Shown piece after piece: positions 1 to 64,000 of a stretch of 64,000 nucleotides of DNA. The notes below the pieces were generated by a model. The model had not been told where the DNA came from. It worked only from the letters and a program-made list of their open reading frames with translations, and searched no databases. Source of the stretch: Imperialibacter roseus (GTDB lineage Bacteria > Bacteroidota > Bacteroidia > Cytophagales > Cyclobacteriaceae); contig NZ_CP136051.1 of NCBI RefSeq assembly GCF_032999765.1, forward strand, positions 4,916,501 to 4,980,500, written 5' to 3'. The translations under genes and the position numbers were made by a program. Each line of letters opens with the position of its first letter. Position 1 is the stretch's first letter.

Positions 1-2
1 TC

Positions 3-158
3 ATCCGTAATTCGAAATCAGCATGGCTGGCCAGCTACGGATTTGGTGTGAGAACCTACCTGCTGGGGTACTACATTAAGCTTGATATGGCTTACCCTAT
101 TGAAGACTACGAAGTTCAGAGGAAGAGATTTTACCTTACACTCGGATTCGACTTTTAA
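3..158 (+). CDS. Outer-membrane beta-barrel protein, C-terminal end only
   Basis: The window opens inside a reading frame that runs to a TAA at 156-158, giving 51 residues. The segment alternates hydrophobic and polar residues, is rich in Tyr, Phe and Gly, and ends in a terminal phenylalanine (LTLGFDF). That is the usual signature of the last strand of an outer-membrane beta-barrel, recognised by the BAM machinery. The start lies outside the window, so the family cannot be named. It could be a BamA/surface-antigen type barrel or a periplasmic-repeat protein with a C-terminal barrel. It is followed 45 bases later by yicC on the same strand. Confidence 0.6.
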   Translation: MRNSKSAWLASYGFGVRTYLLGYYIKLDMAYPIEDYEVQRKRFYLTLGFDF

Positions 159-203
159 AAAGCTAAAAGCTTACCATTTTAGATAATTGTCATAAATTTC
201 GGG

Positions 204-1082
204 ATGATAAAATCCATGACCGGGTACGGAAGTGCCTCCTTTGAAAACAGCGAGTGTAAGCTATCCATCGAAGTAAAAACACTTAATTCTAAATTTCTGG
301 ATTTATCGCTAAAGCTTCCAAAGGCTATTCAGGAGTACGAAATGGAGGTGAAGACTTTAATTTCAGAAATCCTCATCAGAGGGAAAGTCAACATCAACTT
401 TGATTACGAAGAGAACAAAAAGGAAGAGGTTCGTTACTCTGTAAACAGTGTTTTCTTCGAACAATACTTCCAGCAGTTAAAGAGCATTTCAGCAAATCTG
501 GTTGTTTCTGATGAGTCACTTTTCAGGCAAACTATGCAGATGCCTGAGGTGTTGCAGCAAAAGGAAGATACAGAAGATGCAAGGATTTCATTGGAAGAAG
601 TTCTTCAAACAATGAGAAAGGCCCTTGAGGCCTGCGATAAATTCAGGGACAGAGAGGGTGAAGTGCTCTATGGCAACTTCGTATCGTACATCGGCGTCAT
701 CCGTCACAACCTTGCCGAAGTAGCTAAAAGAGACCCTGAACGAATCAAGGGGATCAAGGAAAGAATTGAAAAGAACCTCATTGACGTGGTAGGCAAGGAA
801 AAGGTGGACCAAAATCGCTTCGAGCAGGAATTGATCTACTACATAGAAAAGCTCGATATAGCCGAGGAAAAAGTCAGGCTGGAGAGTCACCTCAACTTTT
901 TTATTGAAGCACTTGGCAGCCCAGATTCGAACGGTAAAAAGCTGGCCTTCATTTCACAGGAGATCGGCAGAGAGATAAATACTATCGGTTCCAAAGCCAA
1001 CGATGCCATCGTGCAACGGCTTGTAATAGAAATGAAAGAAGAGCTGGAGAAAATCAAAGAACAGCTTCTTAATATTCTCTAG
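204..1082 (+). CDS. yicC: YicC family endoribonuclease-like protein
   Basis: This 292-residue protein has both hallmark ends of the YicC/YloC family. The N-terminal block contains KSMTGYGSA (residues 3-11), and the C-terminal DUF1732 block contains EINTIGSKANDA followed by an acidic helix ending KEQLLNIL. The length is normal for the family. E. coli YicC has been described as an RNase acting on small RNAs; transfer of that activity to this homolog is an inference. In many bacteria yicC is followed by gmk; here the next gene is an opposing TonB gene instead. The ATG at 204 starts exactly at the conserved MIKSMTGYG block, so the start is secure. Confidence 0.93.
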   Translation: MIKSMTGYGSASFENSECKLSIEVKTLNSKFLDLSLKLPKAIQEYEMEVKTLISEILIRGKVNINFDYEENKKEEVRYSVNSVFFEQYFQQLKSISANLVVSDESLFRQTMQMPEVLQQKEDTEDARISLEEVLQTMRKALEACDKFRDREGEVLYGNFVSYIGVIRHNLAEVAKRDPERIKGIKERIEKNLIDVVGKEKVDQNRFEQELIYYIEKLDIAEEKVRLESHLNFFIEALGSPDSNGKKLAFISQEIGREINTIGSKANDAIVQRLVIEMKEELEKIKEQLLNIL

Positions 1083-1096
1083 CTCTCTTGCGGGTT

Positions 1097-1936
1097 TTAC
1101 TGCCCGAGACTAAAAAAGATGGGTATAGTCATCCGAACCTTCACGGGCAAGCCACGCTGCTTTCCAGGGTTCCAGGGTGGCGCCCCGGAAAGCACCCGAA
1201 CTGCCTCTTCATCGCAGCCACCGCCAATACCTTTAGCCACCTCAATATTGCTGATCGACCCGTCTTTCTCCACAACAAATTGGAGGTAAACCCGACCTGA
1301 AATGTTCATTTTTCTGGCATTCTGGGGATAAACCAGGTTTTCTCCCAAATACTTGTAAAACGCCTGCATGCCACCTTTTGGCTCGGGCTTGTTTTCCACA
1401 ATGACAAATATTTCCTCGGCCTCCTCTTCGGGCAGCTCATCCATCACCGCTGGCAGAGGATCAGTGATCCGCATGTCCTGGGTGATCTCCACATCAAGGT
1501 CGAGATCAATATCCTCAAGCTCAATTTCATCGCTGATCTCAGTGATAACTACCGGCTGGTTTTGTAGCGGAGGAGGTGGGGGAGGTTGGTCAGTTGGTGG
1601 AATTTCTATCAAATCCTCAAATTCATCTCCCGTAAGACAGGACAACTCAATTTGGTCGCCTGAGTCATAGAATTTCCATTCAAATGCTACTATAACAAGC
1701 AATAGCGAAATAGCGAGCCCCAGCACAAAGAAAAGATTGCTCAAATCGTGGTCTCTTAATGCCTTACTCCTTTTGTGGTCCAGTAACTCACCAATCAGGT
1801 TTGCCTGCTTCTGCTTCCTGATAAGGGCATCTGCCTTGGGCGATCTGAGAAAATAGTTTTCGGGGTTATCTACCGTGCCTCGAATGTTGCTGCTTGAATC
1901 ACGGCTTTCTGCGGGTATGGGTTGTGAAATTTTCAT
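1097..1936 (-). CDS. TonB family energy transducer (paralog 1, long N-terminus)
   Basis: This is a 279-residue protein if started at the ATG at 1936. An in-frame TTG at 1984 would add 16 residues, but no better start context is visible there. About 80 cytoplasmic residues precede a single membrane helix (FFVLGLAISLLLVIVAFEW). A proline run (DQPPPPPPLQNQP) and an acidic periplasmic spacer follow, then a TonB C-terminal domain (YPQNARKMNISGRVYLQF ... GGGCDEEAVRV ... PVKVRMTIPI). By family it would carry proton-motive energy from the inner membrane to outer-membrane transporters. No ExbB or ExbD lies nearby. It is clearly paralogous to the next gene but is separated from it by a terminator, so it is probably transcribed alone. 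Confidence 0.88.
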   Translation of the reverse strand: MKISQPIPAESRDSSSNIRGTVDNPENYFLRSPKADALIRKQKQANLIGELLDHKRSKALRDHDLSNLFFVLGLAISLLLVIVAFEWKFYDSGDQIELSCLTGDEFEDLIEIPPTDQPPPPPPLQNQPVVITEISDEIELEDIDLDLDVEITQDMRITDPLPAVMDELPEEEAEEIFVIVENKPEPKGGMQAFYKYLGENLVYPQNARKMNISGRVYLQFVVEKDGSISNIEVAKGIGGGCDEEAVRVLSGAPPWNPGKQRGLPVKVRMTIPIFFSLGQ

Positions 1937-2051
1937 GGCTTTGGGTATTAAATTGATTGGCCATTCGCCAAACTTCAATACCAAAGTCCTCCATTTTCAG
2001 CTAAATAGATATGATCTACAAGGGCCCTGTCCTCTGATTTTAGTCATAAAA

Positions 2052-2073
2052 AAAGCCCCAATATTGGGGCTTT
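2052..2073 (-). terminator. Rho-independent terminator after TonB paralog 2
   Basis: A perfect 10-bp inverted repeat with a 2-base loop (AAAGCCCCAA-TA-TTGGGGCTTT) is followed on the minus strand by a run of seven T (2048-2054). It lies 24 bases after the stop of the TonB gene at 2097-2771. It would separate that unit from the downstream TonB paralog. Confidence 0.85.
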
Positions 2074-2096
2074 CCTTCTATAACTTATGTCCTGAA

Positions 2097-2771
2097 TTAT
2101 CCAAGCTTGAAGGTAATAGGAAGAATCATTCTTACTTTCACGGGGCGTCCACGCTGCTTACCAGGTTTCCACTTAGCCGCTTCCTGAATCACCCTTACGG
2201 CTTCTTCATCGCAACCAGCTCCAATACCTTTTATCGCCTGAACTTCAGTGATTGATCCATCTTTGTCAACAACAAACTGAACAAACACTTTACCCTCAAC
2301 ACCCATTCTTCTTGCCTGGTTGGGGTATTTCATGTTCTTTCCAACGTAGGCGTAGAATGCTGCCATACCGCCGTTAGGCTCTGGCTGGTCTTCCACAATC
2401 GTGAATATTTCGTCAGCAACCTCTTCTTCAGGCGCCTCTTCGAACACCACGTCTTCTATCACTGTGTTTTCAGTGATTTCAACGTCAAGGTTTACCTCAA
2501 TTTCTTCTTCGATTTCCTCCTCATCAGGCACCTCGATAATCTCAGGCTGCTGAATCACCGGTGGTGGTGGTGGTGGCTGCTCGGTTGGAGGTATCTCCAT
2601 TAAGTCTTCAAAGTTATCATCCACCTGACCAAGGTCAACCAAGTTACCATCGTCATAAAACTTCCACTCGAAAGCGGTAATGACAAGAAGTAAACTCACA
2701 GCCAGGCCTATGTTGAAAAACAGTCCGGTCTTTCTCTCAAGATCTGCTTTCTCGCTCTTTTTGGCCTCCAT
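2097..2771 (-). CDS. TonB family energy transducer (paralog 2)
   Basis: This 224-residue protein has the same plan as its downstream neighbour: a short cytoplasmic start (MEAKKSEKADLERKTG), one membrane helix (residues ~18-36), a Pro-rich stretch (TEQPPPPPPVIQQP), an acidic Glu-rich linker, and a C-terminal TonB domain (KYPNQARRMGVEGKVFVQF ... GAGCDEEAVRVIQEA ... RPVKVRMILPITF). The two genes share long identical motifs and clearly arose by tandem duplication. This copy lacks the ~55-residue cytoplasmic extension of the other. It has its own promoter inside the end of the vanZ-like gene and its own terminator. Confidence 0.92.
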   Translation of the reverse strand: MEAKKSEKADLERKTGLFFNIGLAVSLLLVITAFEWKFYDDGNLVDLGQVDDNFEDLMEIPPTEQPPPPPPVIQQPEIIEVPDEEEIEEEIEVNLDVEITENTVIEDVVFEEAPEEEVADEIFTIVEDQPEPNGGMAAFYAYVGKNMKYPNQARRMGVEGKVFVQFVVDKDGSITEVQAIKGIGAGCDEEAVRVIQEAAKWKPGKQRGRPVKVRMILPITFKLG

Positions 2772-2814
2772 TGAAAATCAATTTAGTAGTTAGTTAATCT
2801 TTTCGTAGTAATTT

Positions 2815-2845
2815 CAAATGTAACGATTAAGAAATTTAATTCAAA
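2815..2845 (-). promoter_or_regulatory. Bacteroidota-type promoter for TonB paralog 2
   Basis: On the minus strand the sequence reads TTTG, 19 bases, TACATTTG. This is an exact match to the -33/-7 consensus of the primary sigma factor in this phylum (TTTG-N19-TAnnTTTG). The upstream element lies in the last codons of the vanZ-like gene, and the start codon is about 44 bases downstream. Confidence 0.7.
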
Positions 2846-3225
2846 TTAGATTTCTTTCGCCGCACAAAATTTACTGCCAGCAAAGCAGTCACCGAGCCCA
2901 AAACATCCGCAAGCAAGTCAAGCCATTCTGAACTCCTGTATGGGATGAAGCTTTGAGCAACCTCAATCAGCATTCCTAAAACTAAGGAATTAGTTGCAAC
3001 AATCCAAAATCTTACTGGCTTTTCATCTATCAACAATGTCTCCCGCACAACAAGTTCCGGGAAATAAAGCAGGGCCCAAACAAAGAACAGACCAAAATGG
3101 CCAATCTTATCAACCCCTGGGTATTTAAGAAACTCAAACCACCCACTGCCTCCGCCCTGGCTTAAGGTCAGGTAGAGGATCAAAGCCACCCATATATACT
3201 TAAGGCTTTGAAAAAGTCTTAACAC
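2836..3225 (-). CDS. VanZ-like family membrane protein
   Basis: This 129-residue, four-helix membrane protein carries VanZ-family motifs: VDKIGHFGLFFVWALL in the second helix region and GMLIEVAQSFIPYRSSEWLD before the last helix. Family members are small membrane proteins; VanZ itself gives low-level teicoplanin resistance, but the function of stand-alone homologs is unknown. The start is a GTG at 3225, one base after the gcvH stop codon, so it is probably translated from the gcvH message. gcvH-vanZ adjacency is common near sprA in gliding Bacteroidota. Confidence 0.85.
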   Translation of the reverse strand: MLRLFQSLKYIWVALILYLTLSQGGGSGWFEFLKYPGVDKIGHFGLFFVWALLYFPELVVRETLLIDEKPVRFWIVATNSLVLGMLIEVAQSFIPYRSSEWLDLLADVLGSVTALLAVNFVRRKKSNLN

Positions 3226-3226
3226 C

Positions 3227-3607
3227 TTAATGCCCGATAAGCTCCTTATAAGCAGCCGCTGACAAAAGCTCTTCTTTCTCCGAAATATTCGACACTTTTA
3301 CTTTGATCATCCAGCCCTCGCCATACGGATCGCTGTTTACAAGCTCTGGCTGCGCTTCCAGTGCCGCATTTACCTCAGTCACTTCTCCACTCAATGGCAT
3401 AAACAGGTCAGAAACAGTTTTTACAGCCTCAACGGTGCCAAATACTTCAGCAAGGGCAACCTCTTCTCCTTCTTTTTCTATTTCGACGTACACGATATCA
3501 CCAAGTTCGCTTTGAGCAAAATCAGTCACGCCAACAGTGGCTATATCTCCGTCAACTTTAACCCACTCGTGGTCTTTGGTATAAAGTAAATTCTCGGGAA
3601 TGTTCAT
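3227..3607 (-). CDS. gcvH: Glycine cleavage system H protein
   Basis: This 126-residue lipoyl carrier protein shuttles the aminomethyl group between the P, T and L proteins of the glycine cleavage complex. The lipoylated lysine is Lys63 in the motif [11 protein letters not shown], at the position expected from other GcvH proteins. Other conserved blocks are YTKDHEWV (residues 9-16), [17 protein letters not shown] and the C-terminal GEGWMIKV. Length is normal. No gcvP or gcvT is near, as is usual in this phylum, where gcvH sits with sprA. A minus-strand promoter can be read 27 bases upstream of the start. Confidence 0.97.
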
Positions 3608-3633
3608 GGATATCTCTTTTATTTTAAAGTCAG

Positions 3634-3664
3634 CAAAAGTACACTCTTCTGTTTTAAGTGAAAA
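3634..3664 (-). promoter_or_regulatory. Probable promoter for gcvH-vanZ
   Basis: Minus strand reads TTTT, 19 bases, TACTTTTG. This is one mismatch from the TTTG-N19-TAnnTTTG consensus. It lies between the sprA stop and the gcvH start and would allow gcvH to be expressed independently of sprA. Confidence 0.5.
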
Positions 3665-3665
3665 A

Positions 3666-6600
3666 TTATTGCGCCAAACTAAATCTGAGCTGCACCCCGA
3701 AAGCAGTTGTCACTCTCTTAAAGGAGCTCGAAATCCTGGGCTGGTTAAGGTTTCGTTCAAAATAGAACTGAAGATTGAGTTGGTCATTGAGCATATAGCT
3801 CACGGTTGGCCGTACCTGATAGTTGATATTTCCCGCCGTTATGGTCGGCTCATCGTCAATTTTTCTTTGTAATGTCTTTGTATCTCTGACGGTCACTGCC
3901 ACCCTGAAAGTAATATCGTTTTTAAGGGTCACTGTCCTTCCCTGTACCTTAAACGGCAATTCGTAGTCCGACTTCGTGACTCCATAATCCAGTGTCACGT
4001 CGTTGCTTTTGAGCTCCGTCACCTGGCTGTTGGAGAGGTTGAGTGCTAGGTTCCGCTCTTTTTTGTACTCTATCCTGGCCGTTACCCTCGATTTAGTTCT
4101 TAAGTTAATCCCCAAAAAGGGGGCAAACCGCTCGGACACCAACACCTGGCCCAGCACATATATAGGAATCAGCCCATTCTCCCCGTTCAGAGAGGCCATC
4201 GGATAATTCTCTATCTGATTAGTAAGGTCAAAATTATCGGCATTAAGTGGTGATAGCGAATCAGTGTAAGCCAGTGTGTTGCTGAAGTTGTTGATACTCA
4301 AACTTGAGGTGTAGGCATGGGTAAGGTTAATGGATGAAAACACCTGTGCAAGCTTCGGTATCCGTGACAGCCCGGCGTAGTCCACCCGCCAGTTAGGTAT
4401 TGGAATCCTCGGGAAGGGCGACAATGAGGCATCGTTGGCAGAATGACCGGTATAGGCAGCTAAAAACGCAGGAATCAATACATCCTGGGAATTGAGGGCA
4501 TACTCTCCGGCACTGTTTGAAGCGTCGAGTCTGCTTTTTATAATGCTCCTATTGTTTTCGAACTGCTTGAAAACAGACGAGATATTGGCGGTGTCATCTT
4601 TAATAAAAGCTGTGTTGATCGTTAAAATAGAAATATTGTAGCTACCCGATCGGGATGGTGTCAGCGAACGGAAGCTCTCCAATTCATCGTCGTATCGGTA
4701 TATTTCCTGAAAATTACCCGTCACAGTCTTCTTTGCGTCAAGCTGAATTTTTAGGTCCGTGAATGGCTCAATATTAGCCCTTAGCTGCAAATCTGTGGTG
4801 TTGTTCTGAGTAAAAGGCGCCGAAAGAGACGTGCTTTTGGCAATCCAGCCGTTTTCTGCGGCCCTGTACCTGATGGTGGGATCCTGGCTACCGAAGATGA
4901 AGTCAGTGCCAGGCGCATTAAAGCCGCTGTCCAGGCCAAATAAATAAGCCCTTGGCCTGAAGCCTGGCAGCATGGTGCCTTCCCTTATGCTGTACGTACC
5001 GTTGATTGACCTGACCGACATCAAGAGCCTCAACAGCCCTTTAAAGGCTTTATTTTCAGATTTCTTTGCCTCAGTAGTGTCAACTTTTGTCCTTGGTCCT
5101 TTGGGAGCAGGGCCTGTCGGTCGTCGTCTTGGTGGGGCATTTATCGTCTTGAAATACTGGACTTTATTATATAAGCCTACCAGGTCAACCTTTCCATTCA
5201 GAGCCCTTTCCCTTGTATTTTGGATGAGGTTACCCAGCGTATCGGCTTGCGTGACGGAACCGGCCGTCCATGTGTAGCCAACGGCATAACGCAAATCGGC
5301 GCTTACCCAGTCGGTGACGGGAAACTTGTCGAAGGGCAGCCTGTAGTTGGCGCTCGCATTTTGGTCAAAATTCTTCATACGGCCAAGGTTCTTCAAATTG
5401 GTCCAAATGGAATCCTTCGCAGCCTGTGTGCTTATATCACCCTCGGGCTCATCAATAATGGCCCTTGCTCTGGCATTATAGTCGAGCGTAAGACTTTTGA
5501 AAACACTCCATCGAACACTATATGACCTGTTGAAGGTGAAGTATTTTTCATAAAATGGATCGAGGCCTACCGTGGTTAGGTTGGCATTTCTTAACTGCGT
5601 TCTGGCAAACCGCCTGTCTAAATCGCCCCTGATGGAAATATTGTTAGGCAGCGGTGATACATTAATGTCTTTTATGAATTTTAGGTAGGGGCTTTTCAAG
5701 CCCTCCGAGTCCTTGAACGGCTCCAGCACCAGCCCCTGCGTTGAGTAGTTGTACCCAACTCCTCCCCTATAGTTCTTCAATAAATAACTCTCCGTATTCA
5801 CGTTACTGCTCGTCACGTCGCTATAGGAGTAATTGACAGAGAAATTTTCTATGTCGTAAAAGTCCTGCCTGGCATCCGGGTTTACCCTTTCCTTTCTCAC
5901 ATTTGTAAAATTCAAGCTTCGTCGTGTAGCTTGCTCCACCACTATTTGCCTGTAATTGTCCTGCCCTTCCTCGGTATCAATGCTAAGAAGTGAGGCTTCC
6001 AGGGGTATGTCCGGATCGAGCGGATCCCATTTGGGTGTAGCCACGGTATTTTCGTAACTGGCAAACATAGGGATTTTGATGCCTGTGTTGCCCGGAAGCA
6101 ACTTATCCACGTTCACATTGGCTGAAACATCATAGCTGATGGTTTCTTCCCTTGTTCTTTCCGAAATCCGCTGCTGGATCCCTCCAAAGCCTACGGTCGT
6201 GATTCTGGCTGAACCTGAGACGGTGGCAAAATCAGCTAGCTGCGCATTTAGCCTGGTGTTGGCTGCCCAGCCTTTGGTATTATCAAAATCGGTTACCCGC
6301 AACTCGTTGGCCCAAATACAGACAGATTTAGGCTGCTGGTCGGGCGACTCCGGGTTTTTCACACCAATCATCATGGTAAGCACAGAACTCATATCCGGTC
6401 TTCCTACAATTGTTACTTTGTAGTTCCCAACCTGCTCAGTATAGGGCAATTCCACGTTGAATTTCGACCGGTTTCGGGCCGATTTGACAGCATAAAGCTG
6501 GTTAAATTCAATATCTATTTCATTTTCGGCTGGCCAAACAAGGCGCTGTAGTGCTTCGCCCGAAGAGCCTTCTACATTAGAAGGAGTTACCTTCAAGGGC

Positions 6601-9600
6601 ACCTCAATCTCATAGTAATTCTGGTCAAAATCCGTTCCGAACCTAATGAAGCCTGAAACATCATCATCGTTCAGCCCATCTCCTTCGGCGTGCAGGAACA
6701 TTTTGATTTTACCGTAGTTGATCAGGTCAAAATTGACGTTCTTGAATATAGCCCTGGCGTCCCTGTCCTCAAGGTTATCAACGCAAACTTGAATTGATTG
6801 CTCATTATTTTGGCGCTGTATAACGGTGGTGTTGTCTCGGTCACGATTGATTCCCGGAGGTAAAGTGTAAGGCGACTTTCCCTCGCTGGCTTTGCTATTT
6901 TCCTCGATGCTTACCACCGAAATGGTAAAATCCGAAGTGTACTGCTCGGGAACTTCGTTGTAGCTTCTGTCATACAGGCTCTCAGTGAACTTCCGCCACT
7001 GGCTTCCCACCAGTTGAAATTTGGACATTCTCAATACGACGGGTTGCCTCCAGCCCGTCAAATACATCCTCATGTATTTGATACTTTTAAACCCCGAGAT
7101 ATCGCCCTGAATTCTACTGGGGTTTCGAACAGGGATTCTGAAAAGATACCAGGTACGTTCGCCGCCTTCACCACCCACTACCCGGTCAACAATATATCCT
7201 TTACCTACTTCAAGCTGTCCTTTTTTTAGTGGGATTTTGTATTCGTAATACTCCTCCAACTCGTTGATAGTGTTGTCTTTGTTCAAGTCCTCGTTCTCAG
7301 GCAGGGCGCTGCCCAATGGTGTGAAGTTCTCTCCGCTGGCAGTTTGGACGGGGGTGTTGCCATCCATGCCATTGTAGTTTTTGTAGCGTTCCAGGATCTT
7401 TGCGTCCCGGGCATCCTGCTCGGCTCCTAAGTAGTACTCAAAATTATCACCAGAGGGGTCTTCAAGGATCTTGTTTCTTGCGGTACCTGAAACTTGTAGT
7501 TTGCTCACGAAGCGGTCGTTAAAAAAACTGGCTTCTTCACTATTTTTAAGACCATCGAGACCAACATCCTGATTAGGTCTTGCAGAAGCACGATTGTCAA
7601 AATAGTCGGTGAGGTACTGCTGCTGCGTTACTCTTCCCCACTCAGTTGTTGTCAATTTTTCCGTCCCGCCATCGGCAGGCATTCCATTTTCAAACCCATG
7701 GAGTCCATCTTTGATTATATCTTCCGAGATGCTACCCAGGTTGAAGATCAGTTCGCCACCGGTAGTATTAGGCTGGTTAAACAACCCGTCGAGTACCCTG
7801 CCACGTCCGTCATTGTCGTCGATAAATGGATCCAGCATCCAGAATTCGATGTATTCGACGTTTGTCTTGTCAAAGTCTACGTCAGAGGTAATTGCCCTGG
7901 TAATACCTCCCCAGTTTGATTCGGGATTTTTAAGTAAGCCATCGGTGTCCAGGTCGGGGTTGTAATTGTATTGTCCTCTTTCTGAGGGGAAATAGGCGAT
8001 GTCAAATATCGGTTCGTTGGTGTTAACTATATTCCGGCTTCTCTGAGAGTAGATTTCCTGAGGGATAATGCCAGCGACGTAGTGGTTGTCCTTGTCCTTC
8101 TCCGTAATGTTAGGGGGAGAGTTCGGCCCTCCGTTTCGATAAAAAACGTTATCGATAATATACCAGGCAATTTTTGCTCTTTTGAAAGCGGAGCCAAGCT
8201 TGTCACCCGTTTGGTTGCTTAAGTCAAACCGGTTCCCGGGTGTCTGCGGAGTGGCCCCAAGCTTCCAGGCCTGGAAATTGCCCATGTTGTAGGGTGTTAC
8301 CGCCGACTCAAAGTCGTCGATGTAGGATGTACCTTCGCCACCTACCTCATTGGAAGTACCTGGGTTGATTTGGGCCACTTCACCAGTGAAGGTAATTCGG
8401 GAAGGCTCCTTGGTGTCTACGAACGGGAGTGCGTCGACCATTTTGGTCAGGAACCTCGACTCCTTGCTCCAGTTTAAATCGAAGCCGTACAGCGAGTTTT
8501 TTGTCGGCTCGTTGCCAACACTATATCTTGTAATGCCGCCAGGACGTTCGTTCAGGTGGAGCCACGTTGCTCCCAGGTTTAAGTTTTCAGTGATCTTATA
8601 GTCAAACCGTGTTCCGGTGAGCCACCTGGTTTGAAAGTTGAAAACATCAGCTTTTTCGTATGAAATATTGATCTGCTTCCCGGAGTTGAGTATGCCTTCG
8701 TTAATGATCCTCACCCTTCCCAGGTTATAGTCGACCGTATAATCCAAACCTTCGGTCAGCAGTGTGTTGCCAGCAGTGACTACAACAGAATTGGGTGAAA
8801 TGCTAATGCCCGGCAACACGATTTCGTTGGATGCTCCCGCCTGAAACTTACCCAAAATGAAAAATTTGTTTTTGGACGACACCTGCTCAGCATCAGCTTT
8901 TGTTGTTCGGTAAAGGGTGTCGTAAGCATACTTCTGGATGAGGTTTTGCTCATTGTCCTTATCGAAGTATGTTTTTAGGGTTTTTCCAAATGGCTCAAGC
9001 ACAGGAAAGATAATGGTTCCGTTCCTCGAGTCGATGGTAACTCCTTCGATATAGTCGAAGTTGCCGTCCCGTTGCGGGTCGTTGTTGGGGTTGAGCTGGT
9101 CAAGCTTGAGAAGGTGGATAAGCGGCTGGTCTTTCGTAAGAGCCCCCTCATGCAAACTTGGATTGTCGATACCCGTCAAGTCATCCCGATAATGGATTCT
9201 CAGCGTAAACCCCTCCCTATCCACCTGGCTGGCGTTCAGGTTATAGATGTTTTTCATCATCAAGTCCCAGGTCGGAGTCGATGTGTTGATCTTATTAGGG
9301 CGGAGCATTTTCAATAGCAGCAGCTCATTTTCCGACAAGTTCTGATAGTCCTCCATCAATTCGCCTACTTTAAAGGTTCGGCCGTTGTAGGTGTATTCGT
9401 AGGCTACTGCCAGCACTTCGTCATTTGTCAGTTTTCTAAGAAGGGAGATGTAACCAAGCTGTTTGTTCAGCACAAATTCCTTTTCATCAAGTCTTCTGGC
9501 GGAGGTGATTTTTACATAGTCGACGGAGTTCATAAAGTTGTAACTCGACTCCAGAATGCCATCGACCTGGTTGGCGTCCCTTATTGCACTGTTCGCCTTC

Positions 9601-10754
9601 AGGGACTTGAATAAGCCGTTGGCATCGTTGCTCGCCGGATAACTGGTTTGAACGGGACTCAAATTAGGGTTGTCTTTGCGGTAAGCTTTATCGCTTTCTC
9701 CAAGATCCTGAAAGGCTAGCAAACTCCTCAACGTTTGGGTATCTCCGTTTCTTTTCAGCACATAAATCTCGACCCTGGTTACATTCACGCCCGATATTAC
9801 CTGAGGCAAGCTGCCCAGCCACTTTTCATAATTGTCTCTAAAAAAATGCCCTAGAAAAAAGTGCCTGTTATCGTCATAGTCTGAGCCACGTACTTCAAAT
9901 TCCCGTCCCTGAAACCCGCTTTCCAGGGTAATAACATCATTTCGGCCCTGCTGGCGGGAGACGACACTTGTCACAAACAGCTTCCCAAACTGCAACTGGG
10001 TCTTCACCCCGAACAAGCTTTGCCCGCCGGAAATAAGGCTGTTGCTGATGGGCATGCTCACGTTACCCACCTCAATCTTTTTGATGATATCCTCCTCATA
10101 ACCAGTGTACTCCATCTTTAGGTTATTCTGGAAATCAAAAGAGTTGTTATTGTCGAAGTTGGCTGTGATAGCGAGCTTGTCGCCAACCTTGCCGACCAGG
10201 TTAAGGCTTATCTGCTGATTAAATTCAAATCCGCCGTTTCTTTGCTGCCTGATTGGTATTTGCGGATTGTCTATCCTCTGCCACCTGCCTCCAAAATCCA
10301 GCGTTACAAACCCATTGGGCTGAATATCGACGTAGCTCCCACCAAAAATCCGGTCAATAAGAGGACTGGTATACAGCTTAGGTATAAGCCTCCTACCACT
10401 CACCGCACTTTCTCCATCGAGGCCCCTTGACCGGCTTCTCCAATACTCCCGCAGCATTTCTTCTTCCTTCCACTTGCTGAATTCCTCGAACGTCATGGTG
10501 GTGGTTGGCCGATAATTCACGTCCCCTATCCTTTCATAGATGGTGTAATTCATCGACGTGTCAATTTCTGCATCGAGTGTGAGGCTTGCGGGGTTTTTTA
10601 ACTGAAGGGGGGAAGGGCTTATTTTGTTAGAAAAAGGGTCTCCAAATCGATCAATAGGTTCGAATGTAGGCGTCTTTGAGGGTTGGTAGGGCCCTTTGAG
10701 TGAGTCTGGTATGGTGTCTTGCTTAAAGAGAAAATACTTATCGGCGTCCTCCAA
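3666..10754 (-). CDS. sprA: T9SS outer-membrane translocon SprA/Sov, main reading frame
   Basis: This very large frame of 2362 residues from a TTG at 10754 matches the SprA/Sov family in length and composition. It contains the [17 protein letters not shown] block near residue 140, long stretches of alternating beta-strand pattern, and a C-terminal segment ending in alternating hydrophobics ([11 protein letters not shown]). In Flavobacterium and Porphyromonas this protein forms the giant barrel through which T9SS cargo crosses the outer membrane; it is also needed for gliding. The frame has no ATG until about residue 68 and lacks a signal peptide. A good signal peptide sits directly upstream in another frame, joined across a T8 tract (see next feature). 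The true product is therefore probably about 2395 residues with a one-base frameshift, a sequencing error, or slippage. ruvA lies upstream and gcvH downstream. Confidence 0.93.
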
Positions 10755-10755
10755 T

Positions 10756-10849
10756 AAAAAAAAGAGCGCTCAGCATTAGCAAGTAAAGCGCTGAGCACAA
10801 GCGAAATACACAAGAGTACTAGAGTAGTATTTAAAAATCTCCTCCTCAA
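10756..10849 (-). other. sprA: Out-of-frame signal peptide segment of sprA with T8 slippery tract
   Basis: From a TTG at 10849, 18 bases after the ruvA stop, the minus strand encodes a classic Sec signal peptide: three arginines, a hydrophobic core (TLVLLCISLVLSALL) and an ANA cleavage site followed by ERSFF. The frame meets eight T residues (plus-strand A at 10756-10763) and leaves the sprA frame there. One additional T would fuse it to the sprA frame as ...[16 protein letters not shown]. The sprA frame itself hits a TGA at 10770-10772. No ATG exists in this segment; an AGGAGG sequence lies just inside the TTG start. Confidence 0.7.
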
Positions 10850-10867
10850 ACGGTAAAATGGTAAAAC

Positions 10868-11464
10868 CTATCTGGAATTTTTTAAGGCCAATCTGATCAA
10901 CTCCTCTAAAGTAACTCCTCCACCCTTTTCTTTGATGATCAGATCGATATTTTTCTCTGCCTGTGCTTTAGGAAAACCTAAAACCAGCAAAGCTGATAAC
11001 GCTTCATTTCGCAAACTATTGCTTCGCACACCCGTGCCGGAAGGAGATTTTTCAAAGACGTCCTCCTTCTTGAGTTTATCTTTGAGTTCCAGGATGATAC
11101 GTTGCGCAGTTTTGGCCCCAACACCCTTCACTCTCTGGATCAAATTCACGTCCTCACTCACAATCGCCTCGTGAATTTCGGACGGCGTAAGGGAGGACAG
11201 AATCATTAAAGCCGTGCCTGGCCCCACGCCGTTGATAGAGATCAAATCCAGAAACCGTTGCTTTTCCTGCATTTCGGCAAATCCAAATAGAATGTGGGCG
11301 TCTTCCTTCACCTGGAGATGCGTTTGTAAGATGCCGCTCTCCAGATTCTTGATCTGGCTGAAGGTGTTCAATGAGATTCTTACTTCATAACCAATGCCGT
11401 TCACCTCCATCACAGTGTGATTCGGCTCCTTTTCGATGTACTTGCCTTTAAGGTATGTAATCAT
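10868..11464 (-). CDS. ruvA: Holliday junction branch migration protein RuvA
   Basis: This 198-residue protein starts at the ATG at 11464, which gives the canonical N-terminus MITYLKGK. An upstream in-frame extension of 12 residues overlaps maeB and is not expected. Three RuvA domains are visible: an OB fold (residues 1-~65), two helix-hairpin-helix motifs (ISINGVGPGTALMIL and QRVKGVGAKTAQRIILELKDKL), and the C-terminal RuvB-binding domain (ALSALLVLGFPKAQAEKNI). RuvA tetramers bind four-way junctions and load the RuvB motor. ruvB is not in the window. One base separates the maeB stop from this start, so the two are probably cotranscribed. Confidence 0.96.
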   Translation of the reverse strand: MITYLKGKYIEKEPNHTVMEVNGIGYEVRISLNTFSQIKNLESGILQTHLQVKEDAHILFGFAEMQEKQRFLDLISINGVGPGTALMILSSLTPSEIHEAIVSEDVNLIQRVKGVGAKTAQRIILELKDKLKKEDVFEKSPSGTGVRSNSLRNEALSALLVLGFPKAQAEKNIDLIIKEKGGGVTLEELIRLALKNSR

Positions 11465-11465
11465 C

Positions 11466-13745
11466 CTATTGTTGGGCTTTTGCGCTTTGCGACTGGGCAT
11501 CTATAACGGCAATAGCCACCATATTAAATATCTCTCTGATAGAGCTACCGACCTGCAATACATGGACGGCTTTGTTCATTCCTACCAGAATCGGCCCTAT
11601 TGCCTCTGCTCCACCCAACTCCATCAACAGTTTATAGGCAATATTACCTGATGCCAGGTCGGGGAAAATAAGTGTGTTTGCCGAGTGCCCATTCAGAGAA
11701 GAGAATGGATACACCTCGCTGAGCAGCTCTGCATTCAATGCCACATTGGCCTGAAGCTCCCCATCGATGATAAGGTCCGGGTATTTTTTCTTCGCCAACT
11801 CAACTGCCTTCCTGGTTTTTTCAGGCACACCACCTCTTGAAGATCCGAAATTAGAATATGAAAGAACGGCCACTTTGGGCTCGTAGTCAAAATACTTCAC
11901 AGCCCTCGCTGCCAGACCAACGATTTCAACAAGTTCCTCAGCCGTAGGATTAAGATTCACTGTGGTGTCAGCAAAGAAATACGTGCCTTTGGCATTGCTG
12001 ATAATGTACATGCCCGCCACCCGGTTAATACCCTCCTCAACGCCAAGGATGTGAAGCGCCGGAAGAATGGTCTTCGGGTAATCGTTCGTAAGGCCAGAGA
12101 TGAGTGCATCCGCAGCCCCGGTTTCAACCATCATAGCGCCGTAGTAATTCCGGTCGTACATCAGCTGCCTGGCATTGACCATGGTGATGCCTTTTCGCTT
12201 TCTTTTCTCAAAAAGCATGGCCGCATATTCGTGCCTTGTATCGGCTTCATGATAAGGATCAATGATTGGCGTGTCACGAAGATCAAGCTTGTTCTCGACC
12301 ACCAAGGCTTCTATTCTGGCTTTGTTACCGAGCAAAATTGGGTAGCCTATTCCCTCATCAATCACCATTTGAGCAGCTTTCAATATCTTGGGATGATCGG
12401 CCTCTGCAAACACAACCCGCTTGGGAGCTCTCCTCGCCCTGGCGATCACTCTCGCCATTAAACGATTGTCAATGCCTATGCGGCTCTGTAGCTCCACCTT
12501 ATAAGCTTCCCAGTCGTCAATTTTCACTCTCGCAACGCCTGAGTCCATGGCAGCCTTTGCCACAGCCGGAGAAATCGTAGTAATTAGCCTTGGGTCTAAC
12601 GGTTTCGGAATCAGGTAGTCACTGCCAAAGGTGATTGGCTTGTTGCCATAAGCTTTGATAACCATTTCAGGCACAGCTTCTTTGGTCAGCTCCGCCAGCG
12701 CCTTCACGGCTGCCAGCTTCATTTCCTCATTAATGGCCGTGGCCCTTACATCAAGTGCTCCTCTAAAAATATAGGGGAAGCCCAACACATTATTTACCTG
12801 GTTTGGATGGTCGGAACGACCTGTGGCCATCACAACATCATCTCTGGTGTCCATGGCCAGTTGGTAGGGAATCTCCGGATCGGGATTAGCCAAAGCGAAA
12901 ACAATAGGCTTGTCAGCCATTTTCTTCAGCATGTCTGGTGTGAACACGTCGGCGGTAGAAAGACCCAAAAACATGTCCGCCCCAACAATCGCCTCATCCA
13001 AGGTGTCAATTTTCTTGTCAGTAGCGTACCGTGCTTTCATTGACTCAGGGTCGATTTTGTCCTTCCTGAGCACACCTTTGCTGTCGAGCATCACGATGTT
13101 TTCCTTGCGAGCACCTAGGCCAACATAGAGATCCGTGCATGCCATTGCAGCGCCACCTGCTCCGTTGACTACTATTTTTAGCTCTTCAATCTTTTTTCCT
13201 ACAACAATCAGCGCATTGAGCAAGGCTGCACTTGAGATAATGGCTGTGCCATGCTGATCGTCGTGCATGACAGGAATCTTCATTTGTTCCCTCAGCACTC
13301 TTTCTATTTTGAAGCTTTCAGGAGCCTTAATGTCTTCCAGGTTGATGCCACCAAAGGTCGGCTCCAGTGCCTTCACAATTTGAATAAACTTATCAGGGTC
13401 TTCTTCGTCCACTTCAATATCAAAGACATCAATGCCAGCAAATTTCTTGAACAGAACCCCCTTGCCCTCCATCACGGGCTTTGAAGCCTCCGGGCCAATA
13501 TTGCCGAGTCCAAGCACAGCCGTCCCGTTGGAAATAACCCCTACAAGGTTGCCTTTGGCGGTGTACTTATAAACATCCTCTTTATTTTTTGCTATTTCTT
13601 TGCACGGCTCTGCCACGCCGGGCGAATAAGCCAAAGCCAGGTCAACCTGGCTGCTCATCATCTTTGTTGGACGTATTTCAATTTTTCCGGCGGGGCTGGA
13701 AGAGTGGTATTCAAGGGCGTCTTCCTTGCGAATTTTAATGGCCAT
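11466..13745 (-). CDS. maeB: NADP-dependent malic enzyme with phosphotransacetylase-like domain (MaeB type)
   Basis: This 759-residue two-domain protein begins with a malic enzyme half, roughly residues 1-430. That half has [30 protein letters not shown] and the nucleotide-binding [19 protein letters not shown]-terminal half (from [17 protein letters not shown]) resembles phosphate acetyl/butyryltransferase; in MaeB this part acts as an acetyl-CoA-responsive regulatory module rather than a catalyst. The enzyme converts malate to pyruvate with reduction of NADP, supplying NADPH and pyruvate. Length and domain order are standard. ruvA follows after one base. A promoter-like sequence lies upstream. 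Confidence 0.95.
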
Positions 13746-13777
13746 AAAAGTTAGGTGTCAGGTTAATGGGTAAAAAG

Positions 13778-13808
13778 CAAAACTAATAGGGGCTATCTAC
13801 ATAAACAA
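13778..13808 (-). promoter_or_regulatory. Probable promoter for the maeB-ruvA unit
   Basis: Minus strand reads TTG, 20 bases, TAGTTTTG. The -7 element is a perfect TAnnTTTG; the upstream element is partial. It is placed 33 bases before the maeB ATG. Confidence 0.45.
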
Positions 13809-14906
13809 TTAACGACCAGCAGCAGGTGCCGCTGATTGGGCGGGTTGAAAAGACTGCAATATCGCTTGAAATTCATTGATATAGTCCCTTTTTCTATCCT
13901 TGGAAGGTGCATACACATACCCTTCGATGTAATAGAGCCTATTCAGTACCTCGTCCACGAACGTATAGCTGATAAAAGGCCCCCCATTGGTCGAATCGCT
14001 TGTCTTCCAGAGGCCCCTGGTTTCCACAGCGTAGCTCCCTTTAAAATTGATGTTTTTCGTTATAAATGGGAGTACATCCTGGTAGGTAATGTAGATATTG
14101 TCTTTCTCAATGTCACGCAAATACTTCTCAGTAATTCTCGACCTTAACGCAGTGATGTCTTTAAACACATCCTGATTAGTGTAAGGCTCATAGTAAACGA
14201 AGATCGTCTTGTCCACTTCTAAATCCAGCGCCCTCAGCCAAACAAAGTTTCCCTTATCTTGTGCTAGCTCGTAGCCATAAGGGATTTTGAGTTTAAAATT
14301 ATGGCGATCATAAAGCACATCCGCCAGGTCCTTCTCCTGAATCTTGAAGAGGTCGGCTTGCAGCCTTTTGTTCTCCACGTCCTCAAAGTACTGCCGCAAA
14401 ATGTCGCCATTTTCCCTAAGCTTACGGATCAGTGATTCATCATCTTTTCCGAACAAGTAGAGTATTTCCTGACCCCGGGCGTAATTGTCTTTCCTCGTAA
14501 AATAGAACAGGTTTGGGTCCTCGTTTATTTTCGACAGCGACTCTGCGGTGTAATAACCTTTCATGATCTTTCCTGCCCTCGTATTATTATTGAGCGTGGT
14601 GACAAAAATCATGTTCTTAGCACTCTTTAGCACCCCATTTAGCGATTTTGGTGCTACCTGCTTTAAATCAAAAAGTGGTTCCTCTCTATTCAACCCAGGA
14701 ATAACTAATTCGAAGGTTCGCCTCATCTCCGTTCCCAAAGGCCCGTTCCACTGAGCGCTATCCATCACGAGAATGATTTCTGCTGCATCGCCACGAGCTA
14801 CCTGTAGAAGAGAGTTACCGTTGTCCGACTTGTCTTTTGAACCACAGGAAGACAGCAGCGCTGAAAACAGGAAACAAGCGAATATAAATTGAACTGTACG
14901 AGTCAT
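13809..14906 (-). CDS. DUF4837 family lipoprotein
   Basis: This 365-residue protein has a lipoprotein signal peptide with lipobox LLSSC, acylated Cys21, followed by GSKDKSDNG. The mature part fits the Bacteroidota-specific DUF4837 family, with conserved-looking segments VMDSAQWNGPLG, KNMIFVTTLNNNTRAGK and FKLKIPYGYELAQDKGNFVWLR. The C-terminal half ends with SYTFVDEVLNRLYYIEGYVYAP and a low-complexity Ala/Pro/Gln tail. The function of the family is unknown. It probably sits on the inner face of the outer membrane. A GCAA-loop hairpin separates it from the transglycosylase gene upstream. Confidence 0.85.
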   Translation of the reverse strand: MTRTVQFIFACFLFSALLSSCGSKDKSDNGNSLLQVARGDAAEIILVMDSAQWNGPLGTEMRRTFELVIPGLNREEPLFDLKQVAPKSLNGVLKSAKNMIFVTTLNNNTRAGKIMKGYYTAESLSKINEDPNLFYFTRKDNYARGQEILYLFGKDDESLIRKLRENGDILRQYFEDVENKRLQADLFKIQEKDLADVLYDRHNFKLKIPYGYELAQDKGNFVWLRALDLEVDKTIFVYYEPYTNQDVFKDITALRSRITEKYLRDIEKDNIYITYQDVLPFITKNINFKGSYAVETRGLWKTSDSTNGGPFISYTFVDEVLNRLYYIEGYVYAPSKDRKRDYINEFQAILQSFQPAQSAAPAAGR

Positions 14907-14929
14907 GAGATATTCTATTAAAATTCGTA

Positions 14930-14945
14930 AGGGCCTTGCGGCCCT
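14930..14945 (-). terminator. Hairpin with GCAA tetraloop between two envelope genes
   Basis: AGGGCC-GCAA-GGCCCT on the minus strand forms a perfect 6-bp stem capped by a GNRA loop, 39 bases after the transglycosylase stop. The following tract is only moderately T-rich (TTACGAATTTT). It may be a weak terminator or a transcript-end stabilising hairpin. Confidence 0.45.
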
Positions 14946-14984
14946 CTAAATTAACAATTATAAACTTTTCGTCGCTACCCTGGA

Positions 14985-16421
14985 CTACTCAATCAGTAGT
15001 TTTTGTCCAACATGTATCTTACTTGAACTCAAATTGTTGAGTTGCTTAATTTTTTCAATGGACACATTCCCATACTTCTTTGAGATGTCCCACAAGGTAT
15101 CACCTGATTGCACCATATGATACTTTGACCCATCGGCACCCACCGATGCCGATATAACTGTGGACTGTGTAGGTACTTTGGCGATTGTGGAAGATGGCGT
15201 ATAAAGGTTGGGCTTCGATTGATAATTGGGCAGCACCCAAATGTTGAGCGTTTGTCCCACCCTGATCATATTTCCTGAAATCCTGTTCCACTCCCTCAAG
15301 TCAGAAACTCTAACGTGATAACGCTGTGCAATAGTGCCCAATACGTCACCAGATTGCACCCGGTACCGGACATTTTCTCTTCCATAAGTACTGCCAGGCA
15401 TATTCTGCGCCAATTTCTCTAAGTGTTCTTTTCCAACCTTACCGGCCGAGTCAAGCAGGAAGTCCATGTTTTCATAGACAAATTCCATTTTATCGGACGG
15501 GATTCTCAACGGATAGTTGCTGACTGTCTCAGGAATAACACCCCTGATCAAATGTGGATTCAGTTTTAGGATATCGTCGGCGCACAAACCTGTGAGGTTG
15601 GCAAAAGTTTCAATGTGCAAATACTGATCGATCATGACAGTGTCATAGGCCATCATATATTCCTTTTCATTGGGATACAGGTTATGAAACTCATTGAAAT
15701 TCATTGTGTAGAGAATAGCGACGAACTGAGGCACATACGAACGTGTTTCTCTTGGCAGGTAGCGGTACACCTCCCAAAACGTCTTCTTGTAACCCGATCT
15801 TCTAATGGCCTTTCTTACGTTTCCGGGGCCCGAATTGTAGGCAGCAAGTGCCAAATCCCAATCCCCAAACATCCCATACAGCTGCTTCAAATACTTACAA
15901 GCCGCCTCTGTGGCCTTCTCGGGATCCATTCTCTCGTCAATGTACCAGTCTTGATGCAGCTTGTAAAAACGACCTGTGGCTGGCATAAACTGCCACAAAC
16001 CGCCTGCACCAACTCTTGAGATGGCGTTGGATCTCAATCCCGATTCTACAATGGAGAGGTATTTAAGCTCTTCAGGGAGGTCGTATTCTTTGAGGTATTT
16101 TTCAAAAATTGGGAAATAAACCTCTGCTCTTTGCTGTACCGATCTGATGTAGTCACGGTTGCGAACAGTAAAATAATCGATGAAGGAAAAGACCCTTTCA
16201 TTCAACTGAATTGGAACTCCTGAATTCAGACCGGCAAGTCTTTCTTCCACCATTTCGTAGGTGAAATCAGGAGAGTAATCGTAGGGGAGAATAGTTCTTG
16301 TGTCGACCACATCCAAAGACAGGGTATCTGCCTCAACTACTCCAAATTCGACATCACCCTGTCGGGCGTAGCCCAACAGACTGACAGAAAGTCCACAAAC
16401 AATGGTCAATAGCTTTTTCAT
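14985..16421 (-). CDS. Lytic transglycosylase with LysM domains (MltD-like)
   Basis: This 478-residue protein starts at the ATG at 16421, which begins a signal peptide (MKKLLTIVCGLSVSLLGYA). A family 1 lytic transglycosylase domain follows with the catalytic glutamate in YLSIVESGLRSNAIS and the downstream motifs GGLWQFMPATGR, LALAAYNSGPGNV and ETRSYVPQF. Two LysM peptidoglycan-binding modules lie at the C-terminus, one beginning YRVQSGDVLGTIAQRY and one beginning YHMVQSGDTLWDISKKYG. It would cleave glycan strands of peptidoglycan, forming anhydro-muramic ends. It overlaps no other start; gatA ends 11 bases upstream of its ATG. Confidence 0.93.
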   Translation of the reverse strand: MKKLLTIVCGLSVSLLGYARQGDVEFGVVEADTLSLDVVDTRTILPYDYSPDFTYEMVEERLAGLNSGVPIQLNERVFSFIDYFTVRNRDYIRSVQQRAEVYFPIFEKYLKEYDLPEELKYLSIVESGLRSNAISRVGAGGLWQFMPATGRFYKLHQDWYIDERMDPEKATEAACKYLKQLYGMFGDWDLALAAYNSGPGNVRKAIRRSGYKKTFWEVYRYLPRETRSYVPQFVAILYTMNFNEFHNLYPNEKEYMMAYDTVMIDQYLHIETFANLTGLCADDILKLNPHLIRGVIPETVSNYPLRIPSDKMEFVYENMDFLLDSAGKVGKEHLEKLAQNMPGSTYGRENVRYRVQSGDVLGTIAQRYHVRVSDLREWNRISGNMIRVGQTLNIWVLPNYQSKPNLYTPSSTIAKVPTQSTVISASVGADGSKYHMVQSGDTLWDISKKYGNVSIEKIKQLNNLSSSKIHVGQKLLIE

Positions 16422-16431
16422 ACAAATTCTT

Positions 16432-17865
16432 TTATCCCTTGTTCCTGGCATCAAGAATGTGCCTGGAAAACGCCAAAAGCTTTTCTTCTTGAAAAGCGTC
16501 AGCGATTAGTTGCAAGCCTATGGGCATTCCCTCATCGTCGTCGCCATACGGAATCGAAATAGCTGGCACTCCAGCTACCGATGCCTGCACGGTGAAGAGG
16601 TCGGCGAGGTACATTTCCAATGGATTTTTTGTATGCTCACCCAATTTGAATGCAACGGTCGGGGATGTAGGTAAAATAATAAAATCGTACTCCTTAAGTA
16701 TATCTCTAGTTGCTTGTTGAATCAATTTTCGTGCCTTCAATGCTTTGGTATAAAAGGCATCGTAGTAACTGGCACTTAGCACAAATGTACCTAATAAAAT
16801 TCTTCGCTGCACTTCTTTGCCAAAAGCCTCTGACCTCGATTTCTTATACATCGTCTCGAGATTCACATGCGATTTGCTCCGATAGCCGTATTTTACACCG
16901 TCGTACCTGGACAGGTTAGAGCTTGCTTCGGCCGTGGTTAGAATGTAATACGTGGGCAACACATAGTCGAGGTAATTGAACTCGACAGGCTCCACTGTGT
17001 GGCCATCCTTCTTCAGCCAGGTGATGGCATCCTCAACAGCACCTTTTACCGGTGCGCTTATTTCCGGCGAAGCCAACGGCTCCTTTAAATAGGCTATTTT
17101 GTATTTTTTATTATTGGAAAGAAGCGTTGAATAGGGCAGCACCGGTTCATGCGACACTGTGCTGTCATAGTCATCGTGGCCGGCCATTATTTCCAACACA
17201 AGTGCCGTATCTTCAATGGTGTGGGCAAAGGTACCTATGGTATCAAAGGAACTGGCATATGCCAAAAGTCCATACCTGGAAATTCTGGAATAGGTGGGCT
17301 TATAGCCTACAATGCCGCAAAAAGACGCAGGCTGCCTCACCGAGCCCCCAGTATCAGTACCAAGTGACAACAGGCACATGTCGGACTGCACAGAAACGGC
17401 CGAACCTCCAGAGGAACCTCCTGGCACCCGCTTTTCACCGGCAGCATTCACAACCGGACCATATGCGGAGTTTTCCGAGGACGAGCCCATGGCAAACTCG
17501 TCGCAGTTGGTTCTGCCAATGATGATTGCGTCTTCATCGAGCAACCTCTGCACGGCAGTACCGGTAAACTGAGAAACAAACCCTTCAAGGATACGGCTAC
17601 CTGCCTGGAGCTTATGCCCCTTGTAGCACAGCACGTCCTTGAGGCTGATAACCATACCTGCCAGGCGACCTTGCCTTCCGGCACGGATTTTTTCATCGAC
17701 GACATCTGCTTTGGCTAATGCCTCTTCAGCAAAAACTTCAAGAAAAACGTTGAGGTGACTTTTTTCGTTGATTACCTGCAAGTACTGCTCTACCAGCTGC
17801 TTGCAGGTGATGTTTCCAGATGCTATCGCCTTCTGAATCTCGGCTAGCGATCTATATGTTTTCAA
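16432..17865 (-). CDS. gatA: Asp-tRNA(Asn)/Glu-tRNA(Gln) amidotransferase subunit A
   Basis: This 477-residue amidase-signature protein has the GatA catalytic triad Lys76 (MVISLKDV), cis-Ser151 ([10 protein letters not shown]) and Ser175 ([16 protein letters not shown]), each three residues before the S. aureus numbering. It liberates ammonia from glutamine for transamidation of mischarged tRNA in the GatCAB complex. gatB and gatC are not in this window. The start is a TTG at 17865 overlapping the tatA stop by four bases (TTGA). The N-terminus [14 protein letters not shown] fits the family and no ATG occurs for about 70 codons, so TTG is well supported. Confidence 0.95.
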
Positions 17866-18074
17866 GACTTAGGCTTATCTTCCTTTACTTCTTTTACTCC
17901 CTCTTGAATCTCATCTTTGATCTCCTTTGTCGCATCTTTAAATTCACGAATTCCCTTTCCAAGGCCTCTCGCAAGTTCAGGAATCTTCTTAGCTCCGAAG
18001 AAAATCAGGACGATGAACACTATAACTATCAACTCCCAGCCACCAGGCATCCCAAAGGCAAAAATTGTGTTCAT
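17862..18074 (-). CDS. tatA: Twin-arginine translocase subunit TatA/TatE
   Basis: This 70-residue protein has the TatA layout: a short periplasmic N-terminus, one membrane helix (residues ~13-27), the Phe-Gly hinge ([18 protein letters not shown]) and an amphipathic helix, then a charged [17 protein letters not shown] tail. TatA oligomers form the variable channel for export of folded proteins. tatC is not nearby. It overlaps the start of gatA by four bases, suggesting translational coupling. A probable promoter lies 31-59 bases upstream. Confidence 0.93.
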
Positions 18075-18104
18075 AATATTATTTTTTAGTGTATTGTAAT
18101 AACG

Positions 18105-18133
18105 TAAAGTTAAAGAGAATAATTTGGGATCAA
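18105..18133 (-). promoter_or_regulatory. Possible promoter for tatA-gatA
   Basis: Minus strand reads TTG, 18 bases, TAACTTTA. Each element is one base from the Bacteroidota consensus. It lies in the 95-base gap between the EnvC-like gene and tatA. Confidence 0.35.
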
Positions 18134-18169
18134 GGGTTCATACTAGAAATATTTAAAGAAAGGCATCCC

Positions 18170-19363
18170 TCACTTTTTGGTCATGAGCCATTTCTCAGGG
18201 TCTAGCTTCTGGTTGTTCTTCCAAACCTGAAATTGTATCTCGGAGATCCCATCGGTATCGGTGAACACCTCCCCGACTATGTCACCAATTTTGACTTCTT
18301 GTCCCTTTTTGACATTTACTTTTTTCAGCCGGGCATATAAGGTATAGTAATCTCCATGCTTAATGATCACCACACTGTTCATTCCTGGAACAAAAGCCAC
18401 GGTGGCTACAGTTCCATCAAAAACCGATTTTACGATTTCGTTTTGGCCGGTTTGGATGTCAATACCCTGATTGTCAACCTCCACGCCTTTCAGCACGGGA
18501 TGTGGGTGCCTGCCAAACCGTGAGGAAACGAACCCCGACGAGACAGGCCATGGCAATTTGGTTTTGCTGCCTTCAAAATTTGAGGAAATCAGCGGGGAAG
18601 TAACCGGGCTTTTGGCTGCCCTCTCCTTTTCCAGCTCTGCTTTGATCAGCTCCGCAATAAGGTTATCCAGTTTGTCGATGGCCTGCTTCCTCAGCGCCAG
18701 CTCGTTTTTTAGCTGCTTTTCCCGGCTGCTCAAGTCCTTTATTACTGAGCTCTGCTTGTCTTTCAAAGCAAGTAAGCTCTTGTTTTCTGCCACCTGACTG
18801 GCCAACAATTTCTGTTGTTCGGTTCGCTTGGCTTCAAACTCTCTTTTCTGGCCATTTAGCGCCTCGGTCACCCTTTTAATCTGAACCGCCTGTGTTTTTC
18901 GTGCCTCAGCATACTGAGAAAGGTAGCTAAGCCGACGTAAAAACTGACTAAAGGTTTGGGCGGAAAACAGGAAAGTGATCCGATCGAACCCATGCCGTGA
19001 CTTGGAGGCGGCATAGATCATTGAAGCATACTCTTGCTTCAGCGCTTTGAGGTCAGCGTCCAGTGATTTGACTACCTGATTCAATTCATCAATGTCAGAG
19101 CCCAACAGATTAACCTCCTCTGATATGGAGCCGATCAGCATTTCCCTGGCTTCTATTTGCCTTGAAATAGCGCTCAACTGGCCTAATGTGCTCTTTTTCT
19201 GCGTTTCTGTTTCTTGCAGAATGGAGTGAGCTTCTTCGATTCGCTTGAGGTTTTCCTGCTTCTCTTTTTCTAACTGGCTCTTCGATTTTTGAGAAAATGA
19301 GACCTGCACTGAGAAAATCAGCGCCAGGAGCAACAGGATCGACAAGCGACTACTTCCGCTCAT
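18170..19363 (-). CDS. EnvC-like murein hydrolase activator (degenerate M23 domain)
   Basis: This 397-residue protein has a signal peptide (residues 1-~24), a long coiled coil (~26-250) and a C-terminal LytM/M23 domain (~275-397). The zinc ligands of active M23 enzymes appear to be lost. The usual HxGxD motif reads DNQGIDIQ, and the usual HLS region reads YARLKKV in VVIIKHGDYYTLYARL. This fits EnvC-type activators, which stimulate amidases rather than cut peptidoglycan. It probably acts at division sites in the periplasm. Its start overlaps the end of the DUF4292 lipoprotein gene by 14 bases, and TPR, DUF4292 and EnvC-like genes form a compact envelope operon. Confidence 0.88.
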   Translation of the reverse strand: MSGSSRLSILLLLALIFSVQVSFSQKSKSQLEKEKQENLKRIEEAHSILQETETQKKSTLGQLSAISRQIEAREMLIGSISEEVNLLGSDIDELNQVVKSLDADLKALKQEYASMIYAASKSRHGFDRITFLFSAQTFSQFLRRLSYLSQYAEARKTQAVQIKRVTEALNGQKREFEAKRTEQQKLLASQVAENKSLLALKDKQSSVIKDLSSREKQLKNELALRKQAIDKLDNLIAELIKAELEKERAAKSPVTSPLISSNFEGSKTKLPWPVSSGFVSSRFGRHPHPVLKGVEVDNQGIDIQTGQNEIVKSVFDGTVATVAFVPGMNSVVIIKHGDYYTLYARLKKVNVKKGQEVKIGDIVGEVFTDTDGISEIQFQVWKNNQKLDPEKWLMTKK

Positions 19364-20117
19364 ACTTTTGGGGAATATTAAACGGGAACTTCATTTTTTT
19401 ACCGTCTTCAACGTCCGCTTTATTGTGCTCAATTTCTATTTGTGTATTGAAAGCCTCCGATGTGCCTGGCTTATTGTACACCAATGAAATCAACGATTGG
19501 AACGGAAAAATATGAAATTCATCAACTACTTGAAAATCAGAGTAAGTAATATTCAACGTATTGGTGGTAGGCAGGTCAACAATCGACAGCTTCTCCAACT
19601 TGGAGGTTTTGGTAGAAATGTAGTTATTAAACGTAACCTCTCCCTCCTTTTGCTCCACCATGGCATAATCGGTCTCTCTCACCACCCTTTCATTTTCCTG
19701 GATATTTCTGGGTGGGTTTCCTAAAAAAATCGACTCAAGCAACTCGTAGTCAATATTGAAATTATATTTCTCACTGAGTGCAGCATAGGTGTACACAAAA
19801 TACACTTTGTTGAGCCTGTCCACCACCACAAGTGAATCTTTGGTGATAATGCCCCGGGCAGCTTCTATGCCCAACGCAGGAGTAAGCGAAAACCAAATAA
19901 TGCTGTCTTTTCTTATCCTGATATTAGCGCTGGCGTTAATTTTATTGTCGCCCTCTGTGTAGTTGATCTTAGTCTTTGTGGAGAAGTAGTCAAAGTTTAT
20001 TTCCTGGACGTCCAGCTTGTTCCTCTCCAAAAAGTCGAAGTAGGCCAGCTTTCTATTGCAGGAAACGAAAAGGATCAGGGCAATTAAACCTGCTTGGGGC
20101 AGCAGTCTATTCTTCAT
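19350..20117 (-). CDS. DUF4292 family lipoprotein
   Basis: This 255-residue protein starts at the ATG at 20117, which gives a lipoprotein signal ending LILFVSC with Cys20. The upstream in-frame ATG at 20147 would place ten residues before this and overlap the TPR gene further. The mature domain (KTKINYTEGDNKINASANIRIRKD ... LGIEAARGIITKDSLVVVDR) fits the DUF4292/LolB-like fold of Bacteroidota lipoproteins. A role in lipoprotein or lipid handling at the outer membrane is possible but unproven. It overlaps the TPR gene by 11 bases and the EnvC-like gene by 14. Confidence 0.85.
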   Translation of the reverse strand: MKNRLLPQAGLIALILFVSCNRKLAYFDFLERNKLDVQEINFDYFSTKTKINYTEGDNKINASANIRIRKDSIIWFSLTPALGIEAARGIITKDSLVVVDRLNKVYFVYTYAALSEKYNFNIDYELLESIFLGNPPRNIQENERVVRETDYAMVEQKEGEVTFNNYISTKTSKLEKLSIVDLPTTNTLNITYSDFQVVDEFHIFPFQSLISLVYNKPGTSEAFNTQIEIEHNKADVEDGKKMKFPFNIPQKYERK

Positions 20118-21870
20118 ATAGTTTCCGGTCGGCAATTTTCTTATCAATTAGTTTCGTGGTGTCCTTCATTGATTTTGCTTTTTTCCATTGCTCCACTGCA
20201 TCATCAATCTTACCCAATCGAAAAAGTACATCACCATAGTGTTCAACGATTGTGCCACTAACATTTTCTGCGTCAGCCAGGGCCTTTTCAAGGTAAAATT
20301 TCGATTCCTTGTAATCACCTCTCACGTAGAGTACCCAGGCATGAGTGTCAAGATAAGTCCCATTATCAGGATTTTTCTCTACCAAACGCTTCGACAGCTC
20401 AAGAGCCCTGTCCAGTTTTTCCTTTCTCAAAGAGAGATAGTAGCTGTAGTTATTGAGAACATAGTCGTTGTCAGAATTGATTTTCAACGCTTCTTCATAG
20501 GCGGCGTCAGACTTAGGATAATCCTCCAAGCCATTGTAAGCATCGCCAAGCTGGCCTATAATGAAGCCTGAAAGGTCGGGGTCGGACATTGCCAACTTTT
20601 TTCCTGCTTCAAGGTTATTAACAGCCTTTCTATAGTCCTTTTTCACAAGGTAGGCTGTGCCCCCAAAATAATAAAGCAGCGCCTGATTGGGGAAAATTTC
20701 GATAGCCTGCTCAGCATGCTGGGCAGCCCCCTGATAGTCCTCCAGCTCCATTTCAATGGAAATTACATTTTGCCAAAGGTTATAGTTGGTGTTGTCGAGC
20801 TCGAGGGCCCTCAGGTAAAAACCTCTGGCTTTCTCCTTATTCCCCAGCCTAAACTCCAGGTCACCGGAAATGGCCTGCGCATCTACATTGTCGGGATGGG
20901 CCTCAATTAAATCTACAGCCAGCTCCTTGGCAGCGGTTTCAAGTTCGGGATTGGGAAGCTGAGCGATGTAACCAGCCAACAGCTGCACCTTGGCATTTAC
21001 ATTGAGCGAAGGATTAGAAAACGCATTGTGCAGCGACTCCATGGCCTTCTCCGTCTGCCCGCTTTTTCTATAAATTTCAGATAACCGGACACTGGCCTGC
21101 GCATTGGACGGGTTGTCTCTCAGCACTGCTTCCAGATAGGGGATTGCCTCTTTTTCTTTTTGATTTGAAATAAGCACTTCGGCGAGCGTAAGCTTATAGT
21201 CCGACTCGTCGGGGTAGGTTTCAATCAGCTTTTGACCTTCTGCGATGGCCAAATCTATCTTTCCCTGCTGAATAAAAATCTGCTGCTTTTGATAGGTGAT
21301 CTCTTCCAATACGCCAAAGAAATCTTCGGCCCTGTTGTATACATCGAGGGCCTTATCAAGTTTATCCTGATAGATATACAATGCCGCCAAATCGAAAAGA
21401 TACGACTCGTTGTTAGGCAGCGTGCTTATCATTCTTTCATAAAGGCTGGCTGCCTCCTGAAAGTTAGACATGTTGGTGTAAATCTCGGCTGTTAAAAGGA
21501 AGTAGTATTTGTTGTCACTGTCGAGCTTGATGGCTTCATTGGCATGGGTAAGCGCTTTTTCAAAGTCGCCGGACTCGGCCAGAATTTGTGCCATCTTGTA
21601 GTGAACACCCGAGCTTTTCGGGTCAATGTCGTTGGAGAGACTGAACAGCTCATAGGCTTTGGCGTAGTCCTCCAGCATAAAAAACTTCTCCCCTTCTACG
21701 AAATAATACTCTGCCTGAAACCTATCGTTTTCAGATATCTCGTTGGGCACACCCTCTCTGGACTTTTTCTTTTTTCCCTGGGCTTGCAAATCAAATGAAA
21801 GCACTGCCAAAAGAAGCGCAAGGGCTCCTGTGGCGATAACTCTTTTAACTATGTGATCTGCATTTACCAT
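20107..21870 (-). CDS. TPR-repeat protein, secreted
   Basis: This 587-residue protein has a signal peptide (hydrophobic core ~residues 12-28, cleavage near LQAQ) and then a series of about twelve tetratricopeptide repeats almost end to end. Clear examples are YYFVEGEKFFMLEDYAKAYE, VHYKMAQILAESGDFEKAL and LLYYFGGTAYLVKKDYRKAV. TPR solenoids are protein-protein scaffolds; the partner cannot be told. Overlap with the DUF4292 and EnvC-like genes suggests a joint envelope function. An inverted repeat spans the gap to dut upstream. Confidence 0.88.
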   Translation of the reverse strand: MVNADHIVKRVIATGALALLLAVLSFDLQAQGKKKKSREGVPNEISENDRFQAEYYFVEGEKFFMLEDYAKAYELFSLSNDIDPKSSGVHYKMAQILAESGDFEKALTHANEAIKLDSDNKYYFLLTAEIYTNMSNFQEAASLYERMISTLPNNESYLFDLAALYIYQDKLDKALDVYNRAEDFFGVLEEITYQKQQIFIQQGKIDLAIAEGQKLIETYPDESDYKLTLAEVLISNQKEKEAIPYLEAVLRDNPSNAQASVRLSEIYRKSGQTEKAMESLHNAFSNPSLNVNAKVQLLAGYIAQLPNPELETAAKELAVDLIEAHPDNVDAQAISGDLEFRLGNKEKARGFYLRALELDNTNYNLWQNVISIEMELEDYQGAAQHAEQAIEIFPNQALLYYFGGTAYLVKKDYRKAVNNLEAGKKLAMSDPDLSGFIIGQLGDAYNGLEDYPKSDAAYEEALKINSDNDYVLNNYSYYLSLRKEKLDRALELSKRLVEKNPDNGTYLDTHAWVLYVRGDYKESKFYLEKALADAENVSGTIVEHYGDVLFRLGKIDDAVEQWKKAKSMKDTTKLIDKKIADRKLYEE

Positions 21871-21885
21871 ATTCTTTGTTTCAAA

Positions 21886-21963
21886 ACGGACGCCGGGAAT
21901 CTGTAATACGTCTAAATTTGATCTTTGGGTATCTTGATCCTTATATTTTTCGCAGGCGTCCGT
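21886..21963 (-). repeat. Inverted repeat spanning the dut-TPR gap
   Basis: ACGGACGCC at 21886-21894 is the exact reverse complement of GGCGTCCGT at 21955-21963, which abuts the dut stop. A 60-base spacer lies between. On the minus-strand transcript the second arm is followed by TTTTG. It could be a large-loop terminator, a leader structure of the TPR operon, or chance. Confidence 0.4.
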
Positions 21964-22397
21964 TACTTTTTACCTGTACTTCCGTATCCACCCTCGCCCC
22001 TTTTTGTCTCAGTTAAGGCCTCGCTTTCAACCCACTCTATTTTTTCGTGCTTTGCTATAACCATTTGAGCCACACGGTCTCCATGCTCAATGACAACCTC
22101 CTGATTCGACAAATTTACCAAAAGCACCTTTAACTCCCCCCTGTAATCTGCATCGATGGTGCCAGGCGAGTTGAGAACGGTAATTCCCTGCTTAAATGCC
22201 ATGCCGCTTCGGGGGCGAATCTGCGCCTCAAACCCAGCAGGCAACTCTATATAAAGACCGGTAGCCACCAATTTTCGTTCCAAAGGAGCAAGCCTGACAC
22301 CGTCTTCTAAAACAGCTCTCAAGTCGAGCCCTGCCGATAACTCAGTCTGATATTCAGGAAGTGAAAATGGCGATTTGTTAACTATTTTTACCTTCAT
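21963..22397 (-). CDS. dut: Deoxyuridine 5'-triphosphate nucleotidohydrolase
   Basis: This 144-residue protein contains all five motifs of trimeric dUTPases in order: AGLDLRA (I), RPRSGMA (II), [12 protein letters not shown] (III, with the catalytic Asp and the uracil-binding hairpin), DRVAQMVI (IV) and [10 protein letters not shown] (V, the C-terminal arm that closes over the substrate). It hydrolyses dUTP to dUMP and pyrophosphate, preventing uracil incorporation and feeding thymidylate synthesis. Length is standard. It follows the flippase gene by 21 bases on the same strand. Confidence 0.97.
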
Positions 22398-22418
22398 AAG
22401 TAAAACAAGGCTGCAAAA

Positions 22419-23927
22419 TTAAGAAATAAAACGCTTAGGTCGAGGCAAATCCGCTCTTTCCTTGACTAGTACAATAACAATAAAGCACGCAACTGCCAGA
22501 TTGTTTACAACCAGTTCCAGCAAAAATGAGCTGAAGTGCAATTGGCTTGACCCCAAAGCCAGGGTAGAAGAAAGAATCAAGTAGAAAAGTGCGTTGGATA
22601 CTTTATAAGGAACCGGGTAGTATTTTTCCCCCAAGTAGAAACTAACTACCGCCATTACCAGAAAGGTCAGGGTCGTGACGACTGCACTGCCCAAATACCC
22701 GATAACAGGGATCAATAATACATTTCCGACGACAGTAATTAATGCGCCAAGCAAGGCAATATAGGCACCGTAGTATGTCTGATCGGTGAGTTTATACCAC
22801 ACAGAAAGGTTATAATAAATGCCCAGAAAAAGATAACCCATGAGCAAAAAGGGCACAATAAATAGTGCTTCACGGTATTCCGACTGACGAAGAAGAAGTC
22901 CCAGCCAATTTAAATTGACGGAAATGCCCAAAAACACCAATGCCCCGAAAATGACAAACCACTTCATCACTTTACTGAACAGCGCTGGGGAGTTTTTATC
23001 AGCGGCACTTGAAAAGAAGAAGGGTTCGGCGGCGTACCGAAAGGCCTGGATACCCAGGTTCATAAACACACTCAGCTTAAAACAGGCGCCATAAACCCCT
23101 GTGGCATAATCAGCGCCGCCGCTACCGTAGAAACCATCTGGTAACAGGTATTTAATCATCAATCGACCAAATGTCTCGTTGACCGTGCCTGCCAAGCCCA
23201 TTACTCCCACTGGCAGGCTGTACGCCAATATTTGCCTGATCAATTTACGGTTCCAGTTGAACCTGGCCACCATAAGCTCCTTTGCCAGCAACGGCACCAG
23301 TAAGAAAGTACCCAGGAAGTTGGCAATAAAAATGTATTCGATACCAAGAGAGGAGTCGTACCATGGCGTTATTAGGGGTTTCAGGAAAACGAAAGACTCA
23401 CCCGAAATGACTGCCGGAGCGACCACTAGCAAAAAGATATTGAGCAGGATAGTGACCAGGATGACGAGAATCTTAATACTGGCAAACTTGATTGGCCGGT
23501 TCTCCAGCCGAAGCTTGGCAAAGGGAATGGACATAACAGCTTCTACTGCCAGTATCGCAGCAAACCACCTTATCCACGACGAATGATCCGGGTATTCAAT
23601 AAATGAAGCTATTGGCTGAGCAAAGGCCCAAAGCGCAATTGTGAAAATCAAGGTAGTCAGCACTATCATGGTCATTACCTGACCATATGTGTTCTGCCCT
23701 TTAGTAATGTCTCTGGTGGAAAACCTAAAGAAGGTTGTTTCCAGACCATAAGTATAAATAACAAGCAGGAATGCAGAGTAACCGTAGAGTATGGTCATTT
23801 GCCCATACTCGCCCGGCTCAAAAATTCCTGTGTAAAACGGCGTCAGCAGCCAGTTAAGCAGGCGGCCTACAATACTACTGACTCCGTATATCGCAGTTTG
23901 GCCTGCAAGTTTTTTCAATTGGCCCAT
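22419..23927 (-). CDS. Polysaccharide/oligosaccharide flippase (Wzx-like, MOP superfamily)
   Basis: This 502-residue polytopic membrane protein has about 12-14 predicted helices and the conserved opening GQLKKLAGQTAIYGVSSIVGR typical of the RfbX/polysaccharide biosynthesis family in Bacteroidota. Such proteins flip lipid-linked sugars across the inner membrane during surface polysaccharide or O-antigen assembly. It stands apart from the glycosyltransferase cluster at 59-64 kb, so its substrate is unknown. dut follows and the crotonase gene precedes it by 18 bases. Confidence 0.88.
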   Translation of the reverse strand: MGQLKKLAGQTAIYGVSSIVGRLLNWLLTPFYTGIFEPGEYGQMTILYGYSAFLLVIYTYGLETTFFRFSTRDITKGQNTYGQVMTMIVLTTLIFTIALWAFAQPIASFIEYPDHSSWIRWFAAILAVEAVMSIPFAKLRLENRPIKFASIKILVILVTILLNIFLLVVAPAVISGESFVFLKPLITPWYDSSLGIEYIFIANFLGTFLLVPLLAKELMVARFNWNRKLIRQILAYSLPVGVMGLAGTVNETFGRLMIKYLLPDGFYGSGGADYATGVYGACFKLSVFMNLGIQAFRYAAEPFFFSSAADKNSPALFSKVMKWFVIFGALVFLGISVNLNWLGLLLRQSEYREALFIVPFLLMGYLFLGIYYNLSVWYKLTDQTYYGAYIALLGALITVVGNVLLIPVIGYLGSAVVTTLTFLVMAVVSFYLGEKYYPVPYKVSNALFYLILSSTLALGSSQLHFSSFLLELVVNNLAVACFIVIVLVKERADLPRPKRFIS

Positions 23928-23945
23928 ATAAAGCCCGAAGTTACC

Positions 23946-24728
<783 letters not shown>

Positions 24729-25123
24729 AGGTTTCCATTTTAGGCTTCAAATACCGAAGCATTTCCGGCTGTATCGGACATCAAATAATTTACTTTTTTG
24801 CCAAAGTTCAAAATCTGCACTGCTAAGCTACACTCACACAGGCTCATTGGGTACTGCGAACACGCCATGTACCAAACACTTGCACCACTCAAACAAAAAG
24901 TTAGTTTTTATTCAATTTCTACATAAATCTTACATCCGGCAAAGGACAGCTAAATCCGGCCAAACGCCTTTCTACGTATGTTAAAATGAGGTTCAGAAAA
25001 TAGGGCTTTCTATGAATGCTCCTAAAAAGTCGACAAATGCCTTTATACCTCACACAAGAAATTTTGTGGTGTGAAAGCGATGATAGACCTTTGTAATGTT
25101 CAAAAGGAAAGAGATTGACAACT
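24729..25123. other. Intergenic region between divergent genes
   Basis: Nearly 400 bases separate the crotonase gene (minus) from the T9SS cargo gene (plus). A promoter for the plus gene can be read near its right end. The rest is AT-rich with scattered short stop-laden frames. I see no convincing small gene, tRNA or hairpin. Confidence 0.5.
25063..25093 (+). promoter_or_regulatory. Probable promoter for the T9SS cargo gene at 25124
   Basis: TTTG at 25063-25066, 19 bases, then GACCTTTG at 25086-25093. Spacing is ideal and only the first base of the -7 element departs from TAnnTTTG. It is 31 bases before the ATG. Confidence 0.5.
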
Positions 25124-26299
25124 ATGAAAAACACTTCAAAAATCATTTTCACATTAGTAATTGCCGCCTTGAGCAACCAGTTTGCTGTAGGTCAGAAAGT
25201 GACAAGGGCACAAACTAAAACTAATGGCTTCTACCTTTGGACAACCAATGCCAACTGGACAGACAATACAGCTGTGCCGGTTTCCAACATTGGAGATACC
25301 TACAACTCAGGGGGCAACGAGCAAATCAGAATTGAAAAATATGTCACGAGAAATGGATCCCTGTCTTTCCGCAACATCGGAAATAACAGCAAGGAAATAG
25401 TTGTCAAGGATACGCTGGTGGTGTATGGCAATATGACTTTTGACGCAAACAGCTATAGCCTAAAACTTCTATCAGGCGCAGTGCTGATCGTTTTTGGAGA
25501 TTTTTCGGCAGCCAACAAAGTTACGCTGGACAACGGAGGGCTTTTGATCATCGATGGCAACATGACACTGACTGGCGGAAATCAAGAATATACTGACAGC
25601 AACGGTGGAGTTGGCAATCTGGTAGTAACCGGTACAATCAGCGGAAATGGAGATACTGCAGCGGCTTCAGCCGATAATACCACATTGTCCACACAGTCAA
25701 CTGGCATCCAAGATTTTGTGAACGGCGCCGGAGTTACTCCACTTCCCATCGTACTTAGCTATTTCAAAGGTGTAAACTTAAAAAATGAGGTTAAGCTTTC
25801 CTGGGAAACTGCTTCTGAAGAAAATTTCGACCACTTCGAAATACAAAGATCATTTGACGGAAAAGACTTTGAAGTGATTGCCACTGAGAAAGGAAATGGC
25901 TTTACATCTGAGAAACACCAGTATTCATTTACTGATACGACTCCTGAAATGGGTATCAACTACTACCGCTTGAATGCCATTGACTTTGATGGTTCTTCAG
26001 AAATATTTGAAACAATCGCTGTAGAGGTCGCTCCTGACTTCAGTACGGTAGCTATGTACCCTAACCCTAACAACGGAACCGAATTGCAGCTCAACATCCC
26101 TGAGGAGCTTCTTTACACCGCTTATAGCGTGACTATGACTGTATCAGATCTTCAGGGCAGAGTAGTAACAACAAGCGAAGTCACTTCGGCCCATGTTTCT
26201 ACTACCTTCGACCAAACCTTGCCCACGGGGATTTATTTGGTAACCATCCAAGCCGGAAAGTATTCTTCTACCTACAGGCTAATGGTTAATCAAGGATAA
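25124..26299 (+). CDS. Secreted protein with T9SS type A sorting domain
   Basis: This 391-residue protein starts at the ATG at 25124 (a TTG nine bases earlier is less likely). It has a signal peptide ending near FAVGQ and then a beta-rich region with parallel right-handed repeat character (residues ~25-200: NGSLSFRNIG, MTFDANSYSLKLLSG, GNMTLTGG). A fibronectin-like module follows (LSYFKGVNLKNEVKLSWET ... YSFTDTTPEMGINYYRL), then a type A C-terminal sorting domain (AMYPNPNNG ... TVSDLQGRVV ... LPTGIYLVTIQAGKYS). It should be exported by the T9SS whose translocon is encoded in this window. Ligand or activity is unknown. Its last 14 bases overlap the convergent tdh gene. Confidence 0.88.
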   Translation: MKNTSKIIFTLVIAALSNQFAVGQKVTRAQTKTNGFYLWTTNANWTDNTAVPVSNIGDTYNSGGNEQIRIEKYVTRNGSLSFRNIGNNSKEIVVKDTLVVYGNMTFDANSYSLKLLSGAVLIVFGDFSAANKVTLDNGGLLIIDGNMTLTGGNQEYTDSNGGVGNLVVTGTISGNGDTAAASADNTTLSTQSTGIQDFVNGAGVTPLPIVLSYFKGVNLKNEVKLSWETASEENFDHFEIQRSFDGKDFEVIATEKGNGFTSEKHQYSFTDTTPEMGINYYRLNAIDFDGSSEIFETIAVEVAPDFSTVAMYPNPNNGTELQLNIPEELLYTAYSVTMTVSDLQGRVVTTSEVTSAHVSTTFDQTLPTGIYLVTIQAGKYSSTYRLMVNQG

Positions 26300-27224
26300 G
26301 GTTGGCAAGAATTTCAGTTGTCATTCTTTTCAAATCATATTTCGGCTCCCAGCCCCAGTCGGCCCTCGCATGACTATCATCAATGCTGTTGGGCCAGGAG
26401 TCGGCAATTTTCTGTCTGAAATCTGGTTCGTACGAAATGCTGAATCCAGGCACTTCCGATTTTATAGCTTCGTAGATGTCTTTTGGAGCGAAGCTCATGG
26501 CGTGCAGGTTGTAGCTGGATCTGATTTTAATCTTTGAAGACTGCTCCTCCATTAGCTGAATGGTGCCATCCACAGCATCTGTCATGTACATCATCGGCAA
26601 GAGGGTATCCTCTCTTAAAAAGCAGTTAAAGTCTTTTCCCTCTTTCGCCTTATAGTAAATGTCAACTGCATAGTCGGTGGTGCCACCGCCTGGCTTGGCC
26701 TTGTAGCCAATAAGACCCGGATAACGGATACTTCTAACGTCGACCCCGTATTTTAAAAAGTAGTACTCGCACCACCTTTCGCCCGCCAGCTTACTAATCC
26801 CATAAACCGTATTCGGATTCATGATGGTGTTCTGGGGTGTATGATTAATGGGAGAATTGGGACCAAAAACGGCAATCGAACTTGGCCAATAAACCCGCTC
26901 CAGCCTTCGTTCTTTCGCTATTTCTAACACTGTTAGCAGGCTGGTCATATTAAGGTTCCAGGCAAACATGGGATCGGCTTCACCTTTTGCCGACAACACC
27001 GCCGCCAGGTGATAAATCTGGCCGACCCTGTATTTCACTATCAATTCCGCAAGCCTTTTGCCGTCCATTGCATCCAGGTGTTCAAAAGGCCCAGATAGCA
27101 GGCTTTCCTTGGGTGCCGAAACATCGGTTGCGATAACCTTGTCGTTTCCATGCCTGGCTCTCAGCGATTCCGTCAGCTCCGTGCCAAGCTGGCCGCAGGC
27201 ACCTATAATAAGGATCGTACTCAT
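26286..27224 (-). CDS. tdh: L-threonine 3-dehydrogenase, epimerase-like (SDR type)
   Basis: This 312-residue NAD(P)-binding protein starts at the ATG at 27224, since the open frame upstream is not conserved-looking. It has the Rossmann motif GACGQLG (residues ~8-14), YHLAAVLSAKGE, and the catalytic YGISK of extended short-chain dehydrogenases. The segment SIRYPGLIGYKAKPGGGTTDYAV is typical of UDP-galactose-epimerase-like threonine dehydrogenases. It oxidises L-threonine to 2-amino-3-ketobutyrate, which the divergent kbl product cleaves with CoA to glycine and acetyl-CoA. The pairing with kbl strongly supports this over a sugar epimerase role. Confidence 0.9.
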   Translation of the reverse strand: MSTILIIGACGQLGTELTESLRARHGNDKVIATDVSAPKESLLSGPFEHLDAMDGKRLAELIVKYRVGQIYHLAAVLSAKGEADPMFAWNLNMTSLLTVLEIAKERRLERVYWPSSIAVFGPNSPINHTPQNTIMNPNTVYGISKLAGERWCEYYFLKYGVDVRSIRYPGLIGYKAKPGGGTTDYAVDIYYKAKEGKDFNCFLREDTLLPMMYMTDAVDGTIQLMEEQSSKIKIRSSYNLHAMSFAPKDIYEAIKSEVPGFSISYEPDFRQKIADSWPNSIDDSHARADWGWEPKYDLKRMTTEILANLILD

Positions 27225-27256
27225 TCGTAAATTTTGAAGGGTTAATGTTCTGTCGG

Positions 27257-27285
27257 CAAAATTAGTAATATTGAGTACAAGCAAA
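27257..27285 (-). promoter_or_regulatory. Probable tdh promoter
   Basis: Minus strand reads TTTG, 17 bases, TAATTTTG. The -7 element is perfect and the spacing is two bases short of the optimum. It lies 33 bases before the tdh ATG. Confidence 0.45.
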
Positions 27286-27342
27286 AGCGCTTTCGACAAA
27301 CACATTTTACCGCTGTCAATTACCTGCTGCCTTACTGAAAAG

Positions 27343-27374
27343 TTTCCTGTAGCCACCGAAAGCACTTATATTTG
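27343..27374 (+). promoter_or_regulatory. Probable promoter for the small gene and kbl
   Basis: TTTC, 20 bases, TATATTTG. The -7 element (27367-27374) is a perfect TAnnTTTG. The ATG of the small gene is 16 bases further, so the leader is very short. Together with the tdh promoter this makes a divergent regulatory region of about 165 bases. Confidence 0.5.
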
Positions 27375-27389
27375 CCGAAAGGAAAAACC

Positions 27390-27650
27390 ATGACTTTCAA
27401 AGAGTACCTGACTTCAAAAAAAATAGATGCCAAAGGATTCGCTCTGGGCGAATCGGAGCGTTTCATGGAACTCAAAAATATCTTTGATCAGGTTCACCCG
27501 GATAGCTTTACTGCTCAAAAAATCTTTCTGATCAATGGAATAAGAAGGAAATACCCCTTTGTGGAAACGGCTGAGGAAGCAAAGAAAGAAGTGTCCAAAG
27601 CGAAATTGATGAAGCCCAAACTTAGCATTACCCCAAAAAATAAGGAATAA
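27390..27650 (+). CDS. Small conserved-type protein upstream of kbl, function unknown
   Basis: This 86-residue, Lys-rich soluble protein starts at the ATG at 27390; an upstream TTG at 27372 falls in the promoter. The body is helical: TFKEYLTSKKIDAKGFALGE, ERFMELKNIFDQVHPDSF, LINGIRRKYPFVETAEEA. The C-terminus is basic. No domain is recognised. It sits six bases before kbl and would be cotranscribed with it, which suggests a link to threonine catabolism or simply shared regulation. Confidence 0.75.
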   Translation: MTFKEYLTSKKIDAKGFALGESERFMELKNIFDQVHPDSFTAQKIFLINGIRRKYPFVETAEEAKKEVSKAKLMKPKLSITPKNKE

Positions 27651-27656
27651 GAAACT

Positions 27657-28847
27657 ATGTACGATTCATTAAAGGAAAAACTGACCGCCGAACTTGAAGA
27701 GATTAAAAAGGCTGGTCTTTACAAAACAGAAAGAATCATCACCACTCCTCAGGGAGCTGATATCAAAACACAAGACGGCCGGGAGGTGATCAACTTTTGC
27801 GCCAACAACTACCTTGGGCTGTCGGCACACCCAAAAGTGCTGGAAGCGGCTAAAAAAAGTATCGACTCGCATGGCTTTGGCATGTCTTCAGTCAGATTTA
27901 TCTGCGGCACACAAGACATCCACAAAACGCTGGAGAAAAAGATATCGGAATTCCTGGGCACTGAAGACACCATTCTTTATGCGGCAGCTTTCGATGCCAA
28001 CGGTGGAGTTTTTGAGCCCTTGTTTGGGCCTGAAGATGCTATTATATCTGACGAGTTGAACCACGCCTCTATTATTGACGGTGTAAGGCTTTGCAAAGCA
28101 CAAAGGTTTCGCTACAAGAACAACGACATGGCCGACCTTGAGGAGCAACTGAAAGCAGCAGCGGGATGCAAAAACAAAATTATTGTTACCGATGGTGTTT
28201 TCTCAATGGATGGTACCATTGCCAAATTGGCTGAAATTTGCGACCTGGCCGATAAGTACGGGGCAACCACCATGATCGACGAATGCCACTCAACCGGCTT
28301 TATGGGAAAAACAGGTCGTGGCACACACGAATTCAGAGGAGTGATGGGCCGCATCGAAATTATTACCGGCACTTTAGGCAAAGCTCTTGGGGGAGCATCA
28401 GGCGGCTTCACCAGCGGAAAAAAAGAGATTATTGAGCTACTCAGACAACGCTCCAGGCCCTACCTTTTCTCTAACACGCTGGCGCCAAGCATCACCGGTG
28501 CCTCCATCGCCGTTATCGACTTGCTTTCTGAAACCACTCAGTTGAGAGACAAGCTGGAGGCCAACACCAAATATTTCCGTGAGAAAATGACCGCCGTCGG
28601 TTTTGACATCAAGCCTGGCGAGCACCCTATTGTGCCCATCATGCTTTATGATGCTGTGCTTTCACAACAATTTGCTCAAAAGCTGCTCGAAAAAGGTATC
28701 TATGTTATTGGGTTCTATTTTCCCGTGGTACCCAAAGGAAAGGCGAGAATTCGGGTGCAAATTTCTGCCGTCCACGAAAAACATCACCTCGACAAAGCCA
28801 TTGCCGCTTTCACCGAAGTGGGAAAAGAATTGGGCGTTTTGAAGTAG
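27657..28847 (+). CDS. kbl: Glycine C-acetyltransferase (2-amino-3-ketobutyrate CoA ligase)
   Basis: This 396-residue alpha-oxoamine synthase has the PLP-binding lysine Lys242 in [13 protein letters not shown], close to Lys244 of E. coli Kbl. Other landmarks are [40 protein letters not shown] and the Asp-Glu pair of [12 protein letters not shown]. It splits 2-amino-3-ketobutyrate with CoA into glycine and acetyl-CoA, the second step after threonine dehydrogenase. The adjacent divergent tdh supports Kbl over related serine palmitoyltransferase-type enzymes. A long hairpin follows the gene. Confidence 0.95.
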
Positions 28848-28867
28848 AGCCTTTTTTCGTAAACCTC

Positions 28868-28913
28868 ATAACTAAGAAAGCCGATCGTTGGAACGACCGG
28901 CTTTCTTAGTTAT
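28868..28913. terminator. Bidirectional terminator between kbl and the Usp gene
   Basis: ATAACTAAGAAAGCCG at 28868-28883 pairs perfectly with 28898-28913, and the inner arms extend the stem with one mismatch around a GG loop. It lies between convergent genes, 20 bases after kbl and 13 before the end of the Usp gene. There is no strong T-run, but the stem is unusually long. Confidence 0.75.
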
Positions 28914-28926
28914 ACACTGGCCTTGG

Positions 28927-29772
28927 TTATTTTTTCTTTATAGCCTTTGTCCATACAGGAATCTGCGTATGGTTGATTACATTTTTAGAGATCATTCCTC
29001 CAAGTAGTACCCCAAGTCCTTTTCGGGGGTGGGTAGCCATGGCTATTAAATCAGCATTGTTTTGACCGGCAAATAGCAGAATGCCTTCCGCTTCGTCGGG
29101 ATCATGAAACGTGTTCACTGTGTAATTTTCAAGCTTAAAATAATCCGCAAACTTCTGAATTCGCTCCTTCACTTCTTGGTCGTTGACCCAAACAGGCTCA
29201 AACACCTTTAATATATGAAGTTTTGCTCCGTACAACTTCTGAAGTGCTTTCAGGTCATTCATGATAACACCCTGCTCTTCCCGCAAATCTGACGCATACA
29301 CAATATTCTTGATATTTACCAAATCCCGCCTGGCCTTCACGGTTATCACTGGCACGCTCGAAAACCGGCTTAGTTTCTCCGCATTAGAGCCCACAAAAAC
29401 CTCGTCGAGACCGGAGGAACCAGAGGAGCCCATCACTACCAGGTCTGGCTTTTGATGCTCAATCACCTCAAATATCTTGTCAAAAGTCTTCCCAATTTTG
29501 ACATCGAAGCTCATGGAAACCCCGGCATAGGCAGGGTCGGCCACCAATGCTTTCAAGCGTTCTTCGGTTTTCCTTATCAGTTGTACAATATAGATGTTCT
29601 CCTCAGGGGAGTAGCCGACTATACCCATCGTATTAAAACTGTAATCATGCGGATCTTCAATCACATTGACAAGGACTATCTCAGCACCTTTTTTTTGTGC
29701 CAATGGATAGGCCGACTCTAGGGCAAAGGTTGCTTCTTTAGAAAAATCAGTTGGGATGAGTATCTTTTTCAT
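28927..29772 (-). CDS. Universal stress protein, two Usp domains
   Basis: This 281-residue protein has two tandem Usp domains (about residues 1-145 and 150-280). The first carries the ATP-binding-type motif MGSSGSSGLDEVFVGSNAEKL; the second has the shorter MATHPRKGLGVLLGGMISKNV. It begins KKILIPTDFSKEATFALE, a typical Usp start. Usp proteins bind nucleotides and help survival under starvation or oxidative stress; the specific role here is unknown. It is transcribed alone toward kbl. Confidence 0.92.
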   Translation of the reverse strand: MKKILIPTDFSKEATFALESAYPLAQKKGAEIVLVNVIEDPHDYSFNTMGIVGYSPEENIYIVQLIRKTEERLKALVADPAYAGVSMSFDVKIGKTFDKIFEVIEHQKPDLVVMGSSGSSGLDEVFVGSNAEKLSRFSSVPVITVKARRDLVNIKNIVYASDLREEQGVIMNDLKALQKLYGAKLHILKVFEPVWVNDQEVKERIQKFADYFKLENYTVNTFHDPDEAEGILLFAGQNNADLIAMATHPRKGLGVLLGGMISKNVINHTQIPVWTKAIKKK

Positions 29773-29873
29773 GATAGTGCCAATTATTACGAAGGATAAA
29801 GCTAAATAACGTAATATTTTGCATTTATGACATTCACCCGGCTGACCTGCTGAACTTTATCATTTAATCGGGG

Positions 29874-29902
29874 TTGAAAATATCTTAAGATAGTTATTTT
29901 TG
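29874..29902 (+). promoter_or_regulatory. Promoter just upstream of the DsrE-like gene (leaderless arrangement)
   Basis: TTG at 29874-29876, 18 bases, then a perfect TATTTTTG at 29895-29902. The ATG follows only four bases later at 29907, where transcription would be expected to begin, so the message may be leaderless. Confidence 0.5.
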
Positions 29903-29906
29903 GCAA

Positions 29907-30467
29907 ATGAAGAATTTTGTAAAAAGCTATTACCTGGAATCTTTTGTTTGCTTTTTAATTGCCAATCTACTGTCTATTGCTGCCTTTGCTCAAGAAGCGC
30001 ACTATCCCATTGTGAAAGGTCATGGCGGAATCTTTGACATTCAGGAAGCAACAGCGTTCCCCGACCCTACTCTACAGTACAAAATTGTTGTGGATATCAA
30101 AGAGGGAGCGGGTGGCCACAAATCGATCAACGCATCACTAAACAACCTGGCCAGAATTGCCAACCTGCACGGGATGGGGGGAGTGCCGAAAGAGAACATT
30201 GATATTGTGGCAGTTATACACGGAGAGGCGACCATATCTATTCTGTCTGACATCTCTCACGAAAACAGATACGGAACGCCCAATCCAAACACCGACCTTA
30301 TTCGTGCTCTCTTAGAAGGAGGAATTAAGCTATTTGTGTGCGGGCAATCGCTGAGAGCAAGGAAAATTGATGCCAGAGAGCTAACTCCTGGCATTGCCAT
30401 CAGCCTTTCGGCCGTTACTTTGGTGACAACTTATCAACTGAAAGGCTATGCTGTGCTTAGTTATTAG
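29907..30467 (+). CDS. Secreted DsrE/DsrF-like protein
   Basis: This 186-residue protein has a signal peptide (hydrophobic core ~residues 12-27, cleavage near AFAQ) and a DsrE-like alpha/beta domain. Visible parts are YKIVVDIKEGAGGHKSINAS, IDIVAVIHGEATISIL, and FVCGQSLRARKIDARELTPGI with a Cys in the position used for sulfur relay in DsrE relatives. A periplasmic sulfur-handling role is an inference from family. Three bases separate its stop from the next ATG, so it is in an operon with the glutamine cyclotransferase gene. A promoter element lies almost directly upstream. Confidence 0.82.
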   Translation: MKNFVKSYYLESFVCFLIANLLSIAAFAQEAHYPIVKGHGGIFDIQEATAFPDPTLQYKIVVDIKEGAGGHKSINASLNNLARIANLHGMGGVPKENIDIVAVIHGEATISILSDISHENRYGTPNPNTDLIRALLEGGIKLFVCGQSLRARKIDARELTPGIAISLSAVTLVTTYQLKGYAVLSY

Positions 30468-30470
30468 CCT

Positions 30471-31562
30471 ATGCGAAAGTTTTTTTTAACCACTCTGCTC
30501 ATTCCGGCACTGGTAGCAATGCTGGGCTCATGTGGCCCTAATAATTCCAGCAAGGAATCAGCTAGCCAGCCAGCCGCCTCTAAGCCAACCTCACTCACGT
30601 CTATCTCTACTTCGCAGGGGCCATTAACACCCCAAAGCACTCTTGACATCTCCGTGTCAATCAAGGGTGACTCCGTACAACTTGATTCCGTCGTCATTTT
30701 TTTTGAAGCCGTCCGTCTTGCCTCTTCGCAAGCTACGAGCCTGTCTGCGTCGTTGGCACCGCTTCCTTTGGGTAAACAAACACTAACGGCAAAGCTGTTT
30801 CTGAACAATGGCGTAACAGAGCAGCACGCCCTTCCCCTGACCTTGCTTGCACAAACGCCACCGCAAAAATTTGATTTCAGAAAGCTCGAAACTTACACTC
30901 ACGACCCCGATGCCTACACGCAAGGTCTCCTTTATCATGATGGCTTCCTTTATGAAAGCACAGGGACAAGGGGTGAGAGCACGCTTCGAAAAGTCGACAT
31001 TTTAACAGGGAAAGTGCTGCAGCAAACACCGCTGGATAGCAGGTACTTTGGCGAAGGGCTTGCTTTTTGGGACAACAGCCTGATCCAGCTTACCTGGACG
31101 TCAAACATCGGTTTTGTGTACGACATAGAAACCTTCGAACAAAAGAGAACCTTCAACTACCCTACTGAAGGCTGGGGGCTCGCATCGACCGACACGGAAC
31201 TCGTGATGAGCGATGGCACGGAGTACCTCTACTTTCTAAATCCGGTAACGCTCGCAGAAACAAGGAGGATTCAGGTGTACAATCACCAGGAAAAGATATT
31301 GTACCTGAATGAGCTTGAAGTAGCGGGAGGCTTGATTTACGCCAATGTGTACCAGACAGATGTGATTGTGATGATTGACCCGGCCAGCGGTGCGGTGGTA
31401 GGCGACGTTTCCCTCGAAGGCATCTTCAACAAACAAGGGTATAGCAGAAGGCTCGACGTGCTGAACGGAATTGCCTGGGATGAGAAAGGGAAGAGACTCT
31501 TTGTTACCGGCAAATGGTGGCCCAAATTGTATCTAATCGAACTGTTCAAAATTCAATCATAA
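30471..31562 (+). CDS. Glutaminyl-peptide cyclotransferase, lipoprotein
   Basis: This 363-residue protein has lipobox MLGSC (Cys21) and a Ser/Pro-rich linker. Two parts follow: a beta-sandwich-like segment (~45-130) and a C-terminal five-bladed-propeller glutamine cyclotransferase domain (~135-363). The propeller has the family motifs DPDAYTQGLLYHDGFLYESTG, YFGEGLAFW, GWGLASTDTELVMSDGTEYL, NELEVAGGLIYANVY and LNGIAWDEKGKRLFVTGKWWP. It would convert N-terminal glutamine of exported proteins to pyroglutamate. This is a known feature of many Bacteroidota exported proteins. Confidence 0.92.
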   Translation: MRKFFLTTLLIPALVAMLGSCGPNNSSKESASQPAASKPTSLTSISTSQGPLTPQSTLDISVSIKGDSVQLDSVVIFFEAVRLASSQATSLSASLAPLPLGKQTLTAKLFLNNGVTEQHALPLTLLAQTPPQKFDFRKLETYTHDPDAYTQGLLYHDGFLYESTGTRGESTLRKVDILTGKVLQQTPLDSRYFGEGLAFWDNSLIQLTWTSNIGFVYDIETFEQKRTFNYPTEGWGLASTDTELVMSDGTEYLYFLNPVTLAETRRIQVYNHQEKILYLNELEVAGGLIYANVYQTDVIVMIDPASGAVVGDVSLEGIFNKQGYSRRLDVLNGIAWDEKGKRLFVTGKWWPKLYLIELFKIQS

Positions 31563-31574
31563 ATCAACTAAATT

Positions 31575-31871
31575 ATGAGTCTAGACACAGCAACTGCCAG
31601 GGTAGTGGAAATGGCAAAAGAAAACGGGGGCGCCATTGGCAACTCAGTGAAATTTGCTTTTCAGGAAGGAGTTATTCTTTTGGACGATACTGTGAGCCCA
31701 ACAAAAGTTTCTAATGACGACACTGATGCCCAGTGCACCATTAAAATGGAACTTAAAGACTTTGTGAAGCTACTTGACGGAGACCTGGACCCGATGAGTG
31801 CATTTATGGGAGGTATGATGAAAATTGAGGGCGATATGACCATTGCCATGAAATTGACCTCACTTTTTTAA
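31575..31871 (+). CDS. SCP2 sterol-binding-like domain protein
   Basis: This 98-residue protein matches the single-domain SCP2 fold: KFAFQEGVILLDDT, a central strand-rich part (AQCTIKMELKDFVKLLDG) and the C-terminal MSAFMGGMMKIEGDMTIAMKLTSL. SCP2 domains bind hydrophobic ligands such as acyl chains or sterols. The natural ligand here is unknown. It starts 12 bases after the cyclotransferase stop, so it may be cotranscribed. Confidence 0.88.
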   Translation: MSLDTATARVVEMAKENGGAIGNSVKFAFQEGVILLDDTVSPTKVSNDDTDAQCTIKMELKDFVKLLDGDLDPMSAFMGGMMKIEGDMTIAMKLTSLF

Positions 31872-31957
31872 GAATTGGCCGAAAAGTTTGCTTGAAAGCT
31901 TTCGGCACAAAGTAGGCGGGGCGTTGTGTTTTGAAGAATAACCAACCCAATAGTTAA

Positions 31958-32737
31958 ATGAGACAATTAGTCAAGAAAAAAGGAGAACCGATGTACGGTA
32001 TTTTCACGGCAAGGGGTCGTGATGCCTCCCGGCTGGAGCAGCTAAGCGACTGTGTGTTTGCCCTGGCTATTACTATGTCTCTTTTGTCTACCCAGGCGCC
32101 CCGAAACTTCGACGAGTTGACACTTTTTATTTCAGACGTAGTTCCGTTTACATTGAGTATGGTAGCGGTTATGTGGATTTGGCATGGTCACTACCAGTTC
32201 TTTATGCGTTATGGGCTAAGGGACATCAGAATCATCGTGTTGAATACCTTCATGATGCTTATCGTATTGTTCTTTATATACCCACTCAAATTCCTCAGCA
32301 CCTGGCTGGTGTCCTACTTCACACTTCTCGCCAAAGCGCTGCTGATCAGTAATGAATACTTCAGAGAGCTGAATCAAATGGGCACGCAGATGATCCCCTG
32401 GAGCGATATGCCCGAGCTGATGATTATCTATGACTGCGGCTTTCTGTCGATATACATAGCCTTCGTTCTAATGTATCGGCACGCTATCAAAAACGGTGAT
32501 TCCCTAAACTTAAGTGAAGCGGAGGTCCACGCTACTAAATCCATTATCGCTCATTACACTGGCATAGTCGCTATCGGCCTCATTTCATTGTTCATTGCCT
32601 TACTTGGCTTCCTGATCGACTGGGAGTTCTCCGGACTTTTTGCCGGGGTTATCTACGCTTTGATTGGGCCTGTCTCCTATTTCATAGGACGTAAATATGA
32701 TAAGCCACCCCTCAACTCCACGAGTGACCATGCATAG
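31958..32737 (+). CDS. TMEM175-like (DUF1211) membrane protein
   Basis: This 259-residue protein has six predicted membrane helices. The N-terminal part carries the TMEM175-family opening RLEQLSDCVFALAITMSLL, followed by VPFTLSMVAVMWIWHGHYQFF. Bacterial TMEM175 proteins form potassium-permeable channels. The canonical FSD motif reads LSD here. An alternative ATG at 31991 would trim eleven basic residues. The RDD-family gene begins 11 bases after its stop. Confidence 0.78.
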   Translation: MRQLVKKKGEPMYGIFTARGRDASRLEQLSDCVFALAITMSLLSTQAPRNFDELTLFISDVVPFTLSMVAVMWIWHGHYQFFMRYGLRDIRIIVLNTFMMLIVLFFIYPLKFLSTWLVSYFTLLAKALLISNEYFRELNQMGTQMIPWSDMPELMIIYDCGFLSIYIAFVLMYRHAIKNGDSLNLSEAEVHATKSIIAHYTGIVAIGLISLFIALLGFLIDWEFSGLFAGVIYALIGPVSYFIGRKYDKPPLNSTSDHA

Positions 32738-32748
32738 TTGCCTATCAT

Positions 32749-33141
32749 ATGTCCATAGTCCCCGCCACATTTGATCAAAGGCTGCTTGCTCAGTCCATCG
32801 ATATCACCTTTCTGCTCCCTTTTCTATTCATACTCGACGGACTTTGGGAAACAGACTCTAACTGGTTTTGGGCAGTTTGTATTTTATTGTACCACGGCTA
32901 TGCTGTGGGAATGGAGGCATCGGCACTCAAGGCCACGGTAGGCAAAAAAATGGCGGGATTGAGCGTACGAATGGACGACGAAAGACCTGTTGATCTTAAA
33001 AATGCAGTTGTGAGAAATTTGTGCAAATGGGTTTCGCTGTTGCCCATTTCAGCTGGCTTTTTTATGATCTACCTACGGCGTGATGCCAGGTCATTTCACG
33101 ACATCATCTCCAAAAGCAAAGTGGTGTCGAGTTCCAATTAA
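32749..33141 (+). CDS. RDD family membrane protein
   Basis: This 130-residue protein has an RDD domain: the Arg and Asp in RLLAQSIDITFLLPFLF, a second helix region (WFWAVCILLYHGYAVGMEAS) and the GKKMAGLSVRMDDERPVDL loop typical of the family. Three helices are predicted. Function of RDD proteins is mostly unknown; some act in sodium/proton exchange. It is probably cotranscribed with the TMEM175-like gene. Confidence 0.85.
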   Translation: MSIVPATFDQRLLAQSIDITFLLPFLFILDGLWETDSNWFWAVCILLYHGYAVGMEASALKATVGKKMAGLSVRMDDERPVDLKNAVVRNLCKWVSLLPISAGFFMIYLRRDARSFHDIISKSKVVSSSN

Positions 33142-33257
33142 CCACCCAAACAGCCAAATCAAAAAGTAAAATAATTAGTTGGATAAATTTAATAAAACAA
33201 CGTAGTTTCGGTGTGGTTTAAACGACCCACCTAATATAAGGAATAAATCTATTCACC

Positions 33258-33821
33258 ATGGCGAGATCAGGCGTTAAGCAATTTGAAGAGTTTTTTGAAA
33301 AGATCATTTTCTGGGGGCGCTGGGTACAAGCTCCTATGTATCTGGGGCTTCTCTTCGGTTCTTTTATGTATCTGTATAAGTTTTTCGAAGAACTCTATCA
33401 CCTTTACGATGGGGTGGTTAGCTACACAGAGGCTCAGGTGATGCTTGGCATCTTGGGTTTGGTAGACATCAGTATGGTAATGAACCTAATTGTGATGGTC
33501 ATTGTCGGTGGCTACTCCATTTTTACCAGTAAGATTGACGTTGATCACCATGAAGATAAGCCGCAATGGCTTGAAGACCTTGATGCCGGCAAGTTGAAAA
33601 TTAAGCTGGCTTCTTCGCTGGCATCCATTTCAGGTGTTCACCTGCTCAAAACTTTTATTGATGTTAGAGGTGCGAGAGACATGGAAGGCAATGAAGGTAT
33701 CGTAGTCGAAATCGCTATCCACCTAACTTTCATCGTTTCTGCTTTGCTTTTAGCCTACACTGAGAAAATCCAGCACTCATACCATGGTCATGGCGCTGCT
33801 GAGGGTGGTGATAGCCACTAA
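33258..33821 (+). CDS. UPF0114/YqhA family membrane protein
   Basis: This 187-residue protein with about four membrane helices has the family blocks FFEKIIFWGRWVQAPMYLGL, LGILGLVDISMVMNLIVMV and KLASSLASISGVHLLKTFI. E. coli YqhA belongs to this family; its function is unknown. The C-terminus is His-rich (HSYHGHGAAEGGDSH). Transcription ends at a strong terminator 27 bases downstream. Confidence 0.88.
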   Translation: MARSGVKQFEEFFEKIIFWGRWVQAPMYLGLLFGSFMYLYKFFEELYHLYDGVVSYTEAQVMLGILGLVDISMVMNLIVMVIVGGYSIFTSKIDVDHHEDKPQWLEDLDAGKLKIKLASSLASISGVHLLKTFIDVRGARDMEGNEGIVVEIAIHLTFIVSALLLAYTEKIQHSYHGHGAAEGGDSH

Positions 33822-33847
33822 TAAAAACCCATTGTAAAATATTTGTC

Positions 33848-33872
33848 AGGGCGCTGAATTCTTCAGCGCCCT
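33848..33872 (+). terminator. Terminator after the UPF0114 gene
   Basis: An 11-bp perfect stem, AGGGCGCTGAA with its complement TTCAGCGCCCT, around a 3-base loop, followed by TTCTTTTT. Confidence 0.88.
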
Positions 33873-33890
33873 TTCTTTTTCACAAAAAAA

Positions 33891-33906
33891 GCCACCTTTC
33901 GGTGGC
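33891..33906 (-). terminator. Terminator of the VPS10/BNR gene
   Basis: GCCACC-TTTC-GGTGGC stem of 6 bp; on the minus strand it is followed by a run of seven T (33884-33890). It lies about 115 bases after the stop of the gene at 34022-37144. Confidence 0.7.
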
Positions 33907-34021
33907 TCTCATTTAGATTAGGTTGGTTAAATACCTATTCAATTTAGGTAAATTATTGAATATCCGAAACAACCTAACTCGTTTTCCTCTCGGGTTATTA
34001 CTCAACCAGGAGGCTATATCC

Positions 34022-37000
34022 TCACTCGATCAGCTGAATCTGTGCCTCTTTTACTTTTTCTTTATAGGTGCCCCAATCAGTCTGCACAAACTTACCAATG
34101 TCGGCTATCGGCGCTTTCACGGCCTCTTCGGCCTGCTTCAAAATCGTCTCCTGCGTCGGGGTGGCAACCATATAGGTATCTCCAAGGTGATTGGCTGCAA
34201 GGTTGATGATCGCCTCCACAGTTGTGGGATCTCTATATATTCCCTGCATGTCCTCTTTACCAAAAATAGGCTCCCTTAATGCTTTCACCTTTGCTTTGAT
34301 GTCTTTTCCGGCCCTTTTAAGCGCTTTAGAAGCATCATCTTCTCTATCGGCCAGTAGCTTATCAACCCTCTCAACAGCAGCCAACGCTTCCCTAAGGTTA
34401 TCCACGGCAATAGTTAGCTGGGTCACGGAAGCCTCCCACCGCTTGATCATAGCCAGCTTTCTCTCTCGTTCCTGAGGGGTTATTGGTGTTACCCTTGGGT
34501 CGCTAAGAACTTTCACCTCCTTTGTCACTATTTCTTCACCATGAACCACTTTCACAGTATAAGTGCCGGGCACGGCGGTAAAGCCACCACTATCGGCAGT
34601 TCCCGGCTTTGGCTTTGATGTGTCCGGTTTTCTTACTTCTTTGTACCGAAGGTCCCACGAGGTTCGGTTGAATCCTTTTTTGGCATCGGCATACAGCGTA
34701 CGAACAACCTGCCCCTCCTGGAGTATTTCTATCTTAACACTATCTTTTTTTCCGGCCGTCTCTTTCACGTAAAAGGAGATCAGGGCTCCGTAAGGTCTGT
34801 TCTCACCAGCAAAAAGTCCGTCACCAGTGGCACTGTATCCCTTAGCCCCTCTTGTGGTGCTTGCTGCATAAGCATCAGGCACATCAAATAACGCTAATGG
34901 CTTGTCGAGCAATTGCTTTCCCTGGGTAGCCAGTGCTCTCATCGGGCGAATATCGTCGAGCACATATACCGAACGCCCGTACGTGCCAATTACCAGGTCA
35001 TGATCTCTTGGATGAATGACCAAATCCATTGTCGATGCCGTTGGGTAGCCATTTTCCCACTTCACCCAGTTGGAAGCGCCATCAACCGTCATATACAGCC
35101 CAAATTCAGTTCCGACGAACATAAGCCTGGGCTCGATCGGATCCTGTACAAAGGAATGAACAAACCCTCTTACGGAGTTTTCATTCACCAGACGCTTCCA
35201 GGTCTTCCCATAGTCTTTCGTTTGAAACACCCATGGCGCCCAATCATTCCTCCGGTAGTTGTTAATCACCACGAAAGCTTCCCCTTCATTGTAGCTGGAT
35301 GCGTGCACCTGATTAACCCAGGAACCAGCAGGAACTCCTTTAATGTTCATTGCAACGTTGGTCCAGGTTTTTCCCTTATCTCTCGTTAGCTGAACATTGC
35401 CGTCGTCGGTTCCCACCCATATTATGTCCTTGCTGAGGCTACTTGGCGACACCGCCAAAATCGTTGTGTGGTTTTCTGCGCCTGTTACGTCATAGGTGAT
35501 GCCCCCACTTTCGAGTTGCTTTTGCTTTGCAGGATCATTGGTGGTGAGGTCGGGCGAGATAATCTCCCAGGTCTTCCCCTTGTCTGGCGAATAATGCAGA
35601 AACTGACTTCCCATATAAACGCCGTTGGCGTTGTGTGGATCCCTTGCTACGCCGGCATTCCAGTTAAATCTGAGAAAGGTGCCATCAGGGTGCACAGGCT
35701 GCCTGAACTCGGAGTCGCCTGTTACCTTATCATATAGCTGAATATTTCCTTTTTGTGATTGAGCAAATCCGTACCGTGAGTTTTCCAGGTCCGGAATCAC
35801 ATCAAAACCGTCGCCTCCACCTATGCGGGTCCACTCAGAGTTATATATGAGGTTATTATTATCGCCCCTCCCTCTGACATACACACTGCTCGGCCCCGTC
35901 CACGATCCATTGTCCTGCAAACCACCATATATATTGAACGGAATATCGTTATCTACACTGACGTGATAAAACTGCCCTAAAGGCAGATTCTCGGGAAAAT
36001 ACCAGGTTACACCTTTGTCTCTGGTTACACCCATTCCACCGTCATTTCCGATGAGCATGAAGCTTGGATCATCGGGGTGAATCCAAAAGGCGTGGTTATC
36101 GCCATGAAGCAGACCCACATTTGTGAAGGTTTTGAAAGTCTTTCCACCGTCCTCGCTTACTGTGGTGCCACTAAAAATATTGTAGATTCTGTTCTCATTC
36201 GATGGGTCTACATAAATCTCCGCATAATAAAACGGCCTGTCTCCAATATTTTTGGTGGTCACCAACTTCCATGTAAACCCACCATCTTCCGACTTGTAGA
36301 ACCCGTTCTTTTTTGCCTCAACAATAGCGTAGACAACCTGTGGCTTTCCCGGCGCTATTGCCAGTCCCATTTTACCCAGCTCACCTTCAGGCAGTCCATC
36401 CTCACTGGTAATCTTTTTCCAGGTTGTTCCTGCATCCATCGTTACATACATTCCTGAGCCCGCACCACCAGACTTAAAGAACCAGGGCCACCTGCGAAAC
36501 TCCCACATATTGGCAATGAATTTATTGGGATTGGTTGGATCACGCACCATCTCACCTATTCCCACTCTTTCATTTACGTACAAAATTTTACTCCAAGTCT
36601 TGCCCCCATCCGTCGTCTTATACACACCTCTGTCGGGAGTGTCTTGCCAGGCAGACCCCTGCACACCGACGATCACTACCTCGGGGTTGAAAGGATCAAC
36701 AAAAATCCGGTGAATATTGCGGGTGTTTTCCAACCCCATGTGCTTCCAGGTGGTGCCACCGTCATTCGACATGTATACCCCATTTCCTGAGTTGTGGCTG
36801 TTTCTGGGATTCCCCTCCCCCGTGCCAACCCAAATAATATTTGGATTTCGCTGGTAGATGCTAATTGCACCGATGCTGGTTACCGGTTGATCATCGAAGA
36901 TTGGTGTCCATTTATAGCCTCCGTTCTCTGATTTCCACAGGCCGCCAGAGGCCGACCCAACGTATATAATGTCTGGGTTGGATAAGTCGACATCGAAGGA

Positions 37001-37144
37001 CGTTACTCTCCCACTCATTCCAGAAGGGCCGATGCTTCGTGCCGACAAACCCTGGAACAACTCACTATTGATAGCCTGAGCACTAATTAGCCCCGGCAAA
37101 AAAAGTAGAATCAGGCTTAACTTAAAGAAAATTCTATCCCGCAT
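34022..37144 (-). CDS. VPS10/BNR-repeat beta-propeller protein, exported
   Basis: This 1040-residue protein has a signal peptide (residues 1-~23) followed by a double propeller built from sialidase-like Asp-box repeats. Examples are SENGGYKWTPIFDD, SNDGGTTWKHMG, TTDGGKTWSKI, SEDGGFTWKLV and TRDKGKTWTNV. The propeller part runs to about residue 740. A beta-sandwich (GALISFYVKETAGKKDSVKI ...) and a helical C-terminal domain (~870-1040) follow. Such VPS10-like proteins are common in Bacteroidota and often annotated glycosyl hydrolase, but no catalytic residues can be named here. It has no T9SS sorting domain. It is transcribed alone. Confidence 0.85.
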   Translation of the reverse strand: MRDRIFFKLSLILLFLPGLISAQAINSELFQGLSARSIGPSGMSGRVTSFDVDLSNPDIIYVGSASGGLWKSENGGYKWTPIFDDQPVTSIGAISIYQRNPNIIWVGTGEGNPRNSHNSGNGVYMSNDGGTTWKHMGLENTRNIHRIFVDPFNPEVVIVGVQGSAWQDTPDRGVYKTTDGGKTWSKILYVNERVGIGEMVRDPTNPNKFIANMWEFRRWPWFFKSGGAGSGMYVTMDAGTTWKKITSEDGLPEGELGKMGLAIAPGKPQVVYAIVEAKKNGFYKSEDGGFTWKLVTTKNIGDRPFYYAEIYVDPSNENRIYNIFSGTTVSEDGGKTFKTFTNVGLLHGDNHAFWIHPDDPSFMLIGNDGGMGVTRDKGVTWYFPENLPLGQFYHVSVDNDIPFNIYGGLQDNGSWTGPSSVYVRGRGDNNNLIYNSEWTRIGGGDGFDVIPDLENSRYGFAQSQKGNIQLYDKVTGDSEFRQPVHPDGTFLRFNWNAGVARDPHNANGVYMGSQFLHYSPDKGKTWEIISPDLTTNDPAKQKQLESGGITYDVTGAENHTTILAVSPSSLSKDIIWVGTDDGNVQLTRDKGKTWTNVAMNIKGVPAGSWVNQVHASSYNEGEAFVVINNYRRNDWAPWVFQTKDYGKTWKRLVNENSVRGFVHSFVQDPIEPRLMFVGTEFGLYMTVDGASNWVKWENGYPTASTMDLVIHPRDHDLVIGTYGRSVYVLDDIRPMRALATQGKQLLDKPLALFDVPDAYAASTTRGAKGYSATGDGLFAGENRPYGALISFYVKETAGKKDSVKIEILQEGQVVRTLYADAKKGFNRTSWDLRYKEVRKPDTSKPKPGTADSGGFTAVPGTYTVKVVHGEEIVTKEVKVLSDPRVTPITPQERERKLAMIKRWEASVTQLTIAVDNLREALAAVERVDKLLADREDDASKALKRAGKDIKAKVKALREPIFGKEDMQGIYRDPTTVEAIINLAANHLGDTYMVATPTQETILKQAEEAVKAPIADIGKFVQTDWGTYKEKVKEAQIQLIE

Positions 37145-37388
37145 AATATTGAGTTAGTTGATATGCGACCAAGTAAACACCAATCGGCTGTCCATAAAAA
37201 AGCTAATTATATGAGTGGTGATCCAGGCAGCCCACCGTTGGTAAATGTATTTTTCTGTTCGTCAGCCACTTACAGAGTGGCCTACCTACTGGAAGTTTAA
37301 ACATTCGAAGAATAGTCCTTCAGGTCAGAGTGAGGACAGCGCTTGAAATTTGCACCCTGTCGGAGAAAATAATTTTGGCTCACTATTA

Positions 37389-37404
37389 AGAATGTTCGCA
37401 TTCT
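37389..37404 (+). ncRNA. TTCG-tetraloop hairpin
   Basis: AGAATG-TTCG-CATTCT, a perfect 6-bp stem with a UUCG-type stable loop. It lies 92 bases before the mini-ORF and no coding gene surrounds it. Confidence 0.4.
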
Positions 37405-37421
37405 GGCATTCAGGTAAAGTA

Positions 37422-37450
37422 ATTCTGACAAAAAACAGAATCATATTCTG
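37422..37450 (+). promoter_or_regulatory. Candidate switch: one arm, two alternative partners
   Basis: CAGAAT at 37436-37441 can pair with ATTCTG at 37422-37427 or with ATTCTG at 37445-37450, but not with both. The second hairpin ends 13 bases before the ribosome-binding site of the mini-ORF. Mutually exclusive pairings of this sort are typical of leader regulation, though six-base matches can arise by chance. Confidence 0.3.
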
Positions 37451-37480
37451 AATCAAGTCCTTCTAAAGGAGGAAACTAGT

Positions 37481-37525
37481 ATGAGAAACAGCGGCATTCG
37501 TTGGTGTAAAAAATTGTACTTTTAA
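37481..37525 (+). CDS. 14-residue mini-ORF with strong ribosome-binding site
   Basis: AAAGGAGG at 37465-37472 sits eight bases before ATG 37481, which opens a frame MRNSGIRWCKKLYF and stops at TAA 37525. A near-perfect Shine-Dalgarno sequence is rare in this window and in the phylum, so the combination stands out. It could be a leader peptide, a small secreted or membrane-active peptide, or chance. Confidence 0.35.
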   Translation: MRNSGIRWCKKLYF

Positions 37526-37856
37526 AATATATTCATGCAATAAGATGGGGGTACTCAGTGGTTTTACCCATCGATAGTCCGTAAAATACCTTACTTTACG
37601 ATCAATCAAGTGTCGCAATATGTATCATAAAATCAATAAAATGTTTCAATTGTTAGATAATACGCAAAAAAAGTCGGCTAGCAAACGTTTTCGTTTTGAA
37701 GTATTCAAAAAATAAAGAAATAATACTTTTCTTATATTCAATTTAGTCTCAATATTTTTTATTTAAGATTTGGTTAACGATATTTGTAGCTGACTTAAGG
37801 ACAAAATTCGATTTTGCCTACTAGTCTTTGATGTTAAACTGTAAACTATAAGCTTT

Positions 37857-38336
37857 ATGAAAAAAGGATTACTTCTTGCCGCCATGTTCGTTGGACTGTC
37901 TTTTGCGGGATACTCGCAGGAGTCGGATGTATTCTCTTTTAACTTTGTGGAAGACAAGCTGGATGACAGCAATGTAAATATGGCCGCTGTTGGCGGGCAC
38001 TATCTTGGGTCAGACATCGCAGTGAAGCTGGAGCTTCTTAAAGACTCTTACACTTGGAAAGAAGAAGGCACTCCAAATAGCCCGACTACCAAAACTGTTG
38101 TTGAAAAGCCAGCGATTTACTACTCTCTTAAGAAACTTGATAAGTACTACAAGAAAGCTATAAAGAAGGGTGATGTGACTGAAGAAGCTGCAAGAGACGA
38201 ATTTGTTAAAGCTCTTGACATCGCTTTGTTCATCAGATACCAGGAAACTGCCGCTTTCGAAGACAAGCTTAGAGAGCTAAAAGAAGAATCAGACATTGCT
38301 CTACTTTACACCAAGAAGGTTAAATTGGAGTTCTAA
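37857..38336 (+). CDS. Small secreted protein, function unknown
   Basis: This 159-residue protein has a signal peptide (MKKGLLLAAMFVGLSFAGYS, cleavage before QESDVFSF). The mature part begins with a short beta region (AAVGGHYLGSDIAVKLELLKD) and continues as a charged, probably helical domain (LKKLDKYYKKAIKKGDVTEE, FEDKLRELKEES). No family is recognised. Codon use resembles a well-expressed gene. A terminator hairpin follows the stop and also serves the opposing gene. Confidence 0.75.
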   Translation: MKKGLLLAAMFVGLSFAGYSQESDVFSFNFVEDKLDDSNVNMAAVGGHYLGSDIAVKLELLKDSYTWKEEGTPNSPTTKTVVEKPAIYYSLKKLDKYYKKAIKKGDVTEEAARDEFVKALDIALFIRYQETAAFEDKLRELKEESDIALLYTKKVKLEF

Positions 38337-38387
38337 AACATTTAAGATAACCTGTAAGAGGGTTTTACTACTATCGATCAATCGTAG

Positions 38388-38411
38388 ACAAAGGGGTGAA
38401 TGCCCCTTTGT
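38388..38411. terminator. Terminator between convergent small genes
   Basis: ACAAAGGGG-TGAATG-CCCCTTTGT, a perfect 9-bp stem, lies 52 bases after the stop of the plus gene and 5 bases beyond the stop of the minus gene at 38416. Confidence 0.8.
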
Positions 38412-38415
38412 TCAT

Positions 38416-38835
38416 TTACAGCCGCCTGGCATCTTTTAGTATGAAACTGAGCTGGTAAACATCATCAGCATTGAGCTCAAGCGTTCCTTCAAAAGTTAGC
38501 TCATCATCCATTTTCAGCCCTTCCAACTTCTTCGATGGAAATACCATCATCACCGACTCAGGCCCTGCTTCACCACAGAAAAAGCAGGTTGCCATTGGAT
38601 ATCTTGACAGCACTATTCCGCTGGACGAGAGGTCAATGGGAAGGTAATAGCCTTTGACGATATACTTCTTCCCCTCCATGCTAAGTAGCTCATCGCCAAA
38701 TTGAGGAACATAGAACGACGCTTTCTCTTCATCGATATACTTACTTTCAAATCTCACTCCTTCAAAGACTTTCCAGAGGTTTGGACTCTGAAGCGGCGAT
38801 ACCAAAAGGATGACGCCCAAAAATAGCTGCAACAT
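38416..38835 (-). CDS. Small exported protein with CFFCG motif, function unknown
   Basis: This 139-residue protein has a hydrophobic start (MLQLFLGVILLVSPLQS) that may be a signal peptide. The body is beta-rich. The most striking part is the segment YPMATCFFCGEAGPESVMMV, with a CxxC pair that could bind metal or be redox active. It is preceded by KKYIVKGYYLPIDLSSSGIVL. The general layout recalls DUF3299-like proteins, but I cannot confirm that. It stands alone between two terminators. Confidence 0.65.
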   Translation of the reverse strand: MLQLFLGVILLVSPLQSPNLWKVFEGVRFESKYIDEEKASFYVPQFGDELLSMEGKKYIVKGYYLPIDLSSSGIVLSRYPMATCFFCGEAGPESVMMVFPSKKLEGLKMDDELTFEGTLELNADDVYQLSFILKDARRL

Positions 38836-38903
38836 AAGGGTAATGTGGTTACTCCGGCAAAGATAGGCATCAACTTCGTGGCGCTAGCCCCACTAAAATA
38901 AAA

Positions 38904-38931
38904 AGGCAGGAAGGTAAAAACCATCCTGCCT
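38904..38931 (-). terminator. Terminator of the ABC ATPase gene
   Basis: AGGCAGGA ... TCCTGCCT, 8-bp stem with an inner GG/CC pair and A-rich loop; on the minus strand it is followed by TTTTATTTTA. It lies 28 bases after the stop of the gene at 38959. Confidence 0.75.
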
Positions 38932-38958
38932 AGTTCGTATTAGTCCTTTAACTTTGAT

Positions 38959-39672
38959 TTATACCATTGCTTTGTCCTTGGCATTGATGTTTTCAGAAAC
39001 GATCTGACCATCGAACAAGTGAATGATTCTGTGAGCATATTCTGCGTCTATAGGAGAGTGAGTCACCATAATTACTGTAGTTCCTCCCTCGTTCAAATCG
39101 CTCAGCAAGTTCATAACTTCCTGGCCATTGGCAGAGTCAAGGTTTCCAGTAGGCTCATCCGCAAGAATCAGCTTAGGTTTTGCTACCACTGCTCTCGAAA
39201 TCGCCACACGCTGCTGCTGACCACCTGAAAGCTGCTGAGGGAAGTGGTTCTTTCTGTGCATGATCTTCATCGACTCCATTACTTCTTCTACCCTCTTCTT
39301 GCGCTCAGCTGCAGAATATTTTAGGTAAATAAGCGGAAGTTCAATGTTTTCATACACTGTGAGTTCGTCGATCAGGTTGAAGCTTTGGAACACAAATCCA
39401 ATATTAGCTTTTCTCAAATCTGCTCTCTGGCGTTCCGAGTGCTTCGAAATCTCCTGACCCATGAAGTGGAAATCACCTTCAGACGGGTTGTCAAGCAGGC
39501 CAATGATGTTAAGCAAAGTTGACTTACCGCAACCAGACGGGCCCATGATAGCTACAAATTCGCTCTCACGTACTTCAAGATTAACTCCAGCTAAGGCAGT
39601 TGTTTCAATCTCATCTGTGTAGTAGAACTTTTTCAGTCCTACCGTTTTAATGACAGTTTTAGCATTTTCCAT
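38959..39672 (-). CDS. ABC transporter ATP-binding protein (MacB/LolD type)
   Basis: This 237-residue ATPase has Walker A GPSGCGKST (residues 44-52), the Q-loop region FVFQSFNLIDELTVYENIELPL, the signature LSGGQQQRVAISRA, Walker B KLILADEPTGNLDS and the switch His in MVTHSPIDAEYA. These features place it in the MacB/LolD group, which works with FtsX-like permeases in mechanotransmission or lipoprotein release rather than bulk transport. The adaptor gene lies 28 bases upstream. No permease gene is adjacent, which is unusual. Confidence 0.93.
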   Translation of the reverse strand: MENAKTVIKTVGLKKFYYTDEIETTALAGVNLEVRESEFVAIMGPSGCGKSTLLNIIGLLDNPSEGDFHFMGQEISKHSERQRADLRKANIGFVFQSFNLIDELTVYENIELPLIYLKYSAAERKKRVEEVMESMKIMHRKNHFPQQLSGGQQQRVAISRAVVAKPKLILADEPTGNLDSANGQEVMNLLSDLNEGGTTVIMVTHSPIDAEYAHRIIHLFDGQIVSENINAKDKAMV

Positions 39673-39700
39673 ATGTATATGGTTAGAATATTGGTTTATT

Positions 39701-40951
39701 TTATTTAAAAACTAATCGATCCTTATCCTGATAACCCTCGTAGGAAGAGACAACAACTTTCTCTCCTGGTTGCAAGCCTTCTAACACCTCGTAAAACCGT
39801 GGGTTCTGACGTCCCAATCTAATGTTCCTGCGTGTCGCAAAATCGCCGCTCGCATCCACTACAAATATCCAATTGCCACCTGTGGTCTGATAAAAACTTC
39901 CTCTTGGAATCTGTATTGCCTGAATATTCTCGCTTAGCTGCAAGCGAATCTGAAGGGTTTGTCCTCTTCTTATGCCGTCCGGCACGTCTCCTTCAAAATA
40001 CATATCCACCTCAAACAGACCATTTCTTACTTCGCCGTAGTTCTTCATGATTGTGAGCTCATAAGTCCCTCCCGCAAAGTCGAATGTGCCTTTCAGCCCT
40101 TCGTATATTCTGGCCAGGTAGTGCTCATCAATTTGCGCCCTTACCTTAAACCCATTCGTGTCATCAATCTGGCCGATGTTTTGACCTGGAGAAATTGACT
40201 CACCCACTTCACCATTCACAGTTGACAAACGGCCCGAAATTGGGGCCCTTATGTACAAATTCTCCAGGTTCTGGCGAATCATGTTAAGGTTGTTGTTTGT
40301 TCTCTGCAGCAATGCCTGGGAGTTGTTGATAGTGTTTTCAGCGTTCAAAGAGTCTACCTTCTGAGACTTAACTTCAACAACCCTTGTTTTAATCAGCCTT
40401 TCATAGTCAAGCTTAGCTCTCAAAAACTCTTGTTCAGAGATTACTTTCTCCTTAAAAAGCTGCTCGCTTCTCTCATAAAGATCCTTTGCCTGAGCAATCT
40501 GGTAGTCGAGCGTAATCAGCGTGCGCTGCAGCTGAAACAGACTCTGCTGCATCTGCAACCTCGTGTTTTGTAGCTGGTTCATCAAGATGAACGCCTGAGT
40601 TTCCTCCCTTATGAAGCTTTGCAACAAATTATTGTTGGTCAGCTTTAAAATAGTATCACCCTTTTCTACCTGAATACCACCTTCGTAATATTTCTTCTCA
40701 ATAATACCACCCTCTATCGCATCCAATCGGATAGTCTTGATAGGCATGACCTGCCCATCGACAGGGATAAACTCCCTGAATTCTCCGTTCTGTACTTCAG
40801 CCACGTTTATTTTATCAACAGACACATTGAGCTTGGAGCTTCGGTCTGCAAAAACAAAACTGTAAATAACGAAAAGTACAAATGCGCCACTAAGCCCATA
40901 AATGGCGACTTTCTTGAGAGTAAACGTTTTCTTTTTAATTACACGATCCAT
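39701..40951 (-). CDS. Periplasmic adaptor protein (HlyD/MacA family)
   Basis: This 416-residue membrane-fusion protein has an N-terminal helix (VAIYGLSGAFVLFVIYSFVF), a lipoyl/barrel-sandwich half (GGIIEKKYYEGGIQVEKGD ... YIRAPISGRLSTVNGEVGE), a coiled-coil hairpin (~105-225, Gln-rich) and a beta-barrel/membrane-proximal end (LEGLQPGEKVVVSSYEGY). Such adaptors bridge an inner-membrane ABC or RND pump and an outer-membrane channel. Here it is paired with a MacB-type ATPase. Neither permease nor TolC-like channel is present in the surrounding genes. Confidence 0.92.
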   Translation of the reverse strand: MDRVIKKKTFTLKKVAIYGLSGAFVLFVIYSFVFADRSSKLNVSVDKINVAEVQNGEFREFIPVDGQVMPIKTIRLDAIEGGIIEKKYYEGGIQVEKGDTILKLTNNNLLQSFIREETQAFILMNQLQNTRLQMQQSLFQLQRTLITLDYQIAQAKDLYERSEQLFKEKVISEQEFLRAKLDYERLIKTRVVEVKSQKVDSLNAENTINNSQALLQRTNNNLNMIRQNLENLYIRAPISGRLSTVNGEVGESISPGQNIGQIDDTNGFKVRAQIDEHYLARIYEGLKGTFDFAGGTYELTIMKNYGEVRNGLFEVDMYFEGDVPDGIRRGQTLQIRLQLSENIQAIQIPRGSFYQTTGGNWIFVVDASGDFATRRNIRLGRQNPRFYEVLEGLQPGEKVVVSSYEGYQDKDRLVFK

Positions 40952-41132
40952 TTGCTAAGATATTTCAAGTCCGTGCCAGTATCTCCAACAAAAATGCCAC
41001 AAATTATAAAATGCTGATTATTAATGAATTACGGTTTGATTGGTTTTGCGAAATAGTTCGATTATGTACACTTAGGAGCAGTGGGTGTTCGCTATTGAGC
41101 AAAACGAGAGGCTTAAAGAACGGGCAAAAAAA

Positions 41133-41156
41133 AGATTCAGGCATTCGCCTGAATCT
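41133..41156 (-). terminator. Strong terminator facing the adaptor operon
   Basis: AGATTCAGGC-ATTC-GCCTGAATCT, a perfect 10-bp stem, followed on the minus strand by eight T (41126-41133). No annotated minus-strand gene ends here, so it must end an unseen transcript or attenuate the operon that starts at 40951. Confidence 0.75.
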
Positions 41157-41327
41157 CAAGGTCAAAAACTCAAAATAAAAAGGACTAATCAAATCTTAAT
41201 CCACAACAACACACGAATATAAAACAATCGGCTCTAAAATAAAATTCCTTCTCCCTAAATTTTGAATTTTTAGTCATGTGGCTTTAGTCATTTGCCAAAC
41301 CGCCTTTGTGGCACAAATACGCTTAAA

Positions 41328-41379
41328 GTCTGGCTCAGCATGGAAAAGTGGCGTACTGCTGAGATGTACCTCTCCAGAC
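41328..41379. ncRNA. Candidate structured RNA, nested stem
   Basis: GTCTGG (41328-41333) pairs with CCAGAC (41374-41379), and directly inside CTCAGCA (41334-41340) pairs with TGCTGAG (41357-41363). This makes a 13-bp interrupted stem with a 16-base loop and a 10-base bulge. A second hairpin with an A7/T7 tract follows at 41391-41419. No known RNA family is recognised. Confidence 0.35.
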
Positions 41380-41390
41380 ATTTTCTAAAA

Positions 41391-41419
41391 AAAGCCTCCT
41401 TTCGGCTCTCTGAGGCTTT
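41391..41419 (-). terminator. Possible minus-strand terminator
   Basis: AAAGCCTC and GAGGCTTT form an 8-bp stem with a 13-base loop; the minus strand continues into seven T (41387-41393). No gene lies immediately upstream on that strand. Confidence 0.4.
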
Positions 41420-41467
41420 GATGTTAAAAAAGGTACAGAAACTAAAGGTTGTTGATTATACTGGCAG

Positions 41468-41475
41468 TATTTTTG
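41468..41475 (+). promoter_or_regulatory. Possible -7 element for the gene at 41505
   Basis: TATTTTTG is a perfect TAnnTTTG element 29 bases before the ATG. The upstream TTG at 41449-41451 is at a shorter than usual spacing (16). Confidence 0.35.
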
Positions 41476-41504
41476 TATCTGTACTGTGAAAGCACACTAC
41501 TTTT

Positions 41505-41957
41505 ATGAAACTACGGATATCAAAACGATTCATTTTACTGCTGGGATTTGTCCTGGCACTACTGGCCATTTATTCAGGCGGCCTGGTGACGGCACAACCA
41601 ATGCAGGACCAAAATGGTGCAGCCAGTTTAGATTCCGGTCGGGTTTCTAACAAAGTTCGTTCGCAAATTGTGGAGCAGGCGGTCAGCCATAAGGGGCTGA
41701 TTACCGATTCAAGGCTTGACTTTTCGCTTACCCCTACAGGCAGAAGTGAATTCGAACTGGCATTCGAAAACCCCTACAAATACCCGGTGAAGATCAAGAT
41801 TTACAATATTATAGGTAATCTGATAGCCGAAGAGGAAGCAAAACCAGGGGCTTCGTTTACCAAAAAGTATAATTTTTCTGACGAGAAAATGAGGCTGTTT
41901 GTTGTTGAGGTGGGCAACCAGAAGCACAACCTTACCAAGAAGGTAACCACCATATAA
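41505..41957 (+). CDS. Small secreted protein with sorting-domain-like C-terminus
   Basis: This 150-residue protein has a signal peptide (hydrophobic core ~residues 9-28, cleavage near VTAQP) and a low-complexity linker. The C-terminal beta domain (FELAFENPYKYPVKIKIYNI ... LIAEEEAKPGASFTKKYNFS ... MRLFVVEVGNQKHNL) resembles the strand pattern of a T9SS type A sorting domain, lacking its usual YPNP start. It may be a minimal T9SS cargo or a stand-alone domain. Function unknown. A terminator follows within ten bases. Confidence 0.7.
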   Translation: MKLRISKRFILLLGFVLALLAIYSGGLVTAQPMQDQNGAASLDSGRVSNKVRSQIVEQAVSHKGLITDSRLDFSLTPTGRSEFELAFENPYKYPVKIKIYNIIGNLIAEEEAKPGASFTKKYNFSDEKMRLFVVEVGNQKHNLTKKVTTI

Positions 41958-41963
41958 AAAGTA

Positions 41964-41987
41964 AGCCCCGTATTTCTACAGGGCTTT
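41964..41987 (+). terminator. Terminator after the gene at 41505
   Basis: AAGCCC ... GGGCTT stem with an inner GTA/TAC pairing around TTTC, followed by TTATTCG. It is 7 bases after the stop. Confidence 0.65.
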
Positions 41988-42021
41988 TATTCGTATTAAT
42001 GGTTAAAGTCAAACAGGCCAC

Positions 42022-42447
42022 TCAGCCTATCTCGACCAACTCTATTTGAAAAGTAAGGTCTTTGCCAGCCAGAGGGTGGTTTGCATCCAACACAATTTTG
42101 TCTGGCTCAACGGCGGTAACAACCACGGGCCGTGATTTATCTCCATCGTTGATAGCGAGTTGCATTCCAATTTCCGGCTTTATGTCAGCAGGCACCTGGG
42201 CTATTGGAACTTCCACCAAAAGCTCGTCGCTCCTTTCACCATAGGCTTCTTTGCTGGGGATGTTTGCTTCCCTTACTTCACCAAGAGCCATTCCGAGCAC
42301 GGCTTGTTCAAAACCTGGGATCATTTGGCCCTGTCCTAAAGTGAAGGCAAGAGGATCACGACCTTCCGAAGAGTCGAATACCGACCCGTCTTCCAACTTT
42401 CCTGTATAATGTACTTTTACCGGATGTCCATTTTTTGCTACTGACAT
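42022..42447 (-). CDS. FKBP-type peptidyl-prolyl isomerase (SlyD-like)
   Basis: This 141-residue protein has the FKBP core VKVHYTGKLEDGSVFDSSEG and LGQGQMIPGFEQAVLGM, followed by the insert-in-flap chaperone domain (REANIPSKEAYGERSDELLVEV ... VVVTAVEPDKIVLDANHPLAGKDLTF). It lacks the His-rich metal-binding tail of E. coli SlyD. There is no signal peptide, so it probably works in the cytoplasm, helping proline-limited folding. Confidence 0.93.
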   Translation of the reverse strand: MSVAKNGHPVKVHYTGKLEDGSVFDSSEGRDPLAFTLGQGQMIPGFEQAVLGMALGEVREANIPSKEAYGERSDELLVEVPIAQVPADIKPEIGMQLAINDGDKSRPVVVTAVEPDKIVLDANHPLAGKDLTFQIELVEIG

Positions 42448-42617
42448 GTCTTCCTTTTTTCTGTTTGCTAATTCTTTATGATTTAATTCAAAGGTATGGA
42501 AATATGGTTTTGATGAAAATCTATGCCGGGTAATGTTATGATTATGGACAGAAAATGTTCATATTCGTACATAAAAACCCCTTTAAAACTTCCTAACATT
42601 TTAATAATCAGCACTTT

Positions 42618-42625
42618 TACCTTTG
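42618..42625 (+). promoter_or_regulatory. Possible -7 element for the NtrC-type operon
   Basis: TACCTTTG is a perfect TAnnTTTG element 45 bases before the ATG. No clear TTTG occurs at the expected upstream spacing. No sigma-54 type GG-N10-GC element was seen. Confidence 0.35.
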
Positions 42626-42670
42626 GCACAGTACTGGTTATGTATTTAACAGAGCGGATAACTACAACTT

Positions 42671-44056
42671 ATGGAATCAGATAAAGAACTTGGAAAGATA
42701 TTAATCATTGATGACGACGAAGATGTGCTGCTTGCAGCCAAAATGCTGCTCAGGAAGCATGCGGAAAACGTGATCATAGAAAAAAACCCAAAGAAAATAC
42801 CGTTTCTGCTCAACAACGACACCTACGACGTGATCCTTCTGGATATGAATTTCAGCAAGGACATAACCAGTGGAAAAGAAGGCTTTTATTGGCTGGAGCA
42901 AATACTTGAACGGGAGCCAACGGCGGTGGTCATTCTTATCACTGCTTTTGGCGACGTAGAAATGGCTGTGAAGGCACTTAAGGAAGGGGCTACTGATTTT
43001 GTGTTGAAGCCATGGCAAAATGAGAAGCTGATTGCTACGCTTTCTTCGGCAGCAAAGCTGAAAAAATCAAGAAATGAGGTTACGCAGCTAAAACAGGCAA
43101 AGCAGGCGCTCGAAGAAGGAATCAATCAGCCTTTTAAGGACATTATCGGGGAAAGCGATGCGATCAAGCAGGTATTTAACATCATTGACAAAGTGGCCCA
43201 AACGGATGCCAATGTCCTTATCCTCGGCGAGAACGGAACGGGGAAAGAGCTTATAGCCCGGGCACTCCACCAAAAGTCGCTGAGAAAAGACAAGGTGTTT
43301 ATCGGGGTTGACATGGGCGCCATTACGGAAACACTGTTTGAAAGCGAGCTTTTTGGCCATAAAAAAGGTGCTTTCACCGATGCCAAAGACGACAGGGCAG
43401 GGAGGTTTGAGGCTGCGAACGGAGGCTCGTTATTTCTGGATGAAATTGGAAACCTGAGTATGCAGCTTCAGAGCAAGCTGCTGACTGTGCTGCAAAAAAG
43501 AGAGGTAGTTCGGCTGGGCACCAACAAGTCCATTCCTGTGGACATCCGCCTGATTAGCGCCACAAATATGCCTATTTACGAAATGGTGGAAGAGAGCACG
43601 TTTCGTCAAGATCTGCTTTATCGGATCAATACTGTTGAAATACACCTCCCGTCGCTAAGAGAAAGAATGGACGATATTCCGCTGCTTTGCGACCACTTTA
43701 TCAAGATGTATTGCGGCAAGTACCGAAAGCCAATCAAAAAAATGTCGCCGATCGCACTCAAGAAGCTGCAGAAATACCAGTGGCCGGGTAATATCAGGGA
43801 GCTGCAACATGCCCTGGAAAGAGCCATTATTATGAGCGACTCCAATATGCTGTCGCCTGACGATTTTTTCTTTTTGAATCAGAAGGCCGAGAGCAAAGCA
43901 GAAAGTGAGCCCGAAACGTTCAATTTGGACGATGTAGAAAAGTCGGTGATTCAAAAGGCCATTAACCGGCACGGAGGGAATATTTCAAAGGCAGCCAAGG
44001 AACTTGGATTAACAAGGGCTTCCCTTTACAGAAGAATGGAGAAGCATGGCCTTTAA
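42671..44056 (+). CDS. Sigma-54-dependent response regulator, NtrC family
   Basis: This 461-residue protein has a receiver domain with phospho-acceptor Asp58 (VILLDMN) and acidic pocket IIDDDED, a central AAA+ domain with Walker A GENGTGKE (186-193), and a C-terminal Fis-type helix-turn-helix (NISKAAKELGLTRASLYRRM). The sigma-54-contacting loop reads GAFTDA (233-238) instead of the textbook GAFTGA. It should activate sigma-54 promoters when phosphorylated by the kinase encoded next. The target genes cannot be read from this window. The kinase gene overlaps its end by 11 bases. Confidence 0.95.
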   Translation: MESDKELGKILIIDDDEDVLLAAKMLLRKHAENVIIEKNPKKIPFLLNNDTYDVILLDMNFSKDITSGKEGFYWLEQILEREPTAVVILITAFGDVEMAVKALKEGATDFVLKPWQNEKLIATLSSAAKLKKSRNEVTQLKQAKQALEEGINQPFKDIIGESDAIKQVFNIIDKVAQTDANVLILGENGTGKELIARALHQKSLRKDKVFIGVDMGAITETLFESELFGHKKGAFTDAKDDRAGRFEAANGGSLFLDEIGNLSMQLQSKLLTVLQKREVVRLGTNKSIPVDIRLISATNMPIYEMVEESTFRQDLLYRINTVEIHLPSLRERMDDIPLLCDHFIKMYCGKYRKPIKKMSPIALKKLQKYQWPGNIRELQHALERAIIMSDSNMLSPDDFFFLNQKAESKAESEPETFNLDDVEKSVIQKAINRHGGNISKAAKELGLTRASLYRRMEKHGL

Positions 44057-45416
44057 GAGCTTCAAAGCTGCTTTGATTATTAGGGTTGTGCTGCTGATTG
44101 GCTCAATCTTCCTGCTTACACACTTGTATTACAACGATTCCTATGACCTGACCAAAGCGTTGGTTATCGGAATGATTGGCTATCAGGTATATGCCCTTTT
44201 CCACTACCTGGACAAGTCAAACAGGGAGATTGCCAACTTTCTCAGCTCCATTCAATACGACGACTTCTCCAACACCTATACATACAGAAACACCGGTGGG
44301 TCCATTGACTTGCTTTATGAGCAATTCAATAATGTAATGAAAAAATTCAGGGACATCAGAGCCGAAAAGGAAGCGCAGTACACTTATTACAAAACCATCG
44401 TTCAGCACGTGGGCATTGGCATCATCACGTTTGATAAGCATGGCGAAATTCAGATGCTCAATACCGCCGCCAAAAACCTGCTCCAGATTGGGCAAATAAA
44501 AAATATTTCGAACCTGAAAAGCATTAGCCAGGTACTTGTTGATGGGTTTTTTATGCTAAAAACAGGTGGCAGAGACCTGATAAAAATCGAGCGCAATGGG
44601 GAGGAAGTGCAGTTGGCCATTTATGCCATAGAGCTGACCATGCGGGGCGAGGAGTTCAAGCTTATTTCGCTTCAGAACATCAAAAGTGAGTTGGAAGAAA
44701 AGGAAATGGAGGCCTGGCAGAACCTGATCAGGGTACTGACGCACGAGATTATGAACAGCGTAACACCCATTTCCTCGCTTGCGGGCACGGTAGAGTCGGA
44801 GCTTGGCCACCAGCTGAAAAATGGTGATGACGTGAACAGGATCACCAATGAAGAAATTCAGGACTTATACCTGGCTGTGCAAACTATTCACCGCAGAAGT
44901 GACAGCTTGATTAAGTTCGTTTCTGATTTCAGAAACCTGACGAGGCTCACCATGCCCAAGCTGGCCCAAACCAAGGTGCGTGACCTACTCGACCATGTGC
45001 TCATGCTTTTAAAATATGAAATAGAGCGGGGAGAAATAAAACTCACTTACAAGGTAGAGCCCAAGAATCTTGAAGTACTGGTGGACAAAGAACAAATTGA
45101 GCAGGTATTGATCAACCTGGTGAAAAATGCTATTCAAGCGCTGGAGGAAAACGATGAAATGGACAAGGAAAAACTTTTGATCATTTCGGCCAACGGACTT
45201 GAAAATAACAGCGTGTCAATTTCCATTACCGACAATGGTCCTGGCATTGAAGAAGATGCGCTCAAAAAGATTTTTATCCCCTTCTTTACTACCAAAAAAA
45301 GTGGCTCGGGCATTGGTTTAAGTTTGTCGAAACAGATCATGAGGCAGCACAAGGGGTCGATCTCAGTGAAGTCTGTCATCAACCAGGGCACTGAGTTTGT
45401 GCTGAGGTTTAGCTAA
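44046..45416 (+). CDS. Sensor histidine kinase, NtrB-like partner
   Basis: This 456-residue protein has two N-terminal membrane helices (~residues 8-26 and 37-53), a PAS-like segment (QHVGIGIITFDKHGEIQMLN), a HisKA domain with His233 (VLTHEIMNSVTP), and an ATPase domain with N-box VLINLVKNAIQAL, G1 ITDNGPGIEE and G2 GSGIGLSLSKQIM. The periplasmic loop is very short, so it probably senses a membrane or internal signal. It overlaps the regulator gene and forms a two-component pair with it. Confidence 0.95.
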   Translation: MAFKSFKAALIIRVVLLIGSIFLLTHLYYNDSYDLTKALVIGMIGYQVYALFHYLDKSNREIANFLSSIQYDDFSNTYTYRNTGGSIDLLYEQFNNVMKKFRDIRAEKEAQYTYYKTIVQHVGIGIITFDKHGEIQMLNTAAKNLLQIGQIKNISNLKSISQVLVDGFFMLKTGGRDLIKIERNGEEVQLAIYAIELTMRGEEFKLISLQNIKSELEEKEMEAWQNLIRVLTHEIMNSVTPISSLAGTVESELGHQLKNGDDVNRITNEEIQDLYLAVQTIHRRSDSLIKFVSDFRNLTRLTMPKLAQTKVRDLLDHVLMLLKYEIERGEIKLTYKVEPKNLEVLVDKEQIEQVLINLVKNAIQALEENDEMDKEKLLIISANGLENNSVSISITDNGPGIEEDALKKIFIPFFTTKKSGSGIGLSLSKQIMRQHKGSISVKSVINQGTEFVLRFS

Positions 45417-45485
45417 TCCAAAAATCTCATTTTCAGTTTCGTTTTTGCTCCATAATGGATAGATTTACTATTCACCCTAACTGAA

Positions 45486-45746
45486 ATGGGAAGCACACTG
45501 GAGACCGTACGTTCTATTTTAGCTGACAAGCTGGCCTGCCCATTGTCGAAAGTAACGCCTGATGCGTCTTTCTACAAAGACCTCGGGATAGACTCACTGG
45601 ACTATGCGGAGTTGGTAATGGAACTGGAAAGAGAGTTTGATATTACCATTCCCAGTTCAGAAGCCTCAAGAATTACTACCGTTAACCAGGTAATTGACTA
45701 TATCAACCGCCGGATCAAGGCCTGCAAAGGGCTCTCAAATTATTGA
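45486..45746 (+). CDS. Acyl carrier protein
   Basis: This 86-residue protein has the 4'-phosphopantetheine site Ser37 in GIDSLDYAELVMELE and the acidic helix DITIPSSEASRITTVNQVIDYI of acyl carrier proteins. It is longer and more divergent than housekeeping AcpP (tail RRIKACKGLSNY), so it is more likely a dedicated carrier than the fatty acid synthase ACP. The next genes are a lipid-A-type phosphoesterase and a glycosyltransferase, suggesting a lipid or glycolipid pathway. Confidence 0.9.
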   Translation: MGSTLETVRSILADKLACPLSKVTPDASFYKDLGIDSLDYAELVMELEREFDITIPSSEASRITTVNQVIDYINRRIKACKGLSNY

Positions 45747-45787
45747 TTTGATAAAGTGCACATAAAAGTGCAGTAATTGCTCAACCC

Positions 45788-45795
45788 TACCTTTG
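45788..45795 (+). promoter_or_regulatory. Possible -7 element for the phosphoesterase gene
   Basis: TACCTTTG is a perfect TAnnTTTG element 15 bases before the GTG start at 45811. No TTTG is seen at the usual upstream spacing. Confidence 0.3.
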
Positions 45796-45810
45796 AGGAA
45801 AGGTGGGAGT

Positions 45811-46641
45811 GTGAAGGATTATTATAAAACCATTGTTCTGTCTGATATTCACCTGGGGCGCAGAGGCTCCAGACACAAAGATGTGATCAGTTTTTTAAAA
45901 CAGAGCATTTGTGAGAACCTGATTTTAAACGGCGACATTGTTGACCGGTTTAGTTACAATAAACCAGAGCTTTGGAAAAAAAGACACTGGAGGTTTATAA
46001 AAGCACTTTCTCAAAAGGTAGCCGAGCATAACACCACCATCGCATTTATTAAAGGCAATAGCGACGAGCTGCCGAACGACCTACTTCCACTCGAAATAGG
46101 AGCACTGAAACTGGTGGATAGAGTGGAGTACGAGTCAAATGGCAAGAAATTTCTTGTCGTTCACGGCGACATTTTCGACACCTATAAGGGGCAATTCAGG
46201 TGGCTTGCCAGCCTTGGCAAAAAAACCCATGGCCTGCTCTTTTGGTTTCACCATCAGGTGCACAAGCTAAGAGCTGCGGTTGGTGTAAGGAATATGCCCT
46301 TCTCTGAAAAGGTGAATAGCAGATTGCCAATAGCGAGTCGGTTTATCGAAATTTACGAGCAATCGCTTTGTCAGTTCGCTAAAAATGGAGGCTACGATGG
46401 TATTATTTGTGGGCATTTGCATATTCCAGCTATTAAGACCATCAATGGGATGGTATATATGAATTCAGGCGACTGGCTTTCATCCGGATCTGCCCTGGTT
46501 GAATATCCCAACGGCGAATGGAAACATGTGTTCTACACCGAATCTCAAAGAGCTTTGTATGAGGAACTGGAAAATGAAGAAAAAGGCTTGAATTACTTAA
46601 ACATTTATCCTTCTTTGAGGGGTGGATTTCTAAATCTGTAA
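45811..46641 (+). CDS. Metallophosphoesterase, UDP-2,3-diacylglucosamine diphosphatase-like
   Basis: This 276-residue protein starts at the GTG at 45811, with AAAGGTGG just upstream. A TTG at 45793 would overlap the promoter element. All metal-binding motifs are present: LSDIHLG, LNGDIVDRF, IKGNSDELP (Asn-Asp), VVHGDIFDT and CGHLHIPA. It is close to the LpxH/YbbF group that acts on lipid A precursors, but homologs with other substrates exist. The glycosyltransferase gene follows by 18 bases. Confidence 0.88.
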   Translation: MKDYYKTIVLSDIHLGRRGSRHKDVISFLKQSICENLILNGDIVDRFSYNKPELWKKRHWRFIKALSQKVAEHNTTIAFIKGNSDELPNDLLPLEIGALKLVDRVEYESNGKKFLVVHGDIFDTYKGQFRWLASLGKKTHGLLFWFHHQVHKLRAAVGVRNMPFSEKVNSRLPIASRFIEIYEQSLCQFAKNGGYDGIICGHLHIPAIKTINGMVYMNSGDWLSSGSALVEYPNGEWKHVFYTESQRALYEELENEEKGLNYLNIYPSLRGGFLNL

Positions 46642-46659
46642 TTTTAGGTCACTTCCTGA

Positions 46660-47751
46660 ATGCCAACCAGTCCAAAAAGATTTCTTTTTATTGTCCAGGG
46701 TGAAGGGCGTGGTCATATGACGCAGGCCATTTCATTGTTTGAAATGCTAACGGCTGCCGGCCAAGAAGTTGTGCATGTAGTAGTTGGGAGAAGCTCCCGG
46801 CGAGAAATGCCTTCTTTTTTTCAAAACAGAATTACCTGCCCACTCACCGGTATCTCCAGTCCAAATTTTGTAGCAGACAAAAACAACAAATCGGTAAAAA
46901 TAGGCCCTACAATCACTCATAACCTGGTCCATTTTTCGAACTATGTGCAGAGCCTAAAAATGCTTAACAACATAGTTAAAGAGACAAAGCCGGACGTAAT
47001 TATTAACTTCTACGATTTCCTTGGTGGCCTATATAATGGACTTTACAAGCCAAAGGCCGAATACATATGCATTGGCCATCAATATCTGGCTTATCACAAT
47101 CACTTTCCGTTCCCAAATAAACAAGGCTTTAACAAGAACTTGTTGCTTAACAACAACAAGCTGACCGCCTGGGGGGCTAAAAAGCTCCTGGCTTTGTCAT
47201 TTGCTGCCTACCCTGAAGACAAAAAAAGTGGTGTGGTGGTAGTTCCGCCGTTGCTCAGGAAAGAAGTGATGAAGCTTGAACCGACGGAAGGCGACTTCAT
47301 TCTCACCTATATGGTAAATGATGGATACAGCAAAGAAATAGAGTCATGGCATGCCGGCAACCCGTCGGTAAAGGTTCAATCGTTTTGGGACAAAAAAGGA
47401 ATGCCAAATCCTCATCGTGTAGACGACACGCTCACTTTCCATCAGTTGAGCGACACCATGTTTCTCCAGCTTATGAGCCAGTGCAAAGCATATGTGAGCA
47501 CGGCAGGTTTCGAGTCTATTTGCGAGGCCATGTACCTTGGAAAGCCCGTGATGATGGTGCCTGTGCAGGGCCATTATGAGCAGGCCTGCAATGCACTGGA
47601 TGCTGTTCAGGCGGGGGCTGGCGTCAGTTCGGAGTCGTTTAACCTCACGAAGGTCATCGACTATCTACCTAATCATCAACCGATAGTGGGCAAGTTCAGA
47701 GAGTGGACGGATCGTTGTGAAGAGCTTATTTTACAGGAGCTGCTGGGCTAG
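46660..47751 (+). CDS. Glycosyltransferase, MurG-like (GT28-type C-terminus)
   Basis: This 363-residue protein has a GT-B start with RFLFIVQGEGRGHMTQAISL, resembling the GxGRGH motif of nucleotide-sugar glycosyltransferases. The C-terminal donor site reads CKAYVSTAGFESICEAMYLG and KPVMMVPVQGHYEQACNA. It has no signal peptide and is probably a peripheral inner-membrane or cytoplasmic enzyme that adds a sugar to a lipid. Cotranscription with the phosphoesterase and the nearby ACP suggests glycolipid synthesis. Confidence 0.88.
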   Translation: MPTSPKRFLFIVQGEGRGHMTQAISLFEMLTAAGQEVVHVVVGRSSRREMPSFFQNRITCPLTGISSPNFVADKNNKSVKIGPTITHNLVHFSNYVQSLKMLNNIVKETKPDVIINFYDFLGGLYNGLYKPKAEYICIGHQYLAYHNHFPFPNKQGFNKNLLLNNNKLTAWGAKKLLALSFAAYPEDKKSGVVVVPPLLRKEVMKLEPTEGDFILTYMVNDGYSKEIESWHAGNPSVKVQSFWDKKGMPNPHRVDDTLTFHQLSDTMFLQLMSQCKAYVSTAGFESICEAMYLGKPVMMVPVQGHYEQACNALDAVQAGAGVSSESFNLTKVIDYLPNHQPIVGKFREWTDRCEELILQELLG

Positions 47752-47796
47752 ATTTTTTTTGAATTACACTGTCTTTGGTAACCGCTGGACAAAACT

Positions 47797-48318
47797 TTAG
47801 TAAAGATAAACACCCATCCCTTTGCCCAGCACCACCTCTACATGTTCGTCTATTGTGGTGGACAGCTCGAAGCCTTTGTAGTTGGCACTAATAGGAAATC
47901 TTTTGTGACTACGATCAACCAACGTGGCAGTTTCAAGCCTTTTGATTTCAGCATTTAGTAAAACACTCATTCCGTAGGCCATGGTACGCCCACTGTTGAG
48001 CACATCATCCACCAGCACCACGCACTTGTTTTTGAGGCTCTCAGGCGGACAGTTGAGTTTTATCTCATCTGCGGAAGGATCGTCCTTATTTATGTCGAGC
48101 CTGACCAGGCTTAACTTCATTTTTGCTATGCCTTCCATTTCCGCAAGCAGCTTTTTGGCAATCTCAAACCCCTTGTCATATATGCCAACAAGCACTATTT
48201 CTTTTTCGTCAAGATTGAACTCAACAATCTCAAAAGCCATTCTTCGAAGCTTTTGAAGCACTTGAGGCTTGTCCAATATCATGTTACGGCGGCCGGCCGT
48301 CTGCTGATCCTTAGGCAT
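47797..48318 (-). CDS. Phosphoribosyltransferase (PyrR-like PRTase)
   Basis: This 173-residue type I PRTase has the PRPP-binding motif VVLVDDVLNSGRTMAYG, preceded by a flexible-loop region and LVRLDINKDD. The C-terminus LVDRSHKRFPISANYKGFELST ... VEVVLG is typical of PyrR-family proteins, which are uracil phosphoribosyltransferases or pyrimidine-operon regulators. It starts two bases after the stop of the Lrp-type gene. Confidence 0.88.
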   Translation of the reverse strand: MPKDQQTAGRRNMILDKPQVLQKLRRMAFEIVEFNLDEKEIVLVGIYDKGFEIAKKLLAEMEGIAKMKLSLVRLDINKDDPSADEIKLNCPPESLKNKCVVLVDDVLNSGRTMAYGMSVLLNAEIKRLETATLVDRSHKRFPISANYKGFELSTTIDEHVEVVLGKGMGVYLY

Positions 48319-48320
48319 TT

Positions 48321-48803
48321 TTACTGAGGAATTGGTAGAACTTTACTGTCCTTAAAGGTAGCAAGAATTACCATGGATTGGAGGCTGTCGACTACTTCAA
48401 TTTCGCTCACCTTCTCCAGCATGAGCTTTTGATAGGAGGCAATGTCTTTGGCGATTACTTTCAAAATAAAGTCGCCACTACCGGTAATGTGATGGCACTC
48501 AATCACATCTTCAATCCTGTTTATTTCATCGAGAAATTTATCTATGTTTCTCTTGTTGTGGCCTTTTAAAGTTACTTGCACAAAAGTGCTAACCCCTAAA
48601 CCAATTTTTTCTGTATCAAGCTTTGCGTGATAGCTTTTGATAAGCCCGGAAGTTTCGAGCTTTTTTACTCTTTCAAGTGTCGGGGCTGGAGAAAGTCCAA
48701 TTTCCTTGGACAGTTGGGCGTTAGTAATTTTGGCATTAGACTGAAGAATTTCCAAAATCTTTCGATCAGTCTTATCCAGTTTAACATTCAGGTTACTCAT
48801 CAT
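48321..48803 (-). CDS. Lrp/AsnC family transcriptional regulator
   Basis: This 160-residue protein starts at the ATG at 48803 (or 48800). It has an N-terminal helix-turn-helix (LDKTDRKILEILQSNAKITN ... LSKEIGLSPAPTLERVKKLE) and a C-terminal RAM/ligand-binding domain (VSTFVQVTLKGHN ... IECHHITGSGDFILKVIAKD). Lrp-type regulators respond to amino acids. The gene is followed after two bases by the PRTase, so the two are probably coexpressed. Confidence 0.94.
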   Translation of the reverse strand: MMSNLNVKLDKTDRKILEILQSNAKITNAQLSKEIGLSPAPTLERVKKLETSGLIKSYHAKLDTEKIGLGVSTFVQVTLKGHNKRNIDKFLDEINRIEDVIECHHITGSGDFILKVIAKDIASYQKLMLEKVSEIEVVDSLQSMVILATFKDSKVLPIPQ

Positions 48804-49036
48804 ATGGGTTGCCAAATAAAATTTGCTACAAAGCTAAGTATAATATACTTTATTCTAAAATTTTCTTGTTATCTGTCATTTACCAGTAATTTATTAAAGG
48901 AATTTGGTATTGCGTATAAAATTTTGCAATAAATTGTCACCAAAAGGAACTTCTGTCAATTTGACCTATTCCAAATAATATTCCTTAAACTACTGAAAGG
49001 TTGAATACCACTATGGAAGGAAAGGCAATCTGTACT

Positions 49037-52000
49037 TTACCTTTTTACGACTCTCCTAACTGCTTCATTTCCCTTGCTTTGCACTCTAAGCAGGTAGATT
49101 CCCTTCGTGTAGTGAGCCATTTGAAGTGACACAGCCGTTAAGCCGGCCTTTAGCGTATAGTATTTTTCGGAAAACATCGGCTGGCCCGTCATGCTTAACA
49201 CCGTAATTTCGGCATCCCCAGCTTCCGGGAGAATCAGCCCAAATGTAAGAAGGTCATCAACAGGGTTAGGGTATGGGTTGTTAACGAGAAACCCTTCAGT
49301 AAATGAAAGGCAATTTGTGTTGGCATAAGGTGAAAACTCAAACTCAGCGTCCTTCAGGACAGGCACAAGCTTGATGCATACCTTTTCCACGGGGTTGCTA
49401 GTTATTACCAACTCAAACTGCAAAGTATGAGAAACCGACTTGCCTGGCGCTACTGTTCCGCTGTATTTTTCTGAAATGGTGACCCGGTCATCAACTACTA
49501 TTTCGATGGGGAAATTCGTCTGCGCAATACTGCCCCGATTGGCGATATTCAGAATAAACTTCAGCTTCCCTTCTGTGTCGGTATAGTTAACCGACCGAAG
49601 TTGCAGGTCTACTTTTGGAAGAGCAACAGTGACAACCGTGCTGGTTGTGTCGGAGCAACCAAACTCATTATAGGCGACCAGGCTTACTAAGTAGTCGCCC
49701 TCCTTATCAAACACCTGACTGATATCCTGCTCGTTGCTTACAGAGGCGACACCGTCGCCAACGAACCAGGAATAAGCCGTCGCTCCATTTGATTCATTCG
49801 TGAAATTAACTGTCACCGGCAGTTGACCTACAGATAGTGAATGACTGAAGGCAGCCACGGGTGAGTTATTAATGGTCACATTCTTGCTGATCGATATTTC
49901 ACATCCTTTCTCAGTCTTGAGAAACAAGCTTACGTTATAGTTTCCTGCTTGTTTAAACTGGTAGTAGGCCTTGGGGCCGTTTGCAGAGGCCTGTCCTGCA
50001 AAATCCCATTTCCTGCTTATAATGGGATCATCTGGGCTGGTGCTTAAATCGCTGAATTCTGTTAGTTCGTTCACGCAGGCAGAAGTGAATCCGAAGTCAA
50101 CTGATGGCAATTCATTGACCTGCAAAGTTTTTGTCAATGAAATGGTGCAGAGGTTTTTCGTAGTTATCTGTAGCGTAACGTCGTAGCTCCCAGGTTTTTT
50201 GAAAACCTCGTTGACGGTTGGGGCGCTATAGAACTGATTATTGATACTCCACAAGCGGTCAATAATTGGATTGTCGGCGTCGCCGGCAGACTGGTCAACA
50301 AATGTTGTGGCCTGTCCTTCGCAACCTGTGTTGATTAAAAATGCAACAGTTGGTGACGGTAGTACATTAATTTCTCTGGTAAGTAATTTGGAACAGCCGT
50401 AGTTCGAACTAACAGACAGCGTAACAGTATATTTTCCCGAAGTTGGGAATTCAAATATCGGATTTCGTTCATTAGACGTACCAAGACCTGCAAAATCCCA
50501 GTTCCACTCCGTGATATTGGCATTCTCGGCAGTGCTTTGATCAGTGAACTGCACCGCAGCACCACTGCAGGCAAGATCATGTTTGAAGTCAGGAGTAGGT
50601 ATCGCACTTATCGCCACTTTCTCTGTAAGAGTGGTTTCGCAACCAAGGTCATTGGTTACAGTAAGGCTCACCTGGTAGTCTCCAATAGTCTCGAAAAACG
50701 TTTCAGGACTCTTTGTTGAACTTGTGTAGCCGTTCCCGAAATCCCAAGTGTAGCCGGTTATTCCGTCACCAGTGGTTGTGTTATTGAACTGCGTTGTGGG
50801 GCTAATGCAATTGCTGCCCACGGTAAATCCTACTGCTGGCCCTTCTAACAGGTTTATTGTCTTGCTCACCGACGCTTCGCAGCCCGGTATGCCAACGGTT
50901 AGCATAATGATTTTTTCTCCAGCGGTAGCAAACGCATAGGTGGTGTCTTTTCCCAGTATGGTGGCCTCACCATTAAAATCCCACGTCCAGGTGACAAGGC
51001 TGTCGGGCGGGAGATTGAGAGTTAAATCACTTAGAGAAAGTGTGTTGTTGCTACAAAGCCCTCCTTTGTAGGTAAAGCTAAAATCAGGTTCGCTGATGTC
51101 GTAAATGCCGATGGTTTGCCGTGATGTGTTGGAGCACCCACCGTCACTTTGTACGGTGAGGGTTACTTCGTATTCTCCGGCGGATGAGAATTGGTAGGTT
51201 GGATTAGGGTCGGTGGAGTCTTCTACCCCGTCGCCATCGAAGTCCCAGGAGTAGATAGTGATGTCGCCGGATAGGTTGGTGGAGGTGAAGGTGCTGAGCG
51301 CACCCACACATTGATTGATTGTACTAAAATCAATATCAGGGGCCTGTGAGTTCTGAACTGTTACTTCCTGAGAGGCATAGTCGGTATTCCCGTTAGAGGA
51401 GATAGCCAATAGTTCTACTACATAGCTCCCAGATTCAGTGTAAGTCACACCTTCAGGTTCAAAGGCCGTGGAACTATTCACACTTACTTTTGTACACTGG
51501 TCTACAAAGTTCAGCTGGCTAACCTTCTTATTGGCCTTGCTCATACCCAGCATCTGCCAGTTGGCACCCTCCTTGATCAAACGATGATTGAATAAGGAAC
51601 TCATCGTATTACTAAAGGTGCCTAAGGACTCCATACTCCCTCCCCCAGGCACCAGCGTTGCACCAAACTGATAGCGGTAAACACCAGCAGAGCCACTTAT
51701 CAACCCATAATACTTAAGCCCGTCTTTTACCAACTGAACATCGGTAGGTAATGAAACTGTGCCTAGCTCGCTAAATACAGCAGCACTCGACAAGTCAGTT
51801 CCAAATGACATATGATACATCTTGCTGTTGTTGTAGGAAGCAACCAAACCATACCAGTTGCCTGCACTCTGCCCAATACTTATCCCCAGCGGGCCAGACA
51901 AACCTGCTCCTGTACCCAATGTCGAAACATCACCTATCACAGGGTTGTTGGTGATACTACCCCCAAAGTTGATCGCCTTTACATTGTTCCCATTGAAGTT

Positions 52001-55000
52001 AGTCACAAAAACCAACCACTTCGATCCATCCCATTTTACTGTCAAACCACGTGGACCATTTAAACCTAATGTGCCTAATGAAACAGCTGTTGGTGTACCA
52101 GTCACCGAACTACCAAAGTTTAAACGTACTAGCGTGGAAGATCCAAAATTAGCTACCAAGCCATACCAGTTAGCCCCCTCCTTTACTAAACGTATCTGAG
52201 CAGGCCCCGATAATACACCTCCAAGTGTTCCTATCTCGACTTGAGTCGGAATATTGACCAACGAATTACCAAACTCCAACCGGTATAGCTTTGAACTAGT
52301 ACGGTCAAACAAAAATCCGTACCACATGCCCTGCTCTGTAACCACCTCAAAACCCTCAGGACTCGATAAACTACTGATATTAAGTGCTGTCGTCCCTACT
52401 CCAGCATGCTCCAAACCATTCTGACAAAAATCCCACTGGTAAGACACTCCATTCAAACTCTCATTACTCAACTGTAAACTCTCTCCCAAACACAAACTCC
52501 CGTCTAACGTAAAGCCCGCTGTGGGCCTTTCTGCTGGAGCTATGGTTACATCTTTAGTTAATTCATCAGCACAGCCCTGCTCTGTCGTTACTGCCAGTGA
52601 AACAGCATAAGTAGCAGGTGTTCCAAAAGAAAATACTTCTGTTTGATCAGACCCTGTACCTAAACCTGCAAAATCCCAACTCCACGAAACTACCTGATCT
52701 CCAGACTTGCTCTTATCTTCTCCCGTAAATTGTAATGGAACATTTTGAGTCAATTCGCCTGTCAAACTAAAATCTAACAGGGCCTGATCATTTACAATAA
52801 TCGGTTTAACAAGAATACTTTCGCATCCTGAGCCATTAGTTACCTTCAATTGAAGATTGTAGGTATTCGCTGCCAGATAAGTATGGGTGGGTTCAAACAC
52901 ATCACTTGTCGGCGTACCATCACCGAAGTTCCACTCATAGCTGACCCCTACCGTCTCAGATGTATTGACCATCTCTACAGCAGACCCAAAACAATTATTA
53001 CTCCAGCTAAAGCCTACTGGAGAACCCGCCACTAAGTCAATCGTATTTTGTGCTACGTTCACACAACCATCCGCCAGGGTAGCTGTCAGTGTTATCGTCT
53101 TTTCGCCGCCACTATCAAAAGCGTAATTGGGAGATGGGTCTGTGCTACTCCCTTCCCCATTAAAATCCCATACCCAACTCACAGGCGACCCCACATCAAA
53201 CGTACTTGTGTTTATAAAACTTAGCGGGGTGTTACTACATAAATTGGTGACCGGTGGGTCAAATGAGGCAATTGGAGAAGAGTAAATGTTTACCTGATTA
53301 CTTACTGTATTATTGCAACCTGACGAACTAGTCACTGTCAGCGTTACTTCATATTCCCCTGCTGAAGAATATTGAAAGGTTGGATTGGGGTCGGTGGAGT
53401 CTTCAAGCCCGTCGCCGTCGAAGTCCCAGGAATAAGTGGCGATGTCGCCGGATAGGTTGGTGGAGGTGAAGGTGCTGAGCGCACCCACACATTGATTGAT
53501 TGTACTAAAATCAATATCAGGGGCCTGTGAGTTCTGAACTGTTACTTCCTGAGAGGCATAGTCGGTATTCCCGTTAGAGGAGATAGCCAATAGTTCTACT
53601 ACATAGCTCCCAGATTCAGTGTAAGTCACACCTTCAGGTTCAAAGGCCGTGGAACTATTCACACTTACTTTTGTACACTGGTCTACAAAGTTCAGCTGGC
53701 TAACCTTCTTATTGGCCTTGCTCATACCCAGCATCTGCCAGTTGGCACCCTCCTTGATCAAACGATGATTGAATAAGGAACTCATCGTATTACTAAAGGT
53801 GCCTAAGGACTCTATACTCCCTCCCCCAGGCACCAGCGTTGCACCAAACTGATAGCGGTAAACACCAGCAGAGCCACTTATCAACCCATAATACTTAAGC
53901 CCGTCTTTTACCAACTGAACATCGGTAGGTAATGAAACTGTGCCTAGCTCGCTAAATACAGCAGCACTCGACAAGTCAGTTCCAAATGACATATGATACA
54001 TCTTGCTGTTGTTGTAGGAAGCAACCAAACCATACCAGTTGCCTGCACTCTGCCCAATACTTATCCCCAGCGGGCCAGACAAGCCCGCTCCTGTACCCAA
54101 TGTCGAAACATCACCTATCACAGGGTTGTTGGTGATACTACCCCCAAAGTTGATCGCCTTGATATTGTTCCCATTGAAGTTAGTCACAAAAACCAACCAC
54201 TTCGATCCATCCCATTTTACTGTCAAACCACGTGGACCATTTAAACCTAATGTGCCTAATGAAACAGCTGTTGGTGTACCAGTCACCGAACTACCAAAGT
54301 TTAAACGTACTAGCGTGGAAGTTCCAAAATTAGCTACCAAGCCATACCAGTTAGCCCCCTCCTTTACTAAACGTATCTGAGCAGGCCCCGATAATACACC
54401 TCCAAGTGTTCCTATCTCGACTTGAGTCGGAATATTGACCAACGAATTACCAAACTCCAACCGGTATAGCTTTGAACTAGTACGGTCAAACAAAAATCCG
54501 TACCACATGCCCTGCTCTGTAACCACCTCAAAACCCTCAGGACTCGATAAACTACTGATATTAAGTGCTGTCGTCCCTACTCCAGCATGCTCCAAACCAT
54601 TCTGACAAAAATCCCACTGGTAAGACACTCCATTCAAACTCTCATTACTCAACTGTAAACTCTCTCCCAAACACAAACTCCCGTCTAACGTAAAGCCCGC
54701 TGTGGGCCTTTCTGCTGGAGCTATGGTTACATCTTTAGTTAATTCATCAGCACAGCCCTGCTCTGTCGTTACTGCCAGTGAAACAGCATAAGTAGCAGGT
54801 GTTCCAAAAGAAAATACTTCTGTTTGATCAGACCCTGTACCTAAACCTGCAAAATCCCAACTCCACGAAACTACCTGATCTCCAGACTTGCTCTTATCTT
54901 CTCCCGTAAATTGTAATGGAGCATTTTGAGTCAATTCGCCTGTCAAACTAAAATCTAACAGGGCCTGATCATTTACAATAATCGGTTTAACAAGAATACT

Positions 55001-58000
55001 TTCGCATCCTGAGCCATTAGTTACCTTCAATTGAAGATTGTAGGTATTCGCTGCCAGATAAGTATGGGTGGGTTCAAACACATCACTTGTCGGCGTACCA
55101 TCACCGAAGTTCCACTCATAGCTGACCCCTACCGTCTCAGATGTATTGACCATCTCTACAGCAGACCCAAAACAATTATTACTCCAGCTAAAGCCTACTG
55201 GAGAACCCGCCACTAAGTCAATCGTATTTTGTGCTACGTTCACACAACCATCCGCCAGGGTAGCTGTCAGTGTTATCGTCTTTTCGCCGCCACTATCAAA
55301 AGCGTAATTGGGAGATGGGTCTGTGCTACTCCCTTCCCCATTAAAATCCCATACCCAACTCACAGGCGACCCCACATCAAACGTACTTGTGTTTATAAAA
55401 CTTAGCGGGGTGTTACTACATAAATTGGTGACCGGTGGGTCAAATGAGGCAATTGGAGAAGAGTAAATGTTTACCTGATTACTTACTGTATTATTGCAAC
55501 CTGACGAACTAGTCACTGTCAGCGTTACTTCATATTCCCCTGCTGAAGAATATTGAAAGGTTGGATTGGGGTCGGTGGAGTCTTCAAGCCCGTCGCCGTC
55601 GAAGTCCCAGGAATAAGTGGCGATGTCGCCGGATAGGTTGGTGGAGGTGAAGGTGCTGAGCGCACCCACACATTGATTGATTGTACTAAAATCAATATCA
55701 GGGGCCTGTGAGTTCTGAACTGTTACTTCCTGAGAGGCATAGTCGGTATTCCCGTTAGAGGAGATAGCCAATAGTTCTACTACATAGCTCCCAGATTCAG
55801 TGTAAGTCACACCTTCAGGTTCAAAGGCCGTGGAACTATTCACACTTACTTTTGTACACTGGTCTACAAAGTTCAGCTGGCTAACCTTCTTATTGGCCTT
55901 GCTCATACCCAGCATCTGCCAGTTGGCACCCTCCTTGATCAAACGATGATTGAATAAGGAACTCATCGTATTACTAAAGGTGCCTAAGGACTCCATACTC
56001 CCTCCCCCAGGCACCAGCGTTGCACCAAACTGATAGCGGTAAACACCAGCAGAGCCACTTATCAACCCATAATACTTAAGCCCGTCTTTTACCAACTGAA
56101 CATCGGTAGGTAATGAAACTGTGCCTAGCTCGCTAAATACAGCAGCACTCGACAAGTCAGTTCCAAATGACATATGATACATCTTGCTGTTGTTGTAGGA
56201 AGCAACCAAACCATACCAGTTGCCTGCACTCTGCCCAATACTTATCCCCAGCGGGCCAGACAAACCTGCTCCTGTACCCAATGTCGAAACATCACCTATC
56301 ACAGGGTTGTTGGTGATACTACCCCCAAAGTTGATCGCCTTTACATTGTTCCCATTGAAGTTAGTCACAAAAACCAACCACTTCGATCCATCCCATTTTA
56401 CTGTCAAACCACGTGGACCATTTAAACCTAATGTGCCTAATGAAACAGCTGTTGGTGTACCAGTCACCGAACTACCAAAGTTTAAACGTACTAGCGTGGA
56501 AGATCCAAAATTAGCTACCAAGCCATACCAGTTAGCCCCCTCCTTTACTAAACGTATCTGAGCAGGCCCCGATAATACACCTCCAAGTGTTCCTATCTCG
56601 ACTTGAGTCGGAATATTGACCAACGAATTACCAAACTCCAACCGGTATAGCTTTGAACTAGTACGGTCAAACAAAAATCCGTACCACATGCCCTGCTCTG
56701 TAACCACCTCAAAACCCTCAGGACTCGATAAACTACTGATATTAAGTGCTGTCGTCCCTACTCCAGCATGCTCCAAACCATTCTGACAAAAATCCCACTG
56801 GTAAGACACTCCATTCAAACTCTCATTACTCAACTGTAAACTCTCTCCCAAACACAAACTCCCGTCTAACGTAAAGCCCGCTGTGGGCCTTTCTGCTGGA
56901 GCTATGGTTACATCTTTAGTTAATTCATCAGCACAGCCCTGCTCTGTCGTTACTGCCAGTGAAACAGCATAAGTAGCAGGTGTTCCAAAAGAAAATACTT
57001 CTGTTTGATCAGACCCTGTACCTAAACCTGCAAAATCCCAACTCCACGAAACTACCTGATCTCCAGACTTGCTCTTATCTTCTCCCGTAAATTGTAATGG
57101 AACATTTTGAGTCAATTCGCCTGTCAAACTAAAATCTAACAGGGCCTGATCATTTACAATAATCGGTTTAACAAGAATACTTTCGCATCCTGAGCCATTA
57201 GTTACCTTCAATTGAAGATTGTAGGTATTCGCTGCCAGATAAGTATGGGTGGGTTCAAACACATCACTTGTCGGCGTACCATCACCGAAGTTCCACTCAT
57301 AGCTGACCCCTACCGTCTCAGATGTATTGACCATCTCTACAGCAGACCCAAAACAATTATTACTCCAGCTAAAGCCTACTGGAGAACCCGCCACTAAGTC
57401 AATCGTATTTTGTGCTACGTTCACACAACCATCCGCCAGGGTAGCTGTCAGTGTTATCGTCTTTTCGCCGCCACTATCAAAAGCGTAATTGGGAGATGGG
57501 TCTGTGCTACTCCCTTCCCCATTAAAATCCCATACCCAACTCACAGGCGACCCCACATCAAACGTACTTGTGTTTATAAAACTTAGCGGGGTGTTACTAC
57601 ATAAATTGGTGACCGGTGGGTCAAATGAGGCAATTGGAGAAGAGTAAATGTTTACCTGATTACTTACTGTATTATTGCAACCTGACGAACTAGTCACTGT
57701 CAGCGTTACTTCATATTCCCCTGCTGAAGAATATTGAAAGGTTGGATTGGGGTCGGTGGAGTCTTCAAGCCCGTCGCCGTCGAAGTCCCAGGAATAAGTG
57801 GCGATGTCGCCGGATAGGTTGGTGGAGGTGAAGGTGCTGAGCGCACCCACACATTGATTGATTGTACTAAAATCAATATCAGGGGCCTGTGAGTTCTGAA
57901 CTGTTACTTCCTGAGAGGCATAGTCGGTATTCCCGTTAGAGGAGATAGCCAATAGTTCTACTACATAGCTCCCAGATTCAGTGTAAGTCACACCTTCAGG

Positions 58001-59146
58001 TTCAAAGGCCGTGGAACTATTCACACTTACTTTTGTACACTGGTCTACAAAGTTCAGCTGGCTAACCTTCTTATTGGCCTTGCTCATACCCAGCATCTGC
58101 CAGTTGGCACCCTCCTTGATCAAACGATGATTGAATAAGGAACTCATCGTATTACTAAAGGTGCCTAAGGACTCTATACTCCCTCCCCCAGGCACCAGCG
58201 TTGCACCAAACTGATAGCGGTAAACACCAGCAGAGCCACTTATCAACCCATAATACTTAAGCCCGTCTTTTACCAACTGAACATCGGTAGGTAATGAAAC
58301 TGTGCCTAGCTCGCTAAATACAGCAGCACTCGACAAGTCAGTTCCAAATGACATATGATACATCTTGCTGTTGTTGTAGGAAGCAACCAAACCATACCAG
58401 TTGCCTGCACTCTGCCCAATACTTATCCCCAGCGGGCCAGACAAGCCCGCTCCTGTACCCAATGTCGAAACATCACCTATCACAGGGTTGTTGGTGATAC
58501 TACCCCCAAAGTTGATCGCCTTGATATTGTTCCCATTGAAGTTAGTCACAAAAACCAACCACTTCGATCCATCCCATTTTACTGTCAAACCACGTGGACC
58601 ATTTAAACCTAATGTGCCTAATGAAACAGCTGTTGGTGTACCAGTCACCGAACTACCAAAGTTTAAACGTACTAGCGTGGAAGTTCCAAAATTAGCTACC
58701 AAGCCATACCAGTTAGCCCCCTCCTTTACTAAACGTATCTGAGCAGGCCCCGATAATACACCTCCAAGTGTTCCTATCTCGACTTGAGTCGGAATATTGA
58801 CCAACGAATTACCAAACTCCAACCGGTATAGCTTTGAACTAGTACGGTCAAACAAAAATCCGTACCACATGCCCTGCTCTGTAACCACCTCAAAACCCTC
58901 AGGACTCGATAAACTACTGATATTAAGTGCTGTCGTCCCTACTCCAGCATGCTCCAAACCATTCTGACAAAAATCCCACTGGTAAGACACTCCATTCAAA
59001 CTCTCATTACTCAACTGTAAACTCTCTCCCAAACACAAACTCCCGTCTAACGTAAAGCCCGCTGTGGGCGACTGTGCCTGTAGCGTCAAGTCAAGAGAGA
59101 CTATCGAAAAACAACAACACAGATATATGAAAAAATACCGCACCAT
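49037..59146 (-). CDS. Giant repeat-bearing T9SS surface protein (PKD and propeller)
   Basis: This 3369-residue protein has a signal peptide (MVRYFFIYLCCCFSIVSLDL, cleavage near LQAQS). Three full and one partial copy of a 727-residue repeat follow (residues 27-753, 754-1480, 1481-2207, 2208-~2629). In each repeat the first PKD domain (opening PTAGFTLDGSLCLGESLQL to YQWDF) is interrupted by ~310 residues containing six blades with the pattern WYGL...LNFGSS. It resumes at EPEGVTYTESGSYVVEL. Four further PKD domains complete the unit. Most PKDs share a Cys near the start and a GC near the end, suggesting disulfides. Five to six non-repeated PKDs, an Ig/CARDB-like domain (~3130-3260) and a C-terminal T9SS sorting domain (NPYPNPVDDLL ... 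TKGIYLLRVQ) follow. Its ATG overlaps the sulfotransferase stop by one base (TGATG). A role as an adhesin or surface filament is an inference. Confidence 0.92.
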   Translation of the reverse strand: MVRYFFIYLCCCFSIVSLDLTLQAQSPTAGFTLDGSLCLGESLQLSNESLNGVSYQWDFCQNGLEHAGVGTTALNISSLSSPEGFEVVTEQGMWYGFLFDRTSSKLYRLEFGNSLVNIPTQVEIGTLGGVLSGPAQIRLVKEGANWYGLVANFGTSTLVRLNFGSSVTGTPTAVSLGTLGLNGPRGLTVKWDGSKWLVFVTNFNGNNIKAINFGGSITNNPVIGDVSTLGTGAGLSGPLGISIGQSAGNWYGLVASYNNSKMYHMSFGTDLSSAAVFSELGTVSLPTDVQLVKDGLKYYGLISGSAGVYRYQFGATLVPGGGSIESLGTFSNTMSSLFNHRLIKEGANWQMLGMSKANKKVSQLNFVDQCTKVSVNSSTAFEPEGVTYTESGSYVVELLAISSNGNTDYASQEVTVQNSQAPDIDFSTINQCVGALSTFTSTNLSGDIATYSWDFDGDGLEDSTDPNPTFQYSSAGEYEVTLTVTSSSGCNNTVSNQVNIYSSPIASFDPPVTNLCSNTPLSFINTSTFDVGSPVSWVWDFNGEGSSTDPSPNYAFDSGGEKTITLTATLADGCVNVAQNTIDLVAGSPVGFSWSNNCFGSAVEMVNTSETVGVSYEWNFGDGTPTSDVFEPTHTYLAANTYNLQLKVTNGSGCESILVKPIIVNDQALLDFSLTGELTQNVPLQFTGEDKSKSGDQVVSWSWDFAGLGTGSDQTEVFSFGTPATYAVSLAVTTEQGCADELTKDVTIAPAERPTAGFTLDGSLCLGESLQLSNESLNGVSYQWDFCQNGLEHAGVGTTALNISSLSSPEGFEVVTEQGMWYGFLFDRTSSKLYRLEFGNSLVNIPTQVEIGTLGGVLSGPAQIRLVKEGANWYGLVANFGSSTLVRLNFGSSVTGTPTAVSLGTLGLNGPRGLTVKWDGSKWLVFVTNFNGNNVKAINFGGSITNNPVIGDVSTLGTGAGLSGPLGISIGQSAGNWYGLVASYNNSKMYHMSFGTDLSSAAVFSELGTVSLPTDVQLVKDGLKYYGLISGSAGVYRYQFGATLVPGGGSMESLGTFSNTMSSLFNHRLIKEGANWQMLGMSKANKKVSQLNFVDQCTKVSVNSSTAFEPEGVTYTESGSYVVELLAISSNGNTDYASQEVTVQNSQAPDIDFSTINQCVGALSTFTSTNLSGDIATYSWDFDGDGLEDSTDPNPTFQYSSAGEYEVTLTVTSSSGCNNTVSNQVNIYSSPIASFDPPVTNLCSNTPLSFINTSTFDVGSPVSWVWDFNGEGSSTDPSPNYAFDSGGEKTITLTATLADGCVNVAQNTIDLVAGSPVGFSWSNNCFGSAVEMVNTSETVGVSYEWNFGDGTPTSDVFEPTHTYLAANTYNLQLKVTNGSGCESILVKPIIVNDQALLDFSLTGELTQNAPLQFTGEDKSKSGDQVVSWSWDFAGLGTGSDQTEVFSFGTPATYAVSLAVTTEQGCADELTKDVTIAPAERPTAGFTLDGSLCLGESLQLSNESLNGVSYQWDFCQNGLEHAGVGTTALNISSLSSPEGFEVVTEQGMWYGFLFDRTSSKLYRLEFGNSLVNIPTQVEIGTLGGVLSGPAQIRLVKEGANWYGLVANFGTSTLVRLNFGSSVTGTPTAVSLGTLGLNGPRGLTVKWDGSKWLVFVTNFNGNNIKAINFGGSITNNPVIGDVSTLGTGAGLSGPLGISIGQSAGNWYGLVASYNNSKMYHMSFGTDLSSAAVFSELGTVSLPTDVQLVKDGLKYYGLISGSAGVYRYQFGATLVPGGGSIESLGTFSNTMSSLFNHRLIKEGANWQMLGMSKANKKVSQLNFVDQCTKVSVNSSTAFEPEGVTYTESGSYVVELLAISSNGNTDYASQEVTVQNSQAPDIDFSTINQCVGALSTFTSTNLSGDIATYSWDFDGDGLEDSTDPNPTFQYSSAGEYEVTLTVTSSSGCNNTVSNQVNIYSSPIASFDPPVTNLCSNTPLSFINTSTFDVGSPVSWVWDFNGEGSSTDPSPNYAFDSGGEKTITLTATLADGCVNVAQNTIDLVAGSPVGFSWSNNCFGSAVEMVNTSETVGVSYEWNFGDGTPTSDVFEPTHTYLAANTYNLQLKVTNGSGCESILVKPIIVNDQALLDFSLTGELTQNVPLQFTGEDKSKSGDQVVSWSWDFAGLGTGSDQTEVFSFGTPATYAVSLAVTTEQGCADELTKDVTIAPAERPTAGFTLDGSLCLGESLQLSNESLNGVSYQWDFCQNGLEHAGVGTTALNISSLSSPEGFEVVTEQGMWYGFLFDRTSSKLYRLEFGNSLVNIPTQVEIGTLGGVLSGPAQIRLVKEGANWYGLVANFGSSTLVRLNFGSSVTGTPTAVSLGTLGLNGPRGLTVKWDGSKWLVFVTNFNGNNVKAINFGGSITNNPVIGDVSTLGTGAGLSGPLGISIGQSAGNWYGLVASYNNSKMYHMSFGTDLSSAAVFSELGTVSLPTDVQLVKDGLKYYGLISGSAGVYRYQFGATLVPGGGSMESLGTFSNTMSSLFNHRLIKEGANWQMLGMSKANKKVSQLNFVDQCTKVSVNSSTAFEPEGVTYTESGSYVVELLAISSNGNTDYASQEVTVQNSQAPDIDFSTINQCVGALSTFTSTNLSGDITIYSWDFDGDGVEDSTDPNPTYQFSSAGEYEVTLTVQSDGGCSNTSRQTIGIYDISEPDFSFTYKGGLCSNNTLSLSDLTLNLPPDSLVTWTWDFNGEATILGKDTTYAFATAGEKIIMLTVGIPGCEASVSKTINLLEGPAVGFTVGSNCISPTTQFNNTTTGDGITGYTWDFGNGYTSSTKSPETFFETIGDYQVSLTVTNDLGCETTLTEKVAISAIPTPDFKHDLACSGAAVQFTDQSTAENANITEWNWDFAGLGTSNERNPIFEFPTSGKYTVTLSVSSNYGCSKLLTREINVLPSPTVAFLINTGCEGQATTFVDQSAGDADNPIIDRLWSINNQFYSAPTVNEVFKKPGSYDVTLQITTKNLCTISLTKTLQVNELPSVDFGFTSACVNELTEFSDLSTSPDDPIISRKWDFAGQASANGPKAYYQFKQAGNYNVSLFLKTEKGCEISISKNVTINNSPVAAFSHSLSVGQLPVTVNFTNESNGATAYSWFVGDGVASVSNEQDISQVFDKEGDYLVSLVAYNEFGCSDTTSTVVTVALPKVDLQLRSVNYTDTEGKLKFILNIANRGSIAQTNFPIEIVVDDRVTISEKYSGTVAPGKSVSHTLQFELVITSNPVEKVCIKLVPVLKDAEFEFSPYANTNCLSFTEGFLVNNPYPNPVDDLLTFGLILPEAGDAEITVLSMTGQPMFSEKYYTLKAGLTAVSLQMAHYTKGIYLLRVQSKGNEAVRRVVKR
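51260..52526 (-). repeat. Repeat unit R4, truncated (1267 of 2181 bp)
   Basis: This is the 5'-coding 58% of the unit. It ends where near-identity stops in the second PKD domain at about 51260, after which only protein-level similarity remains. It belongs to sequence type B. Confidence 0.9.
52527..54707 (-). repeat. Repeat unit R3, 2181 bp
   Basis: Complete unit of type A, matching R1 at every diagnostic site I compared (for example Gly-Thr in NFGTSTL, Ile in NNIKAI and GGSIESL, Val in TQNVPLQ). Confidence 0.93.
54708..56888 (-). repeat. Repeat unit R2, 2181 bp
   Basis: Complete unit of type B (NFGSSTL, NNVKAI, GGSMESL, TQNAPLQ). It matches R4 where both exist. It differs from type A at seven or so bases that I could spot. 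Confidence 0.93.
56889..59069 (-). repeat. Repeat unit R1, 2181 bp
   Basis: First unit in coding order, type A. It begins at the C in GTGGGC (59069) directly after the signal-peptide-coding part; the bases before it differ from those before R2-R4. Confidence 0.93.
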
Positions 59147-60099
59147 CAGTTATTTTGCCCCTTTTGATATTGATATTTAGCCTTTAACCAAAAAGATCTA
59201 AAAACATTCTTAGACAAAAAACCTTTGCTATCAGGAATTTCTAGTTCGCAAAAATCTAAATAGTCATCAAAAGTATTAGTTTTCCTTAACTTCAAGCCGA
59301 AAAGTTCATACTCAAGCCCTGTTTTCGAATTCAAATAGTGTGCGTATCCCCGGTAAAAATCCTGCCAAGGCCTAGTTTCTTTCTCCCAACTGTGTTGTCT
59401 GAGCGGTCTACTATTTAACATATCTTTCTCTTTACTATGGGGATCTCCGAATTTTCCGAAAACGGCTGTGTGTCGTACAATATCGACGTTAACCAAATCT
59501 TCTTGCAACCCAAGCCAAGCATAGATCTCTCCAACCACCTTTTTCGGATTCTCTACCATGCTTTCATAAGTCTGTGTATACACCCGACCACTTCCTTCAG
59601 CTGACAACCTAAATTCCTCGATCAACAAAGGTGCCTTTAATATGTCTCTTCGGTAGGGGTATAAGTCAAAAGGGCTTTTAATATTCCATGTGCTTCTCAT
59701 TGAGGAAACTACCTCGATTGGGCTTCTCGTAAGAAGTATAATCTTCGCAGTCGGGAAAAACTCGTATATCAAATCAACTACTTCATAATACCTTGGCGTC
59801 TTATCAATAAAGTACTTTGAATCAATACTAGAGCTATCCTGGTACACATCCTCTATAAAATGAGCCAACCTATCCCTAAAAGAAGGTTGACCAATTCCAT
59901 TATTAATAAACTCCTGCACAGCAGACAACGCCAGGTCAGAGTTGTATGCACAGGTATTTAGTCCACTTTTCAAGAACCCGAGAAAGGGTAATAACAACCA
60001 ACTCTCTGGAGTGGTAGACACAACTGAAGTGTTCGAAAGCAACCTCTGAAGCAGCGTCGACCCGCTTCTTGGTTGCGAGATTATAAATACTAGCTGCAT
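59146..60099 (-). CDS. Sulfotransferase family protein
   Basis: This 317-residue protein has the PAPS-binding loop SQPRSGSTLLQRLLSN (residues 8-23) and the second motif IILLTRSPIEVVSSMRSTW, matching the sulfotransferase-3 family. It would transfer sulfate from PAPS to a sugar or tyrosine; the acceptor cannot be read. The stop TGA shares its A with the ATG of the giant surface protein, so the two are translated in tandem. Its start overlaps the glycosyltransferase upstream by ten bases. The block reads as one operon. Confidence 0.88.
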   Translation of the reverse strand: MQLVFIISQPRSGSTLLQRLLSNTSVVSTTPESWLLLPFLGFLKSGLNTCAYNSDLALSAVQEFINNGIGQPSFRDRLAHFIEDVYQDSSSIDSKYFIDKTPRYYEVVDLIYEFFPTAKIILLTRSPIEVVSSMRSTWNIKSPFDLYPYRRDILKAPLLIEEFRLSAEGSGRVYTQTYESMVENPKKVVGEIYAWLGLQEDLVNVDIVRHTAVFGKFGDPHSKEKDMLNSRPLRQHSWEKETRPWQDFYRGYAHYLNSKTGLEYELFGLKLRKTNTFDDYLDFCELEIPDSKGFLSKNVFRSFWLKAKYQYQKGQNN

Positions 60100-61025
60100 G
60101 CTTCTGTTTTATGAAAAACCCGTACAAAAAATCTTTTTGGATATTTCAAAATTAATATCGCCAGGCTTGTAATCAGACTAATAATTCTATTGCTTTCATA
60201 GTACTCGTACATCTCCGCAAATCTCCTTTGAAACAAAATATTTTGAATTTTCCCTATTGTATCCCTTCGTTGCGATAAAGGTAACTCCCGGATCAAGCTG
60301 AAGTTCTTTTTGTATACATATTCGAGAGCATTAATGTGCTTGCGAGCCAAGACACTAGAAAGACCTTCCGAATGTCTTCTATACACCACACCTGGCAAGG
60401 GACAAATGGATGTTATAGCTGATCTTTGTGCTCTTATTTTTAGATCAAAGTCCTCATATAGCGAAAGTTTTTCGTCAAACCCCCCAATTTGATCTAACAG
60501 TGACTTCTTAATGAGTTCGCACCGGTACAAAGCTCCTTTTGGGAAGCTTCTGGCCACAACAGCACTAAAAATATCTTCGCCTTCAAGTCCATCAATAAAC
60601 CCTTGGTCATCCCAAAGAGTTTTATCCTTTCCATTTTGGTCTACGAAAGAAAAGTTACTAAAAACACAATTAACCTGAGGCTTATTTTGGAGCACATCCA
60701 GCTCATTTCTCAGTTTGTCTGGCTCCCAATAATCATCTCCATCCAAGAAAGATATCCAATCACCCTTGGAAAGACCAAGGGCCTTATTTCTATTAGCGGA
60801 GACTCCCAAATTTGAACTATTTTGTATCCCAAGAACAATTTCCGGGTTAGATTTCTGGAATTTTTGAACGATGCCAAATGAGTCATCGCTCGAGTTGTCA
60901 TCCAAAACTATTATTTCATAGGGTCTGACGGTTTGTTCAAGTACCGACTGGATGGCCTCCGATAAGTAATTGGCATTGTTATAACTCGTTATAATAACAG
61001 ATACTTTAGGAAATATAAGATCCAT
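60090..61025 (-). CDS. Glycosyltransferase family 2
   Basis: This 311-residue GT-A enzyme has the start VSVIITSYNNANYLSEAIQS, the nucleotide-binding IIVLDDNSSDDS, the DXD-type motif WISFLDGDDYWEPDK and a C-terminal catalytic region (GGFDEKLSLYEDFDLKIRAQ). It has no strong membrane helix until the C-terminal hydrophobic segment (ISLITSLAILILKY). It probably adds a sugar to a surface glycan. It overlaps the sulfotransferase gene by ten bases. Confidence 0.92.
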   Translation of the reverse strand: MDLIFPKVSVIITSYNNANYLSEAIQSVLEQTVRPYEIIVLDDNSSDDSFGIVQKFQKSNPEIVLGIQNSSNLGVSANRNKALGLSKGDWISFLDGDDYWEPDKLRNELDVLQNKPQVNCVFSNFSFVDQNGKDKTLWDDQGFIDGLEGEDIFSAVVARSFPKGALYRCELIKKSLLDQIGGFDEKLSLYEDFDLKIRAQRSAITSICPLPGVVYRRHSEGLSSVLARKHINALEYVYKKNFSLIRELPLSQRRDTIGKIQNILFQRRFAEMYEYYESNRIISLITSLAILILKYPKRFFVRVFHKTEACS

Positions 61026-61422
61026 GATTTCACGCCGGGTTACAAAATATCGATCCCTTCTTCATGACTAATGCCAAGCATGATTGACAAATGCCAAGAG
61101 CTATAATTCAACATTTTTTCTAAATCCATCAGATAGTAAAGAATTAAGCCCATTGATCAGGAGCCGAGCCAAGAACGTTTGCTAAAAGACTCGAGCATCA
61201 AAAAATACATTTTTTTCAGCCCCATTTCCAACGAAGCCACATAAGCGACTTAGCATATTGACCGCCTTTAACCTTCTACGCCCCTTAAAAGGTTAATTTA
61301 TTTAATAAACTGTCATGAAAGTAGATTTTTCGATGTCTAGAGTTCTTTGGACGTCAAACGAATGCCATTTGAAGACAAAAGAACCCCAACTTCATACTAT
61401 TTTTACGACTTAGAAATAAAAC
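61026..61422. other. Intergenic region between divergent glycan genes
   Basis: Nearly 400 AT-rich bases. A weak -7-like TATTTTTA occurs at 61398-61405 upstream of the acyltransferase. I see no ORF with gene-like content, no tRNA and no clear terminator. Confidence 0.45.
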
Positions 61423-62487
61423 ATGAGTAGCACTCCCCTTCAATCACAACAAATTACCTTTACCAGATTCATAGCCGCTATCACGATTGTGTTTTTTCAC
61501 TTCGGCGGTGATTTAGAATACATAAACAATCCAATATTCCTTCCAATCAAGCAATACGGCAACCTGGGTGTGTCCTACTTTTTCCTGATATCTGGCGTAA
61601 TTATGTCCCTTGTTTATTCCAACAAAGTTAAACTGTCAAAGGCATTTTTTAGAGATTTCTATATTATTAGGCTATCAAGAGTCTATCCCATTTATTTATT
61701 TTCACTAATCGTTGTCATCTTTTTCACCAAATACTTCTGGCGCAGCCAATTAGATCTTAGCGAAATACTGTTCTCTGTGTTCTTAATTCAATCGTGGGTT
61801 CCTGGCAAAGAACTGACATTAAACTTCCCGGGATGGTCGCTTTCAGTTGAAATATTTTTCTACCTCTTTTTCCCATTCCTGATACTTTTTTTTCGAAAAA
61901 TAGGAAACCGAAAAACGTATATGGTCTCCTTTATCATTTGGTTTATAACACAGGGCGTATTTATCTGCTATTTTACAGAGGGCAGTCACCTCCTTTACAA
62001 CCCAATAATGCATTCTGGAACTTTCATTATTGGCGCTGCCTTTGGTATTTTTCTGAAATCAAATGCAGACCGACTAACATTTATTCCTCCAAATATTTGG
62101 GCAGTTCTGCTGATTATTTCGACGCTCTCTTTTGTTGCTATCATCTATAATGCCCCTGCCTGGTTAGCGTTATCTCACAACGGTTTGTTGTCACCGCTAT
62201 TCCTGATAATAACTATGAGCCTTTGTCTTGACAGAAAAAGCATTGGTAGAGCATTTAAAATTCCGCTTGCCGTCTTTCTCGGCAATATTTCATATGGAAT
62301 ATATATCTACCAATACCCCGTCAAAATTTTTACGTCATATATAAACGACAAATTTGGACTCCGAAATTGGAACGCCTATCATTTCTATTATTTCCTTGTT
62401 ATGCTATTGATAGTAGCATCTTTATCATTTATTGTTTTGGAAAGCCCAATCAGAGATCGGGTAAAAAAACTGATCAACTATACCTGA
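61423..62487 (+). CDS. Acyltransferase 3 family membrane protein
   Basis: This 354-residue protein with about ten membrane helices opens with the typical QITFTRFIAAITIVFFHFGGD, containing the catalytic-type Arg and His of the family. VSYFFLISGVIMSL follows, then WSLSVEIFFYLFFPFL and a C-terminal helix LSFIVLESPIRDR. Such enzymes O-acetylate or succinylate sugars of surface polysaccharides. It is oriented opposite to its neighbours, converging on the family 4 glycosyltransferase with an 18-base gap. Confidence 0.92.
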   Translation: MSSTPLQSQQITFTRFIAAITIVFFHFGGDLEYINNPIFLPIKQYGNLGVSYFFLISGVIMSLVYSNKVKLSKAFFRDFYIIRLSRVYPIYLFSLIVVIFFTKYFWRSQLDLSEILFSVFLIQSWVPGKELTLNFPGWSLSVEIFFYLFFPFLILFFRKIGNRKTYMVSFIIWFITQGVFICYFTEGSHLLYNPIMHSGTFIIGAAFGIFLKSNADRLTFIPPNIWAVLLIISTLSFVAIIYNAPAWLALSHNGLLSPLFLIITMSLCLDRKSIGRAFKIPLAVFLGNISYGIYIYQYPVKIFTSYINDKFGLRNWNAYHFYYFLVMLLIVASLSFIVLESPIRDRVKKLINYT

Positions 62488-62505
62488 TCCAACATAAAAA
62501 GCTTG

Positions 62506-63714
62506 TCAGATCATTTTGAGAATTTGAGAATAAACTTTGATCCCTTTTTCAACAGTGAAACTGTTGCACGCAAATTCTCTTATTGCATTTGAGTCGAAAA
62601 TCAAGTCTAGCTGGTCAGCAATTACTGGATCGACCTCGACCTTAATTCCTGCCCGACATAAATCCATTATATCATCTACATCTCCCACATTTGCGTTATA
62701 GGCTACCGGCAAGCCCATCGCCAAATATTCTGCCAACTTCGTTGGAGAAGATGCCTGCTTGCTAAAAACTGGCTGAATAAAAGAGATCGCCAGGTGGCCT
62801 AAAGAAAGGAAGAGCGGCATTTCAGCCCGTTTGCATGCCCTAACCACAATATCGTCCGTTGAGAGCCCTTTATTTCTGGCTGCGTCGACAATCTGCTGAG
62901 GGTCGTCCCTGGTCAACAAAAGAAATTTCCATTTGCCATCGAGCTTTTGCAAACCCATGAAGTACTGTAGCATCTCGCTTAACATATACCAAGTGCCAAC
63001 TGAGCCTGCATATACCAATATCTTGTCTTCGGAGTTAATCCCAAGCAGCTTTCTCGCTTCATTTCTCTGTTGAGCGTCCAAAAGAGCTGGATTGAATAGA
63101 CCAGTATCTACACAACATGGAATAATTGAGATGCTTTCCGGTAGCGGGTTGTTATGCAAAAAACCTTTTTGAATAATCTCCTTGGCCTTGCTAGTAAGTA
63201 CAACCACATGAACAGCCTCCCTAAGCAGCTGCTTCTCCGTCTTTTTGAAGTACCGATAGACCAACCGAAAGATAAAGTTGGCCTGAGGCCAACTACCACC
63301 CTCAACTCTCTCGTCCGCCCAAAACCCCCTCATGTCGAAAATGAAGGGAACACCCGACCTACGCTTAAGAAATAGCCCGACAATTCCCGGGAGGTAGCTT
63401 CGACACCAGGTAGCAGAAAAGCTGAATTGCCTGTGGAGGGCTACAGCTTTTCGTTTCATCAGGTAAACGTCTCGTATGGCAGATAAAATAGGAGGGTATT
63501 TATGATATTTTTGAGGGTGCCAGGTAATAGAAGTGCCCAGAATTATTTTCTCAATATTGCCCTTATGTTCTTTATAATTTTGAGGTTTTTCACAACTCAG
63601 TATGTGAAAACTATAATCAAACTTACCTAACGCCAACAGGTAGGGCAGTATCTGGCTTTGTCCCAAAGGGTCAGTGAGGCCATCGTATGTAATAAATAAA
63701 ATCTTATTTTTCAT
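62506..63714 (-). CDS. Glycosyltransferase family 4
   Basis: This 402-residue GT-B enzyme starts at the ATG at 63714 (another in-frame ATG lies at 63735). It has ILFITYDGLTDPLGQSQILP at the N-terminus, DMRGFWADERVEGG in the acceptor half, the donor-site start KILVYAGSVGTWYML and the family signature SPTKLAEYLAMGLPVAYNA. It probably transfers a sugar from a nucleotide donor to a surface glycan precursor. Confidence 0.93.
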   Translation of the reverse strand: MKNKILFITYDGLTDPLGQSQILPYLLALGKFDYSFHILSCEKPQNYKEHKGNIEKIILGTSITWHPQKYHKYPPILSAIRDVYLMKRKAVALHRQFSFSATWCRSYLPGIVGLFLKRRSGVPFIFDMRGFWADERVEGGSWPQANFIFRLVYRYFKKTEKQLLREAVHVVVLTSKAKEIIQKGFLHNNPLPESISIIPCCVDTGLFNPALLDAQQRNEARKLLGINSEDKILVYAGSVGTWYMLSEMLQYFMGLQKLDGKWKFLLLTRDDPQQIVDAARNKGLSTDDIVVRACKRAEMPLFLSLGHLAISFIQPVFSKQASSPTKLAEYLAMGLPVAYNANVGDVDDIMDLCRAGIKVEVDPVIADQLDLIFDSNAIREFACNSFTVEKGIKVYSQILKMI

Positions 63715-63770
63715 ATTCGCCACAATGCACTTCATTTGCTGCCTGGCCCGAGGAAGTTCCTCAAATTGTT

Positions 63771-64000
63771 CTAAAAACTTTTCTTCTTATCTTTCCCCAA
63801 CCAAATCGTAAGCTGCATCCCCTGAGAGGTTTTTCTCATAAACCAATCTAACATTGGGTGAAAAAATGTTGGAAAATAGTATATCTTACAAACCGAATAC
63901 TGCGATTCTTTAATCGTAAAGTTGAGTCTTTCTGCTAACCTTTTAAAAGATGTTAAATGAAATTCGTGCATGTGGTACGGCTCATGCATTGGGCTTAAGT
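63771..64000 (-). CDS. Methyltransferase-like protein, C-terminal part only
   Basis: An open frame runs in from the window edge and ends at 63771, giving about 76 residues. The segment LSPMHEPYHMHEFHLTSFKR is typical of the C-terminal part of small SAM-dependent methyltransferases of glycan clusters (substrate-loop His residues, then FHLTSF). The rest (LAERLNFTIKESQYSVC ... TSQGMQLTIWLGKDKKKSF) has no distinctive motif. The assignment is tentative because the SAM-binding half lies outside the window. Confidence 0.5.
   Translation of the reverse strand, partial: LSPMHEPYHMHEFHLTSFKRLAERLNFTIKESQYSVCKIYYFPTFFHPMLDWFMRKTSQGMQLTIWLGKDKKKSF

Follow-up and report, generated by a model that had tools for sequence, protein, structure and literature searches.

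Near-identical propeller modules in a predicted surface-protein array of Imperialibacter roseus, and the tendency of propeller and polysaccharide cluster to be exchanged as one block in its relatives

The S-layer protein RsaA of Caulobacter is bound to the O-antigen, and the C-terminal domain of Wzt recognises its own O-polysaccharide. PDB entry 1l0q, which we take to be an archaeal surface-layer protein, combines a propeller with a PKD domain. In Mycoplasma genitalium, adhesins vary by drawing on donor copies archived elsewhere in the genome. One report deals with sequence variability of an M. genitalium adhesin and uses the terms gene conversion and tandem repeats (PMC2169797). Periscope Proteins have highly identical tandem repeats, the copy number of which is expected to vary by homologous recombination (PMC8201768, PMC9704523). 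In Porphyromonas gingivalis, T9SS cargo is conjugated to lipopolysaccharide, A-LPS (PMC7468200). Surface polysaccharides switch by recombination; their recogniser in the same cell is seldom known.

We analysed one stretch of 64,000 nucleotides of the I. roseus genome, hereafter the window. The minus-strand gene at 49037..59146, delineated from the ORF list with Pfam (PKD_4, PKD and Por_Secre_tail) and NCBIfam (TIGR04183) matches, encodes 3369 residues. It contains one signal peptide, four modules of propeller and PKD domains, one PKD tail and one T9SS type A sorting domain. The signal peptide (residues 1–26, 59069..59146, minus strand) was judged by eye from the translation. The C-terminal sorting domain (49049..49273, minus strand; Pfam and NCBIfam) scored 35.3 bits with TIGR04183, the T9SS type A model, against the curated cut-off of 23, and 33.9 with PF18962 against the cut-off of 27. 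Together with the signal peptide, these scores bear out the suggestion of an earlier, sequence-only reading that the product is a cell-surface protein. The genome also carries a T9SS translocon gene, recognised through SprA_N (PF14349, E 1e-188). This SprA gene is at 3666-10754 (minus strand) and shares the window with its likely cargo, the repeat protein. Another propeller-type protein, of 1040 residues and with sortilin/BNR-type repeats, is encoded at 34022-37144 (minus strand), 12 kb from the array.

Compared to itself at an offset of 2181 bp, the window is near-identical over 51260-59069; an extra 90 bp (51170-51259) match at 80%, with 18 mismatches. A single open frame of 3369 residues on the minus strand takes in all the repeat units. 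Self-comparison and column alignment placed three modules of 727 residues at 56888..59068 (module 1, type A), 54707..56887 (module 2, type B) and 52526..54706 (module 3, exactly identical to module 1). Seven columns are variable (51632, 51902, 51905, 51980, 51982, 52141 and 52740), each of them again at +2181; they touch six codons and alter the residue in four. About seven differences between the copies had been counted by the sequence-only reading. The alignment of the units moreover revealed a perfect A-B-A-B alternation, which that reading had missed: unit 1 is identical to unit 3, and unit 2 is identical to unit 4 over their common stretch. The divergence between types A and B is 0.32% (7/2181 columns). 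Tandem Repeats Finder, run with a longest period of 500, reported no repeat at the array.

The earlier description of four 2181-bp units was right about the repeats; it was wrong in letting the fourth unit end at about 51260. Copy 4 is one complete module (50345..52525, minus strand); as indicated by alignments and trees, it is identical to module 2 to about 51260 and then continues into a diverged PKD half. Compared to unit 1, it is near-identical up to module residue ∼430; beyond this point it stays in register, with a different PKD set that is only 26–62% identical in amino acids to the other copies per 40-residue block. The first ∼430 residues hold a PKD domain with the six-bladed propeller set into it, as well as the start of the next PKD domain. 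The last ∼300 residues differ; alignments and trees placed the terminal-type PKD half at about 50345-51235. Since copy 4 runs on in register past residue ∼430, the array consists of four modules, of which the first three share one type of PKD half and the last has a different one. The protein minus three modules is 1188 residues in size, like the single-module homologs.

The genome is a single contig of 6,747,663 bases. DNA search of this genome identified no further copy of the 2181-bp unit beyond the array, nor any donor propeller elsewhere. The protein-level search gave 35 matches; the other 31 all start at unit residue 351 or later, within the PKD part.

As predicted by AlphaFold2 for module residues 1–420 (mean pLDDT 89.9), six four-stranded blades, counted by hand from the strand list of the model, are located between strands of one PKD domain. 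The predicted fold is thus a PKD domain that carries a six-bladed β-propeller as an insertion; in the full module, a PKD stalk comes after it. In module 1, the propeller covers module residues 43–340 (58049..58942); its counterparts in modules 2–4 are at 55868-56761, 53687-54580 and 51506-52399, all on the minus strand. Foldseek search with the propeller returned mixed families at TM of about 0.5, including LGI1 EPTP, Drp35, NHL and GH43, and NCBIfam search with the propeller alone gave no match. Profile search against solved structures found chiefly PKD and designed-propeller matches; PDB 1l0q was matched weakly (E 0.042) and in the PKD part of the profile only, the propeller not being covered.

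The repeat gene forms the end of a variable polysaccharide biosynthesis cluster, on the same strand, that extends past the window edge. A sulfotransferase gene (59146-60099, minus strand) overlaps the start of the repeat gene; it is followed by a family-2 glycosyltransferase (60090-61025, minus strand), an acyltransferase (61423-62487, plus strand) and another glycosyltransferase (62506-63735, minus strand), all identified from the ORF list and Pfam. The acyltransferase is thus on the opposite strand. Overall, the upstream cluster contains glycosyltransferases, methyltransferases, an epimerase, the sulfotransferase, an asparagine-synthase-like gene and Wzm/Wzt-type exporter genes. The downstream neighbours, identified by Pfam, are an Lrp/AsnC regulator (48321-48815) and a phosphoribosyltransferase (47797-48318), both on the minus strand. 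These two genes are downstream at 17 of the 32 homolog loci searched; among further loci, Lrp is present at 38/59 and the phosphoribosyltransferase at 36/59, more than 500 bp of downstream sequence being available in 49/59. At four other loci, for which 20 upstream ORFs were scanned, glycosyltransferases and further sugar genes predominate. Among 59 loci, the nearest upstream ORF has the same strand as the gene in 57, and so do 576 of all 619 upstream ORFs; Wzt-like proteins are encoded within 11 kb at 17/59. At locus L296, two adjacent genes of the TMEM260-like O-mannosyltransferase family (1027-4991) lie beyond the polysaccharide cluster.

Propeller profile matches were found in 162 of 390 genomes in a sample of the family and in 63 of 390 genomes in a sample of the order. 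The first relatives included 16 single-module homologs, which are 1185–1219 residues in size and have no internal DNA repeat; over the first two homolog sets, one module only was present in 16 of 22 full-length homologs. Multi-module proteins are present in several genera. The protein of genome G561, from another genus and related at the family level, is 3367 residues in size; it contains four 727-residue modules, in a layout almost the same as that of the window gene. Proteins with three propellers are present in a second family; their spacing is different, and they are not homogenised. The lengths found in different species, about 1190, 1900–1980, 2635 and 3367–3369 residues, agree with the earlier suggestion that length changes by steps of about 727 residues, here between species.

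Some genes depart from the regular layout. Within the array of the 3585-residue ORF at L232 (G446), a truncated propeller remnant is followed by 14 prolines (residues 2301–2314). The 1661-residue ORF at L221 (G442) has only about 100 residues of propeller in its first module, stretches of which are 98–99% identical to later parts of the gene; this looks like an internal deletion between modules. In module 1 of L139 (G008), 97 bp of the propeller occur again, exactly, 195 bp further on, and the propeller is longer there. At L056, 126 bp near the gene start are repeated exactly at the contig end, and a short-read assembler may leave such a copy at a collapsed tandem repeat. Arrays in draft genomes may be under-counted.

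The propeller and PKD halves of the modules gave different trees. In the 34-module PKD tree, nine non-terminal modules from different genomes form one clade (100/99); in the 34-module propeller tree, the propellers cluster by gene. The non-terminal clade was rejected by the AU test when imposed on the propellers (p-AU 1.4e-6). Same-gene grouping, when imposed on the PKD halves, was rejected in four of five arrays (window, p 0.013; G008, 0.029; L055, 0.016; L058, 1.4e-4); one PKD clade of the G003 copies was not rejected (p 0.30). With 48 modules, the pattern was clearest inside one genus. The first PKD halves of G350, G385 and G397 group together and the last ones group with the single-module protein of G338, each group with 100/99 support, whereas the propellers pair inside each gene (100/99 to 100/100) and are far apart between species; the AU tests in this genus gave p of 3.4e-4 or less. 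In the 48-module PKD tree, the clade of all 12 non-terminal modules was weakly supported (40/93).

We also determined the nearest match of each propeller among 111 distinct propellers. In 12 of 17 arrays of the family, every propeller is closest to one from its own gene; own-gene matches are partial in two (G446 and G421) and absent in three (G418, G519 and G024), although the trees pair the two propellers of G024. The window and G008, which both pair by gene in the trees, were left out of this count. In the most alike arrays, the propellers are 98–100% identical in nucleotides. Because the identity is at the DNA level, it points to recombination, not to selection on the protein; purifying selection was rejected as its cause for these arrays, in which the synonymous sites are alike too. 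The comparison shows that, within multi-module genes, the propellers are mostly homogenised and the PKD halves hold old positional identities. The active homogenisation proposed by the sequence-only reading is supported and made more precise, since in the relatives it concerns mainly the propeller half. That the propeller spreads through the array has good support as regards the pattern; the process is what we infer.

Where the sequences of relatives diverge was examined in pairs, with positions counted from about the gene start. The DNA of G416 and G417 is 97.8% identical from +1210 onward, but has no match from −1.5 kb to +1210; farther upstream, only one 1.4-kb piece (64%) and one 105-bp piece match. 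The tails of this pair are 98% alike and the propellers 23%, with few upstream genes in common. The reverse was observed for G036 and G314, which are 93–98% identical between −11.5 kb and +1 kb; their identity is 87% over the following 0.5 kb, 65–71% from +1.5 to +3 kb and 66–81% near and past the gene end. G059 and G332 show the first arrangement again, with small weak upstream matches, none in the first 1 kb and 87–95% identity from +1.5 kb. At the codon level, a switch at module residue about 380–440 was present in five of six contrasting pairs, the change being gradual, over about 100 codons, in G036/G314; the sixth pair, G359/G589, lacks a sharp step. Copy 4 of the window diverges from its siblings at about residue 430. 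As shown by comparison of the sequences, the cluster and the gene start with its propeller have been exchanged as one block in several species pairs.

The array of G561 looks like an intermediate between exchange and homogenisation. The propellers of modules 2–4 are 98–100% identical in nucleotides, whereas module 1 has an unrelated propeller (36% in amino acids); its PKD half is nevertheless 100% identical in amino acids to that of module 2 from residue 481. No donor of the odd propeller was found among the 111 distinct propellers, the best match being 36% and in the same gene. In G446, an unrelated propeller is likewise in module 1, on the cluster side. The most diverged propeller of G003 is in module 3, not in module 1; this speaks against a general rule by which the 5′ part of module 1 would be the odd segment in every array, and the rule was dropped. 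The two-module arrays of G515, G528 and G008 cannot show which copy is odd. The window array itself is in the homogenised state only, without visible exchange.

To relate propeller and cluster, we used 59 loci, chosen by hand from genera with at least two members, which give 235 within-genus pairs. Upstream sharing was the share of upstream homologs counted at 40% identity, and the tail was defined as the 400 residues after the propeller in the same protein. Propeller identity correlates with upstream sharing (rho 0.665), compared to 0.10 for propeller and own tail and 0.08 for tail and upstream genes, all over the 235 pairs. None of 5000 within-genus permutations reached 0.665 (mean 0.25, highest 0.57); the locus pairs are not independent, and the permutation allows for this only through its shuffling within genera. 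The partial correlation on the downstream core genes, over the 119 pairs with both downstream genes readable, is 0.748, and none of 3000 permutations was as high (mean 0.36, highest 0.61). With the downstream core genes themselves, the tail correlates at 0.69 and the propeller at 0.21. Three genera have 10 or more such pairs, and rho within them is 0.60, 0.45 and 0.66. By upstream distance, rho over the loci is 0.53 (0–1.5 kb), 0.38 (1.5–4 kb), 0.55 (4–8 kb) and 0.63 (8–11 kb), without fall-off to 11 kb.

The tails are at least 75% alike in 12 pairs. In eight of them the propellers are below 60%, and the upstream share averages 0.21, compared to 0.84 for the other four. Exceptions are present on both sides: two of 12 pairs with propellers of at least 60% share less than 0.3 upstream, and five of 169 pairs with propellers below 35% share at least 0.4. 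G418 and G421 keep the nearby upstream genes (65–80% in nucleotides to about +180) and the tail, but their propellers differ, with a score of 15%, the floor for no match. G473 and G518 share 0.86 upstream and have propellers of 28%. Conversely, the propeller of G501 and G473 is kept (74–82% in nucleotides) without a collinear upstream DNA match, although by protein 0.44 of the upstream genes still match; in G059/G382 and G397/G421, the propellers are common (64–73%) and few upstream genes are. Taken together, the comparisons well support the view that cluster and propeller form one exchangeable block, as a tendency with exceptions.

Based on these observations, we think it probable that the gene encodes a T9SS-exported surface array, that its cluster and propeller are exchanged as a block and that the propeller, which we take as the specificity domain, spreads through the modules. 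The conserved PKD region would serve as the anchor for homologous recombination, through which incoming DNA replaces the cluster together with the first propeller. The new propeller would then be spread through the array, and the number of modules altered, by gene conversion or by unequal crossing-over. The propeller may recognise the surface polysaccharide of its own cluster or a binding partner of that polysaccharide; a receptor for this polysaccharide is its most likely, putative role. With its repeated identical propellers, the protein would bind the cell surface multivalently or cross-link it. A fuller version we consider slightly less likely than not: cluster and receptor would be a horizontally exchanged specificity block, the array would be reconverted module by module to the new receptor, multivalent display would be matched to the current polysaccharide, and G561 would have been caught before conversion.

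The correlation could also come from linkage alone. The cluster would be exchanged for its own sake, and the propeller, with a ligand unrelated to the glycan, would ride along beside the recombination anchor in the PKD sequence. The propeller does directly adjoin the cluster, with the nearest upstream ORF on the same strand at 57/59 loci, the switch is located in PKD sequence, and the propellers of G418 and G421 differ despite common nearby upstream genes; physical linkage by itself could yield the correlation without functional fit or glycan binding. However, arrays hold the same propeller in modules that do not adjoin the cluster, and the tie to genes 8–11 kb off is as strong as that to adjacent ones. 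Both points are compatible with linkage as well, and we rate this explanation as somewhat unlikely. Less probable, and in our judgment unlikely, is that identical repeats mainly let recombination alter the reach of the protein, the propeller having no special role. Such length variation would agree with the near-identity of the tandem units and with protein lengths that differ across species by steps of about 727 residues, and Periscope Proteins have highly identical tandem repeats (PMC9704523). But the propeller is within the unit and not atop a stalk, the propeller half is homogenised in preference to the stalk, and 16 of 22 full-length homologs have one module only.

Two further explanations concern the window array itself. 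If fewer true modules existed and the assembler had walked a repeat loop twice, an exact A-B-A-B order would result, and there are indeed zero differences between units 1 and 3, and between units 2 and 4 over their common stretch. The published assembly of I. roseus P4T (CP136051) was produced with Flye at 202x, the nanopore reads used being 8 kb or longer (PMC11237651); since such reads can span the 7.8-kb array, the assembled copy number of four modules is probably right. Arrays are also present in other assemblies. In the draft of Imperialibacter sp. EC-SDR9, both flanks match at 88–93% in nucleotides and the gene is split over two contigs, both ending inside the array; neither a full propeller nor the middle of the array was found in this draft, as expected of an unresolved repeat. 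We regard an assembly artefact as very unlikely. Recent tandem duplication of one module, the last PKD half differing through fast divergence, would agree with an A-B divergence of only 0.32% (7/2181 columns). However, in most blocks the PKD half of module 4 differs from the others at more than one residue in two, next to ∼430 residues that are near-identical; the non-terminal PKD halves are related to one another across genomes, and the AU test disfavours duplication (p 0.013 for the window's own modules). Simple recent duplication was rejected on the copy 4 alignment, the PKD tree and the AU test, and we regard it as extremely unlikely. The very recent expansion suggested by the sequence-only reading is part of the story only; the divergence of the two PKD types seems to predate that of the genera.

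Hypervariable propellers are paired with polysaccharide clusters across many species, and specificity could be read by comparing the pairs. The array is a natural bacterial case of domain-limited concerted evolution, in which adjacent parts of one gene have different histories, often with a sharp switch. If the propellers bind the glycan of their own cluster, they would amount to a ready-made set of binders, each specific for a glycan, and the repeats would explain how multivalency is kept while specificity changes. By its title, one reference in the genome report concerns a Permian groundwater isolate with the ability to aggregate a microalga (PMC11237651); taking the isolate as I. roseus or a close species, aggregation is a possible phenotype. 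Our literature search, made by title or abstract start and largely in open-access sources, found no description of the pairing of propeller and polysaccharide cluster.

Like RsaA and Wzt, the array would present a protein domain matched to the polysaccharide from nearby genes; to our knowledge, neither of the two has tandem propeller modules or intragenic spread of a recognition domain. Like 1l0q, it combines propeller and PKD in one surface protein; different from 1l0q, the propeller is here inserted inside the PKD domain. Unlike in M. genitalium, DNA search shows no copy elsewhere in the I. roseus genome. The repeat protein shares with the A-LPS system of P. gingivalis its nature as T9SS cargo, for which a bond to the surface polysaccharide is known in that species; the description of that system consulted here makes no mention of a cargo gene inside a polysaccharide cluster, nor of block exchange with it (PMC7468200). 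Like Periscope Proteins, it has highly identical tandem units in one surface chain, here with seven variable columns in 2181. Periscope Proteins carry an N-terminal ligand domain on a repeated stalk (PMC8201768, PMC9704523). In I. roseus, by contrast, the 727-residue unit itself includes the propeller, and nothing but the signal peptide stands before module 1; homogenisation concerns mainly the propeller half.
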